This document shows, piece by piece, positions 1-64,000 of a stretch of 64,000 bases of DNA; position 1 is the first letter of the stretch; the number at the start of each line of letters is the position of its first letter. Location of the stretch: IMG/VR virus record IMGVR_UViG_3300037826_000058, positions 55,095 through 119,094 of that record; one strand, 5' to 3'. Under the pieces are notes generated by a model. That model was not told the DNA's origin. It did not search any database and worked only from the letters and a program-made list of their open reading frames with translations. Position numbers and translations under genes: made by a program. The stretch is from a virus.

Positions 1-3000
1 ATGTCGATGTATGGAGAATCTGCTGCATCACTGGTCATTTTGATGTACCCGCTTCCAGATTGACCATAATTGACAACGGCAGTACCACTAGGGAATGTAC
101 CAGCAGTGCCATCCATGCGCTCTACAACATAAGAATGGTAATCGTCTCCCCCAGATTCTACGCTATGAATCTTCAGCCAATTATCAAGCACGTTGGTTCC
201 ATCGAAAGCCTTCATACGCAGTATGTCACTGACCGCAAAAAGCTGTGCGCCAGAAACGGAGTCTTTCACGTCCATACGGAATTGCCCAGAAGCAAGCGTT
301 GTGGTGGTTGACGTGGTAGTTATGCTGGTCGTGGTCGTGGTGGTTGTGGTTGTTGTGGTAGTTGTGGTGCCTGTTGCCACTGGCCCAATGGCGTCACCGT
401 CGTCGTTGGCCCTGATCTCGTCAACGGAGACAGTACCGTTGAAACGCCGGGCGTTTTCTGGTCCTACTACGAAGACATCGGTGCTCTCAAATAGGTTATA
501 ATTCTCCAGCCCAGTAAGGCTCTCCTGAAGCACGTCGTGAATGTAGAAATCCACCTGTCCGTCACTAGCACCGTCAGAACTTTCACGCTGAATATAAATC
601 TCTACGAATTCTTCAACATCAGTGTCGGTCTGATACGATGATGATGATACTGATGAAAGCCCACCATCTTGGTAAGCTGTGACTCTGAGCTTGGTGATTC
701 CAGTGCCTTCGTCTGACGAAGCAAAGATAAAAAATCTCAACAGCAGGTTGACGACCCCACCACTACCATCCCCCTCACCCACCCATATTGGGAAGGACTC
801 GACCAACTGATAATCGCGTATCGTGTCGTGCGGGTGGAAATAGAGCCTGAATCTGAGATCGGCAGAGGGGTTAATGTCCTTCCATACTCGGCAGTCTGTT
901 CCACCATCACCATCACCTAATATTTCCAGTCCATAATTAGTCCCTGCTAGGGCTGAAGAAGCATTTATGCTGATGTCACTACCGGCAGACCCATCCCACC
1001 AATCTGAAACGTTGCCATATTCGTGAGTGATGTTAAAGAGCTCGCCAGATGCAAGGGTTGTTGTTGTGCTGGTGGTTGATGTGCTGGTAGTTGTTGTCGT
1101 TGTAGTTGAGGTTGTGGTGGTTGACGTGGTGGTTGTGGTCGTAGTAGTTGTTGTTGTCGTTGTGGTCGTAGTAAGAGGCCCAATCTCTGTACCAGTAGTG
1201 TTTCCTACGACCTCATCCATATAGAGTGTACCAGATGTTCCCGCGTCGATGCCCCAGATTGGGCCAACCCAGATACCATCAATAACACCAAAAGCATCAT
1301 AGTTGTCGAGATTGGAAATCGTATCTTCAAGTGACCCGTCAACCCACATGCGCAACCTGCCATCGCCAGCAGTGCTATTTGATGCTCTTTCTAAGTGAAT
1401 CTCTACATAGTGTGAAGCATCGGTAATCGTGACCCAGCTTCCGTAATGCTCGGTGTAATCATCTTCTTCAGCATAGGTTCTAATCTGGTAGTCAGAACCA
1501 TTGTAACCCAGTGTTATATCAGCAATCTCGTGTGGAGCTGAGCTACAATGCACCTGGAATGTCCAGAACCATTCATCGGTTCCGAAGGTCATCGAGTTGG
1601 GGTCAATATAGAATCGGATACGCAGGTCGGTTGATGGAGCGGAAAAGTTCTTTATCCCATAGATATTATCTGTGTTGTCTATGAGTATGTTCAATCCATA
1701 ATTTGTACCCGCAAGCGCGGCGGCTGCTGCGACTGTTAGGTCACCCCCACCCGTTTCTGTAACGTCATAATCTGATAAATCACCCTCTTCGTGATCTATG
1801 CAGAATATCGTGCTTGTTGTCGTGGTGGTCGTAGATGTTGTTGTGGTTGTTGTAGTGGTGGTCAGGCTAGTGGTCGTTGTGGAGGTGGTTGTGCTAGTTG
1901 TGCTTGTTGTCGTGGTAGTTGTAGTCGTTGTCGTGGTCGTGGTGGTTGTCGTGGTCGTCGTGGTCGTGGTAGCCTCTCCAATGGAATCACCGCTACTGTT
2001 GGCATATATTTCGTCAAAGTAGTAGCTTCCATATTCGTCCATCGCGCCAGAGCCAGGCTTGCCAAACTTGGCGCTTACCAGAGATGAGCTGCTGTTGCTC
2101 AGGCTTGTTAGGCTTAAATCAGGGCTACCGCTCACGTCATCAACCCAGAGCTTCATAAACCCATCGCCATCACCAGCGTACCAATCTATCTCAATCCAGT
2201 GGGGTTCATCTGTTATATTATGCCAGTATGCCCACCCTCCGGCGCTTTCGTAGATTGCCAAACGATGTGTTGAGGAAGCATAGTCTATTTGCATCCTGAC
2301 AATGCCCGTTCCACCAGAGTTTTCCATTTGGAAAACAGTGTTCTCGTCAAAGTCAATGCTGTTGGGGTCTAGGTAGAAGCGTAATCTGACTCGTGTTTGA
2401 CTGCTGAAATCCACCTGTCCAAACACAACACCCGACCCCGACGGTGCGACATCCATACCATAATCTGTGCTTGCCATGGCTGCCGTGGCATTTGCCGCAA
2501 GCGTACCGTCTGTGGTGTCAGTGGAGTCAAATTCTGAGAGATCACCCTCCTCAAAATCAATATCGAAAAGGGATGCTAGGGTTGTTGTGGTCGTGGTGCT
2601 CGTGGTGGTGGTGCTTGTTGTTGTTGTCGTCGTTGTGGTAGTTGTCGTCGTTGTAGTTGTAGTGCTTGTGGTAGTCGTCGTCGTACTTGTTGTGGTCGTA
2701 GTGGTTGTTGTCGTGGTTGTGGTGGTTGTCGTGGTCGTCGTGGTCGTAGCGATACCTATCTCATCCCCGCTATCATTTGCCTCGAATTCGTCCATGTAGA
2801 ACGTACCAGATGTACCCGTGTCGATACCCCACGAAGGGCCAAAGTTCATCCAGGTAATACCCTCGAATCCAGCGTAGTTGTCTAGGCTGCTTATGCTATA
2901 ATGGAAAATACCATCTACATATAGTCTTACTTCACCGTCTTCTGAGCTAGACGTACCAGCTCTTGAGACCCATACTTCTACATAGTGTGACGCATCACTG

Positions 3001-4616
3001 ATGTTTCTCCAGCTACTGGTGTGATAAGTACCATCATCTTCTTTGGTTCTTGTTGCTATGCTATGTGAACCACTACCACTACTATCGTAGCTCATCAAAA
3101 CCTCTACGAAGTCGTGGTTGTTCGCGTTGGATGAACGAACGAGCACAATGGTAAAGTATTCTCCGTCAGCCATAGTCAAGCTGTTGGGGTCAACATAAAT
3201 TCTGAACCGCAAGTTTTGCGTGTCTACGGTGACATTTTTGCGACCATACATTGTTTCTTGGTCATCAATGACATATTGAACACCGTAATTTGTACCACCT
3301 AGCGCGGCCCCAGCAGCAACGGACATATCACCGCTCGCCGTATCGGCGCTGTCATATTCGCTTAGATCATTACCTTCGTGGGTAATGACAAAGAGTCGTC
3401 CTGTTGGAGCTAGGGTAGTTGTTGAAGTAGTGGTTGTACTGGTGGTTGTTGTCGTGGTGCTGGTGGTCGTTGTACTTGTCGTGCTGACTGTAGTAGTGCT
3501 GGTGGTGCTAACCGTAGTCGTGCTAGTGGTTGTTGTCGTGGTGGTTGTTGTTGTAGTTGTCGTTGTGCTAGTACCGCTTACATACTCATAGGCCCCAATA
3601 TCATAAGCGTACCCTTGGGGGCGAGAATAGTCGTCGTAATCATCCGTTACTTCGGCTATGGTATCACCGCTGTCAATAGCAGGAGAACTAGACTGCAAAT
3701 GATAATCGCTACCCACACTTACAAACTGAGGATTGATGTATTGTGAGTGATCGCCATTGCTGGTGTTGGCAACATATTGAGATACGCTGTAGTAGCTGCC
3801 ACCCCAGTAAATGGGGCTACTCACACCATAATAAATGTTGTAGTCGCTACTGACCTGACCCGTGCTGTGCGAGCCGACCTTCAATCCAATCTGTCCACCC
3901 GTTAGATAAAAAATGTTGTTCTTGATGGTGGCATTGGTCACACCATCGATGCCTGACCCGGCTTCGTAGAAATCAATCGCCACATCGCAATCATAGAAAG
4001 TGTTATTATAAATCTCGATGTCTTGGGCACCATCCGTCATGATCACGCCCCAATGTCCACCTTCGATGATGTTATTGTAAACCTTCAGCCCGTTGACATT
4101 GGTGTCGTGCCAACCGTGGATACTACCAGCGGTCGTGTTCCAAAAGTGGCAGCCCCGGATAGTCACATCGCCTACGTTGTTGCCCCCGGTGTAGATATGG
4201 TGGTCTTGATTGGTGTCGCTTCCGTTGTCGTGCATATCGAGGTCTTCGAGAATGATATGCCATGCACCGTTGTTGAGCAGGATTGCCCCGTTGCCCCACT
4301 GGTCATCGTAGTTCCTAATTGTAAGACCAATGATGTGCAAATAATTCGACTGTAAGTATAGACACTCTCCTATGGAGTTTTGTCCATCGAAGATTGGTGT
4401 TTCACCGGGATAATTACGGAAGGTGATATAAGCACCACTTGTACCATCACCGCTTGACCAATCAGTTCCTCCTTGTCCATAGTACACACCCCCACGCGCA
4501 TATAGAGTGTCACCTGGGCTAAGATATGTTGAGGCGTGCCCAAAGGTTCTCCATGGGTCATTGATTGTCCCGCTTCCACCGTCGTTCCCGCTAGGGGATA
4601 TGTAATAATTAGCCAT
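1..4616 (-). CDS. Giant tail fibre/adhesin, beta-helix plus lectin-like domains on poly-Thr linkers (partial, C-terminus outside window)
   Basis: A single minus-strand frame stays open from the ATG at 4616 to the window edge (about 1538 codons). AGAGG precedes the ATG. Residues 1-347 form a right-handed beta-helix-type domain ending in SRPQGYAYDIGAYEY, typical of choice-of-anchor-Q/pectate-lyase-like proteins. Five Thr-rich linkers follow (about residues 349-402, 623-680, 881-937, 1148-1188 and 1414-1439), mostly runs of Thr with an occasional Ser. They separate domains of about 200-225 residues that resemble concanavalin/LamG-like lectin folds (e.g. DFEEGDLSEFDS, GTSGTFYMDEFEANDSGDEIG). The module period is about 775-825 bp. 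It lies at the distal end of the tail operon, next to three glycosyltransferases, so a receptor-binding fibre is likely. The lectin assignment is from fold-like sequence features only. Confidence 0.85.
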   Translation of the reverse strand, partial: MANYYISPSGNDGGSGTINDPWRTFGHASTYLSPGDTLYARGGVYYGQGGTDWSSGDGTSGAYITFRNYPGETPIFDGQNSIGECLYLQSNYLHIIGLTIRNYDDQWGNGAILLNNGAWHIILEDLDMHDNGSDTNQDHHIYTGGNNVGDVTIRGCHFWNTTAGSIHGWHDTNVNGLKVYNNIIEGGHWGVIMTDGAQDIEIYNNTFYDCDVAIDFYEAGSGIDGVTNATIKNNIFYLTGGQIGLKVGSHSTGQVSSDYNIYYGVSSPIYWGGSYYSVSQYVANTSNGDHSQYINPQFVSVGSDYHLQSSSPAIDSGDTIAEVTDDYDDYSRPQGYAYDIGAYEYVSGTSTTTTTTTTTTTTTTSTTTVSTTSTTTVSTTSTTTTSTTTTTTSTTTTSTTTLAPTGRLFVITHEGNDLSEYDSADTASGDMSVAAGAALGGTNYGVQYVIDDQETMYGRKNVTVDTQNLRFRIYVDPNSLTMADGEYFTIVLVRSSNANNHDFVEVLMSYDSSGSGSHSIATRTKEDDGTYHTSSWRNISDASHYVEVWVSRAGTSSSEDGEVRLYVDGIFHYSISSLDNYAGFEGITWMNFGPSWGIDTGTSGTFYMDEFEANDSGDEIGIATTTTTTTTTTTTTTTTTTTTSTTTTTTSTTTTTTTTTTTTTTTTSTTTTSTTTTTTLASLFDIDFEEGDLSEFDSTDTTDGTLAANATAAMASTDYGMDVAPSGSGVVFGQVDFSSQTRVRLRFYLDPNSIDFDENTVFQMENSGGTGIVRMQIDYASSTHRLAIYESAGGWAYWHNITDEPHWIEIDWYAGDGDGFMKLWVDDVSGSPDLSLTSLSNSSSSLVSAKFGKPGSGAMDEYGSYYFDEIYANSSGDSIGEATTTTTTTTTTTTTTTTTTTTTTSTTSTTTSTTTTSLTTTTTTTTTSTTTTTTSTIFCIDHEEGDLSDYDVTETGGGDLTVAAAAALAGTNYGLNILIDNTDNIYGIKNFSAPSTDLRIRFYIDPNSMTFGTDEWFWTFQVHCSSAPHEIADITLGYNGSDYQIRTYAEEDDYTEHYGSWVTITDASHYVEIHLERASNSTAGDGRLRMWVDGSLEDTISNLDNYDAFGVIDGIWVGPIWGIDAGTSGTLYMDEVVGNTTGTEIGPLTTTTTTTTTTTTTTTTSTTTTSTTTTTTTSTSTTSTTTTLASGELFNITHEYGNVSDWWDGSAGSDISINASSALAGTNYGLEILGDGDGGTDCRVWKDINPSADLRFRLYFHPHDTIRDYQLVESFPIWVGEGDGSGGVVNLLLRFFIFASSDEGTGITKLRVTAYQDGGLSSVSSSSYQTDTDVEEFVEIYIQRESSDGASDGQVDFYIHDVLQESLTGLENYNLFESTDVFVVGPENARRFNGTVSVDEIRANDDGDAIGPVATGTTTTTTTTTTTTTTSITTTSTTTTLASGQFRMDVKDSVSGAQLFAVSDILRMKAFDGTNVLDNWLKIHSVESGGDDYHSYVVERMDGTAGTFPSGTAVVNYGQSGSGYIKMTSDAADSPYID

Positions 4617-4628
4617 ACTTGCCTCTTT

Positions 4629-5312
4629 TTAGTTAGTAGGTCTTAATGTTTCCCAGTTTGTAGGGAGAATAGAAGGGCGCCCTTTATATATTCCCCCTGT
4701 GAGAACGGAGTTTTCTCCGAAATGATAGCAATATACACCTTTGATGTATCCCACCTGGTATCCTAAACGCCTAGCCCAACTGCACATTGTCATTTGCGGA
4801 GCTGTTCCTAAATCATGGCGGTGAGGGGTGCTCATCTGCCTACTGCATTTGCGTCTGATGAAGCTAAAGGTTCCCCCCACCACCTGACACACAACAACAT
4901 CACCACGATCTTCCTTTGTCACACGCTTGGCCCCAGGGTGGTCGAGGGCCATAATGCCTAAATCTTTGTGTTTTCTAATGGTTTGAATACCCTGTGATAA
5001 CCAGTCCGGTTCGACATTAGGGCATAACATGTCATCATCAACATGTACGTAAACTGGTGATGCCCCAATGCGTGACTCTTGCATCAGGTTGTTCATCTGC
5101 CCCTGTTGTTCCTGATGCAACGTGATTGTTTCGAGCACCCCCTGTTGAAACAGACTAATTACATATTCTGTTGTACCGTCGCTTGATGCGTCATCAATAA
5201 TGTGTAGCTTGTACGGTGACTTTGTGCAACGCCTTATGCGATTGAGTGTTCGTTTGAGATAGTCTATACGATTGGTTGTAGTGACAATGATGTCAATTGG
5301 TTCTACACCCAT
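4629..5312 (-). CDS. Family 2 glycosyltransferase
   Basis: A 227-residue protein with the GT-A layout: N-terminal IDIIVTTTNR, the nucleotide-binding IIDDASSDGTTEYV (about residue 38) and the metal-binding HVDDDM (about residue 94). A later WARRLGYQVGYIKG/YHFGE segment fits an acceptor side. It should transfer a sugar from a nucleotide-sugar donor in the host cytoplasm; donor and acceptor cannot be read from sequence. The start overlaps the end of the next glycosyltransferase by 10 bp, and the stop is 12 bp before the giant fibre start. This places it in the tail operon rather than a sugar operon, so the fibre is a candidate acceptor (inference). Confidence 0.85.
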   Translation of the reverse strand: MGVEPIDIIVTTTNRIDYLKRTLNRIRRCTKSPYKLHIIDDASSDGTTEYVISLFQQGVLETITLHQEQQGQMNNLMQESRIGASPVYVHVDDDMLCPNVEPDWLSQGIQTIRKHKDLGIMALDHPGAKRVTKEDRGDVVVCQVVGGTFSFIRRKCSRQMSTPHRHDLGTAPQMTMCSWARRLGYQVGYIKGVYCYHFGENSVLTGGIYKGRPSILPTNWETLRPTN

Positions 5313-5947
5313 CTGCTTTCAAACAACTGTTTGTTATGCACATATATTTCGTGTTGCCCCTTCAACTTCCCCCAGCTGGCGTTACCGACATGATTGACAT
5401 GCCCCACCTTCCGAAAGCGATATCCAGCTTGTTCGATGCGCTCCCACAAATCACGATCTTCAAACATACCCATCTGGTATCTTTCGTCTAGGATACCCAC
5501 ACGATTGATAACTTCACGCCTAGTCATCCACAGGGCTCCGAACATATGCCCCTTGGGGGCCTCCTCAATTCCCACCCTCCGCTTGGGGTCATGGTCTAGC
5601 AGATGCGAACTGATAGCACCAATACCGTCAATCCAAGCATGCTGTGCTTGTTCTATCCAATTATCTAGTATCTCGATGTCGTTGTTGGAAACTACTATCC
5701 AGTGAGAGGAAGATGCTTCTATGCCTTGATTAACCGCTGGCCCATATCCCCTGTTGGTTTTGTTTCTGATGTAAAAATCACTTACCGCTTTCATATAGGA
5801 TATGCCTATAGTGGATGCGTTGTCAACAATGATAATATTGTGCTGGGGGCAATATTCTCTGAAACTGTCAACGCATCGCTTGGTATAACCTAGCAACTCC
5901 CTGTCTATAATCCAGCATGGGATTATGATGTCAGCTCGGTTGTCCAT
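5303..5947 (-). CDS. Family 2 glycosyltransferase (rhamnosyltransferase-like)
   Basis: GT-A protein with IIIVDNAST, a GYGPAVNQGI segment and VVSNNDIEI as the DXD-equivalent, ending in FEDRDLWERIEQAGYRFRKVGHVNHVGNASWG. This arrangement is typical of rhamnosyltransferase-like GT2 enzymes. I place the start at the ATG at 5947 (MDNRADIIIPC), which has GAGGGGG four bases upstream. An in-frame start at 5992 adds 15 residues lacking family character and increases the overlap with the upstream gene. The second of three consecutive glycosyltransferase genes between tail-tip genes and the giant fibre, with overlapping ends that suggest co-translation. Confidence 0.85.
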   Translation of the reverse strand: MDNRADIIIPCWIIDRELLGYTKRCVDSFREYCPQHNIIIVDNASTIGISYMKAVSDFYIRNKTNRGYGPAVNQGIEASSSHWIVVSNNDIEILDNWIEQAQHAWIDGIGAISSHLLDHDPKRRVGIEEAPKGHMFGALWMTRREVINRVGILDERYQMGMFEDRDLWERIEQAGYRFRKVGHVNHVGNASWGKLKGQHEIYVHNKQLFESRWV

Positions 5948-7199
5948 GAACCCCCTCGATAGCGGAATGTAAGTTGTGTCGCCACACCGCATCTAGGCTG
6001 CGTGTAAGCCTTGCCCTTTGATGCGCTTTCATTATGGGGCTGTGTTCCATTTGTCGTTTAATGCACAACGCTACCCAATGCATATAGTCATTGCGGTTGC
6101 CGTACTCGGTTATTGTATCCCCTGGCATACCGTTGTTCAAATTGATGGATGAGCTGAATTTTGCCATTTGTGCATATCCTGCGTATTGATGGAATACAGA
6201 TAGGTCGTAGTTGAGCATCAACCCCATACGTTTCCACATAGCCTCATGCAATATCAAGGGGTCGCTCTCGCTACGCGAGGGGTGTACCATTACGTCACCT
6301 ACTTCCATCAAGTCCATGACTACCCTGTGAGGTACGCTGTATCCTTTGTGGTCAGAGGTAAACAATACAATGTCTCCATAGTCCTCCTTGATTTTTTCAC
6401 GGTAGCGCTTCTTGTCGCCCGCCGTGCTGTGAAAGTCACATATTACCACCTTTACACGCGCCCCCATTTGTTTAAGATGTTCAAATATTTCACAGATAAT
6501 ATGAGGTTGCTTGCCCCGATCTAGTCTACAGGGATAAACAGCGATAATGTCCATTTGCATCAGATCACTATCGTGTACAATTTCTTGTGAAAGGGGGTGC
6601 ATCTCTCCCAAAAAATCAATTGGGTTTGGAATCACCAATACTTGGTCGCGTTCATATCCATACAATTGGCGCTTTCGCTCTATTTCCTCAGCATGCATCG
6701 CCACTAGATAAGAATACGGAAATTGCCCTACCAGCTCTTGCCCTAGTGTTTTGTCTAGTTGCATAACGCGGTCGGGTGTGCCCATGTTGGTTGCGCTGTG
6801 TACCCAATGCAACCAGCGCATATCGGGTCGCTTCTTGGCTATTCTTCTTGCTGCTATATGGTGTTTCCACATATCTGGCTGATAAATCAGGTCGTGCGTC
6901 AAGACTACATTAACATTAGATAGCGCATTCCCCATTTGCTCTTCGATGATGTCTATCTCCTTTTCGCTTTGTTGTGATATAACCTCAACACGGTTTTTAC
7001 CAAAGCGACCAGATTCTATTTTGACAACCTCGGCACCGGGATAGTGTTTTGCATCATTATCGTTGAAATGCTCTCTTACCAGTAATTTATATTGATATCC
7101 TGCACGGTGGAGCATCTTTCCTTGGTCTCGTACCACTCGACACAGCGAGTAAGCGTTATCAAAATTAACGAAATCAGTTACTATTGCTACCTTTTTCAT
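5931..7199 (-). CDS. Family 4-type (GT-B) glycosyltransferase
   Basis: A 422-residue protein with two Rossmann-like halves. N-terminal VAIVTDFVNFDNAYSLCRVV and the mid LVIPNPIDFL linker are visible. The C-terminal half has IIAVYPCRLDRGKQP, then VMVHPSRSESDPLILHEAM, the EX7E-like donor-binding region of GT4 enzymes. It probably transfers sugar from a nucleotide donor. Its stop overlaps the next glycosyltransferase start by 17 bp and its start overlaps the upstream tail gene by 4 bp, so it belongs to the tail operon. Acceptor unknown; the threonine-rich fibre encoded two genes later is an attractive candidate (inference). Confidence 0.85.
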   Translation of the reverse strand: MKKVAIVTDFVNFDNAYSLCRVVRDQGKMLHRAGYQYKLLVREHFNDNDAKHYPGAEVVKIESGRFGKNRVEVISQQSEKEIDIIEEQMGNALSNVNVVLTHDLIYQPDMWKHHIAARRIAKKRPDMRWLHWVHSATNMGTPDRVMQLDKTLGQELVGQFPYSYLVAMHAEEIERKRQLYGYERDQVLVIPNPIDFLGEMHPLSQEIVHDSDLMQMDIIAVYPCRLDRGKQPHIICEIFEHLKQMGARVKVVICDFHSTAGDKKRYREKIKEDYGDIVLFTSDHKGYSVPHRVVMDLMEVGDVMVHPSRSESDPLILHEAMWKRMGLMLNYDLSVFHQYAGYAQMAKFSSSINLNNGMPGDTITEYGNRNDYMHWVALCIKRQMEHSPIMKAHQRARLTRSLDAVWRHNLHSAIEGVHGQPS

Positions 7200-8056
7200 A
7201 TAGTAGTTACCTCATTTTCTAATACCCCAGCCTCAAGTACCATAAACGTTCCTCCAGCCGCGTGTATCTCTTCCTTGACAAAAATGGACGCTCGAAGCTC
7301 GCCCCTGATGGTTACATCATGCAACTCGGCTGTTCCATCAGCGTTGATGCGCATTCCCTTCAAACCACTTGTGAAGTTGCTTGATTGAATACGCTTGTTG
7401 GGGCCATCTATCTGTATCACCGGGGAACCTGTTCCCACAGTTACCACACCATCGACATCCAGTGTGCCTATGTGTCCAGCATTGGCGTCGATAGTACCTG
7501 TTATGTTCGCATTTGTTGCAGTAAAAGCTCCTCCTTTGGTTACTCTAAACGGTGCCGAACCCGCTGTGCTGTGTCCAACCCAGATGCGATATGTGGCATC
7601 TTGAGCGTCTAACCTCACAATATCTGTACCGCTACCAAGCTCTAAATACCCGTCGGAATGTAGCGTGGCATTGTTCTTTGCTAGGTTGTCAGAGTTGATT
7701 GTCCACCCACCGATTGCACCGGCGGTTGCGGTAATTGTACCTGTAATCGTTGCACTTGATGCTACCAGGTTCCCGTCGCTATCTACACGGAAGGGAGCTG
7801 ACGCGCGGGTGGCGTTACCTGCCCAGAACCTCCAATCTGTACCCGCTGTGACCTCGGAATTTAGGCCAACCTGTCCGTTATCTGAAATCAGAGTGTAGAC
7901 GCCAATCTCAAAGCCACCAACATGCCCCCCTAGCAGATTGTTACGACCGCTTCCAGTAACAGCGGTGTAACCACCCGTCTTAGAGCGTGAAGCTACATAG
8001 GGTCGCAATGCATCTACGTCCCCCCTGACATTCCTTTTGTGTGGTCTAAGTGTCAT
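7196..8056 (-). CDS. Tail tip/fibre protein with repeated beta-structured motifs
   Basis: A 286-residue protein with repeats of the type W-G-(x)n-SAPFRV-x-G...ATITGTITATAGAIGG, seen at about residues 75-125 and 150-195. This pattern is common in phage central fibre and minor tail proteins that form trimeric beta-structures. The C-terminal FVKEEIHAAGGTFMVLEAG segment is less repetitive. It starts inside the last codons of the upstream tail-hub gene (4-bp overlap) and precedes the glycosyltransferase block. Probably part of the tail tip or a fibre attachment protein; no enzymatic motif is seen. Confidence 0.7.
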   Translation of the reverse strand: MTLRPHKRNVRGDVDALRPYVASRSKTGGYTAVTGSGRNNLLGGHVGGFEIGVYTLISDNGQVGLNSEVTAGTDWRFWAGNATRASAPFRVDSDGNLVASSATITGTITATAGAIGGWTINSDNLAKNNATLHSDGYLELGSGTDIVRLDAQDATYRIWVGHSTAGSAPFRVTKGGAFTATNANITGTIDANAGHIGTLDVDGVVTVGTGSPVIQIDGPNKRIQSSNFTSGLKGMRINADGTAELHDVTIRGELRASIFVKEEIHAAGGTFMVLEAGVLENEVTTI

Positions 8057-10029
8057 CGTAAATCACTCATTCGTGCTACTAATGCGTCCAACGAGTCATC
8101 CTCTAGATCAAGAACTATTCTGAGTTGATTATTGGTAGAACTATACTCCATAGAAGTCGCTTGTGAGCACTGCAATCTATCCCAACTTGAAGTTAATAAA
8201 TCGGCTGTCGGTATTAAGTCTGAAATCTTGAAATAGCTTTTTGAATACTTTATAGGTGACCACAAGGGATAACGTTTATTGTAACTATCGAGAATATAAC
8301 CTGACGACAAAACTATACTCTTAGATAAAAGTGGGTTACTGAATTTTTCCCGATACAGCTCTGCGTAGTTTTCAGCAATAGCTCTTGTTGCGTCGCCTGC
8401 AGACACGATAATTTCTCTTCGCCAGTAATCCGATATACTGGTTGTATCTGTGAGATAAGATATTTGCGGTTCTATGCTTATCACCCCATCATTTTCCATG
8501 TCTCTATAAATGACTTTAACCGCATTCCTCATTTCTTGCACTGAACGCTCCATTACTCTAGAACTTGGTGCTAGCATGGAACGGTAGATACTCCAATCAT
8601 ACGTACCATCATTGACCTGTGCTTTGAAATATGGTATTGGTTTCTGAGGGCTTGTACCATCAAATGCGGCGTTTTTCAACCAATAATTCCACTGATTATT
8701 TGAACTGTCGCTCCATGATGATAGCTTGTCAATCAATTCCCCTGGATACATTCCACCCTGTTCAATAGGTGGTTCCCAAAACCCCACTACGGTGTTTGTC
8801 TCATCTATGTTGCTCTGATTGTCGCTAGCAAAGGGAACGTCATTTGTTAGAGCCTCTTTAATAACTTCGCTGGTGGTTTTATAGGCGTAGTTCTTTAGCG
8901 CTTGGTACGAGTAAGGAGTTAGGTCTGAGAAATCTGTGTCACCGAGCCAGCCCTGTGTGTCATCATCGCATTCCCAATTGCGATACACTTTTATATAGGT
9001 ATTCCCCCCCGTCCCCACATCTCCCATAAAACCCCAAGTTATAGACCCAACGTTACTTGTATAGATGCTGAACGTCATGCTATGTCCTGATCCCACACTA
9101 GTCCAATTGGTGCTAGCGTCAGCATCGTATTTGAACATAACATTGGCTTCCTCGCTACGACCATCAGAATCGGAACCTATGACAACCTCTGTTACTCCAT
9201 TACTGTAAGTATAACCGCTTGTTTTTATGACTAAAAAGTAATCAGTATTTGCGTCAAGTGTGGGGCCATTGCTAGCCCATGTAAAAGATATGTCACTGTA
9301 ACTTGTTCCTAAACTACTATTTATATTCAGAGACTGAGAGGCATTACCAACAATCTCTCCGGGCCTTCCTTGAGACTCTGTATAAACACTGGCGGTCATA
9401 GTCCCCGCTGGTGTGCCAACCTTTTTCATCTCCACGTCTGCTCTTACGATTTGGCTATTGATGTCTACTCTAAATCGTTCAGCATACCACTCACGGTCAG
9501 CGTTTCCATCAGATGACGTTAGATGATTGTCGGTATCAGTTACATTGCTATACTTTGTATCCGGTTGTCCTGTGTTAAAAACCTCTATTTTGTATTGTGC
9601 ATCACCGCTTCCCGTGTTCCAATCGCTAAAGTCTTGTCCTGTATCCCTAAAGACCCCCCCGGATTCATAGCTTAGTGTACCCTGCTGATAATCCTGTGCT
9701 GTGGTGTCGAAAGCATATAACTGATCGAAATGCCTAAACCATGCCCCGCTAGCTAGTATTTGTATCCCTGTGGGGGTCATGGCAAGTCCAGTAATAAACC
9801 CGTCTGCAACAGGTCTGTCACAAAATTGGTCAACAACAATTACACGATACCCAATGTATCTTCGGTAAAACGTGTATGCTTTTTGCCAGTGACCAATCCA
9901 ATCCATTTCTATGGATTGTAGTCCTCCATTTAATTCCCATAACAAACGTATGTTACCAGTTGGCATGAGTATGTTTGTTATCGGTGATGGAGATGATAGA
10001 TTGTTATCGTATAGATATGCTCTTAGCAT
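8053..10029 (-). CDS. Tail hub/tail-associated protein with an inserted beta-sandwich domain
   Basis: A 658-residue protein immediately after the distal-tail-like gene, the usual position of the Tal/hub protein. The N-terminus (about 1-120) has the WELNGGLQSIEMDW and FCDRPVADGFITGL segments of siphophage hub proteins. Residues about 195-330 form a carbohydrate-binding-like domain (AERFRVDINSQIVRADVEMKKVG ... TDYFLVIKTSG), of the kind called choice-of-anchor R. The same domain opens the 19109-20146 protein. The C-terminal third resumes tail-hub-like sequence. An inserted lectin-like domain in a hub suggests accessory surface binding. The one-base junction with the upstream gene suggests coupling. 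Confidence 0.7.
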   Translation of the reverse strand: MLRAYLYDNNLSSPSPITNILMPTGNIRLLWELNGGLQSIEMDWIGHWQKAYTFYRRYIGYRVIVVDQFCDRPVADGFITGLAMTPTGIQILASGAWFRHFDQLYAFDTTAQDYQQGTLSYESGGVFRDTGQDFSDWNTGSGDAQYKIEVFNTGQPDTKYSNVTDTDNHLTSSDGNADREWYAERFRVDINSQIVRADVEMKKVGTPAGTMTASVYTESQGRPGEIVGNASQSLNINSSLGTSYSDISFTWASNGPTLDANTDYFLVIKTSGYTYSNGVTEVVIGSDSDGRSEEANVMFKYDADASTNWTSVGSGHSMTFSIYTSNVGSITWGFMGDVGTGGNTYIKVYRNWECDDDTQGWLGDTDFSDLTPYSYQALKNYAYKTTSEVIKEALTNDVPFASDNQSNIDETNTVVGFWEPPIEQGGMYPGELIDKLSSWSDSSNNQWNYWLKNAAFDGTSPQKPIPYFKAQVNDGTYDWSIYRSMLAPSSRVMERSVQEMRNAVKVIYRDMENDGVISIEPQISYLTDTTSISDYWRREIIVSAGDATRAIAENYAELYREKFSNPLLSKSIVLSSGYILDSYNKRYPLWSPIKYSKSYFKISDLIPTADLLTSSWDRLQCSQATSMEYSSTNNQLRIVLDLEDDSLDALVARMSDLR

Positions 10030-11909
10030 TAACTGGTTCCTAATAAGAACTCGGTTCTTGGTCGAGCCTTAATATACACCTTTACTGAACCTTGTGAAAA
10101 ACCATCATCACTATTTGTGCTTGTTATCACAAACCGTTGCATAATATCTGGTTCTATTTGAGGCACTTGTCCTAGTATTGCATAGTGTCCAATGTATCCC
10201 TCAGCCCCGTCTGCTTTCAAGACCATATTCATGGGTACACCGTTTCTTTCATGTATAAAGCATGTTGCATAGTCATCTGGGGCGTTGAATATTGTGTATT
10301 CTTCATCTACGCTTACTAGCAAGAAGAAGTCTGCAGTTACTGTAGCGGCGCTTTCTAAGTTTACTAATACCCTAATGTTTTCTTGATAGTCCACTGCATA
10401 GTCTCCCCCAGGCCATCCCGCTCCCTCTGGAATTAAAGAAACATGGTCGTCTGGATTCATGCCAAAGTAAATAGGCCCAATTGCAATCATTTGGGAGGTT
10501 GTGGAAAGCGATATATTTACTACCTCTGTACTGGCGCTGTCAGTTTCGTCGTAAAAAGCAAAATCATAGTAGGGGCCACTTGTTAAGACCTTTGCTTTTC
10601 CATCTACAGACCCAGACGAAATGCTCATAGGGGCCAAGAGCATGTATGTACCGGGGTACATATCTGGTTGGTTTACAATGGTGGTTTGGTGTGCTTTTAC
10701 TGTTTCCCATGTATTAGGCGAAACGCTAATATCAGTTGCTCCGCTTATATGATAATCGTAACAGTTGTAGTCATTGGCATTTTCTGTAACGCGATAGGAG
10801 AACTTGCCTATATGGTATTCTGTAAAAGTATTGCCTTCTATTACCCAATGTGTTTCCATAGGAGCATCACCTGGAGCACCGTGAACATCGATATATGCTA
10901 CAGCACCACTATCACCGTCGTAGTTTGATATATTGCTTTGACTACACCACGTTGTGTGGCTGTTGCTTATCGCTGTTGAGTTGAATTGCAGATAGCATTT
11001 GTTTACATATACTGTCATGCCAGAAGTAGCCGTTATTCGCAACCTTACATCTTTTTCAGCTGGGACATTTGCACTCAAAGACAGCTTTACACCTTCATCT
11101 GTGGTGCTTGTTGTATCGCTAGTAATATCTGTACCGTCTGTATGGTTTCGCAGGGTCGCAGTGATTGTTCCGCTGTCTGTTGTATAGACATAGGCATAGG
11201 CTACGCACGCTTTTTCAATATCATTGGATGAAATTGTATCACTCTCGATTCCTTCACCGTCTGCATCTGTAGTGAAAAGACCGGCAGTACCGTTGACAAA
11301 AGACGATATTGCTCCAACACCGCTAGTTGTTCTCTCGAATTCTGTGGGGCTGCCCACTTCGTTCCAACCATAGGTGTTTTTGTAGAAATCCGGATTTGTT
11401 AGCTCGTTGTAAATATATTGCCATGCTCCATACCCTAGAGGCTCGGTAATTAAATCAAAGCTTATAGCATCACCAAATTTTACATCTTGGGTTTGCCTGT
11501 TGAAATATTCAAATAGATCAACACCCCCGAAATTAGCATCTATTACAGTGTACCTTGTCCAATTAGTGGCACCCTCTAACTGTATCTCTAAGTAAACCTC
11601 GCTTTCATCTTGGTGGGTTTGATGTCTTCTAGCTCTCTTGATAAGTCGGTTGAGAGTTATCAACTGGTTTGCAATAGCGTCGTCAGAAGAATTGCTTTTG
11701 AGTGCAACCTTCATAGGCCATGTTCGGTTGCCCAACTTCTCTCTAATGATTCTCTCACCATCTTGCCAATCCGATTGGTGATACAAGTGTTGGTGTTCAG
11801 GTAACCCTAAGGAGGCCCCAGAGGCCAGCATCTGAAACCCAGCTCCGGAAGCATCAAAGGAAAGATCAACAGAATCTGTTCCATTGGATATTTTTATTAC
11901 ATCTGTCAT
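10029..11909 (-). CDS. Distal tail (Dit)-like protein with carbohydrate-binding-type insertions
   Basis: A 626-residue protein directly downstream of the tape measure, where siphophages encode Dit. The N-terminal about 170 residues (VDLSFDASGAGFQML ... WPMKVALKSNSSDD ... RYTVIDANFGGVD) fit a Dit-like ring domain. Residues about 190-480 contain jelly-roll-like segments (YNELTNPDFYKNTYGW; TATLRNHTDGTDITSD) resembling carbohydrate-binding modules. The C-terminus (QRFVITSTNSDDGFSQGSVKVYIKAR) returns to a tail-tip type. Dit proteins this large often carry lectin modules for initial adsorption. Family assignment rests on gene order plus weak motifs. Confidence 0.65.
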   Translation of the reverse strand: MTDVIKISNGTDSVDLSFDASGAGFQMLASGASLGLPEHQHLYHQSDWQDGERIIREKLGNRTWPMKVALKSNSSDDAIANQLITLNRLIKRARRHQTHQDESEVYLEIQLEGATNWTRYTVIDANFGGVDLFEYFNRQTQDVKFGDAISFDLITEPLGYGAWQYIYNELTNPDFYKNTYGWNEVGSPTEFERTTSGVGAISSFVNGTAGLFTTDADGEGIESDTISSNDIEKACVAYAYVYTTDSGTITATLRNHTDGTDITSDTTSTTDEGVKLSLSANVPAEKDVRLRITATSGMTVYVNKCYLQFNSTAISNSHTTWCSQSNISNYDGDSGAVAYIDVHGAPGDAPMETHWVIEGNTFTEYHIGKFSYRVTENANDYNCYDYHISGATDISVSPNTWETVKAHQTTIVNQPDMYPGTYMLLAPMSISSGSVDGKAKVLTSGPYYDFAFYDETDSASTEVVNISLSTTSQMIAIGPIYFGMNPDDHVSLIPEGAGWPGGDYAVDYQENIRVLVNLESAATVTADFFLLVSVDEEYTIFNAPDDYATCFIHERNGVPMNMVLKADGAEGYIGHYAILGQVPQIEPDIMQRFVITSTNSDDGFSQGSVKVYIKARPRTEFLLGTS

Positions 11910-14900
11910 GCCGGTTGCCTCCTAGCGTTAATCATGTTGCCAATCTCAACTGATAAATCCTTAGCAAATTGTCTACCAACTTGCATGTTTGGTACTACCA
12001 ACGTACCTACCAGCGATTCATTAAATTGAACTGTGCTGGGAGCGTCGGCTGGTGCTGGTGTAGAAGATGCAACGGGTGCTCCTATTGGTCGTGATGTTCC
12101 CACGCTACGCATCAATTGCCCCATTTCCCGCAACTCATCATTGACCATCGAAACAGCCGTTGCTAACGGTGGGGGCGAGTGCATCTCTAGGTTTTCAGGA
12201 ATGCTACCTGATTGTTGCACCTGAATTCTAATAGTCACCTTGTTTTCATCAGCCCACTTCTTGAGTTCCTTGACCTTCTTTAAGATTTTGGCAAGGGTGT
12301 CTTTTACCCCGTTTAGGGCTGCGCACGTCTCGGCGGCAAATTCCCTAAATAAGTTAAGCAAGTCACCTAGTCTTTCTTCAGCAATCTCTTCAAAGTCGTC
12401 AAACATTACTGGTACAATGCCACTGTCACCTAATAGCTCCTGGCTTAGCGCTTCAAATTGTTGTTGTGTACCAGAAGACCAAGATGCAGTATCTCCCTTT
12501 ATAGTGTCATACGTTTGATTGAATTGCTGTGTTGTTTCTGTTCCCCATTGTGCGGTTGCTTCCCCCGTTGAAGCATACGTACCCCCCAGCTCGCTTTCTA
12601 TGCTACTTGCCATCTGAGGTACAATCTCTTCTGAAATGCGCGTGCTCATTCCAGACATTTGTGCTTCCATACCAACACCGAAATCATCAGTTTCGGTAAG
12701 CCATCTGTTTAGGGTTGCTGACCACCCGCTAAGTGCTTCATCTGTACCTTGGGTTACGTTGGATGTGCTTGCTCCAATATCCTCAAAATGCTTGCTAGCA
12801 ACATCACTTGCTTCACCTAAATATCTGTCAGCCTGAAGCGCATATCGTTGTGCCGCAGCCCCCATTTCGTTTTGCTTTCTGATGTTTTCATCGGCAGCCT
12901 CGGCTACATTGTTGATGTTTAATTCAAAGTCATCTGCCCATTTATTGTACTCTCTGCGAGTTTCCAACATTGTGTCAATCACAAGGTCGTTACTTTTTTC
13001 AAATGACCTGGCAAACTCTTCAAGACCGCTTCCTTGGCCGCCGATCTTTCCCAACCAGTCCGCCACTGATTGAAAACCCTGTGCCATCTTTATAACCGGT
13101 ATGGCAACCAACCCGTGAACTGCCCCTCGTAAGTCAATTATGACATCGCGTGCCCACTCCGCTATCCGCCCCATAACAAGCAAGCCTCTTTGTACAGGGC
13201 TTAATGCGGCATGTAGGTGGGGCCACTTATTCCTGGATTGGTCATCAACCGTTTTGCCCAACAAGGTCATCATGGCTAAAGCAAGCCCCGCCTTGGCACC
13301 AAATAGAGCGGTTGCCCCAGCACCTACAAGCAATACAGTGTTGTATTCCGAAAAGAAGTCTGGGATATTGCTTTTATTTAAGGTCTCGGAGAGATCATTC
13401 CATGCATCCATCATCATAGCAACGTTAGTGTTGAATGATTCCCGTACACGGTTGAAAGGTTCCTGCAATATTTCGCGCACTGTTTGCGCAAATCCCCCCA
13501 TCTTTTTCTTGAGACCCTTGATGACTGATGGGCCACCAGCTGGGAAGTCAAAACCTCGTGTAATCTCTCCTAATTTCTTGGCAGCCCCACCAGCAGCCTT
13601 GGCTGCTTTTTTCATCTTGTCAGCTGTGCTACCAATACCTTCATCAACCTCGTCTATCATACGGTTGAGCATTCGGAACAGCTCTAGCTGTTCTTGGATA
13701 GCACTCTTGCGATTTTCTAGTACATTAACCTGTCTCTCTTGCTCTTTGACCGCCGCTCTAGTGGCTTGTACCTGTTGCAGCTGACCACGAATGGCATCCT
13801 CATCTTTGCCCAATACCTGCATTTCAAATAGAGCTGTCTCTTCCCCTTTGAGCTTGCCTTCCATACGCTCTAAAGCCTTGCGAGCGTCTTCCAGCTTCAT
13901 CTCTACTTGCTTTTCCAGTAATTCAAGGTCAAAGATGCTTAATCCCTTGGCCCAAGATGCAATGGCCGAAACCCCCCATTCCATTAATTGCTTCTTGGGT
14001 TTGGCTTCAAACTGCTTCTTTAGCTTCTGAAGCACACCGCTGAATTGGGGGTCATATTCCTCCATAGCGCCATACCATTCGGCAATGGCATCCATACCCC
14101 AATTGATAATATCTGGTGCAACACGAGGAGGAGACCCAGGGGCCAACCAGTTTTCCAAAATGGCACTGATTGTGTTCATCACGGTGACAATCGCGTATGT
14201 GAAGCCCTCTAGGATACCAACAGCTAAACTACTACCAATATTAGCACCCCAAGACGCTGCGTTTACAGCCCATTCTCCTGCCCTTGTTCCCATTCGCTGG
14301 GCACCATTAGCAACAGCGCTTTCTGCTCCTAAGACACCCTTGGACATACTGTGAGGTAACTCATCGCTTACTTTGTAAAACACATTCATAAAGGATTCTG
14401 CAAAGACACTGGCAAGAGGAATGGTTTTTGTTACAAATTCTCTGACGTAGCCCATCGCGACCGTAAGGGCTGGGCCAAGGGCCATCAATATGTTGTCTTT
14501 GAGATCAACAAAACTAGCCTTAACGGCTCCTGTTTGAAAAGCCAGCAATGCCTCTGTATCACCCATTGCGGCGACTAGGGCTTCACCCTGTCTTAATGCC
14601 TCGTTTAACAACGCTACGGACTTTTGTTGGCGTGACATCTCCTGTGTAGTAATGCCCAATTGCTCAGCGTATTTTTCTTGGGCGTAGTTGAGATCAACCA
14701 TCAAGCCCAGCTGGGCGAAGTACCTGGTATATAGACGCCCAGCACCCATGACGAGAGAGCTTACCATTTTCTCCACGTCTTTACCCATGATGTTGGCAGC
14801 GGCAGTAGCAACCTCAAATACACGGGGTAGTTTAGTTCCCACCTCGGCCCCCATCAAGGCAAAGGCATGGTTAGCCGCCTCTGCCATATCGGTATAGGAC

Positions 14901-15349
14901 ATCATACCCCTAGAAGCGACACGAAGCTTGTTCACAAAGACATCTATATTGGGGGCCATTTCAGCAAAGGCTTGATTGCCGCGTCGTGCAGCCTCTACAA
15001 AACCCTCAAATACAACACGTTTGTTCTGTATAGCACCAATGCTTTCAGATAGTTTATAGAATCCAAACGACAACCCAGCAACAGTGGCGGTTAAACCAAC
15101 CGCTGCTTTCCCGATGGTTTTAAGAGCACCTAGTACGCCCCCAATCAACCCTCGCGTGAGTTTGGTTGCAGCTTGGGCTGCTGTGTTAAAAACCTTGTCG
15201 AATACTGGTCTTAACCCAGCACCTGCTTTACCTATTTTGCTTGCCGCTTTAACTATTTTCTTTAATTGTCTTTTCAATCGTTCAAGATGCTTACTGAAAC
15301 CATCTTTAACGTTGATAGCAATTTGTCGTGCTATTTCACCCTGAGCCAT
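11906..15349 (-). CDS. Tape measure protein
   Basis: A 1147-residue protein between the tail chaperones and Dit, the canonical tape-measure position. It is Ala/Lys/Gly-rich with helical stretches: an N-terminal basic coil (about 1-60), hydrophobic segments near 70-100, a long coiled coil at about 480-560 (EKQVEMKLEDARKALERMEG) and further hydrophobic stretches around 690-760. It sets tail length and is extruded at infection; by the usual length relation it predicts a long flexible tail. No lytic transglycosylase or peptidase motif is obvious. AAGAGG lies upstream of the ATG and the gene overlaps the chaperone GT frame by 14 bp. Confidence 0.9.
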   Translation of the reverse strand: MAQGEIARQIAINVKDGFSKHLERLKRQLKKIVKAASKIGKAGAGLRPVFDKVFNTAAQAATKLTRGLIGGVLGALKTIGKAAVGLTATVAGLSFGFYKLSESIGAIQNKRVVFEGFVEAARRGNQAFAEMAPNIDVFVNKLRVASRGMMSYTDMAEAANHAFALMGAEVGTKLPRVFEVATAAANIMGKDVEKMVSSLVMGAGRLYTRYFAQLGLMVDLNYAQEKYAEQLGITTQEMSRQQKSVALLNEALRQGEALVAAMGDTEALLAFQTGAVKASFVDLKDNILMALGPALTVAMGYVREFVTKTIPLASVFAESFMNVFYKVSDELPHSMSKGVLGAESAVANGAQRMGTRAGEWAVNAASWGANIGSSLAVGILEGFTYAIVTVMNTISAILENWLAPGSPPRVAPDIINWGMDAIAEWYGAMEEYDPQFSGVLQKLKKQFEAKPKKQLMEWGVSAIASWAKGLSIFDLELLEKQVEMKLEDARKALERMEGKLKGEETALFEMQVLGKDEDAIRGQLQQVQATRAAVKEQERQVNVLENRKSAIQEQLELFRMLNRMIDEVDEGIGSTADKMKKAAKAAGGAAKKLGEITRGFDFPAGGPSVIKGLKKKMGGFAQTVREILQEPFNRVRESFNTNVAMMMDAWNDLSETLNKSNIPDFFSEYNTVLLVGAGATALFGAKAGLALAMMTLLGKTVDDQSRNKWPHLHAALSPVQRGLLVMGRIAEWARDVIIDLRGAVHGLVAIPVIKMAQGFQSVADWLGKIGGQGSGLEEFARSFEKSNDLVIDTMLETRREYNKWADDFELNINNVAEAADENIRKQNEMGAAAQRYALQADRYLGEASDVASKHFEDIGASTSNVTQGTDEALSGWSATLNRWLTETDDFGVGMEAQMSGMSTRISEEIVPQMASSIESELGGTYASTGEATAQWGTETTQQFNQTYDTIKGDTASWSSGTQQQFEALSQELLGDSGIVPVMFDDFEEIAEERLGDLLNLFREFAAETCAALNGVKDTLAKILKKVKELKKWADENKVTIRIQVQQSGSIPENLEMHSPPPLATAVSMVNDELREMGQLMRSVGTSRPIGAPVASSTPAPADAPSTVQFNESLVGTLVVPNMQVGRQFAKDLSVEIGNMINARRQPA

Positions 15350-15704
15350 CCTTAGCCTCTTTGTTTACCTGCTTCATAAATTCTGCTACTTTTTCAGTTT
15401 GACTTTGCGGTTCAACCTCCATATGCAGGGCGTCCATCTTCCCCGACATTAGCAATCGTAACCTCATACGGTCTTCTCGCGACACGTTGTGAGGGTCTTC
15501 ACGGAAGTTTTGTGCTACGTTTCGCCAGCGACGTAAATTGTACATTCTCATGCATACCCATCCATCTTCTTCCTGCAACTCGGATGGGCGACAATGAAAC
15601 ATCTCGCATAACGAAAGCTCAACAGCCTCTATGGGAACTGGGGGTATATCAACGCCACGGCTCCCGCCTAATATATTTAGGACGAGAGCCGTAGCTGCAT
15701 CTAG
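15336..15704 (-). CDS. Tail assembly chaperone, T extension of the G-T fusion (read by -1 frameshift)
   Basis: This frame is open from the slippery site at the end of the G gene down to 15336, giving LDAATALVLNILGG ... ELSLCEMFHCRPSELQEEDGWVCMRMYNLRRW. That is the usual content of siphophage T extensions. Read after a -1 shift it adds 122 residues to the 131-residue G protein (about 253 in all). An internal ATG at 15602 could give an 88-residue product, but the conserved part begins upstream of it, so translation by frameshift is the better reading. It overlaps the tape-measure start by 14 bp, as in other siphophages. It binds the tape measure during tail assembly. Confidence 0.8.
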   Translation of the reverse strand, partial: LDAATALVLNILGGSRGVDIPPVPIEAVELSLCEMFHCRPSELQEEDGWVCMRMYNLRRWRNVAQNFREDPHNVSREDRMRLRLLMSGKMDALHMEVEPQSQTEKVAEFMKQVNKEAKDGSG

Positions 15705-16096
15705 TTTCCCTCTTCTGGCAACGCTTCTGGTGCTGTTCCCTCAAGCCACTTTTCTAGCAAGTATTGTAGCTCTGTAAATGCATCTAACTCCCTCAACGTA
15801 TCAGCACTTGGAGGGTTGTCTAGTTCTTCCCCAGTGTATGGATCAGTCCAGTCCCACCGGATGATAGCCCGCGCCAATATAGGGCAGACATCATCGTAGT
15901 AAAAGCGAGCCATCTTTCCTTCATCGTCGCCTTCCTGTAGCTTAGTAGCCTTCGCTACGACCATCATATCGCGTGGACTGATACGCTTGCGGAAGGATAC
16001 TTCTTCGCCCTCATGAGGGTGATATTTTTCCCCCCCACTTTCTATCACTAAATCATCTGACTTAACAACTATCACTGGGGCGCGTCGCTTACTCAT
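15701..16096 (-). CDS. Tail assembly chaperone G
   Basis: A 131-residue acidic protein (SKRRAPVIVVKSDDLVIE ... FTELQYLLEKWLEGTAPEALPEEGN) between the tail tube gene and the tape measure. Size, position and the slippery GGGAAAC heptamer just before the stop identify it as the G half of the siphophage tail chaperone pair. It coats or chaperones the tape measure before tube polymerisation; most ribosomes stop here and a minority shift to make the G-T fusion. Confidence 0.85.
   Translation of the reverse strand: MSKRRAPVIVVKSDDLVIESGGEKYHPHEGEEVSFRKRISPRDMMVVAKATKLQEGDDEGKMARFYYDDVCPILARAIIRWDWTDPYTGEELDNPPSADTLRELDAFTELQYLLEKWLEGTAPEALPEEGN
15704..15710 (-). other. Programmed -1 ribosomal frameshift site
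   Basis: The last sense codons of the chaperone G gene read GAG GGA AAC followed by TAG. The heptamer G GGA AAC fits the X XXY YYZ slippery rule. A -1 slip bypasses TAG and enters the open T frame. Position, direction and gene pair match the conserved tail-chaperone frameshift of siphophages. Confidence 0.85.
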
Positions 16097-16146
16097 TTAT
16101 GTACCTCCTCGCCTCCGCCCGTTTGGGTAGGAGAGGCCAGATTGTG

Positions 16147-16163
16147 TGTAACATCATGTTACA
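16147..16163. promoter_or_regulatory. Perfect inverted repeat TGTAACATcATGTTACA
   Basis: A 17-bp palindrome (8-bp arms, one central base) directly after the tail tube stop codon, between tail tube and chaperone genes. The same palindrome occurs at 44371-44391 and 55230-55246. It looks like a binding site for a dimeric regulator. Confidence 0.6.
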
Positions 16164-16550
16164 TTAGCTAAAACCGGTTGATGTCAAGGCTCCATCTATG
16201 ATTCCACTGAAGTCGATTGTCCAGAAGCCATCGGCAGGCCCATCCACTGACCAGCTTGTGAAATAACCCGTGAAGCTCCAGTAATCAGACGTTGCGTTCG
16301 TTGGGTAGATTGCTACGGTGTGCGATGAACCAGTGGTTGTGTAATCGATCAATGTGCTTTCTGTGTCGTCTGCTACTCCCCCACCTGAGAACTCACCTGA
16401 GTAAGGCCCTACAGCTTTCTCGGTGTAGTTCTGTCCTTGGATTAAGACCTCCGCTACCGATCTATCCAGGGATATTGACAGCGTGGTTGAAGACGAATAG
16501 TGGGAACCATCGACGTACATCATACCATTCAAACCATCTAAACTTGCCAT
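16164..16550 (-). CDS. Major tail (tube) protein
   Basis: A 128-residue beta-rich protein (SLDGLNGMMYVDGSHYSSSTTLSISLDR ... SFTGYFTSWSVDGPADGFWTIDFSGI) upstream of the chaperone pair and tape measure. Length, Ser/Thr/Gly-rich beta content and position match siphophage tail tube proteins, which polymerise into the hollow tail. TAGGAGGTACATAAC precedes the ATG, a strong ribosome-binding site fitting a high-copy structural protein. A regulatory palindrome lies just after its stop. Confidence 0.8.
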   Translation of the reverse strand: MASLDGLNGMMYVDGSHYSSSTTLSISLDRSVAEVLIQGQNYTEKAVGPYSGEFSGGGVADDTESTLIDYTTTGSSHTVAIYPTNATSDYWSFTGYFTSWSVDGPADGFWTIDFSGIIDGALTSTGFS

Positions 16551-16590
16551 GTTATGTACCTCCTATCGTGAATTTTAGAATTCATCATTA

Positions 16591-17613
16591 TCAGTTGTCA
16601 ATAATGCTCAATTTCCTCAACAGGTATTGAGCGCGGTGGAGGTACGAGTGATTAGCTACAGCGCTTCTCGCGCCTCGACCTATGAGCATTCTATCGTTAC
16701 GTTTTTCATCTCGTATCCATTTTCTCAAGATGCCTTCTAATTCGTTTGGCGTTGCAAAGGGCAAATAGTTTTCCCCAAGCAAATCGCTCAGCTCCGGTAT
16801 TGTATCTTGTGAAGCAATCGTTGCCCCACAAGCCGCTGCCTCGTAAATACGTGGGCCAACAGATTCTCTTCCTGGTATAGTCTCCTGACCTTGAAAATCT
16901 ACGCTTACCCGATCTAAGTTAAGAACTATTTTGGCCCCGTTATAATACTGCGCTGCTTCATCATTCCTCAATACAACATCATCTTGGTTAAAAAATTTCT
17001 TTAATGGACTATCATCTAGTTTCCAGTATCCAAATAACTTGAAGTCGATACCACTCCAATCTACTTGTTCTAGAAAGTGTTGTCTTTCTGGAAAACCACT
17101 CCCTACGAATACCACGTCGCTTCTGTACTTGCTGGATACAATCATAGGGTGATGTATCTCTTGACTGTATGCCAATGGTAGAAAATCTATTCCCATTACT
17201 TCCGCGCTACTAAGGTCATTGGCGAACGTGTGTGTTGCTCTCTCGACTATGTACGAGTTTGTTTTATCTCTATAAGGACACTCCGTAAGTATTGCTACTG
17301 TGGGTATATTCAATCTATGCATCCAGTCCCAAAATATATCGTGAATAGACGTTCCGTCCACGATGAACACAATATCTGGCTGACATTCTACGACCTTAAA
17401 CACTACATCAGCTGTGGCTCGCTCGTATGTTGTTGCCGTGTTGAGACTGGTAGACTGAATGACCTTCTCCCATTGCTCCCAAATTTCTTCATAGTGAATG
17501 TTGGTGCAATGGACGTTGAGCTGTTGAAAGGCTCTAGAATATCCTACAGCACAGTCCCTTGTACTCGCTGCATGTGGTGGAAAGATCAGAGCTACGTGTT
17601 TATTTTGATGCAC
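16591..17613 (-). CDS. CgeB-like glycosyltransferase
   Basis: A 340-residue GT-B protein. It has PDIVFIVDGTSIHDIFWDWM and IPTVAILTECPY in the N-half. The C-half has SDVVFVGSGFPERQHFLEQVDW, KIVLNLDRVSVD and the typical GPRIYEAAACGATIASQ segment followed by LLGENYLPFATPNELEGIL, the pattern of CgeB/spore-maturation glycosyltransferases. It sits alone between tail-completion genes and the tail tube gene, a foreign enzyme inside a structural operon. Likely acceptor is a virion protein or the host surface (inference). Confidence 0.85.
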   Translation of the reverse strand: MHQNKHVALIFPPHAASTRDCAVGYSRAFQQLNVHCTNIHYEEIWEQWEKVIQSTSLNTATTYERATADVVFKVVECQPDIVFIVDGTSIHDIFWDWMHRLNIPTVAILTECPYRDKTNSYIVERATHTFANDLSSAEVMGIDFLPLAYSQEIHHPMIVSSKYRSDVVFVGSGFPERQHFLEQVDWSGIDFKLFGYWKLDDSPLKKFFNQDDVVLRNDEAAQYYNGAKIVLNLDRVSVDFQGQETIPGRESVGPRIYEAAACGATIASQDTIPELSDLLGENYLPFATPNELEGILRKWIRDEKRNDRMLIGRGARSAVANHSYLHRAQYLLRKLSIIDN

Positions 17614-17917
17614 CGACGATACCCGCGATAAGTGCTCCTAGGAAATTAACGATGTCGATAGTGTTGCTTTTATCTCGCAAGCTTTTTATTGCCCCCTCGA
17701 TGTTTTCCATCTTAGCTTGCGTGCTGGATTCCCGACGCTCTAATTCCCTTACTCTTCTGTCTAACTTATCATGTGTTGCTTCTACTTTACCGGTAAGAGA
17801 TTGAATTTGCTCACCTAGATCGTTACGGGTTCGCCTCATCTCCTCGGTAAGTGCCTCTACATCTCTGCAGAGCACTGCTACTACCATATCACCATCATTC
17901 TTCTTCGCCCCTGTCAT
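17600..17917 (-). CDS. Small coiled-coil protein with C-terminal hydrophobic segment
   Basis: Residues about 15-80 are a heptad-rich coiled coil (DVEALTEEMRRTRNDLGEQIQ ... VRELERRESSTQAKMENIEGAIKSL), followed by IVNFLGALIAGIVGASK, a short possible membrane or hydrophobic segment. The layout resembles XhlA/haemolysin-type accessory proteins, but the position between tail genes also allows a tail accessory role. The ATG at 17917 is chosen for AGAGG upstream; a GTG lies just before it. Function unknown. Confidence 0.55.
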   Translation of the reverse strand: MTGAKKNDGDMVVAVLCRDVEALTEEMRRTRNDLGEQIQSLTGKVEATHDKLDRRVRELERRESSTQAKMENIEGAIKSLRDKSNTIDIVNFLGALIAGIVGASK

Positions 17918-18092
17918 CACCGTCCTCTTCTAATCTGGTTCCAATGTGTGGAATGTCTTCATAACCTACCAGAACCAGTCCCCCTCCCCACATCGCGAAG
18001 GCCACTTGCATGATTTCGTGTGTGTTGGAAAACTGCTCTAGCTTGTGGCACAACTCCTCTGGACTTCCTCCTCTAATCGATTCAAATTTCAT
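17895..18092 (-). CDS. Small acidic protein of unknown function
   Basis: 65 residues (KFESIRGGSPEELCHKLEQFSNTHEIMQVAFAMWGGGLVLVGYED ... RLEEDGDDRGEEE) with an acidic tail. It lies between the tail terminator and the coiled-coil protein, overlapping the latter by 23 bp. No family recognised; the packed context supports a real gene. Confidence 0.5.
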   Translation of the reverse strand: MKFESIRGGSPEELCHKLEQFSNTHEIMQVAFAMWGGGLVLVGYEDIPHIGTRLEEDGDDRGEEE

Positions 18093-18093
18093 C

Positions 18094-18528
18094 TTAAGTG
18101 CTAACCTCCTCTGTTACCTCTAACCTCAAGTCAAGTCGCATATAATACGGTTCGTCTACCCGCAACTCAATACCACTGGAACCTGTTACTACGGCTCGCC
18201 TAACCCCCGTGGCGCTGTCTAAATGGGGGTATGCATTTAGCTGTGCCATTACATTATCAACATCCGACAGCAAGTTTTCATACGTTGAGTTGCTATCCAT
18301 GCGGTGGTAAACGCCCACTGTAATAACGTGATCGCTCGCAAATCGACCATGCCCAGCTACTGGTATGTTTCCAGGGCCATGTGAACTCGGTTCGTATTCT
18401 AATATCACTGCCCTCGATAAACCTGTAGTTAATATCGACCAGTCACCAATCGACACGTTGCTAGCACTATAGTTGGCATGGTTAGTTATGACTGTTTCAG
18501 TTGCTTGTAATACCGATATAATACTCAC
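18094..18528 (-). CDS. Tail terminator-like protein
   Basis: A 144-residue protein (SIISVLQATETVITNHANYSASNVSIGDW ... HVITVGVYHRMDSNSTYENLLSDVDNVMAQLNAYPHLD ... MRLDLRLEVTEEVS). The size, the central ITVGVYH strand followed by a helix with paired Leu/Asp residues, and the place between the gp10-like neck protein and tail tube fit siphophage tail terminator (gpU/gp17-like) proteins. It caps the tube and joins it to the head. The start overlaps the previous stop by one base. Confidence 0.6.
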   Translation of the reverse strand: MSIISVLQATETVITNHANYSASNVSIGDWSILTTGLSRAVILEYEPSSHGPGNIPVAGHGRFASDHVITVGVYHRMDSNSTYENLLSDVDNVMAQLNAYPHLDSATGVRRAVVTGSSGIELRVDEPYYMRLDLRLEVTEEVST

Positions 18529-19109
18529 TATTCACCTGGTAACCCTAATCGTTGGCTGGGTGAATGCCATCCAGACCCGTCACCCGCTAACTGCATAATA
18601 ATATTAACCGCCAGTTCAGAAGCTGTTCCTTCCAATACATCTTTGGTCATTTCGTCTTTAGCAACACGGTCAACAAATGGGTTCTCACCATGTGTTCCCC
18701 AACCCTGTCTTGTTGCCCAAACAGACGTACCGCGAAGCCTGATACCATGCCAAATCTGCCACGCCTCTCCCTCTGTGACACCAAGCTTGCTCTTAGCCCA
18801 CATATAGATTGGTATAAACGGTGGGGTGTGTGGGTCTGTACCATCCAACACATAGTTTACATTGTCGGCCTTGCTTGGGTCGGGGCCTACGACAAATCCT
18901 TTTTTGTGTTCTTCTAGTATTCTCACAGAGTCTGCTAAAACCCCGCGCCATCGTACAAGGTTGGCCTCGTATTGCAACCGTTTGGTGAAATAGGCTTTGA
19001 GCTTTTTGAGCGCTGTCTCAAGTACGTGCATTCCCCCACTCTTCGCTACCTTAGCGGCACGCTCGGAAAGCTCTGTTATATCTTTAGTCTTTACTTCAAT
19101 AGTCAACAT
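18528..19109 (-). CDS. Neck/tail completion protein, HK97 gp10-like
   Basis: About 193 residues (MLTIEVKTKDITELSERAAKVAKSGG ... ALKKLKAYFTKRLQYEANLVRWRGVLADSVRI ... NPFVDRVAKDEMTKDVLEG). The opening pattern, the mid-protein surface segment and the C-terminal NPF..R.. motif are typical of HK97 gp10-family proteins, which help join head and tail. I use the ATG at 19109, part of a TAATG stop/start junction with the upstream gene. An in-frame ATG at 19124 lacks a ribosome-binding site. Confidence 0.65.
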   Translation of the reverse strand: MLTIEVKTKDITELSERAAKVAKSGGMHVLETALKKLKAYFTKRLQYEANLVRWRGVLADSVRILEEHKKGFVVGPDPSKADNVNYVLDGTDPHTPPFIPIYMWAKSKLGVTEGEAWQIWHGIRLRGTSVWATRQGWGTHGENPFVDRVAKDEMTKDVLEGTASELAVNIIMQLAGDGSGWHSPSQRLGLPGE

Positions 19110-20146
19110 TATTCGTTGTCCCACATATCGCGTGTGAATCGGGGCTTAATTAGTGTGTCGTCGTCATCCCAGCTATCCCTATCACTATCCTCTACTCCAC
19201 CAGCCGTTAATCCCCTTGCTGATTTTATTGTATCCTCCTTTGCAATACCCAGCGTCACGAATGCATCTACAATCTCACCACCTTCTCTAAGTTGCTCTTG
19301 TAGCGATTCGTACAAAGTACGGAACGCCCCCATACGAGTACCAGCTCCCTGTGCTCCTCGGAAACTGGCGGTATTGCTGGTCAGCTCACACCACATTGCT
19401 GTCCCCGCATCAGCATATGGTCTTAGCATGCGCTTTGCCATAGTGTCAGTGATAGGTGTCTCAAACCCAGCTCCTTGCAACCATAGGTCTATCTGGTCTG
19501 AAACTTGGTCAGCGTAGTCATAAACCTCTGTCGGTGATAGTTTGGAATCAGCGCTATAGTCAATTGTACCGCTGTTGGTATGTTGCTTGACTGCGTGAGC
19601 TACGCTTCTTATCGATGGATAGGATACATCTGTTCGCTCACCAGTGTATATTTGAAAGCAAAAGTCGGTGTCGGTGCCGATGTCTGACCATATGGTTCCG
19701 TTATACGTTTCCCCTTCCCCGTCAACAAAGTGGGGGGAAGATTGATCTGCACCCCAAGCAATCTCTGTGGTTCCATCAGTATAAGAATATGATGACGATG
19801 CCAACAATACTAGGTGATATGTCGTTGAAGCATCCATTTCCGGTCGCCCATCCATGTCGTAAGTAAAATCAACATACCCCCAAGATGTATCTACAGACGC
19901 CATTGGCAACCCATTAGAATCTCCGTTGGTCAAAGGGGTATCTGGTAACCCAGCGCCATCGTCGGCTCGAATACTGACCTGTAGATACCCAAGTGGTGCA
20001 CCAATTTTCCTGAGGTATAACCGCACGGTGCCCACAGTCCCAGATTGCTTTAATTGAAACGACTGTGCTAACATCTGATTAGCACCACTGCTGGTCAAAT
20101 CGACAGCTGTAGACCTGTTATCGCTGGCGTATTCTAGTATCTTCAC
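19109..20146 (-). CDS. Head-tail connector fused to an N-terminal carbohydrate-binding-like domain
   Basis: 345 residues. The first about 175 (NQMLAQSFQLKQSGTVGTVRLYLRKIG ... TTYHLVLLASSSYSYTDGTTEIAWG ... DFCFQIYTGERTD) form the beta-sandwich domain also inserted in the tail hub at 8053-10029. The C-terminal part (YPSIRSVAHAVKQHT ... SPTEVYDYADQVSDQIDLWLQGAGFETPI ... GAFRTLYESLQEQLREGG) resembles small head-completion/connector proteins. The fusion suggests a decorated neck carrying a lectin-like whisker. The connector assignment rests on position and weak similarity. Confidence 0.55.
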   Translation of the reverse strand: MKILEYASDNRSTAVDLTSSGANQMLAQSFQLKQSGTVGTVRLYLRKIGAPLGYLQVSIRADDGAGLPDTPLTNGDSNGLPMASVDTSWGYVDFTYDMDGRPEMDASTTYHLVLLASSSYSYTDGTTEIAWGADQSSPHFVDGEGETYNGTIWSDIGTDTDFCFQIYTGERTDVSYPSIRSVAHAVKQHTNSGTIDYSADSKLSPTEVYDYADQVSDQIDLWLQGAGFETPITDTMAKRMLRPYADAGTAMWCELTSNTASFRGAQGAGTRMGAFRTLYESLQEQLREGGEIVDAFVTLGIAKEDTIKSARGLTAGGVEDSDRDSWDDDDTLIKPRFTRDMWDNE

Positions 20147-20505
20147 TATGACCTCAACACAAACACCAAGGTTCTCTCTGCCCCCTGTGTCGTTGCCCCT
20201 CCGCTAGTACCAGAGCGTACCTTGAGGTAAGGAAACGCCGACAATGCTTCCATACCTACAGTCGTAAACCCAATAGCGCGTGAAGCCGCAGCAGATACCT
20301 GAACCTCATTTCCCTGACTGTCATATACATTATTGTATGTACCACCTGTTTCATGGGCAGCCTGGAAGGTTAAATCAGCGGTAGTCCAACCCGCAGGCAT
20401 AATCATGCCCCGAACAGACATTCCCTCGGTATCTACTTCGTCAGAAAGCGATGCTCCTGCGTCAATGGTGGCTTCTTTACCATGAAACTTCTTGGTTGTT
20501 CTCAT
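20146..20505 (-). CDS. Small beta-rich virion-associated protein
   Basis: About 119 residues from the second of two adjacent ATGs (20508/20505), which have AAAGAGG upstream. The N-terminal extension to 20550 has no ribosome-binding site. The sequence (KKFHGKEATIDAGASLSDEVDTEGMSVRGMIMPAGWTTADLTFQA ... SAAASRAIGFTTVGMEALSAFPYLKVRSG) resembles small phage beta-sandwich proteins of head decoration or neck type. It lies between a glycosyltransferase and the connector. Exact role unknown. Confidence 0.55.
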   Translation of the reverse strand: MRTTKKFHGKEATIDAGASLSDEVDTEGMSVRGMIMPAGWTTADLTFQAAHETGGTYNNVYDSQGNEVQVSAAASRAIGFTTVGMEALSAFPYLKVRSGTSGGATTQGAERTLVFVLRS

Positions 20506-21202
20506 CATAAACCTCTTTCCATTCTTTCGTGCGCCTGAAATCCGCCGCACCTATAGCATACGTCGTTAGATGCCCCAGTTGTACCCTGAAGTCCGCGTGT
20601 ATCTTGAACCTGTGCTTGCGTGCCTTGCGGCAAAAGATGATGTCTGAAGTCATCCCATACACACCTTGCCCTGTCCAAAACCACGGTGAGGGTATAACCT
20701 CAAAGACCTCTCGTTTTACCATCAGGCATCCAGTACCAACCTCATCTACCTCGAAAACAGATTCATCGTCGGGTATCCCGCTTAGCACTTGTGGTTGATA
20801 AAATGTTGGTATGTTTTGTTTATCGAACCACGCTTGCACCTCCTTCGCCATAGGGAAGTGTAGCTCGTTATTTTGGGGTGCCAGCTTGTAAACACACGGT
20901 GCGAACGGGCGCTCACGTTGATATACAACACCACTCACAATATCGAGGTCAAGGTTGTAAAGGTGCTTTGCGGTATGAGGATGAAATACCTCGTCACTAT
21001 CTATAAAGAACAGGTGGGAGGCCCCTTCGATTTTTAGAAACTTCTCAGCAATGTTCTGACGCCCTTTGAAGATATTTGTGCATCGTTGACCTATCACCAG
21101 ATTGGGAATGTCGTTTTGTGCTAAATGAATGCGCATGTTGTCCAACGCATCCTTAAATTCCCATTGACCAAACCTTTCTCTCAAAACCCCTATTACAATC
21201 AT
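20477..21202 (-). CDS. Glycosyltransferase-like protein (GT-A, IDSDE motif)
   Basis: 241 residues: IPNLVIGQRCTNIFKGRQNIAEKFL, then HLFFIDSDEVFHPHTAKHL (about 70-90) as the DXD region, VSGVVYQRERPFAPCVY, and DEVGTGCLMVKREVF followed by GMTSDIIFCRKARKHRFKIHADF near the C-terminus. This order (DXD, acceptor loop, GTGC, H near the end) is typical of phage-encoded GT2-like proteins. A second enzyme of this pattern lies at 21422-22075. It overlaps the downstream structural gene by about 29 bp, so it is embedded in the capsid/neck operon. Confidence 0.75.
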   Translation of the reverse strand: MIVIGVLRERFGQWEFKDALDNMRIHLAQNDIPNLVIGQRCTNIFKGRQNIAEKFLKIEGASHLFFIDSDEVFHPHTAKHLYNLDLDIVSGVVYQRERPFAPCVYKLAPQNNELHFPMAKEVQAWFDKQNIPTFYQPQVLSGIPDDESVFEVDEVGTGCLMVKREVFEVIPSPWFWTGQGVYGMTSDIIFCRKARKHRFKIHADFRVQLGHLTTYAIGAADFRRTKEWKEVYDENNQEVSW

Positions 21203-21432
21203 TGGTCACTATCCGCCAAGGGGTCGGTGACAGGATTCCCACCTGCTGTTTCCGCGATTGCGTTAGCAATATGTTGTAGCTCTTTAATAGCACCATTGTG
21301 CCTCTCTCTAGCGGCAATAGCCTCGTCTATTTTCTCGTTCAATTGCATAATTGCCATTGTGAGGTTATTGACTTCTTGTTGGTGCCATTCTAAACGTGCT
21401 TTCAACTTGTTGAAAGATGCATCATTTTTCAT
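21199..21432 (-). CDS. Small coiled-coil protein
   Basis: 77 residues, mostly one amphipathic helix (FNKLKARLEWHQQEVNNLTMAIMQLNEKIDEAIAARERHNGAIKEL). It lies between two glycosyltransferases with 4- and 11-bp overlaps. Unknown function; it may oligomerise with a neighbour. Confidence 0.5.
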   Translation of the reverse strand: MKNDASFNKLKARLEWHQQEVNNLTMAIMQLNEKIDEAIAARERHNGAIKELQHIANAIAETAGGNPVTDPLADSDQ

Positions 21433-22075
21433 CTTTCTGTTCCTCCCATGCTCTTATTCCTTCTTCCCGATTTTCTACCCAGTCTCTTTCAGTGATGGAT
21501 TGTGGACGTATGTGTCCGCATTTGATACTGGTATCACACCAGATATTTACCTTTGCTTCTGTACGAGCCTTGAGACACAACCTTAAGTCGCTACCTACTA
21601 ATGGTTGGTCTCTAAACGGCCCCAACTGGCTCCATGGTCTTTCCATAGAAGCCAAAACGCTCCTGTGTATCAATAGACAACCATGCCCACAAGCGCCTAC
21701 TTTGATAAGCTGATTATCTGGATAGTAGAAATACCTTGTCTTGGGCCACTGGTCAATCGGTTCTGTCTGGAATATTGTAGGAAACGCCATGTCACCGCGT
21801 GAAAAGTACAAACCAGTGATAAACCTCTTTCGGTGACTAAGGAGTTTAGGCAAGGCATTGCTGGGTATCTCCATATCAGCATCGATGATAAATACAAAGT
21901 CAGAATCGCCACGCATAAACTCTTCAAGCAAAACCTCACGGGCGTACTCACTTCGCATTCCTACTCGCGCTAGAACGCGAGAGACCACTGGCTGATGAGT
22001 TACTGGCAACAATGTGCTTGTGACAAACCTTGATACGATAATATCAGGAAAGCACACTAAAACGTCAACCTTCAT
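21422..22075 (-). CDS. Glycosyltransferase-like protein (GT-A, IDADM motif)
   Basis: 217 residues: SRVLARVGMRSEYAREVLLEEFMRGDSDFVFIIDADMEIPSNALPKLL with the metal-binding DAD, then RFITGLYFSRGDMAFPTIF, VGACGHGCLLIHRSVL and a C-terminal LRLCLKARTEAKVNIWCDTSIKCGHI. This is the same domain order as the 20477-21202 enzyme, so the two are probably paralogues. Both lie between capsid and neck genes. Donor and acceptor unknown; modification of capsid or tail proteins is possible. Confidence 0.75.
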   Translation of the reverse strand: MKVDVLVCFPDIIVSRFVTSTLLPVTHQPVVSRVLARVGMRSEYAREVLLEEFMRGDSDFVFIIDADMEIPSNALPKLLSHRKRFITGLYFSRGDMAFPTIFQTEPIDQWPKTRYFYYPDNQLIKVGACGHGCLLIHRSVLASMERPWSQLGPFRDQPLVGSDLRLCLKARTEAKVNIWCDTSIKCGHIRPQSITERDWVENREEGIRAWEEQKDEK

Positions 22076-22128
22076 ATGTCCCCCTAGCTGGGGCTACTAT
22101 TCCCCAGCCCTGCGGCTGTAGCAACCTA

Positions 22129-22692
22129 CTAAGCTGTGGTTGTGGTTGAGAATTCGACGTATCTGTATGTACCAGAACCAGTGTGGATACCAATCCAGTA
22201 TTTGCTGTTTTGGTTTACTACTCGGATGGCACCTGTATCAGGTTCACCACTAAGGGCGCTTGTGGTGTACCCGATGTCGCACCAGTTGTTAGCATCAACA
22301 GCCAATGCCGCTGTAGCGTCCTGTTCTACGGTAAGAGCGGCCTGATCGTCGCTTGCGTTGTCCTGCTTGACCAGTACCACCGGGCTGTTGGTTGCCCCGC
22401 TTGTTAAGTTGCGAGCCACTTGAACTTGACCAGCCTCTGCGATGTTGACCAACAATTGAGAGTTACCACTATCCCAATCTACAATCACATCGGATGAGTC
22501 ACCAAATTCAAGTTGGTCATTATCCTTCAACCACAAGTCACAACCGTCGAAGTATAACTCATCTGCGCTTGCATCAAATTTGACAACAGCATTCGATGTA
22601 TCACCATACCATGTGCTATCAACGGGGTCGTCTTCTGTGCCGAACTTAGTTGGGCCTCGAAAGTGCTCTGTCATTCTCCATTTTCTTGTCAT
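22129..22692 (-). CDS. Beta-structured virion protein (possible head fibre or decoration)
   Basis: 187 residues. The N-terminus (TEHFRGPTKFGTEDDPVDSTWYGDTSNAVVKFDASADELYFDG) and the middle (KDNDQLEFGDSSDVIVDWDSGNSQLLVNI) are repeats of the hydrophilic-beta type seen in phage fibres, and the C-terminus ends in STTTTA. GGAGGAAGAC precedes the ATG. It lies between the capsid cluster and glycosyltransferases, directly downstream of a solitary insertion-element end that abuts its ribosome-binding site. Probably exposed on the capsid; exact role unknown. Confidence 0.55.
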   Translation of the reverse strand: MTRKWRMTEHFRGPTKFGTEDDPVDSTWYGDTSNAVVKFDASADELYFDGCDLWLKDNDQLEFGDSSDVIVDWDSGNSQLLVNIAEAGQVQVARNLTSGATNSPVVLVKQDNASDDQAALTVEQDATAALAVDANNWCDIGYTTSALSGEPDTGAIRVVNQNSKYWIGIHTGSGTYRYVEFSTTTTA

Positions 22693-22702
22693 GTCTTCCT
22701 CC

Positions 22703-22766
22703 GTGACTGTCCTCTCGCTTAAAGAGAGGGTTTGAGGTCTTTGCCCCTAGACGCCAGTCTGCGCCC
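22703..22766 (-). repeat. Solitary TnpB-element right end (omega-RNA-like)
   Basis: Starts GTGACTGTCCTCTCGCTTAA and contains a hairpin, a TTTGCCCC block and GACGCCAGTC. It aligns along its length with the right end of the tnpB element (32122-32200) and with 48919-48986, same orientation. No tnpB is attached. On the minus strand its terminus abuts the ribosome-binding site of the 22129-22692 gene. Confidence 0.75.
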
Positions 22767-22772
22767 AAGTAA

Positions 22773-22797
22773 TTAAAAACCCCCTTCGCAGGGGGTT
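22773..22797 (-). terminator. Rho-independent terminator after the capsid cluster
   Basis: On the minus strand AACCCCCTGCGAAGGGGGTT is followed by TTTAATT. It lies downstream of the zinc-finger gene that ends the protease-capsid cluster, and probably lowers expression of genes beyond it. Confidence 0.75.
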
Positions 22798-22872
22798 AGA
22801 ATAGGTACTCACCCCTATTAGGTATACGTAGGTACTGACCCCCACGTGGGTCTATATATATTTTTTAGGGGG

Positions 22873-23145
22873 CTATGGAGCTACAATCTCTGCTGGCTCC
22901 TCTTTTTCCCCAGCGTGCCTTTTTACACCGTGTACGGTGCGGGCATCTTCTGTGAGGAACTTTGCCCCACAGCGCCCGCACTCGTACAATTCGGTGTTTT
23001 CATCCGGCAATGGTTTGAACAACCCGTGCCGTAACAGTTTCTCATCGTTTCGTAAACCTTTCAGTTCAATGACTTGTCGCTGGTCTAATTGTTCACCAGC
23101 ATATCCAAACGACTTACTGGCATAGACCTTATCACCGATTGACAT
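22873..23145 (-). CDS. Small zinc-finger protein of the capsid cluster
   Basis: 90 residues with a C2H2-type finger near the C-terminus (YECGRCGAKFLTEDARTVHGVKRH). The N-terminal VYASKSFGYAGEQLDQRQVIELKGLRNDEKLLRHG resembles a small adaptor. It follows the major capsid gene, where phages often encode short structural or head-closure proteins. Exact function unknown; the zinc ligands are clear. Confidence 0.65.
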   Translation of the reverse strand: MSIGDKVYASKSFGYAGEQLDQRQVIELKGLRNDEKLLRHGLFKPLPDENTELYECGRCGAKFLTEDARTVHGVKRHAGEKEEPAEIVAP

Positions 23146-23165
23146 TGCTCCTCCTATTAGGTTGT

Positions 23166-24134
23166 TTATGCGTCTACTGCATCCTCAAGCCAAGCACCTG
23201 CGTTGGAAACCGTGGCTTTCTGGTCGTAGCAAGTTAGCCCCTCTACATAATCACCACGTTTCTCAGCGTCGTGATATTTACGTATCCATTGTGGGCCTGA
23301 ACCTGCCTCTGGGCCAGTCTTCCAAACAAAAGTATATCCTGCGCTTGGTGTGAACAGGGATGGGCGCTGTGCTACATAAAGCAACAGTGCGTCGTCATCC
23401 CAGTTAGCCGAATACGTCTGACTTGATGCTCCCTCATCGGCACTGGCGTAGATTGAACGCCCTACCAGTACACGCTCAAGGTCAAACAGTGCAGCTAGCA
23501 ACTCGGTGGTTGCAATGCCGCGCTCTGTGTACTTGATGCGGTCTAGTACATCGGGGTGATCCATTAGCTTGTCATAGGTCATATCACCTAAAACAAGGGT
23601 GTTGGGATCACGTCCAATCAATCGACGAACGGTTCGCTTATAGTCTCGAACGTCCGTGATAGGGTCAGAGCTACCAAAGCTCGACCATTTTACAAAGTCT
23701 ACACCACCGTCTTTATCTGTACCCCATACGGTATCGGTGCAGAATGAAGACACAAATGCTCGCTCTCGACGGATGAACAACTTCTCTGTCACAAGCATCG
23801 TTGCTTCACGATCAGCATCGAATGGGGTGTCCTGATTGGCTCGACGCTTATCAGAGATAAAGTGTCGCGCACCATATTCCTGACAGTAATACGTCGCTGA
23901 GGTATCAACCTCATAGCCGATGTCAGGTGCTACACCACCCTCTGGGATAAGCGAAGCGTCATCCCTGAACCAATAGTCCTGCGTATAGGCCGGGATGATG
24001 TCCGACTGCTTGTCTACCATCACGATAGGGAATACTTGGTCAGCGATATACTCCTCATTGCTGTATCCAATCGAGATGTTAGACAACATTTTATTAACAT
24101 GAACGTCTCCAGCTGTTGGGCTTAGAATAGGCAT
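23166..24134 (-). CDS. Major capsid protein (HK97 fold)
   Basis: 322 residues in the order protease, decoration protein, capsid. N-terminal NKMLSNISIGYSNEEYIADQVFPIVMVDKQSDIIPAYTQDYWFRDDA and the following YCQEYGARHFISDKRRANQD ... RRERAFVSSF are typical of the E-loop/spine region of HK97-fold capsid proteins. The RRLIGRDPNTLVLGDMTYDKLMDHPDVLDRIKYT segment is typical of the P/A-domain. Ends ...KATVSNAGAWLEDAVDA. It forms the shell after proteolytic maturation by the neighbouring protease. Confidence 0.9.
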   Translation of the reverse strand: MPILSPTAGDVHVNKMLSNISIGYSNEEYIADQVFPIVMVDKQSDIIPAYTQDYWFRDDASLIPEGGVAPDIGYEVDTSATYYCQEYGARHFISDKRRANQDTPFDADREATMLVTEKLFIRRERAFVSSFCTDTVWGTDKDGGVDFVKWSSFGSSDPITDVRDYKRTVRRLIGRDPNTLVLGDMTYDKLMDHPDVLDRIKYTERGIATTELLAALFDLERVLVGRSIYASADEGASSQTYSANWDDDALLLYVAQRPSLFTPSAGYTFVWKTGPEAGSGPQWIRKYHDAEKRGDYVEGLTCYDQKATVSNAGAWLEDAVDA

Positions 24135-24149
24135 TATTATCCTCCGTTA

Positions 24150-24539
24150 CTACGCTGCCCTGGCTGGGCCACCTAACAGAACCATCTCGGCGTTCTCGCC
24201 GCTATCGGCTCCGACTACCACGACACCAGCTACATAGGCTGTAGTGTCGCTACCGGGGGTGAGCGCTGTGGCTGACCCGCGTGCGTTTGGGCCTACCAGA
24301 TTGCCAGCCGTAAGTGTTTCTCCGGCTACCACCTTGGAATGACCCAATACTCTTACCAGTGCCGCCCTGCCTGACGATGCAGGCTTGTTTTGCAAAATAC
24401 CAAGTGCCTGGTCTGTAGCAGCGTTGCACCGACTGACCTGCTCGTTGGTGCTGTCCTGTTCTACAAAGTAGTATTGGTAATCGCTCAAATCTCCTGCGGC
24501 TTTGGCATTAACGTTAATTCCGTCCTGTTGTTTTGCCAT
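24150..24539 (-). CDS. Capsid decoration/stabilisation protein (DUF2190-like)
   Basis: 129 residues, Ala/Gly/Val-rich beta pattern: YYFVEQDSTNEQVSRCNAATDQALGILQNKPASSGRAALVRVLGHSKVVAGETLTAGNLVGPNARG ... GVVVVGADSGENAEMVLLGG. This matches DUF2190-type phage proteins encoded between protease/scaffold and capsid genes. It probably caps the outer capsid surface. It starts three bases after the protease-scaffold stop. Confidence 0.75.
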   Translation of the reverse strand: MAKQQDGINVNAKAAGDLSDYQYYFVEQDSTNEQVSRCNAATDQALGILQNKPASSGRAALVRVLGHSKVVAGETLTAGNLVGPNARGSATALTPGSDTTAYVAGVVVVGADSGENAEMVLLGGPARAA

Positions 24540-24541
24540 TA

Positions 24542-26158
24542 TTAGTCCTCCTGCTTAGGCGAACCGTTGCGGGTAACAGCCGCGTCATACTCGGCGTAGA
24601 TTTCTGGGTGGGCTTCTGCTACAGCCACCGTCGCCTCTGAAACGCTTGCCCCATGCTCTTTTTGGTGTTTCTCAACCAGTGCCTCAAACTTGACCACAGG
24701 GTCAGTTGGGGCGGGGCCACCACTACCCATCTCATCGAACAAACGACCCGTCTCATCAATATTTCCCATAGCTTCTAACAGAGACTCCAGCTCAGCATAG
24801 CGAGCCTTGTCTTCCGTGTCATCCGCGTCGTGGAAATACATCAACAGATCGCCACCATTCTCAACCGGCAGCCCAAGCTCCTCTGCCTTATCTGAGAATT
24901 CTTTTGCCCTTCTTTTGCGCTCAACCATCTTAATCTCTTCCGCGAACTTAGCCGCTTCAGCCTCAGCCTTTTCTTTCTCTTCTCGCAATGCGGCTACTTC
25001 TTCTTCCAGTTCTGTTACCTTGGCCTCGAAGTTGAATACACCGCTTTTAAGCTGCTCAGATAAGGCTTCAACATCAATCGACTGTTCGGGAAAGCGCTCA
25101 GATAGATGGTCAGCGATATTTTGGGCTAACTCTTCTACCTTGATGTCACTCATATCATCTTTCTCCCGATATTCTCCTACTTTGAATTTTTTCTTAGCGT
25201 CTTCGATACGTTTCTCGACAACGTTTTTACCTTTGTATGAAAAGTCTTCCTGTGCAAAGCGCGAGGATGCGTTTTGGACATGAGACTTGTCATGAATGGG
25301 ATAACGATAATTCACCGGGTCGGCAAACTGATCGTCGCTGAGGTCTTCCCACTTGGCGGGCTTGGTTAAATGCCCGTGTTCAAGAATGGCGATATTGTAT
25401 TTCTCAGAGCGAGTCTTCTGTGCTTCGTGCTTTTCCTCTGATTCATTGTTGCCAAACATATCTGAAAGGCGCTCGTAAGCGCGTCTTAACAAATCTATTG
25501 CTTTATCTTCTTCCCCTGTTTCCCACCCTTGATCGTCAGAGAAAATTGCTGTTGCACGCCCCAGACGCGGGCGAGGGGTAAGCGCAATACCAAGTGCTAC
25601 GTTGTCGTAGTAATCTCCATCCAGTGCCTGGTATCTTCTCAATCGTACTTCCGGTGAGGCGTAACGATAACCCTTGTCTTTAATCTCCTCGATTTTTTCT
25701 TCTCTGAAATGGGGTTTCCACTGAACCTCGTTTCCCGTGAACCTTAAGTCATCTATATATCCATAGACACCATATTCGTCACGGTGTAGGATATTAACCG
25801 GCAGGTCATAGTCGGGAATGTTATGCACCTGAAAGTTTGTTACCATCTCTTGCGCGTCTTTCTGTGTAAACTCTATCTTTTTCCCGTAGTGATAGACGGT
25901 TCCTACTGGAAAGTACAGATACCAACCGTCTTCACGCTCAGAGAATGGGACAAAATAAGTTACATCTTCAGCCTTTACCCACTTACCATCCTCTTTCTTG
26001 TAATTTTTCTTGATGACGCCCCACGCTTTCTTGAAAGCCTTTTCCTCACTATCGCCACTGTCTAATGCGCTGTTGACGACTTTAAGAAATTGCTTTTGTG
26101 CAGCTGTAGGAAGTGTTTTTACCCTATCGGGTAATTCAGAAATTTTAGAATATGGCAT
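24542..26158 (-). CDS. Multi-domain prohead protease-scaffold with N-terminal ChaB domain
   Basis: 538 residues. About 1-60 is a ChaB-like domain (PYSKISELPDRVKTLPTAAQKQFLKVVNSAL ... AFKKAWGVIKKNYKK). About 65-205 resembles Mu gpI-type prohead protease: YRYASPEVRLRRY and NVALGIALTPRPRLGRATA (the G-ALT-P-L motif). About 250-330 matches a DUF6582-like segment (ILEHGHLTKPAKWEDLSDDQFADPVNYRYPIHDKSHVQNASSRF). About 375-445 is a scaffold-like coiled coil rich in Glu/Ala/Lys. The protease should cleave the scaffold during capsid maturation. GGAGGATAGATT precedes the ATG. The four-part fusion is unusual. Confidence 0.8.
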   Translation of the reverse strand: MPYSKISELPDRVKTLPTAAQKQFLKVVNSALDSGDSEEKAFKKAWGVIKKNYKKEDGKWVKAEDVTYFVPFSEREDGWYLYFPVGTVYHYGKKIEFTQKDAQEMVTNFQVHNIPDYDLPVNILHRDEYGVYGYIDDLRFTGNEVQWKPHFREEKIEEIKDKGYRYASPEVRLRRYQALDGDYYDNVALGIALTPRPRLGRATAIFSDDQGWETGEEDKAIDLLRRAYERLSDMFGNNESEEKHEAQKTRSEKYNIAILEHGHLTKPAKWEDLSDDQFADPVNYRYPIHDKSHVQNASSRFAQEDFSYKGKNVVEKRIEDAKKKFKVGEYREKDDMSDIKVEELAQNIADHLSERFPEQSIDVEALSEQLKSGVFNFEAKVTELEEEVAALREEKEKAEAEAAKFAEEIKMVERKRRAKEFSDKAEELGLPVENGGDLLMYFHDADDTEDKARYAELESLLEAMGNIDETGRLFDEMGSGGPAPTDPVVKFEALVEKHQKEHGASVSEATVAVAEAHPEIYAEYDAAVTRNGSPKQED

Positions 26159-26177
26159 AATCTATCCTCCGACAACA

Positions 26178-26215
26178 AAAAACGGGTGCGAGATTTGTAA
26201 TCTCACACCCGCTTA
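26178..26215 (-). terminator. Terminator-like hairpin in the leader of the virion operon
   Basis: On the minus strand a 12-bp stem (GCGGGTGTGAGAT with its complement, one mismatch) is followed by TTTTTTG. It lies 20 bp upstream of the protease-scaffold start, downstream of the likely promoter. A second hairpin (CGCGG/CCGCG) lies upstream at about 26252-26269. The layout suggests attenuation or antitermination control of the late operon. Confidence 0.65.
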
Positions 26216-26291
26216 GATTCAGGTGAGCTTAGTTATATCATATCATTTGCATCGCGGCGTAGTTTCCGCGAGCTAAGAATTGTACGTTAGA

Positions 26292-26321
26292 AGTTTACTT
26301 TGGTGAGGTATCAATTGTCAA
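26292..26321 (-). promoter_or_regulatory. Possible sigma70-type promoter of the virion operon
   Basis: Minus strand: TTGACA (26321-26316), 18-bp spacer, TAAACT (26297-26292). The -35 is perfect and the -10 weak. It is the best candidate in the divergent region to start the virion transcript. Confidence 0.45.
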
Positions 26322-26361
26322 GGTTGGCGGTGATTGCACATAAAGATGACTAACGAATCGC

Positions 26362-26390
26362 TTGACAAACCTAGGTATATGGTGTATAAT
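26362..26390 (+). promoter_or_regulatory. Consensus sigma70 promoter giving a leaderless transcript
   Basis: TTGACA (26362-26367), 17-bp spacer, TATAAT (26385-26390). The expected start point is about 26397, which is the A of the ATG of the following methylase gene, so the mRNA would have essentially no 5' leader. Confidence 0.85.
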
Positions 26391-26396
26391 TGCTGT

Positions 26397-26969
26397 ATGA
26401 AAAACCAAAAAGCCCATGTTCTGGCATTTAGTAGCGAAAGCGTTGAGTATTATACTCCCTCAGAAATCATCGAGGCTGCGCGGTCTTTGATGGGGGGAAT
26501 AGACCTCGACCCCGCCTCCTGTGTGGAGGCACAAGAGACTGTTAGGGCCAGAACGTTTTATACCCAACAGGACGATGGCCTTAAACAGCAATGGGAGGGG
26601 CGAGTCTGGCTTAATCCTCCTTATGGGAAGATTGGGAACGAATCATCTCAGGGGTATTGGGCCGAAAGGCTCATCGTAGAATATGATATGGGGAATGTTG
26701 GGGCGGCGTGTCTCTTGACGCGCTCCGCCTTGGGCTACGAATGGTACGAATCCCTGCTAGATCGACTACCTGTTTGCTTGTTTCGCAAACGAGTTGAGTT
26801 TGTCATCCCAGGGGGAGGCACCAAAGGCCCCAGTAAACAAGGGGTGTCGGTTTTCTATCTGGGAGAGAACAGAGCTGGCTTTGTAGAGCACTTCGGGGAA
26901 TTCGGAAGAATCATTTTCCCTGAGGATTATAAGGGGGGCAAGGATGTATGGCAAGCTAACCTTTGGTAA
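26397..26969 (+). CDS. dam: Phage-type DNA N6-adenine methyltransferase (Dam-like)
   Basis: 190 residues. FSSESVEYYTPSEIIEAARSLMGGIDLDPASC opens the fold, WLNPPYGKI carries the catalytic NPPY (about residue 73), and GVSVFYLG follows near the C-terminus. This is the pattern of phage DNA N-6-adenine-methyltransferases. It probably protects phage DNA from restriction or marks it. I use the ATG at 26397, directly at the predicted start point of a consensus promoter. A longer in-frame reading from 26334 would run through the promoter. First gene of a short plus-strand operon. Confidence 0.85.
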   Translation: MKNQKAHVLAFSSESVEYYTPSEIIEAARSLMGGIDLDPASCVEAQETVRARTFYTQQDDGLKQQWEGRVWLNPPYGKIGNESSQGYWAERLIVEYDMGNVGAACLLTRSALGYEWYESLLDRLPVCLFRKRVEFVIPGGGTKGPSKQGVSVFYLGENRAGFVEHFGEFGRIIFPEDYKGGKDVWQANLW

Positions 26970-27213
26970 GGTTGGTGCTGTTATTATGGTGGTGCTGTTA
27001 ACGATTTTCATCATAGGGGTATCAAATGTTTTCAGGGTACGAAGCCAAAGAGGAAAATGGCGCGTCGTAGTAATAGACAGCCAGGTGGTCTATTATTGTC
27101 AGAAACGAGAAAGCAAGACTGTTTTCAGAGATTGCCAGCAAGGGTTAACTTCTTACAAGTGGATAGATTTTGATAAGGATAGTGTCAACATCATGTTAGA
27201 GGGGGGGCAATGA
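26944..27213 (+). CDS. Small single-pass membrane protein
   Basis: 89 residues. VGAVIMVVLLTIFIIGV (about 9-25) is a membrane segment with an N-terminal Lys-containing stretch; the rest (RSQRGKWRVVVIDSQVVYYCQKRES ...) is soluble. GGGGGGCAAGG precedes the ATG, and the gene overlaps the methylase by 26 bp and the next gene by 4 bp. Function unknown. Confidence 0.6.
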   Translation: MYGKLTFGKVGAVIMVVLLTIFIIGVSNVFRVRSQRGKWRVVVIDSQVVYYCQKRESKTVFRDCQQGLTSYKWIDFDKDSVNIMLEGGQ

Positions 27214-27581
27214 GCAACACGCTATTTGATACCGCGCTGGAAATTGCCAGCAAATACCGCGATACCCAAGAAAAGCTCATCGCGTTAGAAATGGATATGG
27301 TAACCCTGAGAGTAAAAGCTGAAAAATTCCAAACACGCGCAGTTAGCAATGGGTATCGAACTGGGTTGATTAACGACCGAAACTCGGACACCCGTGCAGC
27401 GGGGGAATCGTTGGTTTTGCAGAACGACCAAGCATACCAAACAGTGCTTGAACGTAAGGCTGGATTAGAAAGCGAGATAAAGAAAACAAAAGCCCTTTTG
27501 GACTACTGGCACAACGTGTTGATGATTCACCGGTCTGTTTTGTCACCAGATACATGGAGGGCAAAAAATGAACATAGCTGA
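27210..27581 (+). CDS. Small helical protein of unknown function
   Basis: 123 residues, mostly helical (TLFDTALEIASKYRDTQEKLIALEMDMVTLRVKAEKF ... DQAYQTVLERKAGLESEIKKTKALLDYWHNVLMIHRS). Two coiled-coil stretches flank an Asn/Asp/Arg-rich middle. AGGGGGGGCA precedes the ATG within the end of the upstream gene. Possibly a small DNA- or protein-binding protein; no family recognised. Confidence 0.55.
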   Translation: MSNTLFDTALEIASKYRDTQEKLIALEMDMVTLRVKAEKFQTRAVSNGYRTGLINDRNSDTRAAGESLVLQNDQAYQTVLERKAGLESEIKKTKALLDYWHNVLMIHRSVLSPDTWRAKNEHS

Positions 27582-27882
27582 CTACGCCCTTTCACACCAT
27601 CTCCACAGGTTGTCTGACTCTCTCTATTTGCCGTATGTGGAGAGAGCAATAGAAGACCCGCACACGGGGGCCTGTCGATGTTCTAGGTGTGAAGGTATAG
27701 TATATGGTCTTAAATACCTAGTGTGGTATAACAACGGTACAGGGTGGTACGACTGCGCGTCGGCTCACCCCAGTCTAGAAGATGCTATACAAGCAGCTAG
27801 GAAACAAGGATGCTCTCGCATAACTCGTGTGGGGAAGGATGGGAACGACAGTGATGGTGTAATCTGGAGGAAAAATGAATAA
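27568..27882 (+). CDS. Small protein with a CxCxxC motif
   Basis: 104 residues. GACRCSRCEGIVYGLKYLVWYNNGTGWYDCASAHPSLEDAIQAARKQGC has a cysteine cluster that may hold zinc, then an alpha-beta segment. It overlaps the upstream gene by 14 bp and the following membrane peptide by 8 bp. Unknown function. Confidence 0.55.
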   Translation: MNIADYALSHHLHRLSDSLYLPYVERAIEDPHTGACRCSRCEGIVYGLKYLVWYNNGTGWYDCASAHPSLEDAIQAARKQGCSRITRVGKDGNDSDGVIWRKNE

Positions 27883-28018
27883 TGATGACAAGGTGTTTAG
27901 GGTGTTGTTTGTGGCGTTTGTTCTAATCTTTTTGTGCGCCCTAGTCAGTACAGTAGTCACATATGGCGGCGGGGCGTATGTTCTCGTTCGCGTTCTTAGT
28001 AATCTAGGACTTTGGTAA
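27875..28018 (+). CDS. Short membrane peptide
   Basis: A 47-residue reading frame starting at the ATG at 27875 with GGAGG five bases upstream, ending at TAA two bases before the sliding-clamp start. The sequence MNNDDKVFRVLFVAFVLIFL continues into CALVSTVV, a clear membrane helix, followed by a Gly-rich and basic tail. Overlap with the previous gene and tight spacing to the next support it. Function unknown. Confidence 0.6.
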   Translation: MNNDDKVFRVLFVAFVLIFLCALVSTVVTYGGGAYVLVRVLSNLGLW

Positions 28019-28019
28019 C

Positions 28020-29108
28020 ATGATTAAAGTTGAAAGAGAGAAACTGTATTCAGCGGTAGAAATGCTTAAGGACGTAGTGTCAAAACGTCCTATCGTACCC
28101 ATTTACGGGCATATCTTAATCAGGGTCGAGGAAGGAGAGATGCGCCTCACCGCAGCCTCAGGGACAATGGGAGCGCATTTCTGGATTGATGATATAGAAA
28201 CAGATGGTGAAGAAGTAGAAGCAACGGTGCCAGTCAAAGAGGTTCACGACTGGCTTAACACACAACAATCTTCGGAATTTGTTACTGTCATTATAGAAGG
28301 TGATAGGGTCACACTAAGCACTGACAAAGCACAGGCGAATTTGCAATCTATGAACACCGAGCATTTCCCCAACGTATCAACAAAACCAGATGGGGAAGAC
28401 ATCGTTATTGGAGAGGAGGATTTCAAACGAGCAGTTGGTCAAACCATCTTCGCTACAGTTGACGATATTGCCCGCCCTATGTTGTCAAGCATCTTGGTTC
28501 AATCGACAGATAACGGGAAGCTGTGTTTCCAGGGTGCGGACGGTAATAGACTTTCCGCGACTTACATCGAATATCACGGAGGCGACTTTCGTGCCTTAGT
28601 ACCCAGAGAGACAATCAGGGTTGTAAGCCGTGCTTGTATGGGTACGGTTCGGATAGGATGGGCTGGTGGTAACATAGTATTTACGTCTGGTGATTGGGTG
28701 CTAAGCTCGCAAACTACAGAGCAGAAATATCCAGACTTTTCACCCTTCACAGAACGCAAGGAGGAAGACGTAAACACCATAGTGGAAATAGGAAAAGGTG
28801 CAAAAAACCAGTCAAGGGCTGTAATGGTCTTCGCAAAGCAGAACGACAATCTACTCAAGGTGAAGATAACTGCAGACCAAATAATCCTGTCGTCGTATGT
28901 AGAAGTGGGTTCGGGAGAGGCTAGCTTTCCTTGTTTCATTCACAAGGGGGATGAGTTAGAGTTCATGATAAACGGAGCGTATTTTGTTGACGCTCTCAAG
29001 GCAGGAGACAACCTGTCGCTCTGGATAGTTGACGAAACAGAAGCGGTTCAGTTTGTGAATGAAGACCAGACATTTGTTCATTTCATTATGCCGATGCAAC
29101 TCAGATAG
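28020..29108 (+). CDS. dnaN: DNA polymerase sliding clamp (beta-subunit type)
   Basis: 362 residues with the three-domain plan of bacterial beta clamps. N-domain: IKVEREKLYSAVEMLKDVVSKRPIVPIYGHILIRVEEGEMRLTAASGTMGA. Middle domain starts at about 123: EEDFKRAVGQTIFATVDDIARPMLSSILVQ ... FQGADGNRLSATYIEY. The C-terminal domain ends FVHFIMPMQLR, close to the MPMRL ending of the family. It forms a DNA ring that raises polymerase processivity, so the phage probably encodes its own polymerase outside the window. Confidence 0.9.
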   Translation: MIKVEREKLYSAVEMLKDVVSKRPIVPIYGHILIRVEEGEMRLTAASGTMGAHFWIDDIETDGEEVEATVPVKEVHDWLNTQQSSEFVTVIIEGDRVTLSTDKAQANLQSMNTEHFPNVSTKPDGEDIVIGEEDFKRAVGQTIFATVDDIARPMLSSILVQSTDNGKLCFQGADGNRLSATYIEYHGGDFRALVPRETIRVVSRACMGTVRIGWAGGNIVFTSGDWVLSSQTTEQKYPDFSPFTERKEEDVNTIVEIGKGAKNQSRAVMVFAKQNDNLLKVKITADQIILSSYVEVGSGEASFPCFIHKGDELEFMINGAYFVDALKAGDNLSLWIVDETEAVQFVNEDQTFVHFIMPMQLR

Positions 29109-29118
29109 GGAGGGGGGT

Positions 29119-29670
29119 ATGTTTAAGCGCGTGTTGATGTTGGTATTGCTGTTGTGGGTTGTTTCCTGCGTCCCCGAAAAAGAACCAGTTGAGAGGGCAA
29201 GCGCGGGGGTAGAGGGTGAAGTCCTGGTATCACCCGAAACAGACAACGAGCATGGGTGGAGCGTAGGGTCAAAAGTCCGAGTGAGTACCGAAACATATAC
29301 TTTAGAGGTGAAGATGATAGACTCTATGGCTTCCCACTCTGAAACAGAAGCGAGTGGTTCTGTTTACGGGTGGGGTAGCGGGGGATATGGTTCCTACCGC
29401 ATGGAACAAAACGGAAAGGGGATTATGCCTGTGGAAGTCAAGAGCGTCTCACCGGATTTCCACAACGTCGAGGTTGGTGACTTGATTATCATCAAGGTTA
29501 CTGACCTTAAGGCTATGGCTATTCCAACAGGAGCAGTTTTCACAGTGGTGTGTAACGAGGACGTAGAAGTGGTTAGTCCTAATGTGTCTGGGCAGGTCTT
29601 GACCACGGACAGGCTCACATACGAACTAGACGATTGTAGGTTAAAGTCACCGGAATTTAAGTTGGAGTGA
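29119..29670 (+). CDS. Putative lipoprotein
   Basis: 183 residues from the ATG at 29119, preceded by GGGAGGGGGG. The N-terminus FKRVLMLVLLLWVVSCVPEKE is a signal peptide with a lipobox-like VVSC. The mature part is beta-rich, with VEVKSVSPDFHNVEVGDLIIIKVTDLKAMAIPTG. Probably membrane-anchored outside the cytoplasm; a role in superinfection exclusion or envelope change is possible but not shown. Last gene before a bidirectional terminator. Confidence 0.7.
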   Translation: MFKRVLMLVLLLWVVSCVPEKEPVERASAGVEGEVLVSPETDNEHGWSVGSKVRVSTETYTLEVKMIDSMASHSETEASGSVYGWGSGGYGSYRMEQNGKGIMPVEVKSVSPDFHNVEVGDLIIIKVTDLKAMAIPTGAVFTVVCNEDVEVVSPNVSGQVLTTDRLTYELDDCRLKSPEFKLE

Positions 29671-29675
29671 ACCAC

Positions 29676-29729
29676 GGCAAGCAAAAAAAGAGGGAGGGGG
29701 TGTCATACCCTCTCCCTTTTTGCTTGTCA
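29676..29729. terminator. Bidirectional rho-independent terminator
   Basis: Long inverted repeat: GCAAGCAAAAAAAGAGGGAG on one side and CTCTCCCTTTTTGCTTG on the other, around a short loop, with A/T runs at both ends. It separates the converging plus-strand operon and minus-strand genes. Confidence 0.85.
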
Positions 29730-29745
29730 GTCAGATCAGTGCCAT

Positions 29746-30030
29746 TTACTTGTCGCTCCCCCTTGCTTTACGGATAGCAGCCTCTACTTTGTCGTTGCAC
29801 GAATATACACCGTCTGACCACTCACGTTCTTCAAAGAACCATTCGGGCAGATTGCAGGCGAGGGCTGCAATAACCTCACAAACCTCCAGTAAATCAGGTG
29901 CCGCAGCTTGTAATCGTGCATTTGCTTCCGTTTTGGGCAAGGGGTTATTGCTCCTGGATGGATAGACAACCCAGCTATCGAGCGCGTTGTCGTTACTCGC
30001 CCGCCACGGCCCCCTTGTGTGTTTACTCAC
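29746..30030 (-). CDS. Small phage protein (ANARLxAAAPDLLE family)
   Basis: 94 residues. SKHTRGPWRASND and the signature TEANARLQAAAPDLLEVCEVI, followed by a Trp/Glu segment and a C-terminal helix (DKVEAAIRKARG), form a very common phage accessory family of unknown function. Last gene of the minus-strand set before the bidirectional terminator. Confidence 0.7.
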   Translation of the reverse strand: MSKHTRGPWRASNDNALDSWVVYPSRSNNPLPKTEANARLQAAAPDLLEVCEVIAALACNLPEWFFEEREWSDGVYSCNDKVEAAIRKARGSDK

Positions 30031-30050
30031 TTGCCACCTCCTTTACTTAA

Positions 30051-30908
30051 TCAAATCAACACCATTTGTCTTGCGTCTTTCTCATCTTTTGCTTTGTCCC
30101 GATGCATGGCTCGCATAATCGCTGGCCTCGACCAGCACCTTGCTAGGTTTTTCCATTTCCGTGAATATTCTATAAAGTGATCTGGGGGCTGATAAAGCTG
30201 TGCGAATGGTAATCCACCCAGCTCCCATACCTGTTCTAGTCTAGACTCGGCCTCATTGATAGTCTCATCACCATATGCTATCAGGACATACACACGCAGC
30301 TTGTTCCGTCCCAAAGCCGATAATTTATCAAGTGCCTTTTCCAATGGATGCAGGGCCGCTTCTGTGTCAGCGGCTAGGAATAATTCTTTAACGGTGATGC
30401 TCTGTAACTGTTCAACAATCCAGTCATCAACCAACCTTGCGTCTATGCCCCCAGCGAATACTGCCGCCTTTTGCGTTTTGAGCATTTCAATCACGCCACG
30501 AATATGTGATTGACTTGCCTGCAGAAGATTGTTGTCCTGTATAATATACCCTGGTGTAAAATCCTTAATCTCCCGTAATTTGCCTTCACGTTTTGGTACA
30601 AAGCACCATGGGCAATTATTGTTACACCCCCTAGTGGTGAACGTGACTCCGTGTTTTACATACAAACCAGGGGTGAAATTATGGCAGGGGCTATCGAAAG
30701 CAGGCCCGCCTATAAGCACATCTATGTCATTATAGGCATTGCTCCATGCTTGATATAGGCGTTTTGCCCTATCAATATCCCAGGTGAATGTTGCTGATAT
30801 ATGCACCTGGTCTACTTCTGGTGGTAATAGAGGGGGGTAATCGTCAAAAACCAAGGGGTCTTGAGGGGTCATCGACGTTACTCTAGGGAAAACTCTTGCT
30901 ATTTTCAT
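30051..30908 (-). CDS. Radical SAM family protein
   Basis: About 285 residues. An N-terminal Rossmann-like part (DQVHISATFTWDIDRAKRLYQAWSN ... DVLIGGPAF) resembles B12-binding/radical SAM leader regions. It is followed by TTRGCNNNCPWCFVPKREG with the CxxxCxxC cluster motif (about residue 105), then ELFLAADTEAALHPLEKALDKL. The iron-sulfur cluster should cleave S-adenosylmethionine to start a radical reaction; the substrate is unknown. I use the ATG at 30908; an upstream TTG at 30935 is possible. DNA or tRNA modification is plausible given the neighbours (inference). Confidence 0.75.
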   Translation of the reverse strand: MKIARVFPRVTSMTPQDPLVFDDYPPLLPPEVDQVHISATFTWDIDRAKRLYQAWSNAYNDIDVLIGGPAFDSPCHNFTPGLYVKHGVTFTTRGCNNNCPWCFVPKREGKLREIKDFTPGYIIQDNNLLQASQSHIRGVIEMLKTQKAAVFAGGIDARLVDDWIVEQLQSITVKELFLAADTEAALHPLEKALDKLSALGRNKLRVYVLIAYGDETINEAESRLEQVWELGGLPFAQLYQPPDHFIEYSRKWKNLARCWSRPAIMRAMHRDKAKDEKDARQMVLI

Positions 30909-30921
30909 GGTTGCAATTTCA

Positions 30922-32115
30922 CTACATACAATCAAACAGGCTTTTCTGAACTGGTTTTTCGTAGTGATGCTTCAGCCTCGCCTCGCCAATCAGGACGTAG
31001 CTCGGTTCTAATTCAATCCCTATGAAATCACGGTTCTCTTGGATGCACGCTACTCCTGTAGAGGCACTACCAGCAAAGGGGTCTAGCACAACACCACCGC
31101 TTGGCGTTTTGGTGAGACGTACCAAATACCTCAAAATGGCAACCGGCTTGACCGTGGGGTGAATGTTTCCCCTTGCTTTCTTCTCGTCTGTTTCTAGCCA
31201 TTCCTCTCTAGTTGCTGGTCGCCACTCTATAGAAGTGTCTTCGTCTTTAATCCAGTAAAGGTGGTCGCACCCCTCATTCCTCTCTGATGAAGATGCCTTA
31301 GGTGTGTAGAAGAAGCGTGCGGCGGTGCCTGTGTCGCCGTGATACTTGCTGTTTTCAGGCTTTCCTTTTGCCCATCCGCCATATCCCCCACTGCTGTCAT
31401 TCTTGTTGCCCTTGGGTGACCACGGCCCAGGTCTCTCCCCACTCTGCTCTGCCAAAACCTTAACGGGACAATCGGGGTAGCAGTCCCAATCGGCTACAGT
31501 TTCTTTGCCATCGCTATCCACAAAGCTGGGCTCCCAGGCGTCGGGTCTTACTTCTTGCCCTCTACTCTCTTGGTCGGTATAGTGCATCGACTTACCCCCA
31601 GGCCCATTCGGGTATCCGCTATGCCCCTCAACCTTTCGTGTCCCACGCCTCTGGCATCCTGGTATCACCCCGTCCCCACCACAGTATGGGCATTCGGGCC
31701 AATCACCGCCGCAGAAGCAGGGCTGGTCTAGAACGTGACTTAGGATAAGGTTCGCGGGCCATCGACCTTCCGGTTTAAGCTCCAATACGTCTTGGTGCCG
31801 CCCAGCCTGTTGATATTTTCCGCCTCCACTCATAACGTCTTTATCATCTTGGGCACGCATCATTTTACACTCTTCGTTGTGTGCAATCCTCCCCCCATCA
31901 ATCCATAGTCCAGAAACCCCCCACTTGAGCGCATTGTTGACGAACGTCCCGTCACGCGGGTTCACCGCCACGATGATTGGCTCCCACGCTGGCTTGAGGG
32001 CAACATTGAATCCCTCTAGTTGCTTGAGAATATCCGGCTTGATGAACTTGCCATCATCGCGTCGCTCAATCTCTATCGTCTGACCCGCCACTTCAACTTG
32101 TATTTTTTCTGTCAT
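30922..32115 (-). CDS. C-terminal half of a split DNA methyltransferase (SAM-binding part)
   Basis: 397 residues. ALKPAWEPIIVAVNP, RWPANLILSH, FFYTPKASSSERNEG, IHPTVKPVAILRYLVRLTKTPSGGVVLDPFAGSASTGVA and FIGIELEPSYV are the second half of phage beta-class N4/N6 methyltransferases (TRD, motif X and SAM-binding motif I). The catalytic DPPY motif is absent here and present in 34156-34650. A Cys-rich insert (CFCGGDWPECPYCGGDGVIPGC) may bind zinc. The missing half lies 2 kb upstream, beyond a TnpB element and an HNH gene. Confidence 0.75.
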   Translation of the reverse strand: MTEKIQVEVAGQTIEIERRDDGKFIKPDILKQLEGFNVALKPAWEPIIVAVNPRDGTFVNNALKWGVSGLWIDGGRIAHNEECKMMRAQDDKDVMSGGGKYQQAGRHQDVLELKPEGRWPANLILSHVLDQPCFCGGDWPECPYCGGDGVIPGCQRRGTRKVEGHSGYPNGPGGKSMHYTDQESRGQEVRPDAWEPSFVDSDGKETVADWDCYPDCPVKVLAEQSGERPGPWSPKGNKNDSSGGYGGWAKGKPENSKYHGDTGTAARFFYTPKASSSERNEGCDHLYWIKDEDTSIEWRPATREEWLETDEKKARGNIHPTVKPVAILRYLVRLTKTPSGGVVLDPFAGSASTGVACIQENRDFIGIELEPSYVLIGEARLKHHYEKPVQKSLFDCM

Positions 32116-32137
32116 CGTGTTGTGACTACTCCCCTCG

Positions 32138-33265
32138 CTAAAGCAGGGGGCTTCTAGGGCTTTTGCCCAGGGACGATAGCCCTCGTCCCAAAATGTTTAG
32201 ACTAGCATTAAGATCACGATCAATCTCAAGACCACAATGAGGACACTTATGGACACGTTCGGACAGAGGCTTTTTGACAATCTTGCCACAACCAGAACAC
32301 ATCTGCGACGTGTTACGTGGGTCAACAGTGACGACCGTCCGCCCGGCCCATTCTGCCTTGGCTTGGGTCAATCTCACCAGTTGTCCCCACGCAGCGTCGG
32401 AGATGCTCTTGTTCAAGCTGCGCCAATTGCCTTCCTGTATGTCCTGAATGTCCAATGCCTCAAATGCAATGAATTGAAATTCGTTCACCAGTCGCCTACT
32501 CAGCTTGTGCGCGAAGTCTTTGCGACGATTAGCGATGCGTTGGTGAATGTGCTCTACCACCCGCTTCTGCTTGCGATACTCAGGCGTGCCTTTGTCACAC
32601 TCCGAGAGCTTGCGTTGTGCTTTAGCAAGGGCTTTCTCGTCTTTGCGGAAGAAGCGGGGGTTGTCAATCTGCGTACCGTCGCTGAGGGTAGCGAAGTGCT
32701 TACAGCCGAGGTCAATGCCAACTGTCTTGTGCGTGGGTTCAAGCAGTTCTGGTTCAAACTCTACCACGAAGCAAGCCCACCAATTGCCGAGGGCGTCTCG
32801 CTTAATATGAAGACGCTTGACCTCTCCCTCGATGGGGCGGTGAAGCACAATCTTAACATTGCCAATCTTGGAGAGGTAAAGTCTATCATCGCTAACTATC
32901 TTGAACCCGCTTTGCGGGAACGTAAACGACTTATACCAATTACCCTTGAAGCGCGGATACCCTGGATTCTCACCACCATCCTTACAACGTCGAAAGAAAT
33001 GCTGAAAAGCCAAGTCAACCCGTGTGCAAGCATCCTGCAAGACTTGAGAGTGTGCTTGTTTCAACCAAGGGTGCTCTGCTTTCCAACCAGGAAGCATATT
33101 GATTGTATCGTACAGCGAAAGCGATTCTTCTCGTTCTTCCCAGGCTTCCTTGCGCACTTCAAGCGTTTTGTTGTAGACCCATCGGCAAGCATCTAAGACG
33201 CTCTGCATAGCTGTGCGCTGTGCAGAACTAGGATAGAGCCGATACTTCATTGTCTTGGTAGCCAT
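32138..33265 (-). CDS. tnpB: TnpB RNA-guided nuclease (IS605 OrfB family)
   Basis: About 375 residues from the ATG at 33265 (MATKTMKYRLYP). RuvC motifs are present: VGIDLGCKHFATLSDG with Asp, FEALDIQDI with Glu, and DRDLNASLNI with Asp. The zinc ribbon CSGCGKIV ... CPHC is intact. TnpB cleaves DNA beside a TAM using an omega RNA from the element's right end. A TTGACA/TATAAT promoter starts transcription at about the ATG. The intact catalytic set suggests an active nuclease. An in-frame start at 33316 would lie within the promoter and left-end region. Confidence 0.9.
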   Translation of the reverse strand: MATKTMKYRLYPSSAQRTAMQSVLDACRWVYNKTLEVRKEAWEEREESLSLYDTINMLPGWKAEHPWLKQAHSQVLQDACTRVDLAFQHFFRRCKDGGENPGYPRFKGNWYKSFTFPQSGFKIVSDDRLYLSKIGNVKIVLHRPIEGEVKRLHIKRDALGNWWACFVVEFEPELLEPTHKTVGIDLGCKHFATLSDGTQIDNPRFFRKDEKALAKAQRKLSECDKGTPEYRKQKRVVEHIHQRIANRRKDFAHKLSRRLVNEFQFIAFEALDIQDIQEGNWRSLNKSISDAAWGQLVRLTQAKAEWAGRTVVTVDPRNTSQMCSGCGKIVKKPLSERVHKCPHCGLEIDRDLNASLNILGRGLSSLGKSPRSPLL

Positions 33266-33272
33266 ATTAAAT

Positions 33273-33300
33273 ATTATACCACGTTTTATGTGTCTGTCAA
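33273..33300 (-). promoter_or_regulatory. tnpB promoter
   Basis: Minus strand TTGACA (33300-33295), 16-bp spacer, TATAAT (33278-33273). Transcription would begin within a few bases of the tnpB ATG (33265), so the message is nearly leaderless. Confidence 0.7.
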
Positions 33301-33398
33301 GTACATAAAACGCCATTCATCTCCTCGCTAAAGCAAGGAGTTTTCTGGCTTAACCTCTATAATTAGGATGATTGAGACACAGTGCTAAAGGGTTGTCG

Positions 33399-34178
33399 AT
33401 GCTTGAAAAGACCAAACTTGAAGAACTTTACATTGAGCAACAGATGACTGGTACAGAGATTGCCACCCTTGTTGGTGTCAAGTCCTCTCAAACCATCTAC
33501 AACTGGCTCGACAAGTATGGAATACCACGCCGCCAAGGACGCAGGGCGCAACGCCCTGTCACCCCCAGCAAGGAAACCTTGCAAGAACTTTATGTGGAAC
33601 AGAAATTGAGCATAGACCAGATTTGGCGAATGCTCGGTTCGTCTGAGTCCAGTGTCTCCAAGTTGCTTGACCAGTACGGTATCCCTAAACGCGCACGATG
33701 GGAGCAAATGGCTGGATGGAACAAGGGGCAGCCACTTCCCGAAGAGCAACGCCAGCATCTTAGCGAGATTGCCAAGCAACGTACTGGCCCAGACAGTTCG
33801 CGCTATGGCGTCGAGCTTTCGGATGAAACCAGACAGAAAATCTCCGATAGTCTCAAAGGGCGATACCGTGGCCCCGACAATCCGCAATGGAATGGCGGTA
33901 GTAGCGATGAGCGCCACAAGTGGCATAGCCGCTATGAGTACAAGGAATGGCGTGATGCAGTGTTCAAACGTGACGGATACGCCTGCCAGATGTGCGGTAA
34001 GCCCAGCGAGGGCGATATAGAAGCTCACCATATCTATCCCTGGTGCGACTATCCCAGCAAGCGATTTGACGCTGGCAATGGAATTACACTTTGTCAAGAA
34101 TGCCACCTCTCAATCAAAGGCATAGAGCTTGAGTACGCAGAGCAATTCTTGAGTATCATTCGTCAACCCACTCCGTGA
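33399..34178 (+). CDS. HNH homing endonuclease with helix-turn-helix repeats
   Basis: About 259 residues. Two N-terminal helix-turn-helix repeats (LEELYIEQQMTGTEIATLVGVKSSQTIYNWLDKYGIPRR; LQELYVEQKLSIDQIWRMLGSSESSVSKLLDQYGIPKR) are followed by a NUMOD3-like RQKISDSLKGRYRGPDNPQW. The HNH domain is WRDAVFKRDGYACQMCGK ... EAHHIYPW ... NGITLCQECH. AAAGGG precedes the ATG at 33399. Typical phage homing endonuclease. It runs opposite to the methylase halves it separates and overlaps the 3' end of the N-terminal half by 23 bp. Confidence 0.85.
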   Translation: MLEKTKLEELYIEQQMTGTEIATLVGVKSSQTIYNWLDKYGIPRRQGRRAQRPVTPSKETLQELYVEQKLSIDQIWRMLGSSESSVSKLLDQYGIPKRARWEQMAGWNKGQPLPEEQRQHLSEIAKQRTGPDSSRYGVELSDETRQKISDSLKGRYRGPDNPQWNGGSSDERHKWHSRYEYKEWRDAVFKRDGYACQMCGKPSEGDIEAHHIYPWCDYPSKRFDAGNGITLCQECHLSIKGIELEYAEQFLSIIRQPTP

Positions 34179-34650
34179 ACTCATAGCCCTGCTCTTCTAT
34201 CGCTGTCTCTAGCTTCTTGCGCAACCCCTTCTCTAGGCTATACCCCTTCGGAAACCCCTGGCCCTGCACCCAAGCCATCACACACCCTGGATAGTGCAAA
34301 TCCAGATAAGCCCTCTTTTGCTCTGCATCTAAACTGTCTAAAAATGCACTTCGCTGAAAGTCACCGCTATGCAAATGAGTTATCGTGTCCCGAATCTCCC
34401 ACCCCGCGTCCTCAATCGCCACCATTAGACGGTGGTGTGTACGCGTCCCACCGAAGGCTAGTAAGAACGCTCCCGGCTTGGCAACCCTGCGAACCTCTTC
34501 CCAGAAGGCAACCCCTGGAACACCGTGATCCCAATCCCTCCCCATAAAATGTAATCCGTATGGGGGATCAGTGATAACGGTGTCTACGCTGTTTTCTTCC
34601 ATCTCTGAAAGAACGTGTAAGCAATTCCCTGTATGTAGTTTGTATTCCAT
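34156..34650 (-). CDS. N-terminal half of a split DNA methyltransferase (catalytic part)
   Basis: 164 residues. YKLHTGNCLHVLSEMEENSVDTVITDPPYGLHFMGRDWDHGVPG, then FWEEVRRVAKPGAFLLAFGGTRTHHRLMVAIEDAGWEIRDTI and GQGFPKGYSLEKGL, are the first half of the phage beta-class methyltransferases whose second half is encoded at 30922-32115. It ends EFTEWVDE at a TGA overlapped by the HNH gene. SAM-binding motif I is missing, so it can only work with the other half. Confidence 0.75.
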   Translation of the reverse strand: MEYKLHTGNCLHVLSEMEENSVDTVITDPPYGLHFMGRDWDHGVPGVAFWEEVRRVAKPGAFLLAFGGTRTHHRLMVAIEDAGWEIRDTITHLHSGDFQRSAFLDSLDAEQKRAYLDLHYPGCVMAWVQGQGFPKGYSLEKGLRKKLETAIEEQGYEFTEWVDE

Positions 34651-34866
34651 CTATCTATCGGTAGACACTCTCTCTAACAAGTCGAAAAAGTAAACAACTT
34701 CTCCGTGTGGGGCGTCCTCAGCACACACCCAGTTGTTTCCGACAACATAGGCTTCATCGTATCCCAGAACCTTACAGGCTCGGTTTGCCAGCACCAGTTG
34801 CCCCATTGCAGCGCCAAGCAATATTAGGGAACCTACAAATATGACCAACAACATGATTTCAGGCAT
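34651..34866 (-). CDS. Small membrane protein
   Basis: 71 residues with one membrane helix (EIMLLVIFVGSLILLGAAMGQLVLA) and a short outside domain containing two Cys (ACKVLGYDEAYVVGNNWVCAEDAP). The ATG at 34866 follows the upstream stop as TAAAATG; an in-frame ATG at 34896 has no better ribosome-binding site. Unknown function. Confidence 0.5.
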   Translation of the reverse strand: MPEIMLLVIFVGSLILLGAAMGQLVLANRACKVLGYDEAYVVGNNWVCAEDAPHGEVVYFFDLLERVSTDR

Positions 34867-34867
34867 T

Positions 34868-35419
34868 TTATTCTTCAAAGTAAATCCTCCATTCATCTGG
34901 ATATTCTACCACAACCACTCTACCCCTGGGCTTTTTAGGTTCAAACCTAAGAGACATACCAGCCTCATGGGGCATACGGTTTCCTTTACGGTTGTTACAA
35001 TACCTGCAACAACATGCTACGTTCCCCCAGTTGGTCTTACCGCCTCGGCTCTGGGGAATGATGTGCTCTATAGTAAAATCAGAATGGCGAAGGGGGCGAC
35101 CGTCATCATCCAGATCACCCACCCGCCTTCCACAGTAAACGCATTGCCATTTGTCTCTGCGGAAAACGTTTCGCCTTGTAAACGGTACTGATTGCTGGGG
35201 GGCGTCGTGGTAAACACTTAGCATCAATACGCTCGGTACTTCATACACATCATCAACGGTATTTAGTTTTGCAGCCACACCGTCGATTGCAAGCACAGGC
35301 ACGTTGCCTTCATCGTCCTCTCGCATCATTATCTCGATAGCATCTCTTACGGTGATGATGCGAAAAGGGCGTCCTGTCCTGTCGAGCAATAAAACTTTAC
35401 GGTTTAACTTTTCAGTCAT
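34868..35419 (-). CDS. HNH endonuclease (HNH_5-like)
   Basis: 183 residues from the ATG at 35419, which follows GGGGGGGAGTAAGC. The N-terminal KVLLLDRTGRPFRIITVRDAIEIM and PSVLMLSVY segments precede the nuclease domain FRRDKWQCVYCGRRV ... FTIEHIIPQSRGGKTNWGNVACCCRYCNNRKGN. This is the pattern of a widespread phage/bacterial HNH family. A longer reading to 35473 would enter a tRNA gene and is rejected. Likely a homing or packaging-associated nuclease. Confidence 0.8.
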   Translation of the reverse strand: MTEKLNRKVLLLDRTGRPFRIITVRDAIEIMMREDDEGNVPVLAIDGVAAKLNTVDDVYEVPSVLMLSVYHDAPQQSVPFTRRNVFRRDKWQCVYCGRRVGDLDDDGRPLRHSDFTIEHIIPQSRGGKTNWGNVACCCRYCNNRKGNRMPHEAGMSLRFEPKKPRGRVVVVEYPDEWRIYFEE

Positions 35420-35446
35420 GCTTACTCCCCCCCCAAAAAAAATGAA

Positions 35447-35518
35447 TACCCCCAGCTGGACTCGAACCAGCATCTACGGTTTAGGAAACCGTGGCTCTTT
35501 CCATTGAGCTATGGGGGC
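35447..35518 (-). tRNA. tRNA-Arg(CCT)
   Basis: Minus-strand cloverleaf: GCCCCCA/TGGGGGT acceptor, anticodon loop TTCCTAA, T-arm GCTGG-TTCGAGT-CCAGC. Isolated, 4 kb away from the main tRNA array. Confidence 0.9.
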
Positions 35519-35524
35519 ACTGCA

Positions 35525-35800
35525 TCACGAATACAAAGGATTAAGTTCCTCTTCCTCTTCCTCTGCAACCCATACCGCAAACCTCATTGTTTTGTTGAGG
35601 TTACGGAAGGAAACATCACCGTCATACGGCGCGGTGTCTCGTTCCCATCTCCCTTGTGCGTTCACCAGCACAACACATCTCATGTCGTACTTGGTGATAT
35701 ACTCTAGGGCGTCCTGTGGCGTCCTAAATACCAACGACCCTTCCTTTTTGATGATGGTCTCGTGGTCACCCACAGCGTCGGAACAGTAACTTGCTAGCAT
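35525..35800 (-). CDS. Small acidic protein of unknown function
   Basis: 91 residues (LASYCSDAVGDHETIIKKEGSLVFRTPQDALEYITKYDMRCVVLVNAQGRWERDTAPYDG ... VWVAEEEEEELNP). It starts in a TAATG junction with the ThyA-like gene and has GGGGGAATA upstream. No recognised family. Confidence 0.55.
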   Translation of the reverse strand: MLASYCSDAVGDHETIIKKEGSLVFRTPQDALEYITKYDMRCVVLVNAQGRWERDTAPYDGDVSFRNLNKTMRFAVWVAEEEEEELNPLYS

Positions 35801-36645
35801 TATTCCCCCTTATACTTCTTGGCCTTCTCCAGGATACTTGGAATGGCTTCTTCCATATACGGTTTCATTTTGTCGTAACGATAGGTTCTATCGGTAAATC
35901 TTCTGTTTGTTATTGCCTTGAGGAATACATTATTTACCTCTTCCATGTAGGAGCCATAGATGTGGTAGCTATCGGCCTGATGAACATAGCGCCCCACGCG
36001 AACCTCACGCCCAGCATGCTCGCTGACTCGATCAGCGATTTTTTCCTGTAACTTCACAAATGCGAACATATTCATAAAAGCGGCTTTGTAGGCATCGTTT
36101 GAACGCATTCGGACGTTGGTGTTCAAATACCACACCCCATCCGTATCAGGGAGAATACGACACCAGATGCTTTGTAAGCACGCTGGGTCGTGGCAAAACG
36201 GGTCTTCCCAAGGTTTCCAGGTAATCGCCTGGGCGCGACGCGTGTAGGGAGCTTGGGCTAGCTTGCACGCCATTACTTCTATTTGATTGTAAAGCTCATC
36301 AATCCCCGGTACAGAGTATGTAAACAAGCGCTCGTGGTACGTATACTCCCACCGAGTATCGTTAGGGTCATCAGGGTCGCGAACCCAGTGGTCTTTAATG
36401 CCATCCCTGACTTCCATTGTGTACTCTTGTAGGTCTTGTAATCCGCATGGTATCATGCGGCTTATCATGGGTTCAGCTAGGGGGCTGTCTACCACGATAG
36501 TCATTGTAGCGTCTAGCGATGGGGGGTCTTCAGGTTTATCATACTCCGTTTGGATTGGGGTTCCGCTATGATAAACCTTTAAGACAGACTTCTCCCAAGC
36601 AGAAGGAAGATTACTCCCCTGAACGCGAAGAACTGGTATATACAT
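35800..36645 (-). CDS. Thymidylate synthase superfamily enzyme (ThyA-like)
   Basis: About 281 residues. The C-terminal half carries ThyA features: DPACLQSIWCRI with the candidate catalytic Cys (Leu replaces the usual His after it), NVRMRSNDAYKAAFMNMFAF with the phosphate-binding RS-D and Asn, and ADSYHIYGSYMEEV with the H-x-Y pair. It should act on dUMP or dCMP, either methylating or hydroxymethylating C5. The altered PAC-L site resembles phage pyrimidine hydroxymethylases more than housekeeping ThyA (inference). Start at 36645, in a TAATATTAATG junction. Confidence 0.6.
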   Translation of the reverse strand: MYIPVLRVQGSNLPSAWEKSVLKVYHSGTPIQTEYDKPEDPPSLDATMTIVVDSPLAEPMISRMIPCGLQDLQEYTMEVRDGIKDHWVRDPDDPNDTRWEYTYHERLFTYSVPGIDELYNQIEVMACKLAQAPYTRRAQAITWKPWEDPFCHDPACLQSIWCRILPDTDGVWYLNTNVRMRSNDAYKAAFMNMFAFVKLQEKIADRVSEHAGREVRVGRYVHQADSYHIYGSYMEEVNNVFLKAITNRRFTDRTYRYDKMKPYMEEAIPSILEKAKKYKGE

Positions 36646-36650
36646 TAATA

Positions 36651-37838
36651 TTATTTCCCCTTGTAGTGATTGCATCCCATTTCAGGGTAAACTACCCTGT
36701 GAATAGTAGGAACACCCCATCCAAATGTATTGTCCTTTCCTGGTTCTCCTAGGTCACAAGCACTGTCTTTAAGCGCATCGTAAACCTCGTCAGGGGAGAA
36801 CTCTGGATATAAAGACTTGATTACTCCAGCCGCCGCAGAAACGTGTGGGGTCGCCATTGATGTTCCCGATTTATACCACGTTTCCGCGGGGGACGTGTAG
36901 GCATACACACAAAACGAAGGTGCTACAAAATCTAATTTCTCACCGTAATTACTGAAGTATGCGAGGTCTAAGTCTTCATCGATCCCGCCTACCGATACGA
37001 CACTATCAAATCCAGCGGGATATACTAATACATCAATATGATGATTACCAGCCGCCGCCACTGGTAACACACCATTTTCCCTTGCACGCTTCAGTGCGTT
37101 TTCCACCATTGACCACGCTTCGCTTTGAGGGTCTCCATATCCCCCAAACGACATAGACATTACATCTACGTCGTTCTCGGTACACCAATCGATTGCCAAA
37201 ATGATTGCCCTGAGGGAGCACCTTCCTCCCTCACAGACTTTTAGATGTACCCCCTCACAGTGCGGGCAAATCCCTGCAATTCCCGTCTCATTATGAGGGG
37301 CGGCACTAATGCTTTGCACATGGTAACCATGTGTATCATCGTCAGTGGTGTCAGCATTCCCCGTGAAATAGTTCCAGCCCGTAATGTCATTGGTGGGCTG
37401 GTCTTCAATTGGTGACCAACCACTGTCCAGAAACGCAATACGGGCCACTTGGGTATAGGAACGCGTGTAAACAGACGGAACTTCTTCTACCCCCATCATC
37501 TGAGGCCCGTACTGGAGCTCTATGTGTTCGTCGTTTAGCGTAGGCCTTGGTGTGGGGGTAGGAGTAGGACGTGTTGGTACAGGAATAATCTCACTTGCTT
37601 TGAAAACCAACGGGAGGTAGTGGTAGTAACGCCCTTCTTGCTGAGTATAGATTTCTGGCAAGGGAAAACATTCTTGTAAGCGAATAACTTCCTTCTTTTC
37701 AACAAACCGATACCCATACCGAGCATTGCTGTCTTCAACCAACACATAATCGTCATCGATAAACCCTCCATCCGCCTTAACAGGGGTAAAAATCAAGAGG
37801 GTTACTAAGACAGCCAAAACCAAAGATAACCTGCGCAT
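36651..37838 (-). CDS. Secreted subtilisin-like serine protease (S8)
   Basis: 395 residues from the ATG at 37838 (GGAGGCGTAAT upstream). Signal peptide RRLSLVLAVLVTLLIFTPVKA, a Pro/Thr-rich linker (IPVPTRPTPTPTPRP), then a complete S8 domain: IAFLDSGW (Asp), THGYHVQSISAA (His), PVAAAGNH (oxyanion Asn) and SGTSMATPHVSAAAG (Ser). Extra Cys pairs (CPHCEG, CEGGRC) suggest disulfides. It is probably exported from the host, where it could cleave host surface or competing proteins. Rare for a phage genome. Confidence 0.85.
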   Translation of the reverse strand: MRRLSLVLAVLVTLLIFTPVKADGGFIDDDYVLVEDSNARYGYRFVEKKEVIRLQECFPLPEIYTQQEGRYYHYLPLVFKASEIIPVPTRPTPTPTPRPTLNDEHIELQYGPQMMGVEEVPSVYTRSYTQVARIAFLDSGWSPIEDQPTNDITGWNYFTGNADTTDDDTHGYHVQSISAAPHNETGIAGICPHCEGVHLKVCEGGRCSLRAIILAIDWCTENDVDVMSMSFGGYGDPQSEAWSMVENALKRARENGVLPVAAAGNHHIDVLVYPAGFDSVVSVGGIDEDLDLAYFSNYGEKLDFVAPSFCVYAYTSPAETWYKSGTSMATPHVSAAAGVIKSLYPEFSPDEVYDALKDSACDLGEPGKDNTFGWGVPTIHRVVYPEMGCNHYKGK

Positions 37839-38122
37839 ATTACGCCTCCCCAGATAGCAACCGTCAACAGTTGAATGAATAAAGCTACAGACGCGGTAAC
37901 CCACCACCCCCACAAAATATCAGGGTAGCGTCGCTTTATTAGCTTCCCCAGCCCATAAAGAACCACGGGAATAATAACCTTAACAGCCACGAGGGGAAGA
38001 TACCCATAAGATTGCCAAACCGAGACAGCAAGGGGGTTAGCCTCAGCACCAACCCCCCACGCGTAGGTGACAATTAAGTCAACTGCTTGCAAGAACAAGT
38101 ATAATAGAGTTAATCCCACCAT
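37805..38122 (-). CDS. Small multi-pass membrane protein (DUF5658-like)
   Basis: 105 residues with about three membrane helices (LTLLYLFLQAVDLIVTYAW; YLPLVAVKVIIPVVLYGL; WVTASVALFIQLLTVAIW). AEANPL after the first helix is characteristic of DUF5658-type proteins. It precedes the secreted protease gene and overlaps its start. Unknown function. Confidence 0.6.
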   Translation of the reverse strand: MVGLTLLYLFLQAVDLIVTYAWGVGAEANPLAVSVWQSYGYLPLVAVKVIIPVVLYGLGKLIKRRYPDILWGWWVTASVALFIQLLTVAIWGGVICAGYLWFWLS

Positions 38123-38589
38123 TGCTCGAACCCCTTCAACAGGCTAATAATCCTCTCTTTGTCTTCTTGCCTCTTTATCTCCGAAATGTACCGTGCTATG
38201 CGGTATACACGCTCGGCGGCTTCTTGCCTTCCTGGGCTGTTGACCTTGGAGAATTCTGGCCCAGTATATTGGTATAGCCCGTTCTCTATCGGCTCGAACC
38301 CCATAGAAATATCCCCAAAATGCTCCTCGAAGGATATAGACCTCAATGTTTCGTCTAGGTAATCGTCTGCTATGTATCTATCGATAGCATCAGCCAGCTC
38401 TTCAAGTTCGTTGGCAATATCGTCGGCTGATGTTGATAAACCGCTTTCCCTGAAAGAACGAGCCATCTTTCGAGACTTAAAGGATATAATCTCGAAAAGA
38501 TAAGCCCAATCCCAGTCTCTGTCTCCCCAGATAACAGGAGCCCAAGCGATTAGGTTCTTTATCCCTCTAAATATCTTATCAAACAACAT
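38110..38589 (-). CDS. Hypothetical protein
   Basis: 159 residues from the ATG at 38589, which follows GGAGGCCA. Sequence LFDKIFRGIKNLIAWAPVIWGDRDWDWAYLFEIISFKSRKMARSF ... ERVYRIARYISEIKRQEDKERIISLLKGFEQWW is helical and rich in charged and aromatic residues. Similar proteins occur in phages without known function. A longer reading to 38688 lies inside the upstream gene. Confidence 0.6.
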   Translation of the reverse strand: MLFDKIFRGIKNLIAWAPVIWGDRDWDWAYLFEIISFKSRKMARSFRESGLSTSADDIANELEELADAIDRYIADDYLDETLRSISFEEHFGDISMGFEPIENGLYQYTGPEFSKVNSPGRQEAAERVYRIARYISEIKRQEDKERIISLLKGFEQWWD

Positions 38590-38794
38590 TGGCCTCCGAG
38601 TTATCACCAACGACGTTTCCGTCTCCGGTGATACTAACATTGCGAGGTTGTGCGAGCGCAAGCGCGGAATTCTTGGGGTATAGTTCACCGCACTTGGGGC
38701 AAGCCGTGGGCTTTTTCATAACAGCATATCCATTCCCCTCTTCAGCATGACTTGCATAGAACTTGGCTTTACATTTGTCGCATACAACAATCAT
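38579..38794 (-). CDS. Small zinc-ribbon protein
   Basis: 71 residues from the ATG at 38794 (AGGAGGGTCTGAA upstream). VVCDKCKAKFYASHA and ACPKCGELYP form a CxxC...CxxC zinc ribbon; the tail NVSITGDGNVVGDNSEANV is low-complexity. May be a regulatory or nucleic-acid binding adaptor. Confidence 0.6.
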   Translation of the reverse strand: MIVVCDKCKAKFYASHAEEGNGYAVMKKPTACPKCGELYPKNSALALAQPRNVSITGDGNVVGDNSEANVV

Positions 38795-38805
38795 TTCAGA
38801 CCCTC

Positions 38806-39354
38806 CTAGCTTGTCCAATTAGCGTCTTCTTTAACGCGTTTATCCCAACACTTCTCACAGTAAATACCAGCAAAGTGTCGCCGGTTCTGTGCTTCACTAG
38901 CATCTATAAGCTTACCACAGGTGCTACAATGCACCTGACCTTCTCGCCACTTCTGCGTGGCATCGAGAATACGGTTTACAGTCTCTTTTGGCATTTTCTC
39001 GTCAGGGTCAGATAGAAATCTGACTCCCACCAACTTTGTCTGTGTAGGTGACCACAGCGTCAGTCCCCACAAATTGGTATAGACGTATCTTGACTTGGGC
39101 TTATCCCCCAGCATCTCAAACCCATCGAATTCCTCCGACAAACGATGCTCTTCCGTCTTTCCTGGTATGACCATCTTCTGGGTCACCATCAGGGGGTATT
39201 CCCTATGCCCATCCCTAAACCTTAATCTAGGATTATCATAGGGGTCTCCAATAGCGGCCCTCAATCTTCTTTCCACCTTGGGCAGTTCTTCGGTGAACCA
39301 CTCCATATCCAATCGGTGAAGGTCGTTTCTATCAATAATAACCTTAGCGTCCAT
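38806..39354 (-). CDS. Hypothetical protein with C-terminal zinc finger
   Basis: 182 residues from the ATG at 39354 with GAGGAGGTGATT upstream. The N-terminal body (RNDLHRLDMEWFTEELPKVERRLRAAIGDPYDNPRLRFRDG) ends in a Cys4 finger (VHCSTCGKLI ... YCEKCWDKR). First gene after a perfect sigma70 promoter. Unknown function; nucleic acid binding is possible. Confidence 0.6.
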   Translation of the reverse strand: MDAKVIIDRNDLHRLDMEWFTEELPKVERRLRAAIGDPYDNPRLRFRDGHREYPLMVTQKMVIPGKTEEHRLSEEFDGFEMLGDKPKSRYVYTNLWGLTLWSPTQTKLVGVRFLSDPDEKMPKETVNRILDATQKWREGQVHCSTCGKLIDASEAQNRRHFAGIYCEKCWDKRVKEDANWTS

Positions 39355-39377
39355 AATCACCTCCTCACTCATTGCCA

Positions 39378-39406
39378 ATTATACACCAAAACCCCCTGGC
39401 TGTCAA
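39378..39406 (-). promoter_or_regulatory. Consensus sigma70 promoter
   Basis: Minus strand TTGACA (39406-39401), 17-bp spacer, TATAAT (39383-39378). It drives the operon beginning with the zinc-finger gene at 39354. Confidence 0.85.
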
Positions 39407-39422
39407 GGGGGTTCAAAAAAAA

Positions 39423-39596
39423 TTAAGAGGGTTTTTGCTTTTCTCTAACCGCCTCTTCAAGAGTACGATCATTCAGACAGTCATTACATACGTCACACCC
39501 TGCTTGGATAGGTTTAACTTTATCACATCTAGAACACCGTTTTTCTATGTACGATGCTCTATAAATCCCTTCAATTGTATGGTATTTTCTTTTCAC
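39423..39596 (-). CDS. Small zinc-ribbon peptide (GTG start)
   Basis: A 57-residue frame starting at GTG (39596) after GGGGGGAGT, ending at TAA at 39423. Sequence KRKYHTIEGIYRASYIEKRCSRC and then CDVCNDC gives two CxxC pairs, a zinc ribbon, followed by LNDRTLEEAVREKQKPS. It lies between tRNA-Phe and the promoter at 39378-39406. Too short and GTG-initiated, so easily missed. Confidence 0.6.
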   Translation of the reverse strand: MKRKYHTIEGIYRASYIEKRCSRCDKVKPIQAGCDVCNDCLNDRTLEEAVREKQKPS

Positions 39597-39624
39597 ACTC
39601 CCCCCTGTTTTCTTAACCTACAGA

Positions 39625-39697
39625 TATGCCCAGCGGGGATCGAACCCGCGACCTCTGGCTCTTCAGGCCAGCGCTCTACCAACTGAGCTACAGGCAT
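39625..39697 (-). tRNA. tRNA-Phe(GAA)
   Basis: Anticodon loop CTGAAGA on stem CTGGC/GCCAG; T-arm GCGGG-TTCGATC-CCCGC; acceptor ATGCCTG/TGGGCAT. Last tRNA of the main array in transcription order. Confidence 0.9.
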
Positions 39698-39707
39698 ACG
39701 TCACCGA

Positions 39708-39781
39708 TGACCGTGGTGGGAGTCGAACCCACAACATCTCGGTTTTGAACCGAGCCTCTCTGCCAATTGGAGCACACGGTC
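39708..39781 (-). tRNA. tRNA-Leu(CAA), short variable loop
   Basis: Anticodon loop TTCAAAA on CTCGG/CCGAG; acceptor GACCGTG/CACGGTC. Variable region only about five bases, unlike the long arm of bacterial tRNA-Leu. Confidence 0.8.
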
Positions 39782-39782
39782 A

Positions 39783-39853
39783 AGCTCTGAGCAGGATTTG
39801 AACCTGCGTCTTCGGTGTACGAAACCGATGTACTTCCACTGTACTATCAGAGC
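39783..39853 (-). tRNA. tRNA-Thr(CGT)
   Basis: Anticodon loop TTCGTAC on TCGGT/ACCGA; acceptor GCTCTGA/TCAGAGC; T-arm GCAGG-TTCAAAT-CCTGC. First of three consecutive tRNA-Thr genes by coordinate. Confidence 0.88.
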
Positions 39854-39856
39854 AAA

Positions 39857-39929
39857 AGCCCCTAGATGGAATCGAACCATCGACCTCACCCTTACCACGG
39901 GTGCGCTCTGCCAACTGAGCTATAAGGGC
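39857..39929 (-). tRNA. tRNA-Thr(GGT)
   Basis: Anticodon loop GTGGTAA on CACCC/GGGTG; acceptor GCCCTTA/TAGGGGC; T-arm GATGG-TTCGATT-CCATC. Confidence 0.88.
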
Positions 39930-39932
39930 ACA

Positions 39933-40004
39933 AGCCCCTACCTGGAATCGAACCAGGGTAACCACTTTACAAGAGTGGTGGTTTGCCGATTAACCTATAG
40001 GGGC
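39933..40004 (-). tRNA. tRNA-Thr(TGT)
   Basis: Anticodon loop CTTGTAA on CCACT/AGTGG; acceptor GCCCCTA/TAGGGGC; T-arm CCTGG-TTCGATT-CCAGG. With the two neighbours it allows reading of all four ACN codons. Confidence 0.9.
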
Positions 40005-40008
40005 AAAA

Positions 40009-40080
40009 AGACTTGGGCGGGATTTGAACCCGCATACAAGGGTTTTGCAGACCCCCGCCTATCCATTCGGCCACCAAGTC
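40009..40080 (-). tRNA. tRNA-Cys(GCA)
   Basis: Anticodon loop CTGCAAA; acceptor GACTTGG/CCAAGTC; T-arm GCGGG-TTCAAAT-CCCGC. Its 5' end abuts a solitary insertion-element left end. Confidence 0.9.
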
Positions 40081-40122
40081 ATAGAATTTAGCGCAGGATA
40101 CTCCCCCGCTTTAGCGGGGAGA
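40079..40122 (+). repeat. Solitary TnpB-element left end, 44-bp exact repeat (copy 1)
   Basis: 44 bases identical to 63837-63880, containing the hairpin CTCCCCCGCTTTAGCGGGGAG preceded by AGCGCAGGATA. It resembles the left end of the tnpB element. It supplies the stop codon region of the lipoprotein gene ending at 40111. Confidence 0.8.
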
Positions 40123-40422
40123 AGTTGACCGTTCTTCACAATCAAAAAATACGGGGATGGTCTGTGGGCCATCTACTGTTTCGATGTATTCTCCATCCTC
40201 GTAGATGTCTACGTACTCTTCCTCTGGTACATACCACCCTACAGCACTCGTGTAAGCACCGCTCACACGCCACTCTCTATCCGTGATGCTGTTGTAGCAT
40301 ACCAAAGCAACCTTTTCGCTGGGCCTAGGCCAAGGTGTGCTTGTAGGAGGTTGAGTGACACTATACTCTGGACTAGAGCAAGACGTGAAGATCAAAAAAA
40401 GCAATACAATTAGTTTTTTCAT
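40111..40422 (-). CDS. Putative lipoprotein, 3' end formed by a repeat
   Basis: About 103 residues: signal peptide KKLIVLLFLIFTSCSS with a lipobox (FTSC), then a Pro/Thr-rich stretch (TQPPTSTPWPRPS) and a short beta domain (WRVSGAYTSAVGWYVPEEEYVDIYEDGEYIETVDG). Start at the second of two ATGs after AAGGAG. The last codons and stop are supplied by the inserted left-end repeat, so the native C-terminus may be lost. Confidence 0.65.
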   Translation of the reverse strand: MKKLIVLLFLIFTSCSSPEYSVTQPPTSTPWPRPSEKVALVCYNSITDREWRVSGAYTSAVGWYVPEEEYVDIYEDGEYIETVDGPQTIPVFFDCEERSTSPR

Positions 40423-40437
40423 CATTCTCCTTATTAG

Positions 40438-40522
40438 CGGGGCCGGTGAGACTTGAACTCACAACACCGAAAGGTGCAACGCCTTAGCAGGGCGCTCCAA
40501 TGCCAATTATGGTTACGGCCCC
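40438..40522 (-). tRNA. tRNA-Ser(GCT)
   Basis: Class II: anticodon loop CTGCTAA, long variable arm (GCACC-TTTC-GGTGT), T-arm GTGAG-TTCAAGT-CTCAC, G73 discriminator. Confidence 0.9.
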
Positions 40523-40527
40523 CAATC

Positions 40528-40746
40528 TTAAATTTTGAACTCATCTGGCAACTTTTCTCCTTTCAACCGCTCGACTAGTCGCCAGCACATCAAGGCAGTC
40601 TCTCTGTTTCTGATTTCTATGTAGTCGGGCCACCCCCCTCCCTCGTTTAGCGTATACAGTGCTTCGTTAAGGTCAAGATCAACGCTGGGTTCTTCATCGC
40701 CCAACCATTTTATTAAATTACTTGCTTTTTCGCTTGCAGTTGCCAT
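40528..40746 (-). CDS. Small hypothetical protein
   Basis: 72 residues from the ATG at 40746 with AAAGGAGGCAGT upstream (TASEKASNLIKWLGDEEPSVDLDLNEALYTLNEGGGWPDYIEIRNRETALMCWRLVERLKG). The reading frame stays open to 40902 but that part has no ribosome-binding site. Unknown function. Confidence 0.6.
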   Translation of the reverse strand: MATASEKASNLIKWLGDEEPSVDLDLNEALYTLNEGGGWPDYIEIRNRETALMCWRLVERLKGEKLPDEFKI

Positions 40747-40855
40747 ACTGCCTCCTTTACTATTGCAGCTCTGAAAATCAAAATCAGGGGTGCTGATTCT
40801 GATGAACGCATCCACCATTTTCTTGCCGCCCAAGACAACCTTAGTCATCGTGACT

Positions 40856-41074
40856 TTAGTATAGTTTTCTGCGACACTGTTTACAGCATCGCCAAACCCC
40901 AATTTGGAAAGTTAAATGGCGTTGAATAATGTACCCTGGTGCTTGTGGTTCCCCGACGAAAATCATAGATTTTACCGAGCGCCCACACAGCGCTTCTTGG
41001 TCGTCGTAACTCAGGTGATATACTTCGTGTGTCCACTCTGGCTCTGCTATAAACGCACCCAATTTTTTACTCAA
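40856..41074 (-). CDS. Small Cys-containing protein (TTG start)
   Basis: 72 residues (SKKLGAFIAEPEWTHEVYHLSYDDQEALCGRSVKS ... VWRCCKQCRRKLY). The CCxxC ending with an earlier Cys may bind zinc. The start is a TTG at 41074 without a strong ribosome-binding site, just after tRNA-Glu. Plausible but uncertain. Confidence 0.45.
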   Translation of the reverse strand: MSKKLGAFIAEPEWTHEVYHLSYDDQEALCGRSVKSMIFVGEPQAPGYIIQRHLTFQIGVWRCCKQCRRKLY

Positions 41075-41081
41075 ACTTCAG

Positions 41082-41153
41082 TACCCCCAGCAGGATTTGA
41101 ACCCGCGTCTTCTGATCGAAAGTCAGATGTCCTATCCCCTAGACGATGGGGGC
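41082..41153 (-). tRNA. tRNA-Glu(TTC)
   Basis: Anticodon loop CTTTCGA on TCTGA/TCAGA; acceptor GCCCCCA/TGGGGGT; T-arm GCGGG-TTCAAAT-CCTGC. Its 5' end overlaps the last codons of the cytosine methylase gene. Confidence 0.9.
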
Positions 41154-42541
41154 CCCTGCTCCACGGTTACAATTTGATTACCCAACCACTCGGCAACATT
41201 AACTGTCACAGCATTACCGAGTTGTTTGTAACGCTGGGTATCACTAAGAAGCCTTTTTACCTGATGGTCACTCAATTCTTCACCATATATTCTATGATAA
41301 TGGTAACGCAAATAGTCAATATCCTCTCGACCCAAGCTTTTTGTGCGTTTTTCCATTACCGCTGTCCACATATCGGGGAACCCCTGTAACCGCTCGTATT
41401 CAAGTGGTGTTAAACGACGAATTCCTACACAGGGATGCCTTTGTCCCCCTTGAGACGAATCCAAGGTTGGACAAATATCATGAATACGATGTGTACCATC
41501 TTGGCTACGCGGGCTCCACAAAACATAATCTTTTTGCCCGCTACTCCTAGTCATAGAGCAAGACAGTTGTTCTTCCCCAACCTCTAAATTAACACTCCCC
41601 TTTCTACTTCTCATAGACACCCCTCTAACCACCAAATCAGTTTCTCCTTTGTAGTCACGATGCGATACCGTCGATGCAATATTGTCTTTTTGGTAAGCGT
41701 CAGAGCGCAATTGCCTGTAGCTAACAACCAATTTACCCTCTCCCACAAACTGATTTCCCACTCCTTTTCTATCTCTGCTTTGAAGGGTACTCACTGTCTC
41801 GTTACAAACTGTTACTGCATCCCCACCTGTAGCGTCTAGCGTGTGCGTTAATTGTCTTTGAACTCCCCACCCATTACTACCTGTTTGAGCGCGTCGGCAA
41901 GCATAGGTGGTAGTTCCTTTCCCCCTTCCTTGGCACGTCGGAGTATTCCATTCGCCGCCCGTTTGCTCAAATAATACTTTGGTGGCACTGCTATCTCTAA
42001 GACATCCGACAATAAGGACTCTTCTCCGTCTTTGGGGTACTCCAAAAAATTGTGAATCGACAACGCGATATACCACTTTGTAGATGGGTCCCTTGGCTGC
42101 TCCCGCATTCCCCCAGCCCCTCTTAGGAACTTCTGGTATGATTCCGGTAAGCCCTCCCAACAAGATTGCAAAGTCTCTCCCGTTATTGGAGTTGAGAAGC
42201 CCACAGACGTTTTCGACAACAACCCATCTTGGGCGAACTTCTGTGATAATTCTATGGAACTCAAACCACAATCCCGACCGATTTCCAGCCAGTCCCCTAC
42301 GCTTTCCAGCGATGGATAGGTCTTGACATGGAAACCCTCCGGTAATAATGTCAACTGAATCGAGCTCTCTTCCTGTGATGTTTTTGACATCAGAATACCT
42401 CTCTACATTAGGCCAGTGTGTTCTCAAAACCCTTTGACAATACGGGTCTTTTTCAACCTGCCAAGCACATTCTATACCAGCACGAGAGAACCCCAAATCA
42501 AATCCCCCTATACCAGTAAAAAGGCTACCATGAGATAACAT
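41132..42541 (-). CDS. DNA cytosine-5 methyltransferase
   Basis: 469 residues from the ATG at 42541 (ACAGGAGGATAT upstream). Motif I HGSLFTGIGGFDLGF, motif IV GGFPCQDLS (catalytic Cys), motif VI VVVENVCGLL, motif VIII SQFFGVPQRRRRVLIVG, and the C-terminal motifs IX-X RRLTPLEYERLQGFPDMW ... QLGNAVTVNVAEWLG. The target-recognition region (about residues 215-360) is long and Ser/Arg-rich. It modifies cytosine in phage or host DNA. The last 22 bases overlap tRNA-Glu, and a 180-residue frame is nested inside it. Confidence 0.9.
   Translation of the reverse strand: MLSHGSLFTGIGGFDLGFSRAGIECAWQVEKDPYCQRVLRTHWPNVERYSDVKNITGRELDSVDIITGGFPCQDLSIAGKRRGLAGNRSGLWFEFHRIITEVRPRWVVVENVCGLLNSNNGRDFAILLGGLTGIIPEVPKRGWGNAGAAKGPIYKVVYRVVDSQFFGVPQRRRRVLIVGCLRDSSATKVLFEQTGGEWNTPTCQGRGKGTTTYACRRAQTGSNGWGVQRQLTHTLDATGGDAVTVCNETVSTLQSRDRKGVGNQFVGEGKLVVSYRQLRSDAYQKDNIASTVSHRDYKGETDLVVRGVSMRSRKGSVNLEVGEEQLSCSMTRSSGQKDYVLWSPRSQDGTHRIHDICPTLDSSQGGQRHPCVGIRRLTPLEYERLQGFPDMWTAVMEKRTKSLGREDIDYLRYHYHRIYGEELSDHQVKRLLSDTQRYKQLGNAVTVNVAEWLGNQIVTVEQGPPSSRG
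41848..42390 (-). CDS. Nested reading frame within the cytosine methylase gene
   Basis: A 180-residue frame on the same strand, in another phase inside the methylase gene. It contains AQDGLLSKTSVGFSTPI and VPPKYYLSKRAANGILRRAKEGGKELPPMLADALKQV. I recognise these as signatures of a phage hypothetical protein family usually seen beside or overlapping dcm genes. Either the region is dual-coding, or this frame is conserved only because the methylase is. No ribosome-binding site was verified. Confidence 0.4.
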   Translation of the reverse strand: MSKTSQEESSIQLTLLPEGFHVKTYPSLESVGDWLEIGRDCGLSSIELSQKFAQDGLLSKTSVGFSTPITGETLQSCWEGLPESYQKFLRGAGGMREQPRDPSTKWYIALSIHNFLEYPKDGEESLLSDVLEIAVPPKYYLSKRAANGILRRAKEGGKELPPMLADALKQVVMGGEFKDN

Positions 42542-42552
42542 ATATCCTCCTG

Positions 42553-42626
42553 TGACGCGGGTGGGAATCGAACCCACGACCTTGGGCTTAAAAGGCCCCT
42601 GCTCTACCTATATGAGCTACCGCGCC
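42553..42626 (-). tRNA. tRNA-Lys(TTT)
   Basis: Anticodon loop CTTTTAA; acceptor GGCGCGG/CCGCGTC; T-arm GTGGG-TTCGATT-CCCAC. Confidence 0.88.
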
Positions 42627-42678
42627 CTGTGTATTATATAGCCGATGCTATAGGTGAGATTAACACTAGAAAAATCAG

Positions 42679-42757
42679 TATCGTCGGCAGGAGTTGAACC
42701 TGCACACCGTTTGGTTGATCAAACCAGTGGTGTTTTCCCCAGTTACCCTCCACTGAT
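42679..42757 (-). tRNA. Degenerate tRNA-Ile(GAT)-like gene
   Basis: The 3' half is normal: anticodon loop TTGATCA, T-arm GCAGG-TTCAACT-CCTGC. The 5' half is poor: the acceptor ATCAGTG/CGACGAT has two mismatches and the D-arm pairs weakly. Possibly a decaying tRNA; a second Ile(GAT) gene lies at 48759-48833. Confidence 0.45.
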
Positions 42758-42781
42758 CAGGTGGTCGCTAACCGGATTTGT

Positions 42782-42816
42782 GACGGTTTATCACCGTCGC
42801 GTGGAGCCGCCCACGC
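42782..42816 (-). other. Two hairpins between tRNA genes
   Basis: GACGGT/ACCGTC (42782-42787 with 42793-42798) and GCGTGG/CCACGC (42799-42804 with 42811-42816) stand side by side in a tRNA-gene gap. They may be processing signals or a small RNA. Confidence 0.4.
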
Positions 42817-42838
42817 CTCAACGACTTGTTCGGGTTAA

Positions 42839-42912
42839 TGACCCTAGCAGGAATCGAACCTGCAACCTATCGGTTAAGAGCCGAGTGCTCTACCTAGTTG
42901 AGCTATAGGGCC
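42839..42912 (-). tRNA. tRNA-Lys(CTT)
   Basis: Anticodon loop CTCTTAA; acceptor GGCCCTA/TAGGGTC; T-arm GCAGG-TTCGATT-CCTGC. Confidence 0.88.
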
Positions 42913-43118
42913 TGGTCCTTTAACTCGGCAACAATCCAGTCTGCACGACGTACCAAACAGTACAGACAGATTATGTCTGCCAATACTACAACGATAAACG
43001 GTGTTATAGCACCCCCACCCACCAACCAACGACTGAGAAAAAAGCCGGTAGCCCATCCAGTCGGGATAATCGGAAATCCCCCCAAGAAAATTCCCACACA
43101 CCTCAGCTTCCTGCGCAT
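42903..43118 (-). CDS. Small membrane protein
   Basis: 71 residues from the ATG at 43118 with GGGGGAAGGAA upstream. Two hydrophobic helices (CVGIFLGGFPIIPTGWATGFFL; GGAITPFIVVVLADIICLYCLV) with short charged ends. The stop overlaps tRNA-Lys(CTT) by 10 bp. A longer frame in another phase has no ribosome-binding site. Unknown function. Confidence 0.5.
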   Translation of the reverse strand: MRRKLRCVGIFLGGFPIIPTGWATGFFLSRWLVGGGAITPFIVVVLADIICLYCLVRRADWIVAELKDQAL

Positions 43119-43163
43119 TTCCTTCCCCCCGAAAATGCCCCCCAATACAGTTAGTCAAGATAG

Positions 43164-43237
43164 TGGATGAGGCGGGACTCGAACCCGCATACCCACCGGT
43201 TATGAGCCGGTCGCTCCACCAATTGAGCTACTCATCC
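43164..43237 (-). tRNA. tRNA-Met(CAT)
   Basis: Anticodon loop CTCATAA on ACCGG/CCGGT; acceptor GGATGAG/CTCATCC; T-arm GCGGG-TTCGAGT-CCCGC. Elongator Met or Ile2 (lysidine type) cannot be distinguished here. Confidence 0.88.
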
Positions 43238-43241
43238 AAGA

Positions 43242-43313
43242 AGCGGACAGCGGGACTCGAACCCGCAACAACAGGTTGGAAGCCTGTTGTGATACCAGTT
43301 TCACCATGCCCGC
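43242..43313 (-). tRNA. tRNA-Gly(TCC)
   Basis: Anticodon loop CTTCCAA on ACAGG/CCTGT; acceptor GCGGGCA/TGTCCGC; T-arm GCGGG-TTCGAGT-CCCGC. Confidence 0.9.
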
Positions 43314-43338
43314 ATTGCACGTTCGGTTACCTTGCTAA

Positions 43339-43917
43339 TTATACACGAGGCGGAACAGGATTGCCACGTGATGCCAACGGGCGCGGTTCATCATACCCGC
43401 GCTCTCTAGATACCAAGCGTAGATTGATGGTAGTGGCTCGGCTGTGGTCTAGATTCATATGCTGTGCTCTTCCGTATCGCTGGTCGCTGTGACCCGATAG
43501 TCCAGTACCACCCGCCGCCAAGCTCTGAGTCTCATACGAAACAGGGTGACCGCGCACACCCTTGACACCCTTGATGGGGGGCCAATCAATCATGTTTTTC
43601 TCCGGGGTGAAAGTCACGGACACCAGCCCTAGGTCATCATTATCTCTGAGCTGGGCTTGTCGTGCCTCTCGTGTTCCCAGTTTGTAAAAAGTGAAACACC
43701 CTTGGTCGTCCACGGGGTGCTCAATCGTTGCGCTCTGGTAAGCCCCCAGGCGGAAGGTTCCTACATGCTCACCGTCTACCACCACTCGCGCATCACAGCG
43801 GGTAGAGTTGCTGTTCCGCAACCTGATTTGGTATTTCTGCCCATTCTGCATTTCCACATATCCCCCGGCAACTTCTTTGCCGGGTACAATTACTACACTA
43901 TAGTCGTTAATTCTCAT
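43339..43917 (-). CDS. Hypothetical protein with a conserved beta domain
   Basis: 192 residues, CAGGAGAAAAAG before the ATG. The N-terminal domain (YVEMQNGQKYQIRLRNSNSTRCDARVVVDGEHVGTFRLGAYQSATIEHPVDDQGCFTFYKLG) belongs to a widespread family of unknown function found in phages and bacteria. The tail (LAAGGTGLSGHSDQRYG ... RLVSRERG) is Gly/Arg-rich. Possibly virion- or surface-associated. Confidence 0.6.
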   Translation of the reverse strand: MRINDYSVVIVPGKEVAGGYVEMQNGQKYQIRLRNSNSTRCDARVVVDGEHVGTFRLGAYQSATIEHPVDDQGCFTFYKLGTREARQAQLRDNDDLGLVSVTFTPEKNMIDWPPIKGVKGVRGHPVSYETQSLAAGGTGLSGHSDQRYGRAQHMNLDHSRATTINLRLVSRERGYDEPRPLASRGNPVPPRV

Positions 43918-43970
43918 CTTTTTCTCCTGACCTGTTTAAGTCGTAGGAATATTTTTTCCCGAACGCGCAA

Positions 43971-44044
43971 TACCCCCGACAGGATTTGAACCCGTACTCT
44001 CTTGGCTCGCAACCAAGCGCCCTTTCCAATTAGACCACGAGGGC
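43971..44044 (-). tRNA. tRNA-Arg(GCG)
   Basis: Anticodon loop TTGCGAG on CTTGG/CCAAG; acceptor GCCCTCG/CGGGGGT; T-arm ACGGG-TTCAAAT-CCTGT. A GCG anticodon is uncommon in bacteria, which usually use ACG. Confidence 0.85.
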
Positions 44045-44047
44045 GAG

Positions 44048-44122
44048 TGGGCCACGCAGGACTTGAACCTACAGCCTCCTCCTTGTAAGGGAGGCGCTCT
44101 GACCAAGTTGAGCTAGTGGCCC
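44048..44122 (-). tRNA. tRNA-Val(TAC)
   Basis: Anticodon loop CTTACAA on CCTCC/GGAGG; acceptor GGGCCAC/GTGGCCC; T-arm GTAGG-TTCAAGT-CCTGC. Confidence 0.9.
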
Positions 44123-44125
44123 TGA

Positions 44126-44201
44126 TGCCCCAGGTGGGAGTCGAACCCACAAGCCTTTTGATTTTAAGTCAAACGCCTCTGCCTAGTTGGGCTACTGGGG
44201 C
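44126..44201 (-). tRNA. tRNA-Leu(TAA), short variable loop
   Basis: Anticodon loop CTTAAAA on TTTGA/TCAAA; acceptor GCCCCAG/CTGGGGC; variable region about six bases, no long arm. Confidence 0.82.
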
Positions 44202-44245
44202 TTTCTTTAGACTCACTCCTGTTACCTATCTTGGTCATCTAACCC

Positions 44246-44274
44246 AGTATATCACAAACGACAGCCGGTGTCAA
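44246..44274 (-). promoter_or_regulatory. Promoter of a tRNA subcluster
   Basis: Minus strand TTGACA (44274-44269), 17-bp spacer, extended -10 TGaTATACT (44251-44246). It drives tRNA-Leu(TAA) and downstream genes. Confidence 0.75.
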
Positions 44275-44296
44275 GAAGAAAAACCCTAAAATTAGG

Positions 44297-44368
44297 TGGC
44301 CCTGCTGGGAGTCGAACCCAGACTAACACATTCTAAGTGTGTCCCTCTGCCAATTGCGGTACAGGGCC
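44297..44368 (-). tRNA. tRNA-Leu(TAG), short variable loop
   Basis: Anticodon loop CTTAGAA on ACACA/TGTGT; acceptor GGCCCTG/CAGGGCC; T-arm CTGGG-TTCGACT-CCCAG; short variable region. Confidence 0.82.
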
Positions 44369-44370
44369 AT

Positions 44371-44391
44371 ATTGTAACATCATGTTACAAT
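44371..44391. promoter_or_regulatory. Perfect 21-bp inverted repeat with TGTAACATcATGTTACA core
   Basis: Ten-base arms around one central C, lying between tRNA-Leu(TAG) and tRNA-His. Same core as at 16147-16163 and 55230-55246. Confidence 0.6.
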
Positions 44392-44395
44392 ACAA

Positions 44396-44468
44396 GGGCG
44401 AGGAAAGGGAATCGAACCCTCACACTGCGTTCCACAAACGCATGTTCTGCCGTTAAACTATCCCCGCC
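44396..44468 (-). tRNA. tRNA-His(GTG)
   Basis: Anticodon loop TTGTGGA on TGCGT/ACGCA; acceptor GGCGGGG/CCTCGCC with C73, typical of tRNA-His. Confidence 0.9.
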
Positions 44469-44473
44469 AAGAG

Positions 44474-44562
44474 CGGAAGGTACTGGGGTCGAACCAGTAA
44501 GGCCCAAGAGGCTCGTCACTTTTCAAAAGTGATGCAGTCGCCAGCTTTCTGCTTGACCTTCC
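44474..44562 (-). tRNA. tRNA-Ser(TGA)
   Basis: Class II with long variable arm; anticodon loop TTTGAAA on TCACT/AGTGA; acceptor GGAAGGT/ACCTTCC, G73. Confidence 0.9.
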
Positions 44563-44596
44563 ATTTCGGGAGCTACCCTAGACTGTCTCTCACCAT

Positions 44597-45109
44597 CTAT
44601 CGGTTTGTCCTTCCCATTTCGGCAAAAACAAGATCGTGTTCTAGCATATCATAACAAAACCACGACGTGTTTTGCCAATTGCTTCCCTTACCAGTGTAGT
44701 CCACTCTTCTGTCCAAAACCAGCACTTGGATACCATGCTCCCGAAACATCTTACCCCGTCTTACTCCCTCTAGAGTTGTTAGGGGTAAAAGCAACGCGAA
44801 CGGAGTGTTGTACCCATAACACTTTTCCAACACATCGTCTTTTCTAGAGAAAGGGGGGTTGGTAATGATAAAATCAAAATCAAACGGTGGGGTGTCGAGT
44901 AGAAAGTCCATATTCGGTAAACCGGTCTCGATAACTTCAAAGCCCCTCTCGGAGAAAACCTTACTGATATTGCTACCGTTTCCCCCGCAACACTCCCATA
45001 TCACCCCCTCATTGAAGACGATGTTCTCAACAAGAGGATGCACAGCATATTTAGGTGTGTACAGATCATCGTAGACCTGCGCTTGTGCTAACCCGTTTTG
45101 TATGCTCAT
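44597..45109 (-). CDS. N6-adenine methyltransferase-like protein
   Basis: 170 residues. TPKYAVHPLVENI, the SAM-binding VIWECCGGNGSNISKVFSERGFEVIETG and the catalytic FIITNPPFSRKDDVLEKC (NPPF, about residue 82) are class I amino-methyltransferase motifs; ALLLPLTTLEGVRRG follows. Short phage enzymes of this type methylate adenine in DNA. It lies alone between tRNA genes, with GGGAGAACA before the ATG. One of four DNA methylase systems in the window. Confidence 0.75.
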   Translation of the reverse strand: MSIQNGLAQAQVYDDLYTPKYAVHPLVENIVFNEGVIWECCGGNGSNISKVFSERGFEVIETGLPNMDFLLDTPPFDFDFIITNPPFSRKDDVLEKCYGYNTPFALLLPLTTLEGVRRGKMFREHGIQVLVLDRRVDYTGKGSNWQNTSWFCYDMLEHDLVFAEMGRTNR

Positions 45110-45122
45110 TGTTCTCCCAGGC

Positions 45123-45192
45123 TGGGGGAGAGGGACTTGAACCCCCGCTTACGGTTCCAGAGACCGCCGTTCTACCACTAGACTACCCCCCA
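45123..45192 (-). tRNA. tRNA-Gln(CTG)
   Basis: Anticodon loop CTCTGGA on GCGGT/ACCGT; acceptor TGGGGGG/TCCCCCA; T-arm GGGGG-TTCAAGT-CCCTC. Confidence 0.88.
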
Positions 45193-45196
45193 AAAG

Positions 45197-45269
45197 TGGG
45201 CCTAGAGGGATTTGAACCCCCAACTGCGCAGTTACAGTGCGGTGTGATTCCAGATTTCACCATAGACCC
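45197..45269 (-). tRNA. tRNA-Tyr(GTA), short variable loop
   Basis: Anticodon loop CTGTAAC on CCGCA/TGCGC (one mismatch); acceptor GGGTCTA/TAGGCCC. It lacks the long variable arm usual in bacterial tRNA-Tyr. Confidence 0.8.
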
Positions 45270-45272
45270 AAG

Positions 45273-45344
45273 CACCCCTGGTGGGATTTGAACCCACACA
45301 CCCTGGTTAGAAGCCAGGAATTCTTTCCATTAAACTACAGGGGC
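45273..45344 (-). tRNA. tRNA-Arg(TCT)
   Basis: Anticodon loop CTTCTAA on CCTGG/CCAGG; acceptor GCCCCTG/CAGGGGT; T-arm GTGGG-TTCAAAT-CCCAC. Confidence 0.9.
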
Positions 45345-45349
45345 TTGTC

Positions 45350-45421
45350 GGCAATCGGAGGCCAACCCCTTCTTAGCTAGCATTATTCAGGGTCAGCCAG
45401 CTTATTACTCGCCCGATTGCC
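45350..45421 (-). ncRNA. Candidate structured RNA A
   Basis: A 72-base element closed by the 9-bp stem GGCAATCGG/CCGATTGCC. Inside are GGC/GCC and ACCC/GGGT helices separated by symmetric CA/CA loops and a large AT-rich loop, so it is one long irregular hairpin. It lies downstream of the Ro60-like gene between two tRNA-Arg genes. Orientation inferred from the neighbours. Confidence 0.55.
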
Positions 45422-45449
45422 AGTCCGAGACTCCAGAAGCCTTACACTG

Positions 45450-45538
45450 TTAAGCAAGGCGGTCGGCGTGCGAGGTCATGAGCCACGTCTAACTGACAGG
45501 CGCACCAGTGCTTTCTTTAACCCTTTCACCTTGCTTAA
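45450..45538 (-). ncRNA. Candidate structured RNA B
   Basis: An 89-base element closed by the perfect 10-bp stem TTAAGCAAGG/CCTTGCTTAA. Inside are a GTGCG/CGCAC helix and small hairpins such as GTC-TAACT-GAC, giving a branched fold. It is 4 bases from tRNA-Arg(TCG) and immediately downstream of the Ro60-like gene. Not a canonical tRNA: no T-arm consensus. Confidence 0.55.
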
Positions 45539-45541
45539 GCA

Positions 45542-45613
45542 AACCCTCGGCGGGAGTTGAACCCGCATCAGCGGGGTCGAAGCCCACCGCTCTCTCCTTT
45601 GAGCTACGAGGGC
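45542..45613 (-). tRNA. tRNA-Arg(TCG)
   Basis: Anticodon loop CTTCGAC on GTGGG/CCCGC; acceptor GCCCTCG/CGAGGGT; T-arm GCGGG-TTCAACT-CCCGC. The 5' end overlaps the last codons of the Ro60-like gene by 10 bp. Confidence 0.88.
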
Positions 45614-47019
45614 ACAACCACTTTGTCGTAGCGTTCATCCATCAAAGTGTTTTCCATCACACTTTGTGGGTCAGCTACTCCGTTCATCACAGCCTGCATC
45701 AGCGAGGGCGAGAAGCCCGATAGCAACCCCACACCACTCTCCGACATCTTTGCGGGGATGCCACTGCTGCTTCTCACGTTCCAGAAAATGACCTGTGGGA
45801 ACGTGTATCCAGCTTCCTTGTACTGGCTTCTCATCATCTCTAAGGCGTTTTTGTCGCCATCCTCAATACAGCGGTCAAACTGCATGTCGCTGATGATTAG
45901 GATGTTTTTTGGCATCTCTTCGTCGGCAAGCTCGGCTCTTTTGGCCCGCATTAACATCAGGTCAAATACCGCCTCAAGGTTGGTGTTCATGTCCCAGTTC
46001 ATGTCCCTGATGGCACACATTTTCTCTTCTAACGTGCCACTAGGAACACGGAAAAACTTGGGTTTCTCTGAGAAGGTCACCACCACATTTTCAAATGGCC
46101 CCTGCAGTTGCTCAGCAAAGTACAGCGCCAATGACACTGACACTTGCATTGGTACACCATCACCGGTGTTCATGCTAGCTGATACATCAGCAACAACCAA
46201 CGTACCGTCTGGTGTGTCCTGCCGAGGCAGGGACTTCCACTGGGCATTCATTGCTCTCACGGTTGAGGGTGTAGCATAACCCAGTAACTTCCGAGCAATC
46301 TCATGCGGGTGAATTGCCCCAGCGTGAACGTCTTCCTCCCCGCTCTCAACACGTTCTAGGAATGCATTGAAGCGGTCGGGCTGGTGTCTGGCAAAAGCGT
46401 CTCGATACTTGGCAAAGGCTTGCGACGGAACGTGGGCAAAGTTGATTCTGTCCCACCTTCCTGCACACATGAGGTTCTCGACAACCTCGGTGTTTCGGGC
46501 AAGCAACTTGCGGTACTCTCGACGTGATAGACCAAACTTCTCCACCAGATAGACCGCGATTTCGTGTTCGCTCTTGCCTTCACGTGGCATCCACTTAGCA
46601 CATAGCTTATCACCTTCTGTCAGAGCTTCCCAAATGAAGGTCAAAGCGTCGTCTTCAACAGGTGTCCCCAAACACACATACAAAACATCATCCCATCGCC
46701 CATAGTGAGGAATGTTGTGTATATTTGCCTTGATGTACTCAGGATGTACCTGGGCCAACCAGCGGGCCGCCAGTCGAAACGAGCGTCGTTCTCCCATTCC
46801 ACCCCGCACGTCTCTAAGGCAAAACAAAGAGCGCATCGCCAGCTCATCGCTTTCCCCAAAAGCCGTGGCAAAGTGACCTACAATGGTATCAACACTCTGC
46901 CCTCGATACCCCCCCATTTTGAAAAACCAATCCAGCATGTGACTGCCAGACGTGGAGTGGGTTGGCATAAAATTCTCTGTTAGGGTGTCGTTCGTGGTCA
47001 TCGCGTCGAAGAAGTTCAT
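45604..47019 (-). CDS. Ro60-like TROVE/vWA protein (DUF2828 type)
   Basis: 471 residues. The N-terminal helical-repeat part (about 25-265: FFKMGGYRGQSVDTIVGHFATAFGESDELAMRSLFCLRDVRGGMGERRSFRLAARWLAQVHPEYI ... IPHYGRWDDVLYV) matches TROVE/DUF2828 proteins. The C-terminal vWA domain begins TLVVADVSASMN (DxSxS MIDAS, about 270), with TNLEAVF and IISDMQFD completing the metal site. Ro60 proteins bind Y RNAs and misfolded RNAs. Four related stem-loop RNAs lie just upstream and two more just downstream. AAGGAGGAGAGG precedes the ATG. Sited within the tRNA array. Confidence 0.8.
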   Translation of the reverse strand: MNFFDAMTTNDTLTENFMPTHSTSGSHMLDWFFKMGGYRGQSVDTIVGHFATAFGESDELAMRSLFCLRDVRGGMGERRSFRLAARWLAQVHPEYIKANIHNIPHYGRWDDVLYVCLGTPVEDDALTFIWEALTEGDKLCAKWMPREGKSEHEIAVYLVEKFGLSRREYRKLLARNTEVVENLMCAGRWDRINFAHVPSQAFAKYRDAFARHQPDRFNAFLERVESGEEDVHAGAIHPHEIARKLLGYATPSTVRAMNAQWKSLPRQDTPDGTLVVADVSASMNTGDGVPMQVSVSLALYFAEQLQGPFENVVVTFSEKPKFFRVPSGTLEEKMCAIRDMNWDMNTNLEAVFDLMLMRAKRAELADEEMPKNILIISDMQFDRCIEDGDKNALEMMRSQYKEAGYTFPQVIFWNVRSSSGIPAKMSESGVGLLSGFSPSLMQAVMNGVADPQSVMENTLMDERYDKVVVPS

Positions 47020-47042
47020 CCTCTCCTCCTTGTGTCATTATC

Positions 47043-47094
47043 AGCCTGCTTTTGTTTTGGTTTCAGGAACCATTTGAGTTGCTGTGAGCAGGCT
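47043..47094 (-). ncRNA. Y-like RNA candidate 1
   Basis: 52 bases, terminal stem AGCCTGCT/AGCAGGCT. On the minus strand the 5' strand is followed by cACAGCAActCAAATGG, then hairpin GGTT-CCTGA-AACC and an A-rich 3' strand. Shares the ACAGCAA motif and layout with the next three elements. 24 bases upstream of the Ro60-like start. Confidence 0.6.
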
Positions 47095-47111
47095 TAGACG
47101 ATTATTCCTAC

Positions 47112-47170
47112 AGGCTGCATTAGGGTGAAAGATTAAAGGTCTTTTTCATTTGAATTGCTGTAAGCAGCCT
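47112..47170 (-). ncRNA. Y-like RNA candidate 2
   Basis: 59 bases, terminal stem AGGCTGC/GCAGCCT. Minus-strand 5' part TTACAGCAATTCAAATGA matches candidate 1 closely. An inner A/T-rich hairpin (AAAGA/TCTTT) follows. Confidence 0.6.
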
Positions 47171-47183
47171 AAACAAGTCCGTC

Positions 47184-47245
47184 GGGCTACCATTTGGGTA
47201 AGGCCGGTATTCCGGTCTTTTGATTTGGTTTGCTGTTGGTAGCCC
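47184..47245 (-). ncRNA. Y-like RNA candidate 3
   Basis: 62 bases, terminal stem GGGCTACC/GGTAGCCC. Minus-strand 5' part AACAGCAAACCAAATC; inner hairpin CCGG-AATA-CCGG. Stem sequence differs from the other copies while pairing is kept, i.e. covariation. Confidence 0.6.
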
Positions 47246-47256
47246 AATTATTTCAC

Positions 47257-47349
47257 GGTCTGCTATTTTATATCCAGCGCCAGCTTTATGAGGGAGTCGA
47301 ACCCTCGGATACTCTTCTTTAGAGAGTTATTTTTTGCTGTAAGCAGACC
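47257..47349 (-). ncRNA. Y-like RNA candidate 4 with tRNA-like module
   Basis: 93 bases, terminal stem GGTCTGCT/AGCAGACC, then TTACAGCAAAAA. Inside lies a tRNA-like pair of arms: ACTCT-CTAAAGA-AGAGT (anticodon-arm-like) and GAGGG-TTCGACT-CCCTC (T-arm consensus), without tRNA acceptor or D-arm. Ends two bases from tRNA-Glu(CTC). This layout recalls bacterial YrlA RNAs, which carry a tRNA mimic. Confidence 0.6.
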
Positions 47350-47351
47350 AG

Positions 47352-47424
47352 TACCCCCAGGGAGATTTGAACTCCCGTTACTGGCTTGAGAGGCCAGCGT
47401 CCTTAACCGCTAGACGATGAGGGC
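47352..47424 (-). tRNA. tRNA-Glu(CTC)
   Basis: Anticodon loop CTCTCAA on CTGGC/GCCAG; acceptor GCCCTCA/TGGGGGT; T-arm GGGAG-TTCAAAT-CTCCC. Confidence 0.88.
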
Positions 47425-47427
47425 AAA

Positions 47428-47502
47428 AAGGCGTGGCAGGAATCGAACCTGCGTTCTTCGGATTCAAAGTCCAATGGGTATACCAACGTCCCCTACACGC
47501 CT
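47428..47502 (-). tRNA. tRNA-Gln(TTG)
   Basis: Anticodon loop CTTTGAA on TTGGA/TCCGA; acceptor AGGCGTG/CACGCCT; T-arm GCAGG-TTCGATT-CCTGC. Confidence 0.87.
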
Positions 47503-48196
47503 ATAACCAATACGCCCAGATGTCTTCTCTACCTGCCTTTTCCCATGTTGCCCCCCATTTTTCTAGGAGGCTCGTCACGTCACCTAGGGTAAAGCCCATC
47601 TGTCTCGTATTAACGTTATGGTGCTCCAAGAGCATCACAGGATGATGCTCCCTGATCGTTTGCTTTCCCCCTCTTAAAACCAATACTTCAGCACCTTCGG
47701 TGTCTATCTTGATGAAATCTGGTGGGGGAACCTCTATATCATCTAATCTTCTTGTCTCTATTTCAACGACCCTCTTTGCCTTAAAACGTAGAGGAGATTG
47801 AGATAGCGTCGCCAGCCCGCTAGCACCGATGTCTTTTGGAACACTCAATCTTGCCTTACCATCTTCATCATATAGAGCAATACAGTATGGTGTTACCCTG
47901 TCTTCTACACCATTGCGCTTTATGTTTTCTAAGAGTATTTCATAGACACTTGGGTTGGGTTCAAATGCAAACACTCTCATCCCAGGATGCAACGTGGTAA
48001 GAAGGCTATAAGAACCTGTGCTAGCCCCCACGTCAACCACTACTGGCTTTTCAAGTGCTACCGTTCTTTGGTAGAACTCTTTCAGGAGACCAGCGTCCCA
48101 AGCTCTTGTCTGGTTGTTTGCCGTGACAAACGACCCACGCACTTGTCTTGTCAATGGATGTACTTTTACTCTATGATTTCCAAAAAGATATGCCAT
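47501..48196 (-). CDS. FkbM-family methyltransferase
   Basis: 231 residues from the ATG at 48196. VVVDVGASTGSYSLLTTLHPGMRVFAFEPNPSVYEILLENIKRNG is the SAM-binding region, and ETRRLDDIEVPPPDFIKIDTEGAEVLVLRGG the conserved FkbM segment. FkbM enzymes O-methylate sugars and similar acceptors. The GGGGG serving as ribosome-binding site lies in the 3' acceptor strand of tRNA-Asp just upstream. Longer in-frame starts would run through that tRNA. It may modify glycans made by the phage glycosyltransferases. Confidence 0.85.
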   Translation of the reverse strand: MAYLFGNHRVKVHPLTRQVRGSFVTANNQTRAWDAGLLKEFYQRTVALEKPVVVDVGASTGSYSLLTTLHPGMRVFAFEPNPSVYEILLENIKRNGVEDRVTPYCIALYDEDGKARLSVPKDIGASGLATLSQSPLRFKAKRVVEIETRRLDDIEVPPPDFIKIDTEGAEVLVLRGGKQTIREHHPVMLLEHHNVNTRQMGFTLGDVTSLLEKWGATWEKAGREDIWAYWL

Positions 48197-48198
48197 AG

Positions 48199-48270
48199 CG
48201 CCCCCAGCGGGATTTGAACCCGCAACATCGGTTCGACAGACCGACATTTTGCCAATTAAACTATGAGGGC
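48199..48270 (-). tRNA. tRNA-Asp(GTC)
   Basis: Anticodon loop CTGTCGA on TCGGT/ACCGA; acceptor GCCCTCA/TGGGGGC with G73; T-arm GCGGG-TTCAAAT-CCCGC. Confidence 0.9.
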
Positions 48271-48273
48271 TTA

Positions 48274-48331
48274 TCCCCCTCGATGGCATCCCCTACATAC
48301 CCACATTCTCCAACTAGACCACCGAGGGGGC
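48274..48331 (-). other. Truncated tRNA-like element
   Basis: 58 bases closed by the perfect stem CCCCCTCG/CGAGGGGG. A D-arm-like GGTCTAGTTGGAGA follows the 5' strand, but there is no T-arm consensus and only a poor middle hairpin. It sits exactly where a tRNA gene would, between tRNA-Asp and tRNA-Met. Either a tRNA remnant or a minimal tRNA mimic. Confidence 0.5.
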
Positions 48332-48333
48332 AA

Positions 48334-48417
48334 GAGCGAGGGTCGGATTTGAACCGACGTTAGGCTTTCGCCTCTAGGTTATGAGCCTAGTGGGTTACCA
48401 GACTACCCTACCTCGCT
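48334..48417 (-). tRNA. Class II tRNA with CAT anticodon
   Basis: Anticodon loop CTCATAA on CTAGG/CCTAG, acceptor AGCGAGG/CCTCGCT, T-arm GTCGG-TTCAAAT-CCGAC. It has a 15-base variable arm with GGC-GAAA-GCC. A long arm on a CAT tRNA is unusual, since tRNA-Met and Ile2 are class I. Confidence 0.8.
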
Positions 48418-48421
48418 ATGT

Positions 48422-48493
48422 ACCCCCGTGAAACACGATCATGGTTCTCCGCACAGAAGAGAAGCATGCTCGTCTGTACTGTTTCACAAAGGG
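48422..48493 (-). ncRNA. Candidate structured RNA C
   Basis: A 72-base long hairpin between tRNA genes: GTGAAACA/TGTTTCAC with flanking CCC/GGG, and inner ACAGA/TCTGT and GCATGC elements. Not followed by a T-run, so not a simple terminator. Confidence 0.5.
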
Positions 48494-48496
48494 TAA

Positions 48497-48570
48497 TGGA
48501 TACGGCGGGATTTGAACCCGCAACCTCTACAGTGCAAATGTAGCGCTCTCCCCAATTGAGCTACGCACCC
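48497..48570 (-). tRNA. tRNA-Ala(TGC)
   Basis: Anticodon loop TTTGCAC on CTACA/TGTAG; acceptor GGGTGCG/CGTATCC; T-arm GCGGG-TTCAAAT-CCCGC. Confidence 0.9.
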
Positions 48571-48574
48571 TCAG

Positions 48575-48649
48575 TCGGGGAAGTGGGATTTGAACCCACG
48601 ATCTCGGCATCCCAAATGCCGCGTCCATTCCTGACTGGACTATTCCCCG
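48575..48649 (-). tRNA. tRNA-Pro(TGG)
   Basis: Anticodon loop TTTGGGA on CGGCA/TGCCG; acceptor CGGGGAA/TTCCCCG; T-arm GTGGG-TTCAAAT-CCCAC. Confidence 0.9.
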
Positions 48650-48651
48650 GT

Positions 48652-48758
48652 GCTGTCTATCGCTAGACAGCTGGGGTGATGTCTTGCCCCATCACCCCAG
48701 TAAGAAAGGACTTTTACCAGGTGTGCTAGAGGTGAAGAATTTGGTGGGCAAGCACCAA
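48652..48758 (-). other. Series of perfect hairpins between tRNA genes
   Basis: Three hairpins in 107 bases: GCTGTCTA/TAGACAGC, CTGGGGTGATG/CATCACCCCAG and TTGGTG/CACCAA. No coding frame is evident. They could be processing signals, terminators or small RNAs. Confidence 0.5.
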
Positions 48759-48833
48759 TAGGCCGAGCAGGATTTGAACCTGCGAATTACCACCTTATCG
48801 GAGTGGTGCCTTACCAGACTTGGCTATCGGCCT
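48759..48833 (-). tRNA. tRNA-Ile(GAT) with unusual loop
   Basis: Acceptor AGGCCGA/TCGGCCT and T-arm GCAGG-TTCAAAT-CCTGC are good. Anticodon loop CCGATAA has C instead of T at position 33; alternatively a perfect ACCAC/GTGGT stem leaves a 9-base loop. Confidence 0.75.
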
Positions 48834-48836
48834 CTG

Positions 48837-48918
48837 TGGAGGTGGCGGGACTCGAACCCGCGTCCCCACCAGTGCCCTTCGGCTTCAAGGTGGGTCGATT
48901 TCCCTTTTCGACACCCCC
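48837..48918 (-). other. tRNA-like element resembling a tmRNA tRNA-like domain
   Basis: Acceptor GGGGGTG/CACCTCC, D-like arm TCGA-AAAGGGAAA-TCGA and T-arm GCGGG-TTCGAGT-CCCGC preceded by GGAC, as at the 3' end of tmRNAs. Instead of an anticodon arm there is CCCACC ... GGTGGG with an 18-base loop. Too short for a full tmRNA. Its 5' end directly abuts the solitary right-end repeat at 48919. Confidence 0.55.
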
Positions 48919-48986
48919 GTGACTGTTCCCTCGCAAGGGCGAGGGCTTTTAGGGCTTTTGCCCACGGACGCCAGTCCACGTCCCCA
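48919..48986 (-). repeat. Solitary TnpB-element right end (omega-RNA-like)
   Basis: Aligns with the tnpB right end (32122-32200): GTGACTGTTCCCTCGC hairpin, GGGCTTTTGCCCA block and GGACGCCAGTCC. Lies exactly between tRNA-Gly(GCC) and the tRNA-like element; no tnpB attached. Confidence 0.75.
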
Positions 48987-48987
48987 G

Positions 48988-49060
48988 AGCGGAAGATGAG
49001 ATTTGAACTCACAACCTCCTGCTTGGCAAGCAGGCGTTCTACCAATTGAACTACTCCCGC
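48988..49060 (-). tRNA. tRNA-Gly(GCC)
   Basis: Anticodon loop TTGCCAA on CCTGC/GCAGG; acceptor GCGGGAG/CTTCCGC; T-arm GTGAG-TTCAAAT-CTCAT. Confidence 0.88.
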
Positions 49061-49064
49061 GAGG

Positions 49065-49138
49065 CACGCTAGGCAGGAATCGAACCCGCAACATACGGTT
49101 TTGGAGACCGCCGCTCTCCCTAATTGAGCTACTAGCGT
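49065..49138 (-). tRNA. tRNA-Trp(CCA)
   Basis: Anticodon loop CTCCAAA on GCGGT/ACCGT; acceptor ACGCTAG/CTAGCGT; G73 discriminator typical of Trp. Confidence 0.9.
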
Positions 49139-49141
49139 GCG

Positions 49142-49272
49142 TTGGGGCTGAAGCCTATCTCATTCAGCCCCAAGTGCGTCACCTTTTTACACTATGGGCC
49201 TCATTAATCCCATACCCCCGTCGCTTGGCCCTAACTTAGAGGATATAGCAGGAAACAATAGGCTTTTCCTGC
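49142..49272 (-). other. Hairpin-rich gap in the tRNA array
   Basis: Contains TTGGGGCTGAA/TTCAGCCCCAA (49142-49152 with 49163-49173) and GCAGGAAA/TTTCCTGC (49248-49255 with 49265-49272). No coding frame seen. Likely structured RNA or processing signals. Confidence 0.45.
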
Positions 49273-49281
49273 CTTGGGGAA

Positions 49282-49354
49282 TGGATTTGGCGGGACTCGA
49301 ACCCACGACCTCCACAATGCCATTGTGGCGCTCTCCCAACTGAGCTACAAACCC
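49282..49354 (-). tRNA. tRNA-Ala(GGC)
   Basis: Anticodon loop ATGGCAT on CCACA/TGTGG; acceptor GGGTTTG/CAAATCC; T-arm GTGGG-TTCGAGT-CCCGC. First tRNA after the 49395-49423 promoter. Confidence 0.88.
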
Positions 49355-49394
49355 ACGCTATAAGTTGTTAAAGTTCCTTGCTCAACTAACAGCA

Positions 49395-49423
49395 ATTATA
49401 TCACGATTGGGCCGGTTTGTCAA
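49395..49423 (-). promoter_or_regulatory. Consensus promoter of the tRNA array
   Basis: Minus strand TTGACA (49423-49418), 17-bp spacer, extended -10 TGaTATAAT (49400-49395). Drives tRNA-Ala(GGC) and the genes beyond. Confidence 0.88.
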
Positions 49424-49451
49424 GCGATTCGTCACTAGAAAACTCTTAAAA

Positions 49452-49524
49452 CTGACGGGGTGGGGGTCGAACCCACGACCTCCTGATTAACAGTCAGGCG
49501 CTCTACCAGCTGAGCTACCCGCCA
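49452..49524 (-). tRNA. tRNA-Asn(GTT)
   Basis: Anticodon loop CTGTTAA on CCTGA/TCAGG; acceptor TGGCGGG/CCCGTCA; T-arm GTGGG-TTCGACC-CCCAC. Confidence 0.9.
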
Positions 49525-49535
49525 AAATACGCACG

Positions 49536-49967
49536 TTACGCCAGAAGAATAATGAACAACCGACTTGCTGACCCCATCGCTACCGCCCATCCCAAAGGTA
49601 CGTGGGGGGCAAACCCTATGACTTGATGACCCCAAGCATATGTCAGAATGGTCACCACCAAGCCGGCGACCATCCCGCATGTTGCTCCTACATTACGAGA
49701 AAGGCTATCTCTGGGCTTTTCCTCCAAGAACCAAACAATTAAAAAGAGGATAATCAGCGCCAGTAAAGAACCAGTTGAAATGGCGACAAGCGAAATGAAA
49801 ACCTCGTATATTATGCTTGTCAGAAAGACCGACAAGAAAATACGTCCCGTCATTCCCATCTCTATATACTGTGGTTCGATGGGGTTAATGGTCACCGATG
49901 GTACAGCTAGTACGGCAACGCATAGTATGACCGCAACCACCAAGAAGCTAGCTAAAACCTTAAGCAC
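49536..49967 (-). CDS. Multi-pass membrane protein
   Basis: 143 residues with about four membrane helices (LKVLASFLVVAVILCVAVLAVP; FLSVFLTSIIYEVFISLVAI; LLALIILFLIVWFL; CGMVAGLVVTILTYAWG). N-terminal helix, then a loop ending in a Tyr/Gly-rich stretch, as in its neighbour 49960-50397, so the two are probably paralogues. Unknown function; superinfection exclusion or membrane remodelling is conceivable. Confidence 0.6.
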   Translation of the reverse strand: MLKVLASFLVVAVILCVAVLAVPSVTINPIEPQYIEMGMTGRIFLSVFLTSIIYEVFISLVAISTGSLLALIILFLIVWFLEEKPRDSLSRNVGATCGMVAGLVVTILTYAWGHQVIGFAPHVPLGWAVAMGSASRLFIILLA

Positions 49968-50397
49968 CTTTTTCCTCCACGTTTATACTCGCACTAAAAC
50001 CAAACAATATGCTTAAAACAGAACTTGCCAGAGATATTAGCACAGAGTTAACCCAACCCAGTTTGGGATAGAACGACACAAGCAACGGTAGAGTATTGTA
50101 CAGCACAATGTTAGCAAAGAAACCTGATGCAATAGCACTGACAATGACCAACACCAGAACCCCCTGAGCATCCTCAGCCAAAATTATGAACACGGAAGTT
50201 ATGGCCATGACTGTCCCCAAGGCAATGATGACGTTAAAGATAGTATGTATCACTGCCGAACCTACCAGACTTACCCAAAATTCCCCTTGGGAAGACATGC
50301 CCCTATAGTCATGGGGCGAGAACTCTACCCCAGGAAGCCAAGTCACTGCGACGGCCATCAAGGCGATGGTCACAACTATGCTTAGAAGCATTTTCAT
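49960..50397 (-). CDS. Multi-pass membrane protein (paralogue of downstream gene)
   Basis: 145 residues with about four helices (KMLLSIVVTIALMAVAVTWLPG; FWVSLVGSAVIHTIFNVIIALGTVMAI; VLVLVIVSAIASGFFANIVL; SVLISLASSVLSILFGF). Helix spacing and the post-helix-1 loop resemble the following gene, which it overlaps by 8 bp. First gene after a perfect promoter at 50435-50463. Confidence 0.6.
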   Translation of the reverse strand: MKMLLSIVVTIALMAVAVTWLPGVEFSPHDYRGMSSQGEFWVSLVGSAVIHTIFNVIIALGTVMAITSVFIILAEDAQGVLVLVIVSAIASGFFANIVLYNTLPLLVSFYPKLGWVNSVLISLASSVLSILFGFSASINVEEKGA

Positions 50398-50434
50398 TTG
50401 TCTCTCCTTTAATTACTATCCTCAACCACAAGCA

Positions 50435-50463
50435 ATTATATCACAATTGTTTCGCCCTGTCAA
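50435..50463 (-). promoter_or_regulatory. Consensus sigma70 promoter
   Basis: Minus strand TTGACA (50463-50458), 17-bp spacer, extended -10 TGaTATAAT (50440-50435). Drives the two membrane-protein genes and tRNA-Asn. Confidence 0.88.
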
Positions 50464-50490
50464 GGGGGTTTAGACTAGAAAAAGCCTAGA

Positions 50491-50527
50491 AAAAACAAAA
50501 AAGCGGTGTGAGTTTCCCCACACCGCT
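50491..50527 (-). terminator. Rho-independent terminator
   Basis: Minus strand AGCGGTGTG ... CACACCGCT followed by TTTTTTGTTTTTT. Ends the long minus-strand operon whose last gene is 50656-50943. Confidence 0.85.
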
Positions 50528-50655
50528 CTGCTTAATGTTAATGTGCTATTACATAGGTGGCGGTGTGTTGGCGTGGGGCCAGCTTTGGTGATAAGTTTTG
50601 ACAAATATTGTCGAGTTTAACATATCTCTAAGATACAAAGAGTATACAACAACTG

Positions 50656-50943
50656 TCAAGCATTTAATCCGTCTGGCAAGCCGACGAAGGCTATAGAGGC
50701 ATCATAGATGATACGTGCTCTTTCTACATCAGGTTGGTTGCGGGGTATATCAGCTATTTCCCATTCAGCCATCCATCTGCTCATCAATCTTCTGTACACC
50801 TTCCCGTTTCGATAGGTTATCTCCAACAATACGCTCTCCCCATGCCAATCGTGCTTGCTGGTTTCATCGGTTCCTTCTTGTATCTCTTCACCGATTTCTT
50901 CTAGTCGCTTTTCCGCATCTTCCGCCGGAACTTCCTTTCTCAT
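50656..50943 (-). CDS. Hypothetical protein
   Basis: 95 residues (RKEVPAEDAEKRLEEIGEEIQEGTDETSKHDWHGESVLLEITYRNGKVYRRLMSRWMAEWEIADI ...). An acidic helical N-terminus precedes a beta region. Overlaps the FkbM-type gene upstream by 4 bp. Last gene before the terminator at 50491-50527; the gap 50528-50655 holds no gene I can support. Confidence 0.5.
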   Translation of the reverse strand: MRKEVPAEDAEKRLEEIGEEIQEGTDETSKHDWHGESVLLEITYRNGKVYRRLMSRWMAEWEIADIPRNQPDVERARIIYDASIAFVGLPDGLNA

Positions 50944-51530
50944 GATTCCCTCACAAATGTTATATTTTCCTCTTGACCATGTGATTGTCTTCTTCGGCTT
51001 TCTATCTCAAACCCATGCCGTTCCATCCATGCAACTACAACTGATGCTTGGGGTTGTCCCTCATAGACACAGTGAGAAACAGTGGTGACTTCTAGAGTTG
51101 CTTTCTGAATGCGATCTATCAATCGACCCGCAGATTGTACCACTTGCAAGTCGAGACCCTGAGCATCAACCTTAAGGTAATCAACTTTCTCAATGCGTAC
51201 CTGTTCCATAAACGTGTCAAGACGAATTGAGGGCACCAAGACACGTTTAACCTGATGCAGTTTATCCCCACCAATCCATTGGCTTACCCCCCTTCGGCTC
51301 AGAGGAAGCACACTACTACTTGCCTCATATGCGTTGACATAGAACGGCACCACACCATTGGTCAACGTCACGGCGCATGGTAAAACGATGTAGTTTTTGC
51401 GTTGACTCGCAATCTGATTGGCAAAATGTATAAGTGGTTCAAAGGCATACACTATGCTGTCAGGGTTCCTTGCAGCGTGTGGCAATGATTTTTGCCCTCT
51501 ATGAGCACCTACATCAATCCATACTTCCAT
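50940..51530 (-). CDS. FkbM-family methyltransferase
   Basis: 196 residues from the ATG at 51530 (AAGGAG upstream). EVWIDVGAHRGQKSLPHAARNPDSIVYAFEPLIHFANQI is the SAM site, and VPSIRLDTFMEQVRIEKVDYLKVDAQGLDLQVVQSAG the conserved FkbM motif. It should O-methylate a small molecule or sugar. Second FkbM enzyme of the window, here directly beside a glycosyltransferase. Confidence 0.85.
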   Translation of the reverse strand: MEVWIDVGAHRGQKSLPHAARNPDSIVYAFEPLIHFANQIASQRKNYIVLPCAVTLTNGVVPFYVNAYEASSSVLPLSRRGVSQWIGGDKLHQVKRVLVPSIRLDTFMEQVRIEKVDYLKVDAQGLDLQVVQSAGRLIDRIQKATLEVTTVSHCVYEGQPQASVVVAWMERHGFEIESRRRQSHGQEENITFVRES

Positions 51531-51744
51531 CTCCCTGCTCCTTAGCATCTACCCTGAAATCTATTGGCGGCAAGACTTCCATCTGTCCCAATTGCCCCGC
51601 CTTGACAGCCCGTTTACCGTGCAACGCAATTACCATAGTTCCATACCCAGTTGTCTTGTTATCCAGGTATTCCATTAGCGAACCATATCTGTCCAACCAA
51701 TCTAAGACCTTTACAATCTTAATATCTCTTTGCTTCCTATTCAT
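51514..51744 (-). CDS. Small hypothetical protein
   Basis: 76 residues (NRKQRDIKIVKVLDWLDRYGSLMEYLDNKTTGYGTMVIALHGKRAVKAGQLGQMEVLPPIDFRVDAKEQ). Overlaps both neighbours (4 bp and 17 bp). No family recognised. Confidence 0.45.
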   Translation of the reverse strand: MNRKQRDIKIVKVLDWLDRYGSLMEYLDNKTTGYGTMVIALHGKRAVKAGQLGQMEVLPPIDFRVDAKEQGDGSMD

Positions 51745-52466
51745 TTTGCCTCCATCTTATACGTAGCATGGGCTACTCCAGCCAAGGGCTTACCCAACTT
51801 AGCGAACAAGGAACGATTGTGGTGTACCTCTTGCTTTCCCTCTTCCTCTCTGTTATAGTCTCTAGGATGGTTTTGATGCACAGCCAATACAACCTCAGTC
51901 ATATCAATAACCGGCACATCATTCTTAATAGCGGTCGCCACTAGCCAATTATCGTATGCGTATCGCCCTAAATAAAACCATGGTATCTCATCCCAAATGT
52001 GCCCCTTGACAACAAAATAGTCAATGCCCCAATGTTGATGTAAGCGTCCGTGGTTCTTGACACGAACCCAAAGGCGGTCTTCCCAACCATCACTGAAATC
52101 AACACGCTCTTTGATATTCATGTCAGTTCGCTGACCAATACCTAGACAGCAGTCGTACTTTCGATAGCATTCCTTAGCAGACCTGTAAAAACTAGGAAAC
52201 AGAATGATGTCTGAGTTGATAAAGACAAACTTATCCTCACTGTCTTTTTCAGCTGTCTTAAATATTGACGGAACCAGGGGAGTACCAATCGAGTTCGTCT
52301 CGACCTGCAAGCACCGCAACCCATGCTCACTCGCAAACTCTAACACGCTATCATCGTCACCCATTAACACAACTTCTACCGGTAGTTGCATCCAGCTCAT
52401 AATTGCGTTGTATTGAGTATCCTTGAAAAGACCCTCAAATGGGCGCGGGTATGTATAAATCCTCAC
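51741..52466 (-). CDS. Glycosyltransferase-like protein (GT-A)
   Basis: 241 residues. RIYTYPRPFEGLFKDTQYNAIMSWMQLPVEVVLMGDDDSVLEFASEHG opens a GT-A-like fold, KFVFINSDIILFPSFYRSAKEC holds the DXD-like NSD, and GIDYFVVKGHIWDEIPWFYLGRYAYDNWLVATAIKN plus AVHQNHPRD supply the acceptor and His elements. Many phage-encoded proteins of this type are called glycosyltransferases; donor unknown. Overlaps the next gene by 4 bp. Confidence 0.65.
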   Translation of the reverse strand: MRIYTYPRPFEGLFKDTQYNAIMSWMQLPVEVVLMGDDDSVLEFASEHGLRCLQVETNSIGTPLVPSIFKTAEKDSEDKFVFINSDIILFPSFYRSAKECYRKYDCCLGIGQRTDMNIKERVDFSDGWEDRLWVRVKNHGRLHQHWGIDYFVVKGHIWDEIPWFYLGRYAYDNWLVATAIKNDVPVIDMTEVVLAVHQNHPRDYNREEEGKQEVHHNRSLFAKLGKPLAGVAHATYKMEAK

Positions 52467-52467
52467 G

Positions 52468-52668
52468 TTAATCTCCTCCTATAACTACAGATATTCCTCG
52501 CCCTCCTTGAGAGGGATTAGGTGTCGGTGTCGGTGCAACTTGTGTTGACGGTAGCATTGACCAAGGGCTATAGTTGTATTCGCCCCTGCGGTACTCGAAG
52601 TGCAGGTGGGGATTTACTGAAGCCCCCTGTTTACTGGGCCCCTCCCCATCGGAAAATGTCAAGCGCAA
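52468..52668 (-). pseudogene. Relic of an M23 peptidase C-terminus
   Basis: The frame contains SKQGASVNPHLHFEYRRGEYNYSPWSML, nearly the same as the end of the M23 peptidase encoded at 53667-54257 (GKQGASVNPHLHFEYRKGEY...), then a Pro-rich tail (STQVAPTPTPNPSQGGRG). The signal peptide and the first zinc-ligand region are missing. It looks like the 3' remnant of a duplicated peptidase gene. Confidence 0.65.
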
Positions 52669-52810
52669 TCAAACCCAGATTGGAACAGAACCCACGCCTC
52701 GATAGTGACCTTACACACCCCCACCGCTCAGACCACTTCATCTTGCGGTGAGTGAGTAGCCCAATCAACACCTCCCATTCCCCCACGCGAAAATGCCAAA
52801 CGTGCTTCAT
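52631..52810 (-). CDS. Small hypothetical protein
   Basis: 59 residues from the ATG at 52810 (KHVWHFRVGEWEVLIGLLTHRKMKWSERWG ... GFCSNLGLIALDIFRWGG). It resembles a type of small Trp-rich phage protein of unknown function. Overlaps the peptidase relic by 38 bp; real status uncertain. Confidence 0.4.
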   Translation of the reverse strand: MKHVWHFRVGEWEVLIGLLTHRKMKWSERWGCVRSLSRRGFCSNLGLIALDIFRWGGAQ

Positions 52811-52857
52811 CCTAGTTTTGTCCCCCACCGTCTCCCTCCCTGCTGCAACAATTCTGT

Positions 52858-53595
52858 TTACTGAATTCTCTCGAACTCCACAACCCACACCCAGGGATTG
52901 TCTGCCCAACTTAACCCTGGGCTGGCATTGATGGAATTCCAAAGGCGCTTAAATCCGTCAATATAGTCAACAGTCATCGCGGTTCCCCACCCCTTGACCA
53001 TATGCCTCAACTGGGCCTCGGTCTGATACATTGGGCATTTACGCCAGTCAACACCCTCGGCTATAGCATCCTGCTTGCTAATCTCTTGTATCCGCTCTAC
53101 CCCCACGCTCGTGATCTCTAGCGTGAGGCGAGAAAATTCTCTGGGCATAAAAATCGAAGGCTTGAAACCTACCGTCTTCAATACTGCAAGATCGCGCTCA
53201 CACTTCACCCAACGAAGTGTGTCGTCTACCCTATATCGCACACGGAACTCTTTTAGCCCTGGCAACTGTGATCCATACGAACACAATTGCCACGCTTCCC
53301 GCACCCACAGCCGGTCGCCAGGGACGCCGTAGGGGCACGGGTCTTTGTACGGAGTCCGGGCCAATGCTGCTTGAAATTTGTTCTCGTCTGGGAATTCAGG
53401 CGCGGGCCAATTCTGACCTCCTATACCATCCTCGTTGTAGGTGTGAACGTACCCGCCTGGGTAAAACGTAGCCCACGGGAATATTATCTTCCCGCCTGAA
53501 ACATCTGGTTGCGGCGTAATCACCCGCCGCGTTTGCGTTTTTCTTCCGCCCAAAATGGCGCGAACGCTAAACGAGTTCATCAAAATTGGTTTCAT
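52858..53595 (-). CDS. ASCH-like domain phage protein
   Basis: 245 residues. PILMNSFSVRAILGGRKTQTRRVITPQP, CPYGVPGDRLWVREAWQ, and KPSIFMPREFSRLTLEITSVGVERIQEISKQDAIAEGVDW are the landmarks of a very common phage family with an ASCH-like (RNA-binding type) fold. Ends NPWVWVVEFERI. Role not established; a nucleic-acid or nucleotide function is often assumed. GAGGCAAGA precedes the ATG. Confidence 0.75.
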   Translation of the reverse strand: MKPILMNSFSVRAILGGRKTQTRRVITPQPDVSGGKIIFPWATFYPGGYVHTYNEDGIGGQNWPAPEFPDENKFQAALARTPYKDPCPYGVPGDRLWVREAWQLCSYGSQLPGLKEFRVRYRVDDTLRWVKCERDLAVLKTVGFKPSIFMPREFSRLTLEITSVGVERIQEISKQDAIAEGVDWRKCPMYQTEAQLRHMVKGWGTAMTVDYIDGFKRLWNSINASPGLSWADNPWVWVVEFERIQ

Positions 53596-53666
53596 TCTTG
53601 CCTCCAGTGCGAATAACGTGCATTACGTGCGCTGCGGTCGTCTGGGCCCGTTCGGGTTTTCATTTG

Positions 53667-54257
53667 TCACTGGGTAACTACAGACCCGCTACCGCTAGAG
53701 GGCTTCTCCGGCGCCTCTTCTCTGTCTTCCGGTTTATCCAACATCAACCACGGGCTGTAATTGTATTCGCCCTTTCGGTACTCAAAATGAAGATGCGGAT
53801 TTACAGAAGCGCCTTGTTTCCCTAACCTGTTATCAACTGTGGCTATAACTTGACCCTTTTGCACATATTCCCCACAACTTACATGCACCTCGCCTAAATG
53901 TGCATAGTAAGTCTGGCGGTGCCCGTGGTTTACAACTATTAAGTTACCATAACCCCACGTGCTGTACCCGGCCCAGTTGACCATGCCGCTGTCAACGGCA
54001 TATACAGGGTCACCGTTATTTACGATGATGTCAATTGCAGGGTGACTCCCGCTAAAGCCTCGCACATCGAGGACACGGCTGTCAGTGGGCCATACCCAGT
54101 TTCCGCTCCCACAACACCCCCAGCGCTGACGACACACGCCAGTGTCCCCCTCACACAGGTTACTGTATGGGTCAACATAGCGGTATGGTGGCCCACCCGA
54201 AAATCCTAATCCTAATAACAATAACACCAGCATCAAAAAGAGCAATGTCTTTTTCAC
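53667..54257 (-). CDS. Secreted M23-type peptidase
   Basis: 196 residues (GTG start). N-terminal hydrophobic signal KKTLLFLMLVLLLLGLGFSG, then a short Cys-rich part. The M23 domain has SHPAIDIIVNNGDPVYAVDSGMV (H...D zinc ligands), YGNLIVVNHGHRQTYYAHLGEV and PHLHFEYRKGEYNYSPW (HLH). These enzymes cut peptide cross-links in cell wall. It could serve lysis or entry, although it is not in a lysis cassette. A 3' duplicate of it lies at 52468-52650. Confidence 0.8.
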   Translation of the reverse strand: MKKTLLFLMLVLLLLGLGFSGGPPYRYVDPYSNLCEGDTGVCRQRWGCCGSGNWVWPTDSRVLDVRGFSGSHPAIDIIVNNGDPVYAVDSGMVNWAGYSTWGYGNLIVVNHGHRQTYYAHLGEVHVSCGEYVQKGQVIATVDNRLGKQGASVNPHLHFEYRKGEYNYSPWLMLDKPEDREEAPEKPSSGSGSVVTQ

Positions 54258-54266
54258 AAAAACCCC

Positions 54267-55214
54267 CTAGGTCAAGGGCAGGGTGTCTACAATTTCTTGT
54301 TGCTGTTTCAACCCTGCTGATAGAGTGCCAGATAATCTTATCACGTTTTCTTCTACCTCTTCTTGTTCAAGTGACAGTAATCCCCAATCTGATTCATTTC
54401 TTATCCTTCCATCGAAAACCCCCTCTAGAAAATCGTCACAGTTGTAAATATTTGATAACTTGGGCAACTCATTAGCGAACGATTTATTGTTGACCCACAA
54501 ATCATTGTGCTCTAAATGATAAACCCGATGGTTCCTATCAAAAACCCTTTGGTCTAACCCCAACCCCTTAGCGCGAATTAACCCCAGGCTATCAATGTGA
54601 ATTGACCAGATGGGCCATTCCATATACCCCCGCATTTCTTGCCAGTTTCCCTTCGTCATTAACGTAAAATCCCCGCAGGCGTTCGTGTGCAAACGATCTG
54701 GAGGAGCGTTCATTACCCTGATGATATTCATTCGGCACAACAGGGTTTGCTCATTAATGTTTATAGGCGGTAACTTACGTAACGATGTGTCGAATCTGAT
54801 GGCGCGGTAAAATGCATCCCTGTCTAACATATCCTCATGACAGGCAAGACGATGTGCTAAATTGTCGTTGAATACGACATCAATGTTGGTTGCCAGAACC
54901 CAATCACCACGCGCTTGGCGGATGCCAACATTCTTTCCAATCATCTGGTACAATGGGATAATATTGCTGTGTAGATATTGATTGTGAACGCTGGGGGGCA
55001 CAACCACGAATCGCATGGGCATATCATACACATTAGAAAATATCTCATGCAATTTGAGGCGCTTTTCTGGTGGGTTCCAGTCTACCACTACCACTTCCAT
55101 ATCCCAATCGTATTTTCGATAATACGCATCGAAAGCGGTAAAACAAGCTGACATACGATCTAGTAGCCCACCCCCATGATCATCATTCCTAGAAACAACT
55201 ACTATACTTAACAT
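54267..55214 (-). CDS. Glycosyltransferase family 2-like protein
   Basis: 315 residues from the ATG at 55214 (GAGGGAAAGAAGA upstream). LSIVVVSRNDDHGGGLLDRMSACFTAFDAY and MEVVVVDWNPP are the N-terminal GT-A strand and nucleotide loop; GKNVGIRQARGDWVLATNIDVVFND contains the DXD-equivalent NID. The rest (MRGYMEWPIWSIHIDSLGLIRAKGLG ... HRVYHLEHND) fits an acceptor domain with a late His. A palindromic regulatory site lies just upstream. Donor and acceptor unknown. Confidence 0.75.
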   Translation of the reverse strand: MLSIVVVSRNDDHGGGLLDRMSACFTAFDAYYRKYDWDMEVVVVDWNPPEKRLKLHEIFSNVYDMPMRFVVVPPSVHNQYLHSNIIPLYQMIGKNVGIRQARGDWVLATNIDVVFNDNLAHRLACHEDMLDRDAFYRAIRFDTSLRKLPPININEQTLLCRMNIIRVMNAPPDRLHTNACGDFTLMTKGNWQEMRGYMEWPIWSIHIDSLGLIRAKGLGLDQRVFDRNHRVYHLEHNDLWVNNKSFANELPKLSNIYNCDDFLEGVFDGRIRNESDWGLLSLEQEEVEENVIRLSGTLSAGLKQQQEIVDTLPLT

Positions 55215-55229
55215 TCTTCTTTCCCTCAA

Positions 55230-55246
55230 TGTAACATGATGTTACA
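55230..55246. promoter_or_regulatory. Perfect inverted repeat TGTAACATgATGTTACA
   Basis: Third copy of the 17-bp palindrome. It overlaps the stop of the SAM methyltransferase gene and lies 16 bp upstream of the glycosyltransferase start. Confidence 0.6.
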
Positions 55247-55973
55247 AAATCTCGAAATCAAACCAAGCGAAACGGTTGTTGTTAAACTTTCTCGTCATGA
55301 TTACTCGCACATCAACATCAAACAAAGAAAGAACCTTTTCTACATCGTACCATTCAGCCCACGGGGTATCTGCCCCATCGGTCATCTCCCCCCACTTGGA
55401 AAATGGGGGGCTGCCATCACGTATCCATCGTTCCTTGGGATATGCTAGTTGCAACCACCGCCCACCAGATATTAAATGGGGCAACAACAAACCTACTTCG
55501 CGCTTGACAAAATCGTATGGGGCATGATGCAGTGAACCCATTGCCAAGATAACATCGTACTCACCTAGTCTGTTGATGTCTTTCAATCTCTCAAGATAAA
55601 GATAATCTGCTTCAATCCCCTTGAAATCACACACGCGCTTAACAAGGTCAACATTATCTTGCACTATATCCACAAACGTCACACTGGCCCCGCGCTCAGC
55701 ATATGTCACCCCATCAATTCCTGCACCGCACCCGAAATCCAAGACGCGCTTGTCGGACAAATAATCCGAGTAATAAGCATGATACCATCCACGCTCTTCT
55801 ACTTCGCTAGTGTACCGGTGCCTCACGCTTTCCCAATATAGCGTAATACTAGTAGGGGGCATACGCAACAAATCTGACGATAGCACTCTAGTTTTGGGGC
55901 CAGAGGGAATCACGTTCCACTTCTCACGTAGATTCTGCAGGGTGACTAATGTGTCACTCGACTTAATATCCAT
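55242..55973 (-). CDS. Class I SAM-dependent methyltransferase
   Basis: 243 residues. RVLDFGCGAGIDGVTYAERGASVTFVDIVQDNVDLVKRV (about 76-115) is the SAM-binding region, and LGEYDVILAMGSLHHAPYDFVKREVGLLLPHLISGGRWLQLAYP the downstream motif region. Sugar or natural-product type methyltransferase; substrate unknown. It overlaps the epimerase gene by 28 bp and lies in the glycan-type operon. Confidence 0.75.
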   Translation of the reverse strand: MDIKSSDTLVTLQNLREKWNVIPSGPKTRVLSSDLLRMPPTSITLYWESVRHRYTSEVEERGWYHAYYSDYLSDKRVLDFGCGAGIDGVTYAERGASVTFVDIVQDNVDLVKRVCDFKGIEADYLYLERLKDINRLGEYDVILAMGSLHHAPYDFVKREVGLLLPHLISGGRWLQLAYPKERWIRDGSPPFSKWGEMTDGADTPWAEWYDVEKVLSLFDVDVRVIMTRKFNNNRFAWFDFEIL

Positions 55974-56911
55974 CGGTACAATATCTCCATTCCGTCCTTC
56001 AGAGAGTATTGAGGTTCTATCCCCAGAACCCTCCGCATCTGTGTAAGATCAGCGTTACGTCCTCTAACCCCTTGCGGTTTGGTCAAGTCGTGTTCTTTTT
56101 CTACCTCAATACCAGCAATATCGGCAATCAGGTCTACCAAATCATTGATGCTTACCATCTCATCCGTTCCGATATTTATTGGTTCCCGATAGTCAGACTG
56201 CATTAAGGCATACACCATGTCTAAGCAGTCATCAATGTAACAGAAAGAACGAGTCTGTTTCCCATCCCCCCAAACATTGACAGTGTGGTCACCAGACAGT
56301 TTGGCTTCAGCTACCTTTCTACACAGGGCGGCGGGAGCCTTTTCACGCCCATCATTCCACGAGCCTAACGTTCCGAAAATGTTGTAAAAACGCGCCACTC
56401 TAACCTCTACGTCAGTGTCTTGCCCGTATTGCAAACACATACGTTCGGTAAACAGTTTCTCCCATCCATACTCACTGTCAGGGAAAGCGGGGTAGGCATC
56501 GCCTTCAGCCAAATCAACATCATCTATAGTTTCCTGCAATGTTTGAGGATATATGCAAGCCGACGACGAAAAGAAATAACGCTCCACTTGGTTCAAGCGA
56601 GACGCATCCAACATCAAGGTGTTGATGAGTACATTGTCTCGCATAATATCTAAGTCATGCTCACCAGTGAAGACATATCCAGCACCGCCCATATTAGCAG
56701 CCAATTGGTAAACCTCATCAATACCCCTTGTAACCCGATAGCAAGTGTGCCATTGCCTCAAGTCCCCCACCACGAACTCATCAGCTGGAGGATTAAAGAA
56801 CTCATGCTCTTTAATATCAACACCCCTGACCCAGTATCCCTTGTCCTTAAGATAACGAACAAGATGCCCACCAATAAAGCCACCAGCACCAGCTACCAAA
56901 GCCCTTTTCAC
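55946..56911 (-). CDS. GDP-mannose 3,5-epimerase-like NAD-dependent epimerase
   Basis: 321 residues from GTG at 56911, in a GTGA junction with the previous gene and with GGAGG upstream. KRALVAGAGGFIGGHLVRYLKDKGYWVRGVD is the NAD-binding motif; AANMGGAGYV and SSSACIYP are landmarks of GDP-mannose-epimerase-like SDR proteins; SEYGWEKLFTERM supplies the Y-xxx-K. It should rearrange an activated sugar. Exact substrate needs a profile search. Confidence 0.8.
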   Translation of the reverse strand: MKRALVAGAGGFIGGHLVRYLKDKGYWVRGVDIKEHEFFNPPADEFVVGDLRQWHTCYRVTRGIDEVYQLAANMGGAGYVFTGEHDLDIMRDNVLINTLMLDASRLNQVERYFFSSSACIYPQTLQETIDDVDLAEGDAYPAFPDSEYGWEKLFTERMCLQYGQDTDVEVRVARFYNIFGTLGSWNDGREKAPAALCRKVAEAKLSGDHTVNVWGDGKQTRSFCYIDDCLDMVYALMQSDYREPINIGTDEMVSINDLVDLIADIAGIEVEKEHDLTKPQGVRGRNADLTQMRRVLGIEPQYSLKDGMEILYRWILSRVTH

Positions 56912-57357
56912 AATCCATCCTCCAGCTGCAATTCTACCCACACCCGTGTGTACGGGTGCAACATTATTTTGTCCTTGTTCTCCTCGTACCACGCTTGAGT
57001 GTCAGGCTTACCCAGAGCCATTCCAGCACCGTACCAATCAGCCAGCATTTCTTTACGTGCCCCGACGCTCATAGGGAAAATCTTTTCAGTACCACTATCC
57101 TTGCGCATGACCCACCATTGCCAATGGTGCCTTGCTCGCTTCTGATGTTGAAGCCATGCAAAATCAAACACCTCGTCTTCATCCCTGTCTACATTCTTGC
57201 CATAGAAGTGTTCAACATAAGGCCCCCACTCACTAGGCAGAAACTTGTGCCAATCGTGGATTATCCCGCGCAGGGGGATGCCGTATTCACAACACTTCTT
57301 GAACACATACCACTTATGGCGTATCAAATATCCCAGATACTGAATATGCTTATTCAA
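56908..57357 (-). CDS. DUF5662 family protein
   Basis: 149 residues from a TTG at 57357 in a TTGA junction. NKHIQYLGYLIRHKWYVFKKCCEYGIPLRGIIHDWHKFLPSEWGPYVEHFYGK is the DUF5662 signature (HK...C, HDWHKF). WLQHQKRARHHWQWWVMRKD follows. Unknown biochemical role; the His/Asp-rich motif could bind metal. Longer in-frame starts to 57387 lie within the sulfotransferase gene. Confidence 0.75.
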   Translation of the reverse strand: MNKHIQYLGYLIRHKWYVFKKCCEYGIPLRGIIHDWHKFLPSEWGPYVEHFYGKNVDRDEDEVFDFAWLQHQKRARHHWQWWVMRKDSGTEKIFPMSVGARKEMLADWYGAGMALGKPDTQAWYEENKDKIMLHPYTRVWVELQLEDGL

Positions 57358-58142
57358 TCTGCTTTCTCCAACCACCTCTGATACCACGCCTCACAACGCG
57401 TCAGTATAATATCTTTCTCCGCTTGAGTAAAAGTACCCCCGCGCCCCCTGTGAGACTTCTTTGTGTCTATCAGGTCAGCGGTAAGGGATACTCCAGTAAA
57501 CTCTACCACCCTGCCTATCTCAGTCACTGGGTTGTCCACCAGATTGTCTAGAGACACCACCAGATAGTTGGCTGGCTTACCGGCCTCACGGTAACTATTC
57601 CAAGCATCTTCCAAGATTCTACTGTAGTAGTTTGACGACTCCCAAACATCTCCACCACCCCAGCCTTGCCTCATCAGACTGTGAACCGTGTCAAGAGGAT
57701 TGCGAATCATGTGAATGTAGCGCATCCTCTGACCAAACATCTCGTAAAGGTAATGTACCCACCTGACAGTATGCGGGGTTTTCTCAACCCAGTTATCCCC
57801 CATCAACCCAAACAAACGTTCTGTAACTTGGACCGCGCACCTTACACGATTAACAGGGGCCAGCTCGGATAGAATTGCATTTATAACCTCAGAAGTATAG
57901 ACAGAATCATCATATCCATATTGCCTCAGATACCGACGCATGATAGGAATGAAGTGATTTTTCATCATCACCCTGCATTCTTCAGGCGGGGTCGTACCCT
58001 CGATGTAGGTCATCAGGCCCCCAGGGTCACATAAGAAACGTGGCTCGGAAAAGTAAACTATGTCTGGATTGGCATGAAACGTTTCAGCCATCACCGATGT
58101 TCCAGTACGCCCTACACCCCCGATGTGTATTGGGCCTGTCAT
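57354..58142 (-). CDS. Sulfotransferase
   Basis: 262 residues. IHIGGVGRTGTSVMAETF (5'-phosphosulfate-binding loop) at the N-terminus, NWVEKTPHTVRWVHYL, and MRYIHMIRNPLDTVHSLMRQGWGG (3'-phosphate-binding RNPLD..xS) are PAPS-dependent sulfotransferase landmarks. It should transfer sulfate to a hydroxyl or amino group, for example on a sugar. It sits between nucleotide-sugar genes, suggesting sulfated glycan as product (inference). Confidence 0.8.
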   Translation of the reverse strand: MTGPIHIGGVGRTGTSVMAETFHANPDIVYFSEPRFLCDPGGLMTYIEGTTPPEECRVMMKNHFIPIMRRYLRQYGYDDSVYTSEVINAILSELAPVNRVRCAVQVTERLFGLMGDNWVEKTPHTVRWVHYLYEMFGQRMRYIHMIRNPLDTVHSLMRQGWGGGDVWESSNYYSRILEDAWNSYREAGKPANYLVVSLDNLVDNPVTEIGRVVEFTGVSLTADLIDTKKSHRGRGGTFTQAEKDIILTRCEAWYQRWLEKAD

Positions 58143-58330
58143 TCGTCAACCTCTCTACCGTGAAACCCATAGTCCTCAATGACCCTAAAAATATCGCTCA
58201 CAGGGAACTTGTGGCTCTCTTCGTTGGCAGTATAGACACAATAGAACGGCCCCTTCGTATATGTGTTCTTGACTTCTTCGTACACGATTGGTTGAGACTG
58301 CTCCTTCAAATGCACAGACACTTGAATCAC
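58139..58330 (-). CDS. Small hypothetical protein
   Basis: 63 residues, GTG start in a GTGA junction with the sugar dehydrogenase (IQVSVHLKEQSQPIVYEEVKNTYTKGPFYCVYTANEESHKFPVSDIFRVIEDYG). Overlaps the sulfotransferase by 4 bp. Unknown function. Confidence 0.5.
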   Translation of the reverse strand: MIQVSVHLKEQSQPIVYEEVKNTYTKGPFYCVYTANEESHKFPVSDIFRVIEDYGFHGREVDE

Positions 58331-59637
58331 GCTGGATACACTCCTATTTGCACCAAACGGTTTCCCTCTGCAATCAAGTCTGGATTAAGTAAACGCCAAA
58401 CATCTATGATTGTCTGGTCTTTGAAAAACCCCTCGATGCCTTCAAATTCATGCCATCTAGTAGCAATGAGCAATGTGTCGCTTTGTTCTATGCAATCTAC
58501 CATATTATCACAGAATCTTATACGGTCATCGAAATGCGCTAATTCCCTCCTTGCATTGTCCATAGCAGCAGGGTCGTAAGCACAAATGTCATGCTCGCTA
58601 TAAAGGCTCTTTATCACCGCTATCGAAACCGATTCTTTTATTACATCAGTTTTCGGTTTATAAGATAGTCCCAACACACCCACCATTCCGCCTATCGGGG
58701 TATGCTTTCTCACTAATCTAACAAGCCGATACACCTCAGATTCGTTGCAATTATTTACCACGTTTGGCAACTTACCGGTATCATTTCCATAAGTACGAGC
58801 CAATGCCATGGTGGCCCGTACATCACGGGGTAAGCACGTCCCCCCTGTAGCGGTCGCCCCAGTGAGATATTTTCGGCCAATTCGAGTGTCAGCACCTACA
58901 GCATTGGTCACCACATCGACATGCGCACCAGGAAGAACCTCGCAAAATTTTGCCACTGTGTTAGCGAATGTAACCTTGGTTGTAAGATAGGTGTTAATCA
59001 TCAGCTTCGTCAACTCTGCATTGACGAAGTTCATGCGCTTTATCTCGGCCCTTGGGGATACATTCTCATAAATATCCTGCAACAATCTACCCGAATAAGC
59101 ATCAGATTCACCGATTAGCACAATATCTGGATTGCGAAAATCGCGAATGACACTTCCTAGAGCAACAAACTCTGGGTTATAACATAAGCCCCAATTTTGT
59201 CGCCCTGGGTCGCCCAGTGACAACAAGCGTGGCATAAACTCGGTGTTCATTGTTCCAGGCATCACCGTGCTGACCACGACTACTAGATGATAACTGTTTT
59301 TCTCCCTCAGAGCAGTAATGATTTCCCCCAGGGCATCGTGAACATAACAAGCATCAAACCAACCTGTATCCTGCGACGGGGTGGGAACGATGATAAACGT
59401 GACATCCGATTGCATTACCGCTTCGTAAGTAGAATCTACAACTCGCAACTTGCTTCCTGCTTTTTCGTACAAATCGTCTAGACCGGGTTCGCTAATATAG
59501 GCTACTCGATCCCGCACATATTCTCTTACCCTCTCCGATGCATCATAACCTATAGTTTCATACCCCGAAGCGGCAAACACCCCCGCCGTGGGTAAGCCCA
59601 GTTTCCCCAACCCTATTACTGACAATTTAGGATTCAC
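58327..59637 (-). CDS. UDP-glucose/GDP-mannose 6-dehydrogenase family enzyme
   Basis: 436 residues (GTG start, GGAGGAAG upstream). KLSVIGLGKLGLPTAGVFAASGYETIGYD is the NAD-binding motif; VMPGTMNTEFMPRLL and NPEFVALGSVIRDFRNPDIVLIG follow; the catalytic Cys lies in GATATGGTCLPRDVRAT, and VGVLGLSYKPKTDVIKESVSIAVIKSLY opens the C-terminal domain. It oxidises a nucleotide hexose to a uronate, so the phage can make acidic sugar precursors. Confidence 0.85.
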   Translation of the reverse strand: MNPKLSVIGLGKLGLPTAGVFAASGYETIGYDASERVREYVRDRVAYISEPGLDDLYEKAGSKLRVVDSTYEAVMQSDVTFIIVPTPSQDTGWFDACYVHDALGEIITALREKNSYHLVVVVSTVMPGTMNTEFMPRLLSLGDPGRQNWGLCYNPEFVALGSVIRDFRNPDIVLIGESDAYSGRLLQDIYENVSPRAEIKRMNFVNAELTKLMINTYLTTKVTFANTVAKFCEVLPGAHVDVVTNAVGADTRIGRKYLTGATATGGTCLPRDVRATMALARTYGNDTGKLPNVVNNCNESEVYRLVRLVRKHTPIGGMVGVLGLSYKPKTDVIKESVSIAVIKSLYSEHDICAYDPAAMDNARRELAHFDDRIRFCDNMVDCIEQSDTLLIATRWHEFEGIEGFFKDQTIIDVWRLLNPDLIAEGNRLVQIGVYPA

Positions 59638-59842
59638 AACAATCTTCCTCCTGAGGCACCCTGTTTTCGTACACTATATTAACGGGGCCGCCCGTTATTT
59701 TCAACAACCATTCACAGTTTGGGCAAAGCAACATTTTGTCATCACGTTCTAAGCCCCCTACACGATGTCCGCAGGCACACATAATGTGCCACCCGTCTTT
59801 ATCGTGATAATCCAATGGCTTACCGTCAGTATGTGTTTGCAT
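59627..59842 (-). CDS. Small zinc-ribbon protein
   Basis: 71 residues. GWHIMCACGHRVGGL and KMLLCPNCEWLLKI give a CxC...CxxC metal-binding pair. Starts in a TGATG junction with the sulfotransferase and overlaps the dehydrogenase by 11 bp. Unknown role. Confidence 0.55.
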   Translation of the reverse strand: MQTHTDGKPLDYHDKDGWHIMCACGHRVGGLERDDKMLLCPNCEWLLKITGGPVNIVYENRVPQEEDCCES

Positions 59843-60468
59843 CAGAAATGCTTTAACCTCTCATCTACAAAATCAACAGGTACGTCACCGTCAATCTCCA
59901 AAAAACCAGATAGGTCATCAATAGTTCCTACCGTGTCTTCTACCAATGCCTCGTAACTAACACGATGAAACGGACAATTGTAACGTTCCAACAATTTGTT
60001 AATACGATGGTAGTAATCAGACGCAAATTTTACCCCCTTCTTGACCGGCATATTATCACGTCTATTCAAGGACAACGCTATTGCATGTATCCCTCTTTCA
60101 ACCACAACAAAGTGTACGTTATCTAAATAGGGAGCATAAAGCGGATAGGTTGCCACTGTTCGAGGGTCTTTCCACCCCCACACACCAGATTTGGCAAAAC
60201 ACACATCTCTTATCTCATTGTCAAACCCCCCTACATTCTCTACACGCTTGAAAAATTCATTGCTGTGATACCACCATGCTCCACCAGCACCAGCAATGAT
60301 ACGCTGATTAAGTGTTACAAACACCATGTCCTCAAAATACCCCTTAGGGTTATCAGGTGAGGCGGGCATCAAATCGTCCCCCATATCCACACCCAAGTGG
60401 TGCATTATACCAGCCACCGCTGAAGAACCGCTACGGTGCATGGATAAAACAACATAAACGTCACTCAT
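59842..60468 (-). CDS. Sulfotransferase-like protein
   Basis: 208 residues. VYVVLSMHRSGSSAVAGIMHHLGVDMG is the PAPS-binding N-terminal loop (RSGSS), DNPKGYFEDM and VWGWKDPRTVATYPLYAPYL follow, and FVVVERGIHAIALSLNRRDNMPV fits the 3'-phosphate side. It resembles short phage/bacterial sulfotransferases. Second such gene in the region; target unknown. Confidence 0.75.
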   Translation of the reverse strand: MSDVYVVLSMHRSGSSAVAGIMHHLGVDMGDDLMPASPDNPKGYFEDMVFVTLNQRIIAGAGGAWWYHSNEFFKRVENVGGFDNEIRDVCFAKSGVWGWKDPRTVATYPLYAPYLDNVHFVVVERGIHAIALSLNRRDNMPVKKGVKFASDYYHRINKLLERYNCPFHRVSYEALVEDTVGTIDDLSGFLEIDGDVPVDFVDERLKHF

Positions 60469-60928
60469 AGGGTCTCCAATAAATGCGCTGAGACGTACCG
60501 TTCAGTGGCACAATCTTAGTCTTGAAAACACCGTCCTCGACAAGGCTGTTAAGATGACGGGCGGCTGTCTGTTCACTTACGCCAAGGTCTTCAGCAAATC
60601 CCTGTATACTGATCGCCTGTGACGGGACATGAGGGGATAAATCATCTACGAGGTTCTGATAGTCGCGCTCGAAGTTGTCGGTATCGTTGAACCAATAAAC
60701 ACGCTGGCGTGTATGGTCTACCACTCGCAAATCGGTATCCAACACGCCATTCTCCAAATATTCTTCTAGTCTGCGCCTTACAGTCGCGCAAGATAACGTG
60801 GTGTCACTCGCTATACCTTGCAAAGCAAACCCGTCATCTGGTATGCCAGACGCAAGGTTTTTTAGCAACTCTTCGTGAATCTCGGCGGTTGTAACACCCG
60901 ATATTTTTACATCCAATGTCTTGTCCAT
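60461..60928 (-). CDS. Tandem winged-helix transcriptional regulator
   Basis: 155 residues with two related winged-helix units: LQGIASDTTLSCATVRRRLEEYLENGVLDTDLRVVDHTRQRVYWF (about 37-81) and IQGFAEDLGVSEQTAARHLNSLVEDGVFKTKIVPLNGTSQRIYWRPYE. Both end in RxYW. Possible regulator of the glycan region, and a candidate ligand for the repeated palindrome. AGGGGGGCAGG precedes the ATG. Confidence 0.65.
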   Translation of the reverse strand: MDKTLDVKISGVTTAEIHEELLKNLASGIPDDGFALQGIASDTTLSCATVRRRLEEYLENGVLDTDLRVVDHTRQRVYWFNDTDNFERDYQNLVDDLSPHVPSQAISIQGFAEDLGVSEQTAARHLNSLVEDGVFKTKIVPLNGTSQRIYWRPYE

Positions 60929-60963
60929 CCTGCCCCCCTTGATTGAGTCAGGTAGGTTAAACC

Positions 60964-61776
60964 TTAAGCTCTTTGAAATCCTCGGCGTTCTGGTTTATAA
61001 CGTATCTTGTGTAAATCGTAGTCATTCTCATGAATGACAAAAATGTTTCCCCCAACTTGAGGAGTAGTAAAAGCCCGTCCACATCTAGCATCAAAGGCTG
61101 TGTGTAGCGCCCACGGGGTCAAGAACATCGCTCGAACAGGGTGATTATCATACGAATCCTCGTCATGATGCACATGCCCAAAGACCGCTACGTCTGGACG
61201 CTCATCATCTGAGTAATATGCATCCATTACCATTGCAGCGGCACGGTTAGCTGCGTTTCCCCTTGTCCACGGTCTCGTAGAATTGGTGCCTGGATGATGA
61301 GCAAACCCAAACCGCGTCCCTTCCACTTGTAACGGAAGCCAATACCACGAATGCGTCCCAGCCACTTCATCTGATTCAGCACCAATATTCTTAGCAAGTT
61401 GTTCTTCTAACCAGCTCACACCACCAGTATGAGCCTCTGTACCCCTGATAACATAGATGCTATCGGCGGTGTCCAACGCTGGAAGTAGAACAGTCTCTGT
61501 AGCATCCAGAATCTCGCTTGGATTAGGTGATATTAGCTGATACTTACTGTGTTTGTTAATATCCACTAAATCACCAACCAGTACGACAATGACCTTCTGA
61601 TTGGTTCTTTTCTTTATACGATAAACCCTTGTCCAAAAATCAAGCCAACAATCCCAAAGCCATTCTTGCGATTTGTTGGGATAATAAGCCCCCGTCCCGT
61701 CACGCTCGAAAATCGGTGGGCATAGCGCCGGAGTACCATTGACATGCAGGTCAGACACCGCAACGAGTATAGACAT
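60964..61776 (-). CDS. Metallophosphoesterase
   Basis: 270 residues. VSDLHVNG, VVLVGDLVDINKH, YVIRGTEAHTGG (GN/TExH-like), FAHHPG and VAVFGHVHHDE are the ordered metal-binding motifs of calcineurin-type phosphoesterases. Phages use such enzymes for nucleic-acid end processing or nucleotide hydrolysis. It lies just downstream of the portal gene, unusual for this family. GAGAGGGG precedes the ATG. Confidence 0.8.
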   Translation of the reverse strand: MSILVAVSDLHVNGTPALCPPIFERDGTGAYYPNKSQEWLWDCWLDFWTRVYRIKKRTNQKVIVVLVGDLVDINKHSKYQLISPNPSEILDATETVLLPALDTADSIYVIRGTEAHTGGVSWLEEQLAKNIGAESDEVAGTHSWYWLPLQVEGTRFGFAHHPGTNSTRPWTRGNAANRAAAMVMDAYYSDDERPDVAVFGHVHHDEDSYDNHPVRAMFLTPWALHTAFDARCGRAFTTPQVGGNIFVIHENDYDLHKIRYKPERRGFQRA

Positions 61777-61788
61777 AAACCCCTCTCT

Positions 61789-63840
61789 TTAATATATGCG
61801 GCCACGATATTTGTACTGAATCTCATGCCTACAGTTGCCATTGCACTCTAGACTTCCTATGAGTGGTATAATAGCGGGGTCTGTCCAACCACGCTCTACC
61901 CAGTATGCACAACCCTGACAATTCCTCTCATCACTAGGGCCGAAATATCGCGCCAGAACGCCCTCACCGACAATCTTGCCGGTGCTCCAGTCAAACTCTA
62001 CTTCGCCACGCCCCTCCATAGCCTCAAAGGCTGTCAGGGGTCGTGCATAATTCCCCCAAACCTTAAACACAGAACCGGCGTACATACCTACCCTGTATCT
62101 ATGTGCTGCTACTGCACCTATAATTGCAGTAATTATTACATCACGTTTGGCCCCCTTGTCTTTTAACTCCTGAGCCTTCCCCCCTATATCGTTTTCCAAA
62201 TCAGGGATTAGGCGACCTCTTACGAATTCTTCTTGATATTGCAACTCGTCGAGGATTGCTCTCAATCCTTGAACAGATGGAGAACGCCCTGTAGTTTTTC
62301 GCCACATATTCATCATGGCTTCTGTTAGCTCACTCACCATCTTACGAGCCAGCAATAATAAAGCCGCAGCCAGTACCTCGTCAAATTCGTCGTCGTCAGA
62401 CTCCACCAAGTCTTCAGCAACTTCCTCACCCCACTCGGTGTACATATCCATCAGGCTCGCCTGCAAGTCATCTGTATATTCTACTGCTGCACCGTGGGGT
62501 AAGTCTGAAAACTCAAAATCGTCGTCTGTTGTTTCTTCTTCCTCTTCTTCTTCGGTTTCTTCAGGCATATCAGACGCTTCGGGTTCATTGTACCCACTTG
62601 CCGATAGCGGTGCAAATTGTTTGAATGACACACCAGGCTCTTCGATTTCCTCTAGGCCAATCTCTCTCCTTACCTGGTTCTCTGTTTCCAAATCATATGA
62701 TAGCGCACCACTGTTGAACAAACCAGAGATGACTTGCGCGAAATCCCCAATGTCAATCTTGGTAATCGGGGTAAAATACATCTCAGGATAACCTGATATA
62801 CCAGGGAATACATTCATATCAAGCAACCTAGGAATGCCATGGCGATTGATGACATCCGCAATCTTGTCCATGTAAGCATTCAAGGATCGAATGTACAACT
62901 GGCTTTTGTCTTTATGCATTGCAAAGGAGCCTTGGTCACCCCCGCCCAGCATGATAAAGTCCATCACTAATGAACGAGCAATGTTACGACGATGACGCAT
63001 AATCACGTCACCTAGATTCATAATAGTACCATGCTGTGGAGTCGTGTAACGAAACTCGTACCCAAATGGAAGGGTTAAGCCCATATCCTCTGCAATCTTA
63101 ATATTGCGAACTAAACGTTGGGCACGCGACAAATCTGAGTTCGGGTCTGTTTCGTCAAGGTCTGCATTCTCAGGAAGAGTGATGACCGGTGTGCCACTCA
63201 TTCTTTCAGCTATAATACCCTCTTCAATCTCTAGATTCTTTGCAAAGAACCAAGAGCTGTAAGCCCCGTCGAGTATGCTAACTCCCTCTGGATTGTTTTT
63301 CCCCATGCCGCTGGTTGTGAAGTGCAGTAGTTTCTCAATGGGTAGTGTGGTGGTGTCATAATTTGGGGGTGCTCGTTGCACCATGGCAGATATGCCACCG
63401 TTCTCATCCATCTCCCACTTGTGAAGCGTAGACGGATGACGGGGTGCCCACTTGCGCCATCCTATACGATTGTCGTCATACTTGGATTTTGTACCATCCC
63501 GACGCCAGTACACAATCTCCATATCGAAAAAGCCATAAGGCAAAAACAATACAATGTCCGACATGACCTCTAACCATGATTTGGTCATGTCGAACATACA
63601 TTCTTCAATGAACTGGGCAGCGGCACGATCTGCCGCTGAATCACTGGCTGGCTTAACACGTGGTGTGCTACCCGACATAAACATCGACGTAGTTTTAATC
63701 ATAGTCGATGCTGTTGGGTCGAAGCGATAAATCTGATCGTAGACCTTAATGCGTTTCGAGTTGGTGTTTAATGCAGGTATCCAGTGCTCCTTAGTCTGAC
63801 CCGCATAATGTTCTAGTCCGGTTACACCTAGTTCACTCAT
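61789..63840 (-). CDS. Portal protein fused to a MuF-like domain
   Basis: 683 residues. About 1-420 is a DUF935/Mu gp29-type portal (YDQIYRFDPTASTMIKTTSMF; YGFFDMEIVYWRRDG; FTTSGMGKNNPEGVSILDGAYSSWFFAKNLEIEEGIIAERMSGTPVI; MLGGGDQGSFAMHKDKSQLYIRSL). An acidic linker (SDMPEETEEEEEEETTDDD) follows. About 480-683 is MuF-like, ending in a zinc-type NCQGCAYWVERGWTDPAIIPLIGSLECNGNC. The portal starts head assembly; MuF is a minor head protein. Its ATG lies at the edge of the inserted repeat and has no ribosome-binding site next to it. Confidence 0.85.
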   Translation of the reverse strand: MSELGVTGLEHYAGQTKEHWIPALNTNSKRIKVYDQIYRFDPTASTMIKTTSMFMSGSTPRVKPASDSAADRAAAQFIEECMFDMTKSWLEVMSDIVLFLPYGFFDMEIVYWRRDGTKSKYDDNRIGWRKWAPRHPSTLHKWEMDENGGISAMVQRAPPNYDTTTLPIEKLLHFTTSGMGKNNPEGVSILDGAYSSWFFAKNLEIEEGIIAERMSGTPVITLPENADLDETDPNSDLSRAQRLVRNIKIAEDMGLTLPFGYEFRYTTPQHGTIMNLGDVIMRHRRNIARSLVMDFIMLGGGDQGSFAMHKDKSQLYIRSLNAYMDKIADVINRHGIPRLLDMNVFPGISGYPEMYFTPITKIDIGDFAQVISGLFNSGALSYDLETENQVRREIGLEEIEEPGVSFKQFAPLSASGYNEPEASDMPEETEEEEEEETTDDDFEFSDLPHGAAVEYTDDLQASLMDMYTEWGEEVAEDLVESDDDEFDEVLAAALLLLARKMVSELTEAMMNMWRKTTGRSPSVQGLRAILDELQYQEEFVRGRLIPDLENDIGGKAQELKDKGAKRDVIITAIIGAVAAHRYRVGMYAGSVFKVWGNYARPLTAFEAMEGRGEVEFDWSTGKIVGEGVLARYFGPSDERNCQGCAYWVERGWTDPAIIPLIGSLECNGNCRHEIQYKYRGRIY

Positions 63841-63880
63841 AGAATTTAGCGCAGGATACTCCCCCGCTTTAGCGGGGAGA
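63837..63880 (+). repeat. Solitary TnpB-element left end, 44-bp exact repeat (copy 2)
   Basis: Identical to 40079-40122. It lies between the upstream gene's stop, which carries an AAAGGAGG ribosome-binding site, and the portal ATG, separating the two by about 52 bases with an intervening hairpin. Both copies follow TCAT. Confidence 0.8.
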
Positions 63881-63890
63881 GGAATGCGCC

Positions 63891-64000
63891 TTACCTCCTT
63901 TCAACTAAAATATTGGGTGAACGAGCAAGCAATTCAACTGTGGTGTATCCAGCTTGGCGAATACGCTTACCGTCTCCACCAACAAGACTTACGCTCTTAC
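63891..64000 (-). CDS. Unidentified gene, C-terminal end only
   Basis: An open frame enters from the right window edge and ends at TAA at 63891: KSVSLVGGDGKRIRQAGYTT, then VELLARSPNILVERR. Upstream of the portal, where terminase or another head gene is expected, but too short to identify. Confidence 0.55.
   Translation of the reverse strand, partial: KSVSLVGGDGKRIRQAGYTTVELLARSPNILVERR

Follow-up and report, generated by a model that had tools for sequence, protein, structure and literature searches.

Fibre Gene and Threonine Linkers

The window considered here, that is, the whole stretch of 64,000 nucleotides that was analysed, covers positions 55095–119094 of a 119,094-base virus record in IMG/VR. 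It begins with the 5' part of a large gene on the minus strand (3–4616), which starts from an ATG at 4616 and remains open past the window edge. Within the window the gene spans 1538 codons, in agreement with the single open frame of over 1500 codons reported in an earlier note on this DNA; followed to its end at record position 54140, it comprises 1856 codons with 0 internal stops. The protein features five linkers composed almost entirely of threonine (196 of 226 residues in sum), the remaining residues being serine and rare valine, leucine and isoleucine. Proceeding from the N-terminus, all on the minus strand, these are linker 1 (3414–3572; 53 residues, 42 Thr), linker 2 (2580–2747; 56 residues, 52 Thr), linker 3 (1809–1970; 54 residues, 47 Thr), linker 4 (1056–1172; 39 residues, 34 Thr) and linker 5 (297–368; 24 residues, 21 Thr), and the longest pure threonine run is 22 residues. 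The five linkers previously described thus stand, while their given lengths of 26–58 residues become 24–56 with the edges drawn here. As threonine makes up only 7% of the remaining fibre protein within the window, such runs lie far above chance.

All four threonine codons occur in the linkers (ACA 64, ACC 63, ACG 43, ACT 26), in proportions which do not differ from those of threonine codons elsewhere in the fibre gene (p 0.46), although seven neighbouring genes use threonine codons differently (p 6e-5). Autocorrelation of third bases within the linkers revealed no clear excess at lags 1–15, the highest value, at lag 9, being equalled in 79 of 1000 shuffles. Simple slippage of a codon is therefore disfavoured, as the earlier note had argued from the mixture of codons. 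Third bases match between linkers at a rate of 0.279, relative to an expected 0.276, which indicates that threonine has been kept while synonymous sites were randomised. A trace of duplication is nevertheless found in linkers 2 and 3, which have nine identical codons near their starts, a number reached in 2 of 300 shuffles.

Low-complexity DNA is generally known to assemble poorly, and the repeats might, in principle, have arisen as an artefact of sequencing or assembly, or through microsatellite expansion at the DNA level, for which the codons common to linkers 2 and 3 could be cited. We consider this extremely improbable. The full gene, whose recovery from the complete record had been proposed as a check, runs through the five linkers with neither stop nor frameshift, its linker codons are mixed and aperiodic, and coding threonine runs are present in many other viral contigs. 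The poly-threonine linkers are hence confirmed as a real feature of the fibre gene.

Domain Architecture of the Fibre Protein

The linkers join an N-terminal domain of 348 residues (3573–4616) and four further domains, D1 (2748–3413), D2 (1971–2579), D3 (1173–1808) and D4 (369–1055), all on the minus strand. The end of the N-terminal domain matches the choice-of-anchor Q motif NF041518 (E 2.4e-11; 43.7 bits, cut-off 25) at residues 305–345, or about positions 3582–3704. Proteins with this motif carry a C-terminal cell-surface sorting signal; in the fibre translation, inspected by eye only, no sorting motif was recognised, and further domains follow the match. A single-sequence model of the N-terminal domain is beta-rich and of low confidence (pLDDT 47.8), and its comparison with known structures in Foldseek returned nothing below E 0.06. 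The top rows, none of them significant, were mostly polygalacturonases along with other proteins of beta-helix-type fold, and phage tailspikes appeared further down. We refer to this domain, whose model is weak, as being of beta-helix type.

D1 to D4 are paralogous, with 29–47% identity to the reference rows. D3 was modelled using the other three domains as its alignment (pLDDT 73.8, pTM 0.76), and Foldseek matched this model to 105 structures in the PDB and 108 viral structures in BFVD at E ≤ 0.001, with TM-scores to the query of about 0.3–0.6 among the matches listed. Among the listed PDB matches, alginate lyases, neurotoxin binding domains, the thrombospondin N-terminal domain and laminarinases predominate, and the viral matches include concanavalin-like and LamG proteins. 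As modelled, D3 is a two-sheet jelly roll of the concanavalin/LamG type, and lectin-like at the level of fold. The structure prediction suggested in the earlier note, once run on D3, thus upholds its "repeated lectin-like domains" at the level of fold for D3, and extends to D1, D2 and D4 in so far as they are paralogues of D3.

No Pfam match was obtained in the D1–D4 region of the whole protein and no NCBIfam match for these domains, while a profile search of the PDB with D1 to D4 yielded nothing below E 0.15. For the whole fibre protein, a PHROG match was absent at E ≤ 0.01 and no family of Pfam scored above its cut-off, the Pfam family Mucin (PF01456) scoring 16.7 bits against a cut-off of 34.7. 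Close relatives of the fibre were absent from the viral_contigs collection, and among 50,697 phage records six were matched, in the beta-helix region only and at 26–36% identity. Linker coordinates give a module period, consisting of a linker and the domain that follows it, of 777–825 bp, practically the 775–825 bp noted previously. Growth by duplication of modules, which had been proposed on the grounds of this periodicity, is likely, given that the domains are paralogous and that linkers 2 and 3 have their nine codons in common.

Gene Neighbourhood and Sugar-Related Genes

Reading along the minus strand, the fibre gene is preceded by a tape measure protein (11906–15349; phrog_167, E 1.8e-6), two large proteins, a tail tip or fibre protein (7196–8056; PF09327, E 2.6e-5, and PHROG tail fibre families) and three glycosyltransferase (GT) genes. 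These are GTc, which is GT4-like (5931–7199; PF00534, E 2.3e-6), followed by GTb (5303–5992; PF00535, E 5.1e-12) and GTa (4629–5312; PF00535, E 2.7e-12), both of family GT2. Neighbouring genes in this block overlap or almost touch; the ends of GTc, GTb and GTa overlap, and 12 bases separate the end of GTa from the start of the fibre gene. Lying on the same strand after the tape measure and tail tip genes, with three GT genes between, the poly-threonine protein fits the role of tail fibre which the earlier note had assigned to it, as far as gene position can indicate.

Two additional GT-like genes occur on the same strand, namely GTd in the structural gene block (16591–17613; PF13524, E 1.3e-18) and the weakly GT2-like GTe (21422–22075; PF00535, E 1e-4, 22.7 bits, just under the Pfam cut-off). 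A distal region contains, again on the minus strand, two FkbM-type methyltransferases (47501–48289 and 50940–51548; PF05050, E 4.5e-21 and 2.1e-20, respectively), which presumably may serve in O-methylation of sugars; the region has one further methyltransferase. Also on the minus strand are an NAD-dependent epimerase/dehydratase of nucleotide sugar type (55946–56992; PF01370, E 1.5e-39, and PF16363, E 1.9e-23), a sulfotransferase (57354–58142; PF13469, E 3.4e-16) and a UDP-glucose/GDP-mannose dehydrogenase (58327–59637; PF03721, E 3.5e-35, with PF00984 and PF03720). With five GT-like genes in addition to the dehydrogenase, epimerase, sulfotransferase and methyltransferases, the phage appears to encode much of a glycan-building kit.

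Glycosyltransferases in Contigs with Threonine Runs

IMG/VR contains at least 120 stretches with runs of 14 threonine codons, and 98 of 120 passed a coding filter. Removal of runs built from a single codon (L008, L121), of contigs shorter than 20 kb and of near-duplicates (L107, L110, L120) left 50 contigs (set 1). These were compared with random contigs, 45 of 92 being 20 kb or longer, and with contigs carrying poly-Pro/Gly runs, of which 35 were used from the 80 listed (at least 120 were found). A second set was selected by a serine-interrupted threonine pattern, 41 of the 80 contigs listed being both new and at least 20 kb long, and as a further control 38 of 80 listed contigs with collagen-like repeats were at least 20 kb long and previously unused. 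The presence of GT2 was scored as a match to PF00535 at E ≤ 0.001.

In set 1, GT2 was present in 19 of 50 poly-threonine contigs, compared with 8 of 45 random (p 0.04) and 6 of 35 poly-Pro/Gly contigs; when stratified by length, the odds ratio relative to random contigs was 3.5 (p 0.025). A DNA methylase family used as a control was equally frequent (7/50 and 5/45), and the difference in GT4 presence (11/50 vs 4/45) was not significant alone. In set 2, GT2 was found in 13 of 41 poly-threonine contigs and in 12 of 38 collagen-like contigs, so that its mere presence is not special to poly-threonine, and we rejected it as a specific signal.

Proximity provides a different picture. GT2 was identified in 32 of the 91 poly-threonine contigs overall and lay within 1 kb of the threonine run in 8 of these. 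For a distance of 5 kb the count rises to 16 of 32, as opposed to 8.0 expected (P 0.0012), under a null of uniform placement which ignores the clustering of accessory genes and treats some related contigs as separate. In set 2 alone, GT2 came this close in 6 of 13 contigs (P 0.048). For collagen-like contigs the counts at 1 kb and 5 kb are 0 of 12 and 3 of 12 (3.2 expected at 5 kb), and for random contigs 0 of 8 and 1 of 8. A Pfam scan of the immediate neighbours of threonine-run genes found PF00535 in 3 of 114, too sparse to be of use; among 142 control neighbours, two other GT-like families appeared once each in the 25 of 74 families listed.

Two Glycosyltransferase Families beside Threonine-Run Genes

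We clustered 85 GT2 frames from all sets together with four GTs of the window, omitting GTe and extra matches in contigs G143 and G145. One cluster, which we call PTG, consists of 11 GT2 proteins that all derive from poly-threonine contigs, the source of 49 of the 85 frames (P 0.0014). Ten of the 11 lie within 3 kb of the threonine run, as against 4 of 21 other GT2-bearing poly-threonine contigs. Within it, L372 and L624 score equally and L034 and L077 are close to each other, and seven aligned members have 33–83% identity.

At the level of loci, 228 poly-threonine loci (of which 22 fail the coding filter) were compared with 327 control loci, comprising 92 random, 116 poly-Pro/Gly and 119 collagen-like loci; all loci of the five sets (two of them poly-threonine) were taken with no length filter. 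A PTG profile recovered 13 of the 228 poly-threonine loci above 150 bits and 0 of the 327 controls. Following dereplication (11/226) the p-value was 4.6e-5 relative to all controls and 0.019 relative to the 119 collagen-like loci, figures to be read in light of GT families and clusters defined after part of the data had been seen, of several contigs being related, and of most controls not being centred on tail genes. The same comparison was made for the GTs of the window. Relatives of GTc were found in 6 of 228 poly-threonine loci (L413, L341, L098, L396, L418 and L041) and in 0 of 327 controls (p 0.0046), or in 5 of 227 when dereplicated (p 0.011); compared with the collagen-like loci alone (5/227 vs 0/119), the difference was not significant (p 0.17). 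GTa, GTb, GTd and GTe had no link to threonine-run loci. A search of viral_contigs with a two-row GTc alignment gave two records, which do not differ in their first 17 kb, the part compared.

The PTG proteins themselves are best matched in the PDB by a beta-1,3-GlcNAc-transferase, chondroitin synthase, a glycosyl transferase and SunS, the matches to GTs covering the N-terminal part only. A resemblance of motifs had suggested kinship with polypeptide GalNAc-transferases; this idea found no support, none so named being among the 28 PDB sequences at E ≤ 1. Among 50,697 phage records, no match at E 1e-5 was obtained for any of five GT queries, namely GTc, its relative in L413 and the PTG members of L034, L112 and L076, so that this collection lacks a model phage for the system.

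The arrangement of the loci is uniform. In 18 of the 19 loci with PTG or GTc, the GT lies downstream of, and on the same strand as, an ORF with a Thr/Ser run, and in none of the 19 was a GT found upstream of the threonine-run ORF or on the opposite strand to it; the remaining locus, L370, has no threonine-run ORF upstream of its GT by the definition used. At 15 of these 18 loci, the GT frame lies −13 to 782 bases from the stop of the threonine ORF, longer distances being seen in L076 (1765 bases), L035 (2043) and L114 (4416). All six GTc relatives are so placed, at 0–782 bases. In L112, L413, L098/L418 and L341 the first start codon of the GT lies 3–18 bases past the stop of the threonine ORF, the GT in L341 being a GT2 after which GTc follows. 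The threonine ORFs themselves are diverse: among the 18 compared, similarity was limited to L034/L077, L114/L372 (36% over 70 residues), L098/L341 (69% over 77 residues) and the duplicate pairs L338/L363 and L098/L418.

These observations bear on whether the linkers are simply unmodified spacers, selected as a flexible, soluble and protease-resistant tether, with the GTs having another target. PTG or GTc is present in only 19 of 228 poly-threonine loci and 59 of 91 poly-threonine contigs have no GT2, though contigs may be fragments, and it is general knowledge that linkers of other compositions can space domains equally well. We regard this reading as unlikely in view of the near-pure threonine retained at sites where synonymous positions are randomised, and of the two GT families which recur beside threonine-run genes in constant order.

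Bacterial Relatives and Other Possible Targets

Comparison of the PTG alignment with 84,980 species genomes gave 85 loci, of which 80 were listed and 79 of those used for neighbour counts. Judging by record titles they belong to alpha-, gamma- and deltaproteobacterial groups, Actinobacteria, Acidobacteriota, Bacteroidota, Thermomicrobiales and others. Defining a threonine-rich ORF as one with 12 or more threonines in 40 residues, the ORF directly before the PTG relative was threonine-rich in 10 of 76 cases, compared with 5 of 398 ORFs at least three places away (p 1e-5). By another definition of the PTG ORF, threonine-rich ORFs numbered 9 before and 3 after, a difference which is not significant (p 0.13, with the denominators of the first count), and 7 of the 9 were on the same strand. 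Bacterial PTG relatives thus tend to follow threonine-rich genes; the majority of these loci have no threonine-rich neighbour.

Alternatively, the GTs and sugar genes may act elsewhere: on the host surface, with receptor change or superinfection exclusion as the result, on the DNA of the phage, or on a different protein of the virion, for example the capsid or tail tube. Their adjacency to the fibre would then reflect a general tendency of accessory genes to lie near tail genes. Phage GTs acting on DNA and in serotype conversion, as well as glycans on capsid and tail tube, are reported in PMC12619734, collagen-like contigs carry GT2 just as often, and the GTs of the window precede, rather than follow, the threonine-run gene. 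We nonetheless judge such a target to be rather improbable, since GT2 tends to lie near threonine runs and not near collagen-like ones, PTG and GTc are missing from every control locus, the 119 collagen-like loci included, and the bacterial relatives of PTG likewise tend to occur after threonine-rich genes.

Probable Glycosylation of the Linkers

Weighing the above, we consider phage-encoded O-glycosylation of the poly-threonine linkers to be reasonably probable. The earlier note had proposed O-glycosylation on the grounds of composition; indirect support now comes from the GTs adjoining the fibre gene, from the sugar genes of the phage and from the recurrence of GT families beside threonine-run genes elsewhere. 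Against it stand, among other observations, the equal frequency of GT2 in collagen-like contigs, the poly-threonine contigs with no GT2 (59 of 91), the small share of poly-threonine loci with PTG or GTc (19 of 228) and two features of the window itself. Firstly, its genes run in the opposite order to those of the other loci, GTc, GTb and GTa preceding the fibre gene. Secondly, the GTs of the window are not members of PTG: searched with the profile, neither the window nor L002–L004 gave a match at E ≤ 1, and hhalign to PTG assigned probabilities of 3.8 to GTa and 0.7 to GTb.

On this reading, the tailed phage bears at its tail end a long modular fibre, in which a beta-helix-type domain is followed by four lectin-like jelly-roll domains on mucin-like poly-threonine linkers. 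Prior to assembly, while still in the cytoplasm, the linkers would most likely receive O-linked sugars from the GTs of the block, with GTc the foremost candidate, ahead of GTa and GTb. Nucleotide sugars and their tailoring might be supplied in part by the dehydrogenase, epimerase, sulfotransferase and FkbM methyltransferases of the phage. The sugars may keep the linkers extended, soluble and resistant to proteases, so holding the presumed binding domains apart and allowing them to engage surface glycans jointly. From genomic association we infer the action of the enzymes on the linkers, the identity of the sugars, their mechanical role and the presence of the fibre in the virion.

Similarities to Known Systems

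Mucins and mucin-like domains are long, extended, Thr/Ser-rich substrates of O-glycosylation. The fibre linkers are similarly long and Thr/Ser-rich, yet they differ in having no proline and little serine, in belonging to a bacterial virus, and in being accompanied by enzymes of the GT2 and GT4 types. The Thr/Pro linkers of cellulases and the serine-rich adhesins are also glycosylated, low-complexity stretches of hydroxy amino acids. In both these and the fibre such linkers lie between modules that bind carbohydrates or, in the fibre, are presumed to do so; those of cellulases and adhesins are, however, rich in proline or serine and are not phage fibres, whereas the fibre linkers are nearly pure threonine. 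To our knowledge, virion glycosylation has been established for few phages.

The literature offers several points of reference. Low-complexity regions in prokaryotes and phages have been surveyed, and those rich in serine and threonine linked to polysaccharide binding, in PMC6821194. The mycobacteriophages are the nearest parallel, in that phage GTs are linked to the glycosylation of structural proteins: glycans are described in PMC12619734 at the C-termini of capsid and tail tube, and capsid glycans in PMC11256854, both of which cite Freeman et al. 2023 (Cell Host Microbe). The candidate target here differs in being the poly-threonine linkers of a fibre. Titles and abstract openings among the literature matches listed mentioned neither poly-threonine phage fibres nor such pairings with GTs.

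Within our own data, collagen-like phage proteins present a comparable case, combining a repetitive viral stretch with a recurrent GT2 cluster (7 of its 10 members come from such contigs). They differ in that the repeats are of the Gly-Pro-X type, the GT cluster is another one, and GT2 is not especially near the repeat.

Implications

As a spacer the poly-threonine feature is ordinary, and its interest arises through its enzymes. We tentatively propose, as a possibility not quite as strong as a probable one, that uncultured phages possess a dedicated mucin-type O-glycosylation module, in which a poly-threonine fibre or surface protein is paired with an adjacent cognate GT (PTG or GTc), usually directly downstream, a pairing of threonine-rich protein and PTG which also occurs in several bacterial phyla. 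If so, the module would represent an unrecognised protein O-glycosylation system acting directly on homopolymeric threonine, and would supply candidate enzymes for the glycosylation of bare threonine runs. PTG and GTc would allow glycosylated phages to be recognised by sequence in metagenomes, and the threonine runs in the proteins of many uncultured phages would gain a testable reason. By analogy, these associations suggest that some phages may coat threonine-rich proteins in sugar much as animals coat their mucins.

Genomic surroundings of the fibre gene

Close to the fibre gene lies another large protein of the same phage (G000), 1108 aa long and encoded on the minus strand at 9651-12977 of L002, a stretch of the phage's record with coordinates of its own. 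Reading of its translation by eye revealed short threonine linkers of the STTTTLPP type separating apparent domains, and a Pfam search of the protein returned nothing over the cut-off. L002 also encodes a ribonucleotide-reductase-like protein (914-3784, plus strand) that, as read from its translation, appears to contain an intein.

Further enzyme genes, all on the minus strand of the window, comprise a subtilase-family protease (36651-37913; PF00082, E = 4.6e-43), a C5-cytosine DNA methylase (41132-42577) and an N6/N4 methylase (30922-32115). On the same strand, a DUF7788/DUF2828 protein (45604-47019) shows a weak VWA-like match; this family is known mainly from eukaryotes. The Mu-type portal (PF06074; 61789-63840, minus strand) found its best phage matches in a faecal phage and in Arthrobacter phages; the alignments cover 57-59% of the query and are 31-36% identical.

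Glycosyltransferases beside repeat proteins

At four viral poly-threonine loci (L112, L413, L098, and L341), the Thr-run frame ends in a stop codon that is followed immediately by the open frame of a glycosyltransferase (GT), both lying in one reading frame. Fusion of the two products through stop-codon read-through is conceivable, although start codons occur just after the Thr-run stop.

Clustering of family 2 glycosyltransferase (GT2) frames yielded a cluster belonging mostly to viral contigs with collagen-like repeats, one of our control sets, which supplied seven of its ten members (contigs sharing it include L585, L586, L588, L590, L592, L593, and L594). This clustering hints that collagen-like phage proteins, too, may have cognate GTs.

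Follow-up and report, generated by a model that had tools for sequence, protein, structure and literature searches.

Small stable RNAs accompany the tRNA genes of phages T5 and T4. In T5 (GenBank AY543070), the rnaIII, rnaI, rna2H, and rnaIV genes, which are located in the tRNA region and encode RNAs of about 100–170 nt, are annotated as "stable RNA with unknown functions," while in T4 the rnaC and rnaD genes (species 1 and 2 stable RNAs) are located at one end of the tRNA cluster, abutting tRNA-Arg. Another group of small RNAs, the bacterial Y RNAs (YrlA, RF02553), have paired ends and are encoded near Ro60 genes. In the Listeria phage CKA15, three highly transcribed noncoding regions lie within 2 kb of a Ro60-like gene, and it has been suggested that they are Y RNAs (PMC12282133). 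A further group, the Class I RNAs, which were reported to be unique to Dictyostelia, are 42–65 nt long, have a GC content of 32%–41%, start with AAG, and end with CUGU (PMC7919456). Their short end stem is conserved in structure and not in sequence, and an 11-nt motif is located beside its 5′ strand (PMC7919456). The window analyzed here covers the final 64 kb of a virus record of 119 kb and contains 34 tRNA genes, each of them on the minus strand, together with a gene for a Ro60-like protein and candidate small RNAs on both sides of this gene.

Two stem-sealed elements are located between two tRNA-Arg genes

The gap between tRNA-Arg(TCG) (45542–45613, minus strand) and tRNA-Arg(TCT) (45272–45344, minus strand), neither of which has an encoded CCA, is 197 nt long and contains exactly two long perfect inverted repeats. 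The first repeat closes element A (45450–45538, minus strand), an 89-nt RNA that begins 3 nt past the end of tRNA-Arg(TCG), its immediate upstream neighbor in the transcript. The second closes element B (45350–45421, minus strand), a 72-nt RNA that stops 5 nt short of tRNA-Arg(TCT), located immediately downstream. The 28-nt linker between A and B (45422–45449, minus strand) is predicted to form a weak hairpin (−6.5 kcal/mol). The closing stem of A consists of 10 bp with 100% complementarity (45450–45459 with 45529–45538) and on the minus strand is extendable to 12 bp with one U-G pair, and the closing stem of B consists of 9 bp, also with 100% complementarity (45350–45358 with 45413–45421). 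The two ends of the whole gap are unpaired with each other, and the term "sealed" refers to its two inner units. These exact repeats confirm the first-pass annotation, which had described the gap as filled by elements of 89 and 72 nt with perfect 10- and 9-bp stems. A pair of nonoverlapping perfect repeats of this length was found in 0 of 3000 dinucleotide-preserving shuffles, while a single repeat of at least 10 bp was present in 20 of 3000. The weakly folded interior of A, and the fact that no relatives were found in which conservation of the stems would show, could be taken to mean that the inverted repeats of A and B arose by chance and have no function. The result of the shuffles, as well as the array-wide excess of sealed spacers described below, makes this extremely improbable.

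The predicted folding of the region was compared between the two strands. The folding energy of B was −29.7 kcal/mol on the minus strand (z = −3.3/−3.4) versus −22.4 kcal/mol on the plus strand (z about −2.2), and for the whole gap the z value was −1.5 on the minus versus −0.2 on the plus strand, although this advantage of the minus strand could in part reflect base composition. On the minus strand, nearly all pairs in the closing stems of A and B had a probability above 0.8. Element A folded into a long irregular hairpin, which beyond the closing stem was weakly better than the shuffles (z about −1 to −1.9), while B was branched, with an interior consisting of a 3-bp hairpin and a 10-bp hairpin that contains G-U pairs and a 19-nt loop. 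One irregular hairpin and one branched element had indeed been described before, but the CA/CA loops in that description, and its choice of which element is branched, fit the plus strand alone. The tRNAs and the Ro60-like gene are encoded on the minus strand, where B has tandem G-U pairs in place of the CA/CA loops.

No match to tRNA (RF00005), YrlA (RF02553), or any other Rfam family was found at E ≤ 5 within positions 45345–45541, and the earlier description of the two elements as structured, noncoding, and distinct from tRNAs is supported. Sequence relatives of A and B were found neither by blastn and nhmmer in about 220 loci, nor by blastn among 50,697 phages, and no second copy was found in their own virus record. 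In the viral_contigs collection the exact pattern of the A core had 0 matches, and that of the B core matched 12 isolated 16-mers, which were hardly extended by blastn or nhmmer. No phage relatives were found in the same collection by using the neighboring 170-aa protein and the portal protein.

The adjacent gene encodes a protein with a Ro60 fold

The gene at positions 45604–47019 (minus strand) encodes a 471-aa protein with DUF2828 (PF11443) and a DUF7788 (PF25043) vWA domain, in which the MIDAS motif DxSxS (D278, S280, and S282) is invariant. The TROVE domain (PF05731) had no match in the virus record, and this gene matched DUF2828/DUF7788 instead. A sequence-profile search of solved structures gave a marginal match to Ro60 (E = 0.92), and it was the fold comparison that settled the identity of the protein. 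The 13 best PDB matches of its AlphaFold2 model (pLDDT 79.9) were all Ro60/TROVE/Rsr structures, with E-values from 1e-10 to 5e-5, and the Ro60 of Thermus phage phiLo was among them. The comparison of the model with Ro60-type structures gave VIA Z values of 18.8–12.5, with about 385–400 residues aligned (Z 18.8 over 401). As modeled, the protein is a Ro60 fold, composed of a helical-repeat ring and a vWA domain, over its full length. The name Ro60-like given to the gene in the first-pass annotation is thus right by fold, but it fails the Pfam TROVE test.

The stop codon of this gene (45604–45606) is formed by U8-A9-G10 of tRNA-Arg(TCG), and the gene and the tRNA overlap by 10 bases (45604–45613). 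Hence A and B do not directly follow the Ro60-like gene, as had been proposed, but come after tRNA-Arg(TCG). Because the stop codon is located inside this tRNA, the gene, the tRNA, and elements A and B are probably parts of one transcript.

Four RNAs upstream of the gene share a signature with RNAs of other phages

Upstream of the gene, four RNAs encoded on the minus strand (47349–47043) all carry the same signature, which consists of a 7-bp end stem followed by NN and ACAGCAA. In the first of them (47257–47349, minus strand) the two variable positions are TT, and the RNA contains anticodon-arm-like and T-arm-like hairpins, while in the second (47184–47245, minus strand) they are CA. The third (47112–47170, minus strand) has TT at these positions and ends in CUGU, and the fourth (47043–47094, minus strand) has TC and ends in CUG, so that two of the four window copies have a CUG end. 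The third and the fourth RNA match RF01414, the Rfam model of the Dictyostelium Class I RNA, from end to end with 22.1 and 20.5 bits, respectively.

The strict signature was counted over about 97 DUF2828 loci, where it was found 74 times on the coding strand versus 3 times on the opposite strand, in 48 sources including the window. When the stem was searched for in a looser form, the true motif gave 69 hits versus 9 for permuted motifs. Of the phage loci examined, about half have members of the family next to their DUF2828 gene (for example, L001, L003, L007, L056, L222, and L224), among them those of Listeria P100-like, Felix O1-like, EFDG1, Campylobacter, Sinorhizobium, and Mycobacterium phages. 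Across phages it is found on either side of the gene, and in L007 it is downstream. Because the search demanded both ACAGCAA and pairing, the invariance of ACAGCAA is a matter of construction, and the covariation table of the family is not independent evidence. The features free of this selection are the strand bias (74 vs. 3), the G after the stem, which is present in 59 of the 67 nonredundant members, the AG start in 44 of 67, the CUG end in 37 of these 44, the median length of 58 nt, and the GC content of 35%. Because the loops vary, MAFFT left the 3′ strands of the stems unaligned, and the family was judged by counting its signature, with the opposite strand and permuted motifs as controls, and by the Rfam model.

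Some members of the family differ in size or in position. A long member (L226:4449), in which a T-arm precedes a D-arm, matches YrlA over a short stretch with 34.2 bits (E = 3e-6), and three others (L229:3527, L087:21, and L224:7425) appear YrlA-like by eye and by fold. Several Class I-like RNAs are present in a 735-kb phage (LR756501.1, at 186392, 363108, 363721, and 363785, minus strand), which are tens of kilobases away from its DUF2828 gene (at 341 kb), and hence the members of the family need not adjoin this gene. In CKA15 (OR088597) a triple of family members is located at about 25.3–25.6 kb (about 25290–25560), directly upstream of the Ro60-like gene CKA15_055. The region 26236–26727 of CKA15, which is among its most transcribed noncoding regions (PMC12282133), differs from this triple. 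This region (about 5480–5971 of L222) spans ∼490 nt, is flanked by tRNA-Pro and a small ORF, and holds no ACAGCAA, and at this place no Rfam match was found in the arrays of the relatives of L222.

The upstream RNAs resemble the Class I RNAs of Dictyostelium

The likeness of the upstream family to Class I RNAs, which was judged by the Rfam model and the published description, extends to several features. The RNAs are ∼60 nt long, have an end stem of conserved structure but variable sequence, carry ACAGCAA beside its 5′ strand, have a GC content of about 35%, and in many but not all cases start with AG and end with CUG(U). They are unlike Class I RNAs in that they are phage-encoded, located beside a DUF2828 gene, and below the Rfam cut-off. 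The gathering cut-off of RF01414 (41.5 bits) was not reached by any score in the window or in the phage records, with the best score in any phage record being 37.1 bits (E = 5.9e-6), in the 735-kb phage. No RF01414 match was found over the whole records of six tRNA-array phages without DUF2828, while weak matches at E ≤ 1 were present in 7 of 14 control genomes. A match in T4, which is located inside gene 31.2, was set aside as chance.

The shared signature at about half of the phage DUF2828 loci marks small RNAs that resemble Class I RNAs. We regard as an evenly balanced proposal that the Ro60-fold DUF2828 protein, in this and many other phages, works with RNAs of ∼58 nt, of the form stem-NN-ACAGCAA...stem-G, which in the window are the upstream four, that these RNAs belong to the Class I class, and that A and B, which are unrelated to them, form another layer of RNAs, made of sealed inter-tRNA spacers and general in phage arrays. 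If this proposal is true, Class I RNAs would be the Y RNAs of the Ro60-like protein and would not be unique to social amoebae. A Ro60-like partner would make the role and the partners of Class I RNAs directly testable.

Elements A and B do not carry the signature of the upstream RNAs

Neither A nor B has ACAGCAA beside its stem, the best correspondence differing at 2 of the 7 motif positions where the stem is broken, or at 3 or more where it is intact. They also have no AG...CUG ends, no T-loop, no T-arm- or D-arm-like module, and no match to YrlA (RF02553), in which a T-arm is followed by a D-arm. Such a lack of family features bears on the possibility that A and B are additional Y-like ligands of the Ro60-like protein, which diverged from the upstream four. 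Their position near a Ro60-fold gene and their end-closing stems, both of which are as in Y RNAs, are consistent with this possibility, as is the fact that members of the ACAGCAA family may be found upstream or downstream of the gene when other phages are considered. However, A and B have neither the ACAGCAA sequence at the stem, nor the AG...CUG ends, nor the arm-like modules, nor a YrlA match, and sealed spacers are also present in arrays without DUF2828, that of T5 included, which makes it unlikely that A and B are ligands of this kind. For the same reasons the grouping of the six RNAs around one RNA-binding protein gene, as initially annotated, is not supported, because the strict conserved signature is confined to the upstream four; the RNAs around the Ro60-like gene are four plus two and not one set of six. 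The four ACAGCAA RNAs, located across the gene from A and B, are the more likely partners of the Ro60-like protein.

Sealed spacers are common in phage tRNA arrays

To compare A and B with other arrays, the pairing of the first 18 with the last 20 bases of each inter-tRNA spacer was scored, and spacers with a score of at least 8 were considered sealed. Among the inter-tRNA spacers of DUF2828 phages 20 of 67 were sealed. In the controls this score was reached by 1.9% of mismatched pairs of ends, taken from different spacers, by 2.7% of random segments drawn from these loci, and by 1.5% of pairs in which the ends had been shifted into the tRNAs. In six arrays without DUF2828, sealed spacers were 8 of 45, versus 4.2% in the control. 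Hence, in DUF2828 phages, roughly one-quarter to one-third of the spacers between tRNA genes are sealed end to end by their own helix, with the limitation that the 67 and 45 spacers were taken from a few dozen phages, which were selected for similarity in a gene or a tRNA and are not a random sample. The window contains two further sealed spacers, at 48271–48333 and 48418–48496 (minus strand), each with 13 bp and located 3–5 nt from tRNAs.

The T-loop was rare in the sealed spacers (1 of 20) as compared with the others (11 of 47), which indicates that they are not simply missed tRNAs. A related possibility is that A and B arose by decay of tRNA genes and have retained a stem like that of the acceptor. 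Their lengths of 72 and 89 nt match the sizes of class I and class II tRNAs, the T5 rna1, rna2, and rna3 genes are annotated as tRNA-like, and the spacer at 48271–48333 contains a D-arm-like GTGGTCTAGTTGG, which suggests that this spacer may be a tRNA relic. On the other hand, the gap has no RF00005 match at E ≤ 5 and no T-loop, while the stems of A and B have 9–12 bp, and neutral decay would not leave such stems perfect. We therefore consider an origin of A and B by decay of tRNA genes very unlikely.

Elements A and B were also compared with the T5 and T4 RNAs. Like the T5 RNAs, A and B are not tRNAs, are located between or next to tRNA genes, and are encoded on the same strand as these genes, which they abut at 3 and 5 nt. 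The end helices of T5 rnaIII, rna2H, and rnaIV have 12, 10, and 8 bp, as compared with 10 or 12 bp in A and 9 bp in B. No sequence similarity between A or B and the T5 RNAs was seen, and A and B are predictions while the T5 RNAs are annotated as stable. Among the T4 RNAs, rnaC differs from A and B in having a T-arm-like hairpin, and rnaD in having no strong end stem. Sealing is thus not universal, since rnaD of T4 lacks an end stem of this kind and that of T5 rnaI has 5 bp only. The DUF2828 model (PF11443), which does match phages having this gene, had no match in T5, which is a weak negative result, because no control genome was matched in the same search. End-sealing provides a common anatomy for the stable RNAs of T4 and T5 that are annotated without function, and a way to find more of them.

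Elements A and B could be excised as small stable RNAs

The presence of sealed spacers in arrays without DUF2828, and the absence of the family signature from A and B, suggest that the two elements are of the T5/T4 kind and independent of the Ro60-like protein. They are real, but probably belong to a general class of stem-sealed inter-tRNA RNAs and not to the partner RNAs of Ro60. We predict, with a probability of about 0.6, that A and B, as spacer RNAs of the tRNA array, are excised and accumulate as small stable RNAs. As their arrangement suggests, A and B would share a minus-strand transcript with the mRNA of the Ro60-like gene and the tRNAs on either side of the gap. Because these tRNAs have no encoded CCA, a cut behind the discriminator base together with an RNase P cut would free the spacer with defined ends. 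RNase P would cut where tRNA-Arg(TCT) begins, at its 5′ end, while the cut at the 3′ end of tRNA-Arg(TCG) would be made by an RNase Z-like enzyme. A further cut in the 28-nt linker could separate A from B. The paired ends, which form long perfect helices with 3 and 5 unpaired bases toward the tRNAs, may confer resistance to exonucleases and thus allow the RNAs to accumulate, and the sealing may also prevent mispairing of the spacer with neighboring tRNAs. Once released, the RNAs might function as decoys, regulators, or ligands of proteins.

It could also be that A and B act in the precursor only, where they would insulate the folding of the tRNAs and offer short linkers to the processing enzymes, to be degraded afterward. 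This would agree with the short linkers (3 and 5 nt), with the fact that no sequence conservation was found, and with the generality of sealed spacers in arrays. Many tRNA pairs of the same array are, however, just 2–4 nt apart without any spacer, and the counterparts in T5 and T4 are annotated as stable RNAs, which makes a role confined to the precursor rather unlikely as compared with the accumulation of A and B as stable RNAs.

Other RNA and Ro60 genes in phage tRNA arrays

The search of the arrays also showed several other genes. In the window, positions 48834–48918 (minus strand) are tmRNA-like, with a full-span RF00023 alignment of 85 nt that scored 43.6 bits (cut-off 47). This sequence has a typical tmRNA 3′ half, GGACGCGGGTTCGAGTCCCGCCACCTCCAC, but no recognizable tag-reading part, and ARAGORN made no call. 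In Arthrobacter phage Atuin, which has one of the six arrays without DUF2828, a TROVE-type Ro60 gene (L234 8299–9942) is located inside the tRNA array; neither a Class I-like RNA nor, when judged by the Rfam cut-off, a YrlA was found in this phage. This TROVE gene represents another type of Ro60 in the setting of a tRNA array. Permuted tmRNAs are present in the tRNA arrays of Phaeobacter phage MD18 (L235 17372–18393) and Rhodobacter phage RcXuper (L233 19700–20002), and the array of MD18 also contains a GOLLD RNA that overlaps tRNA-Arg.
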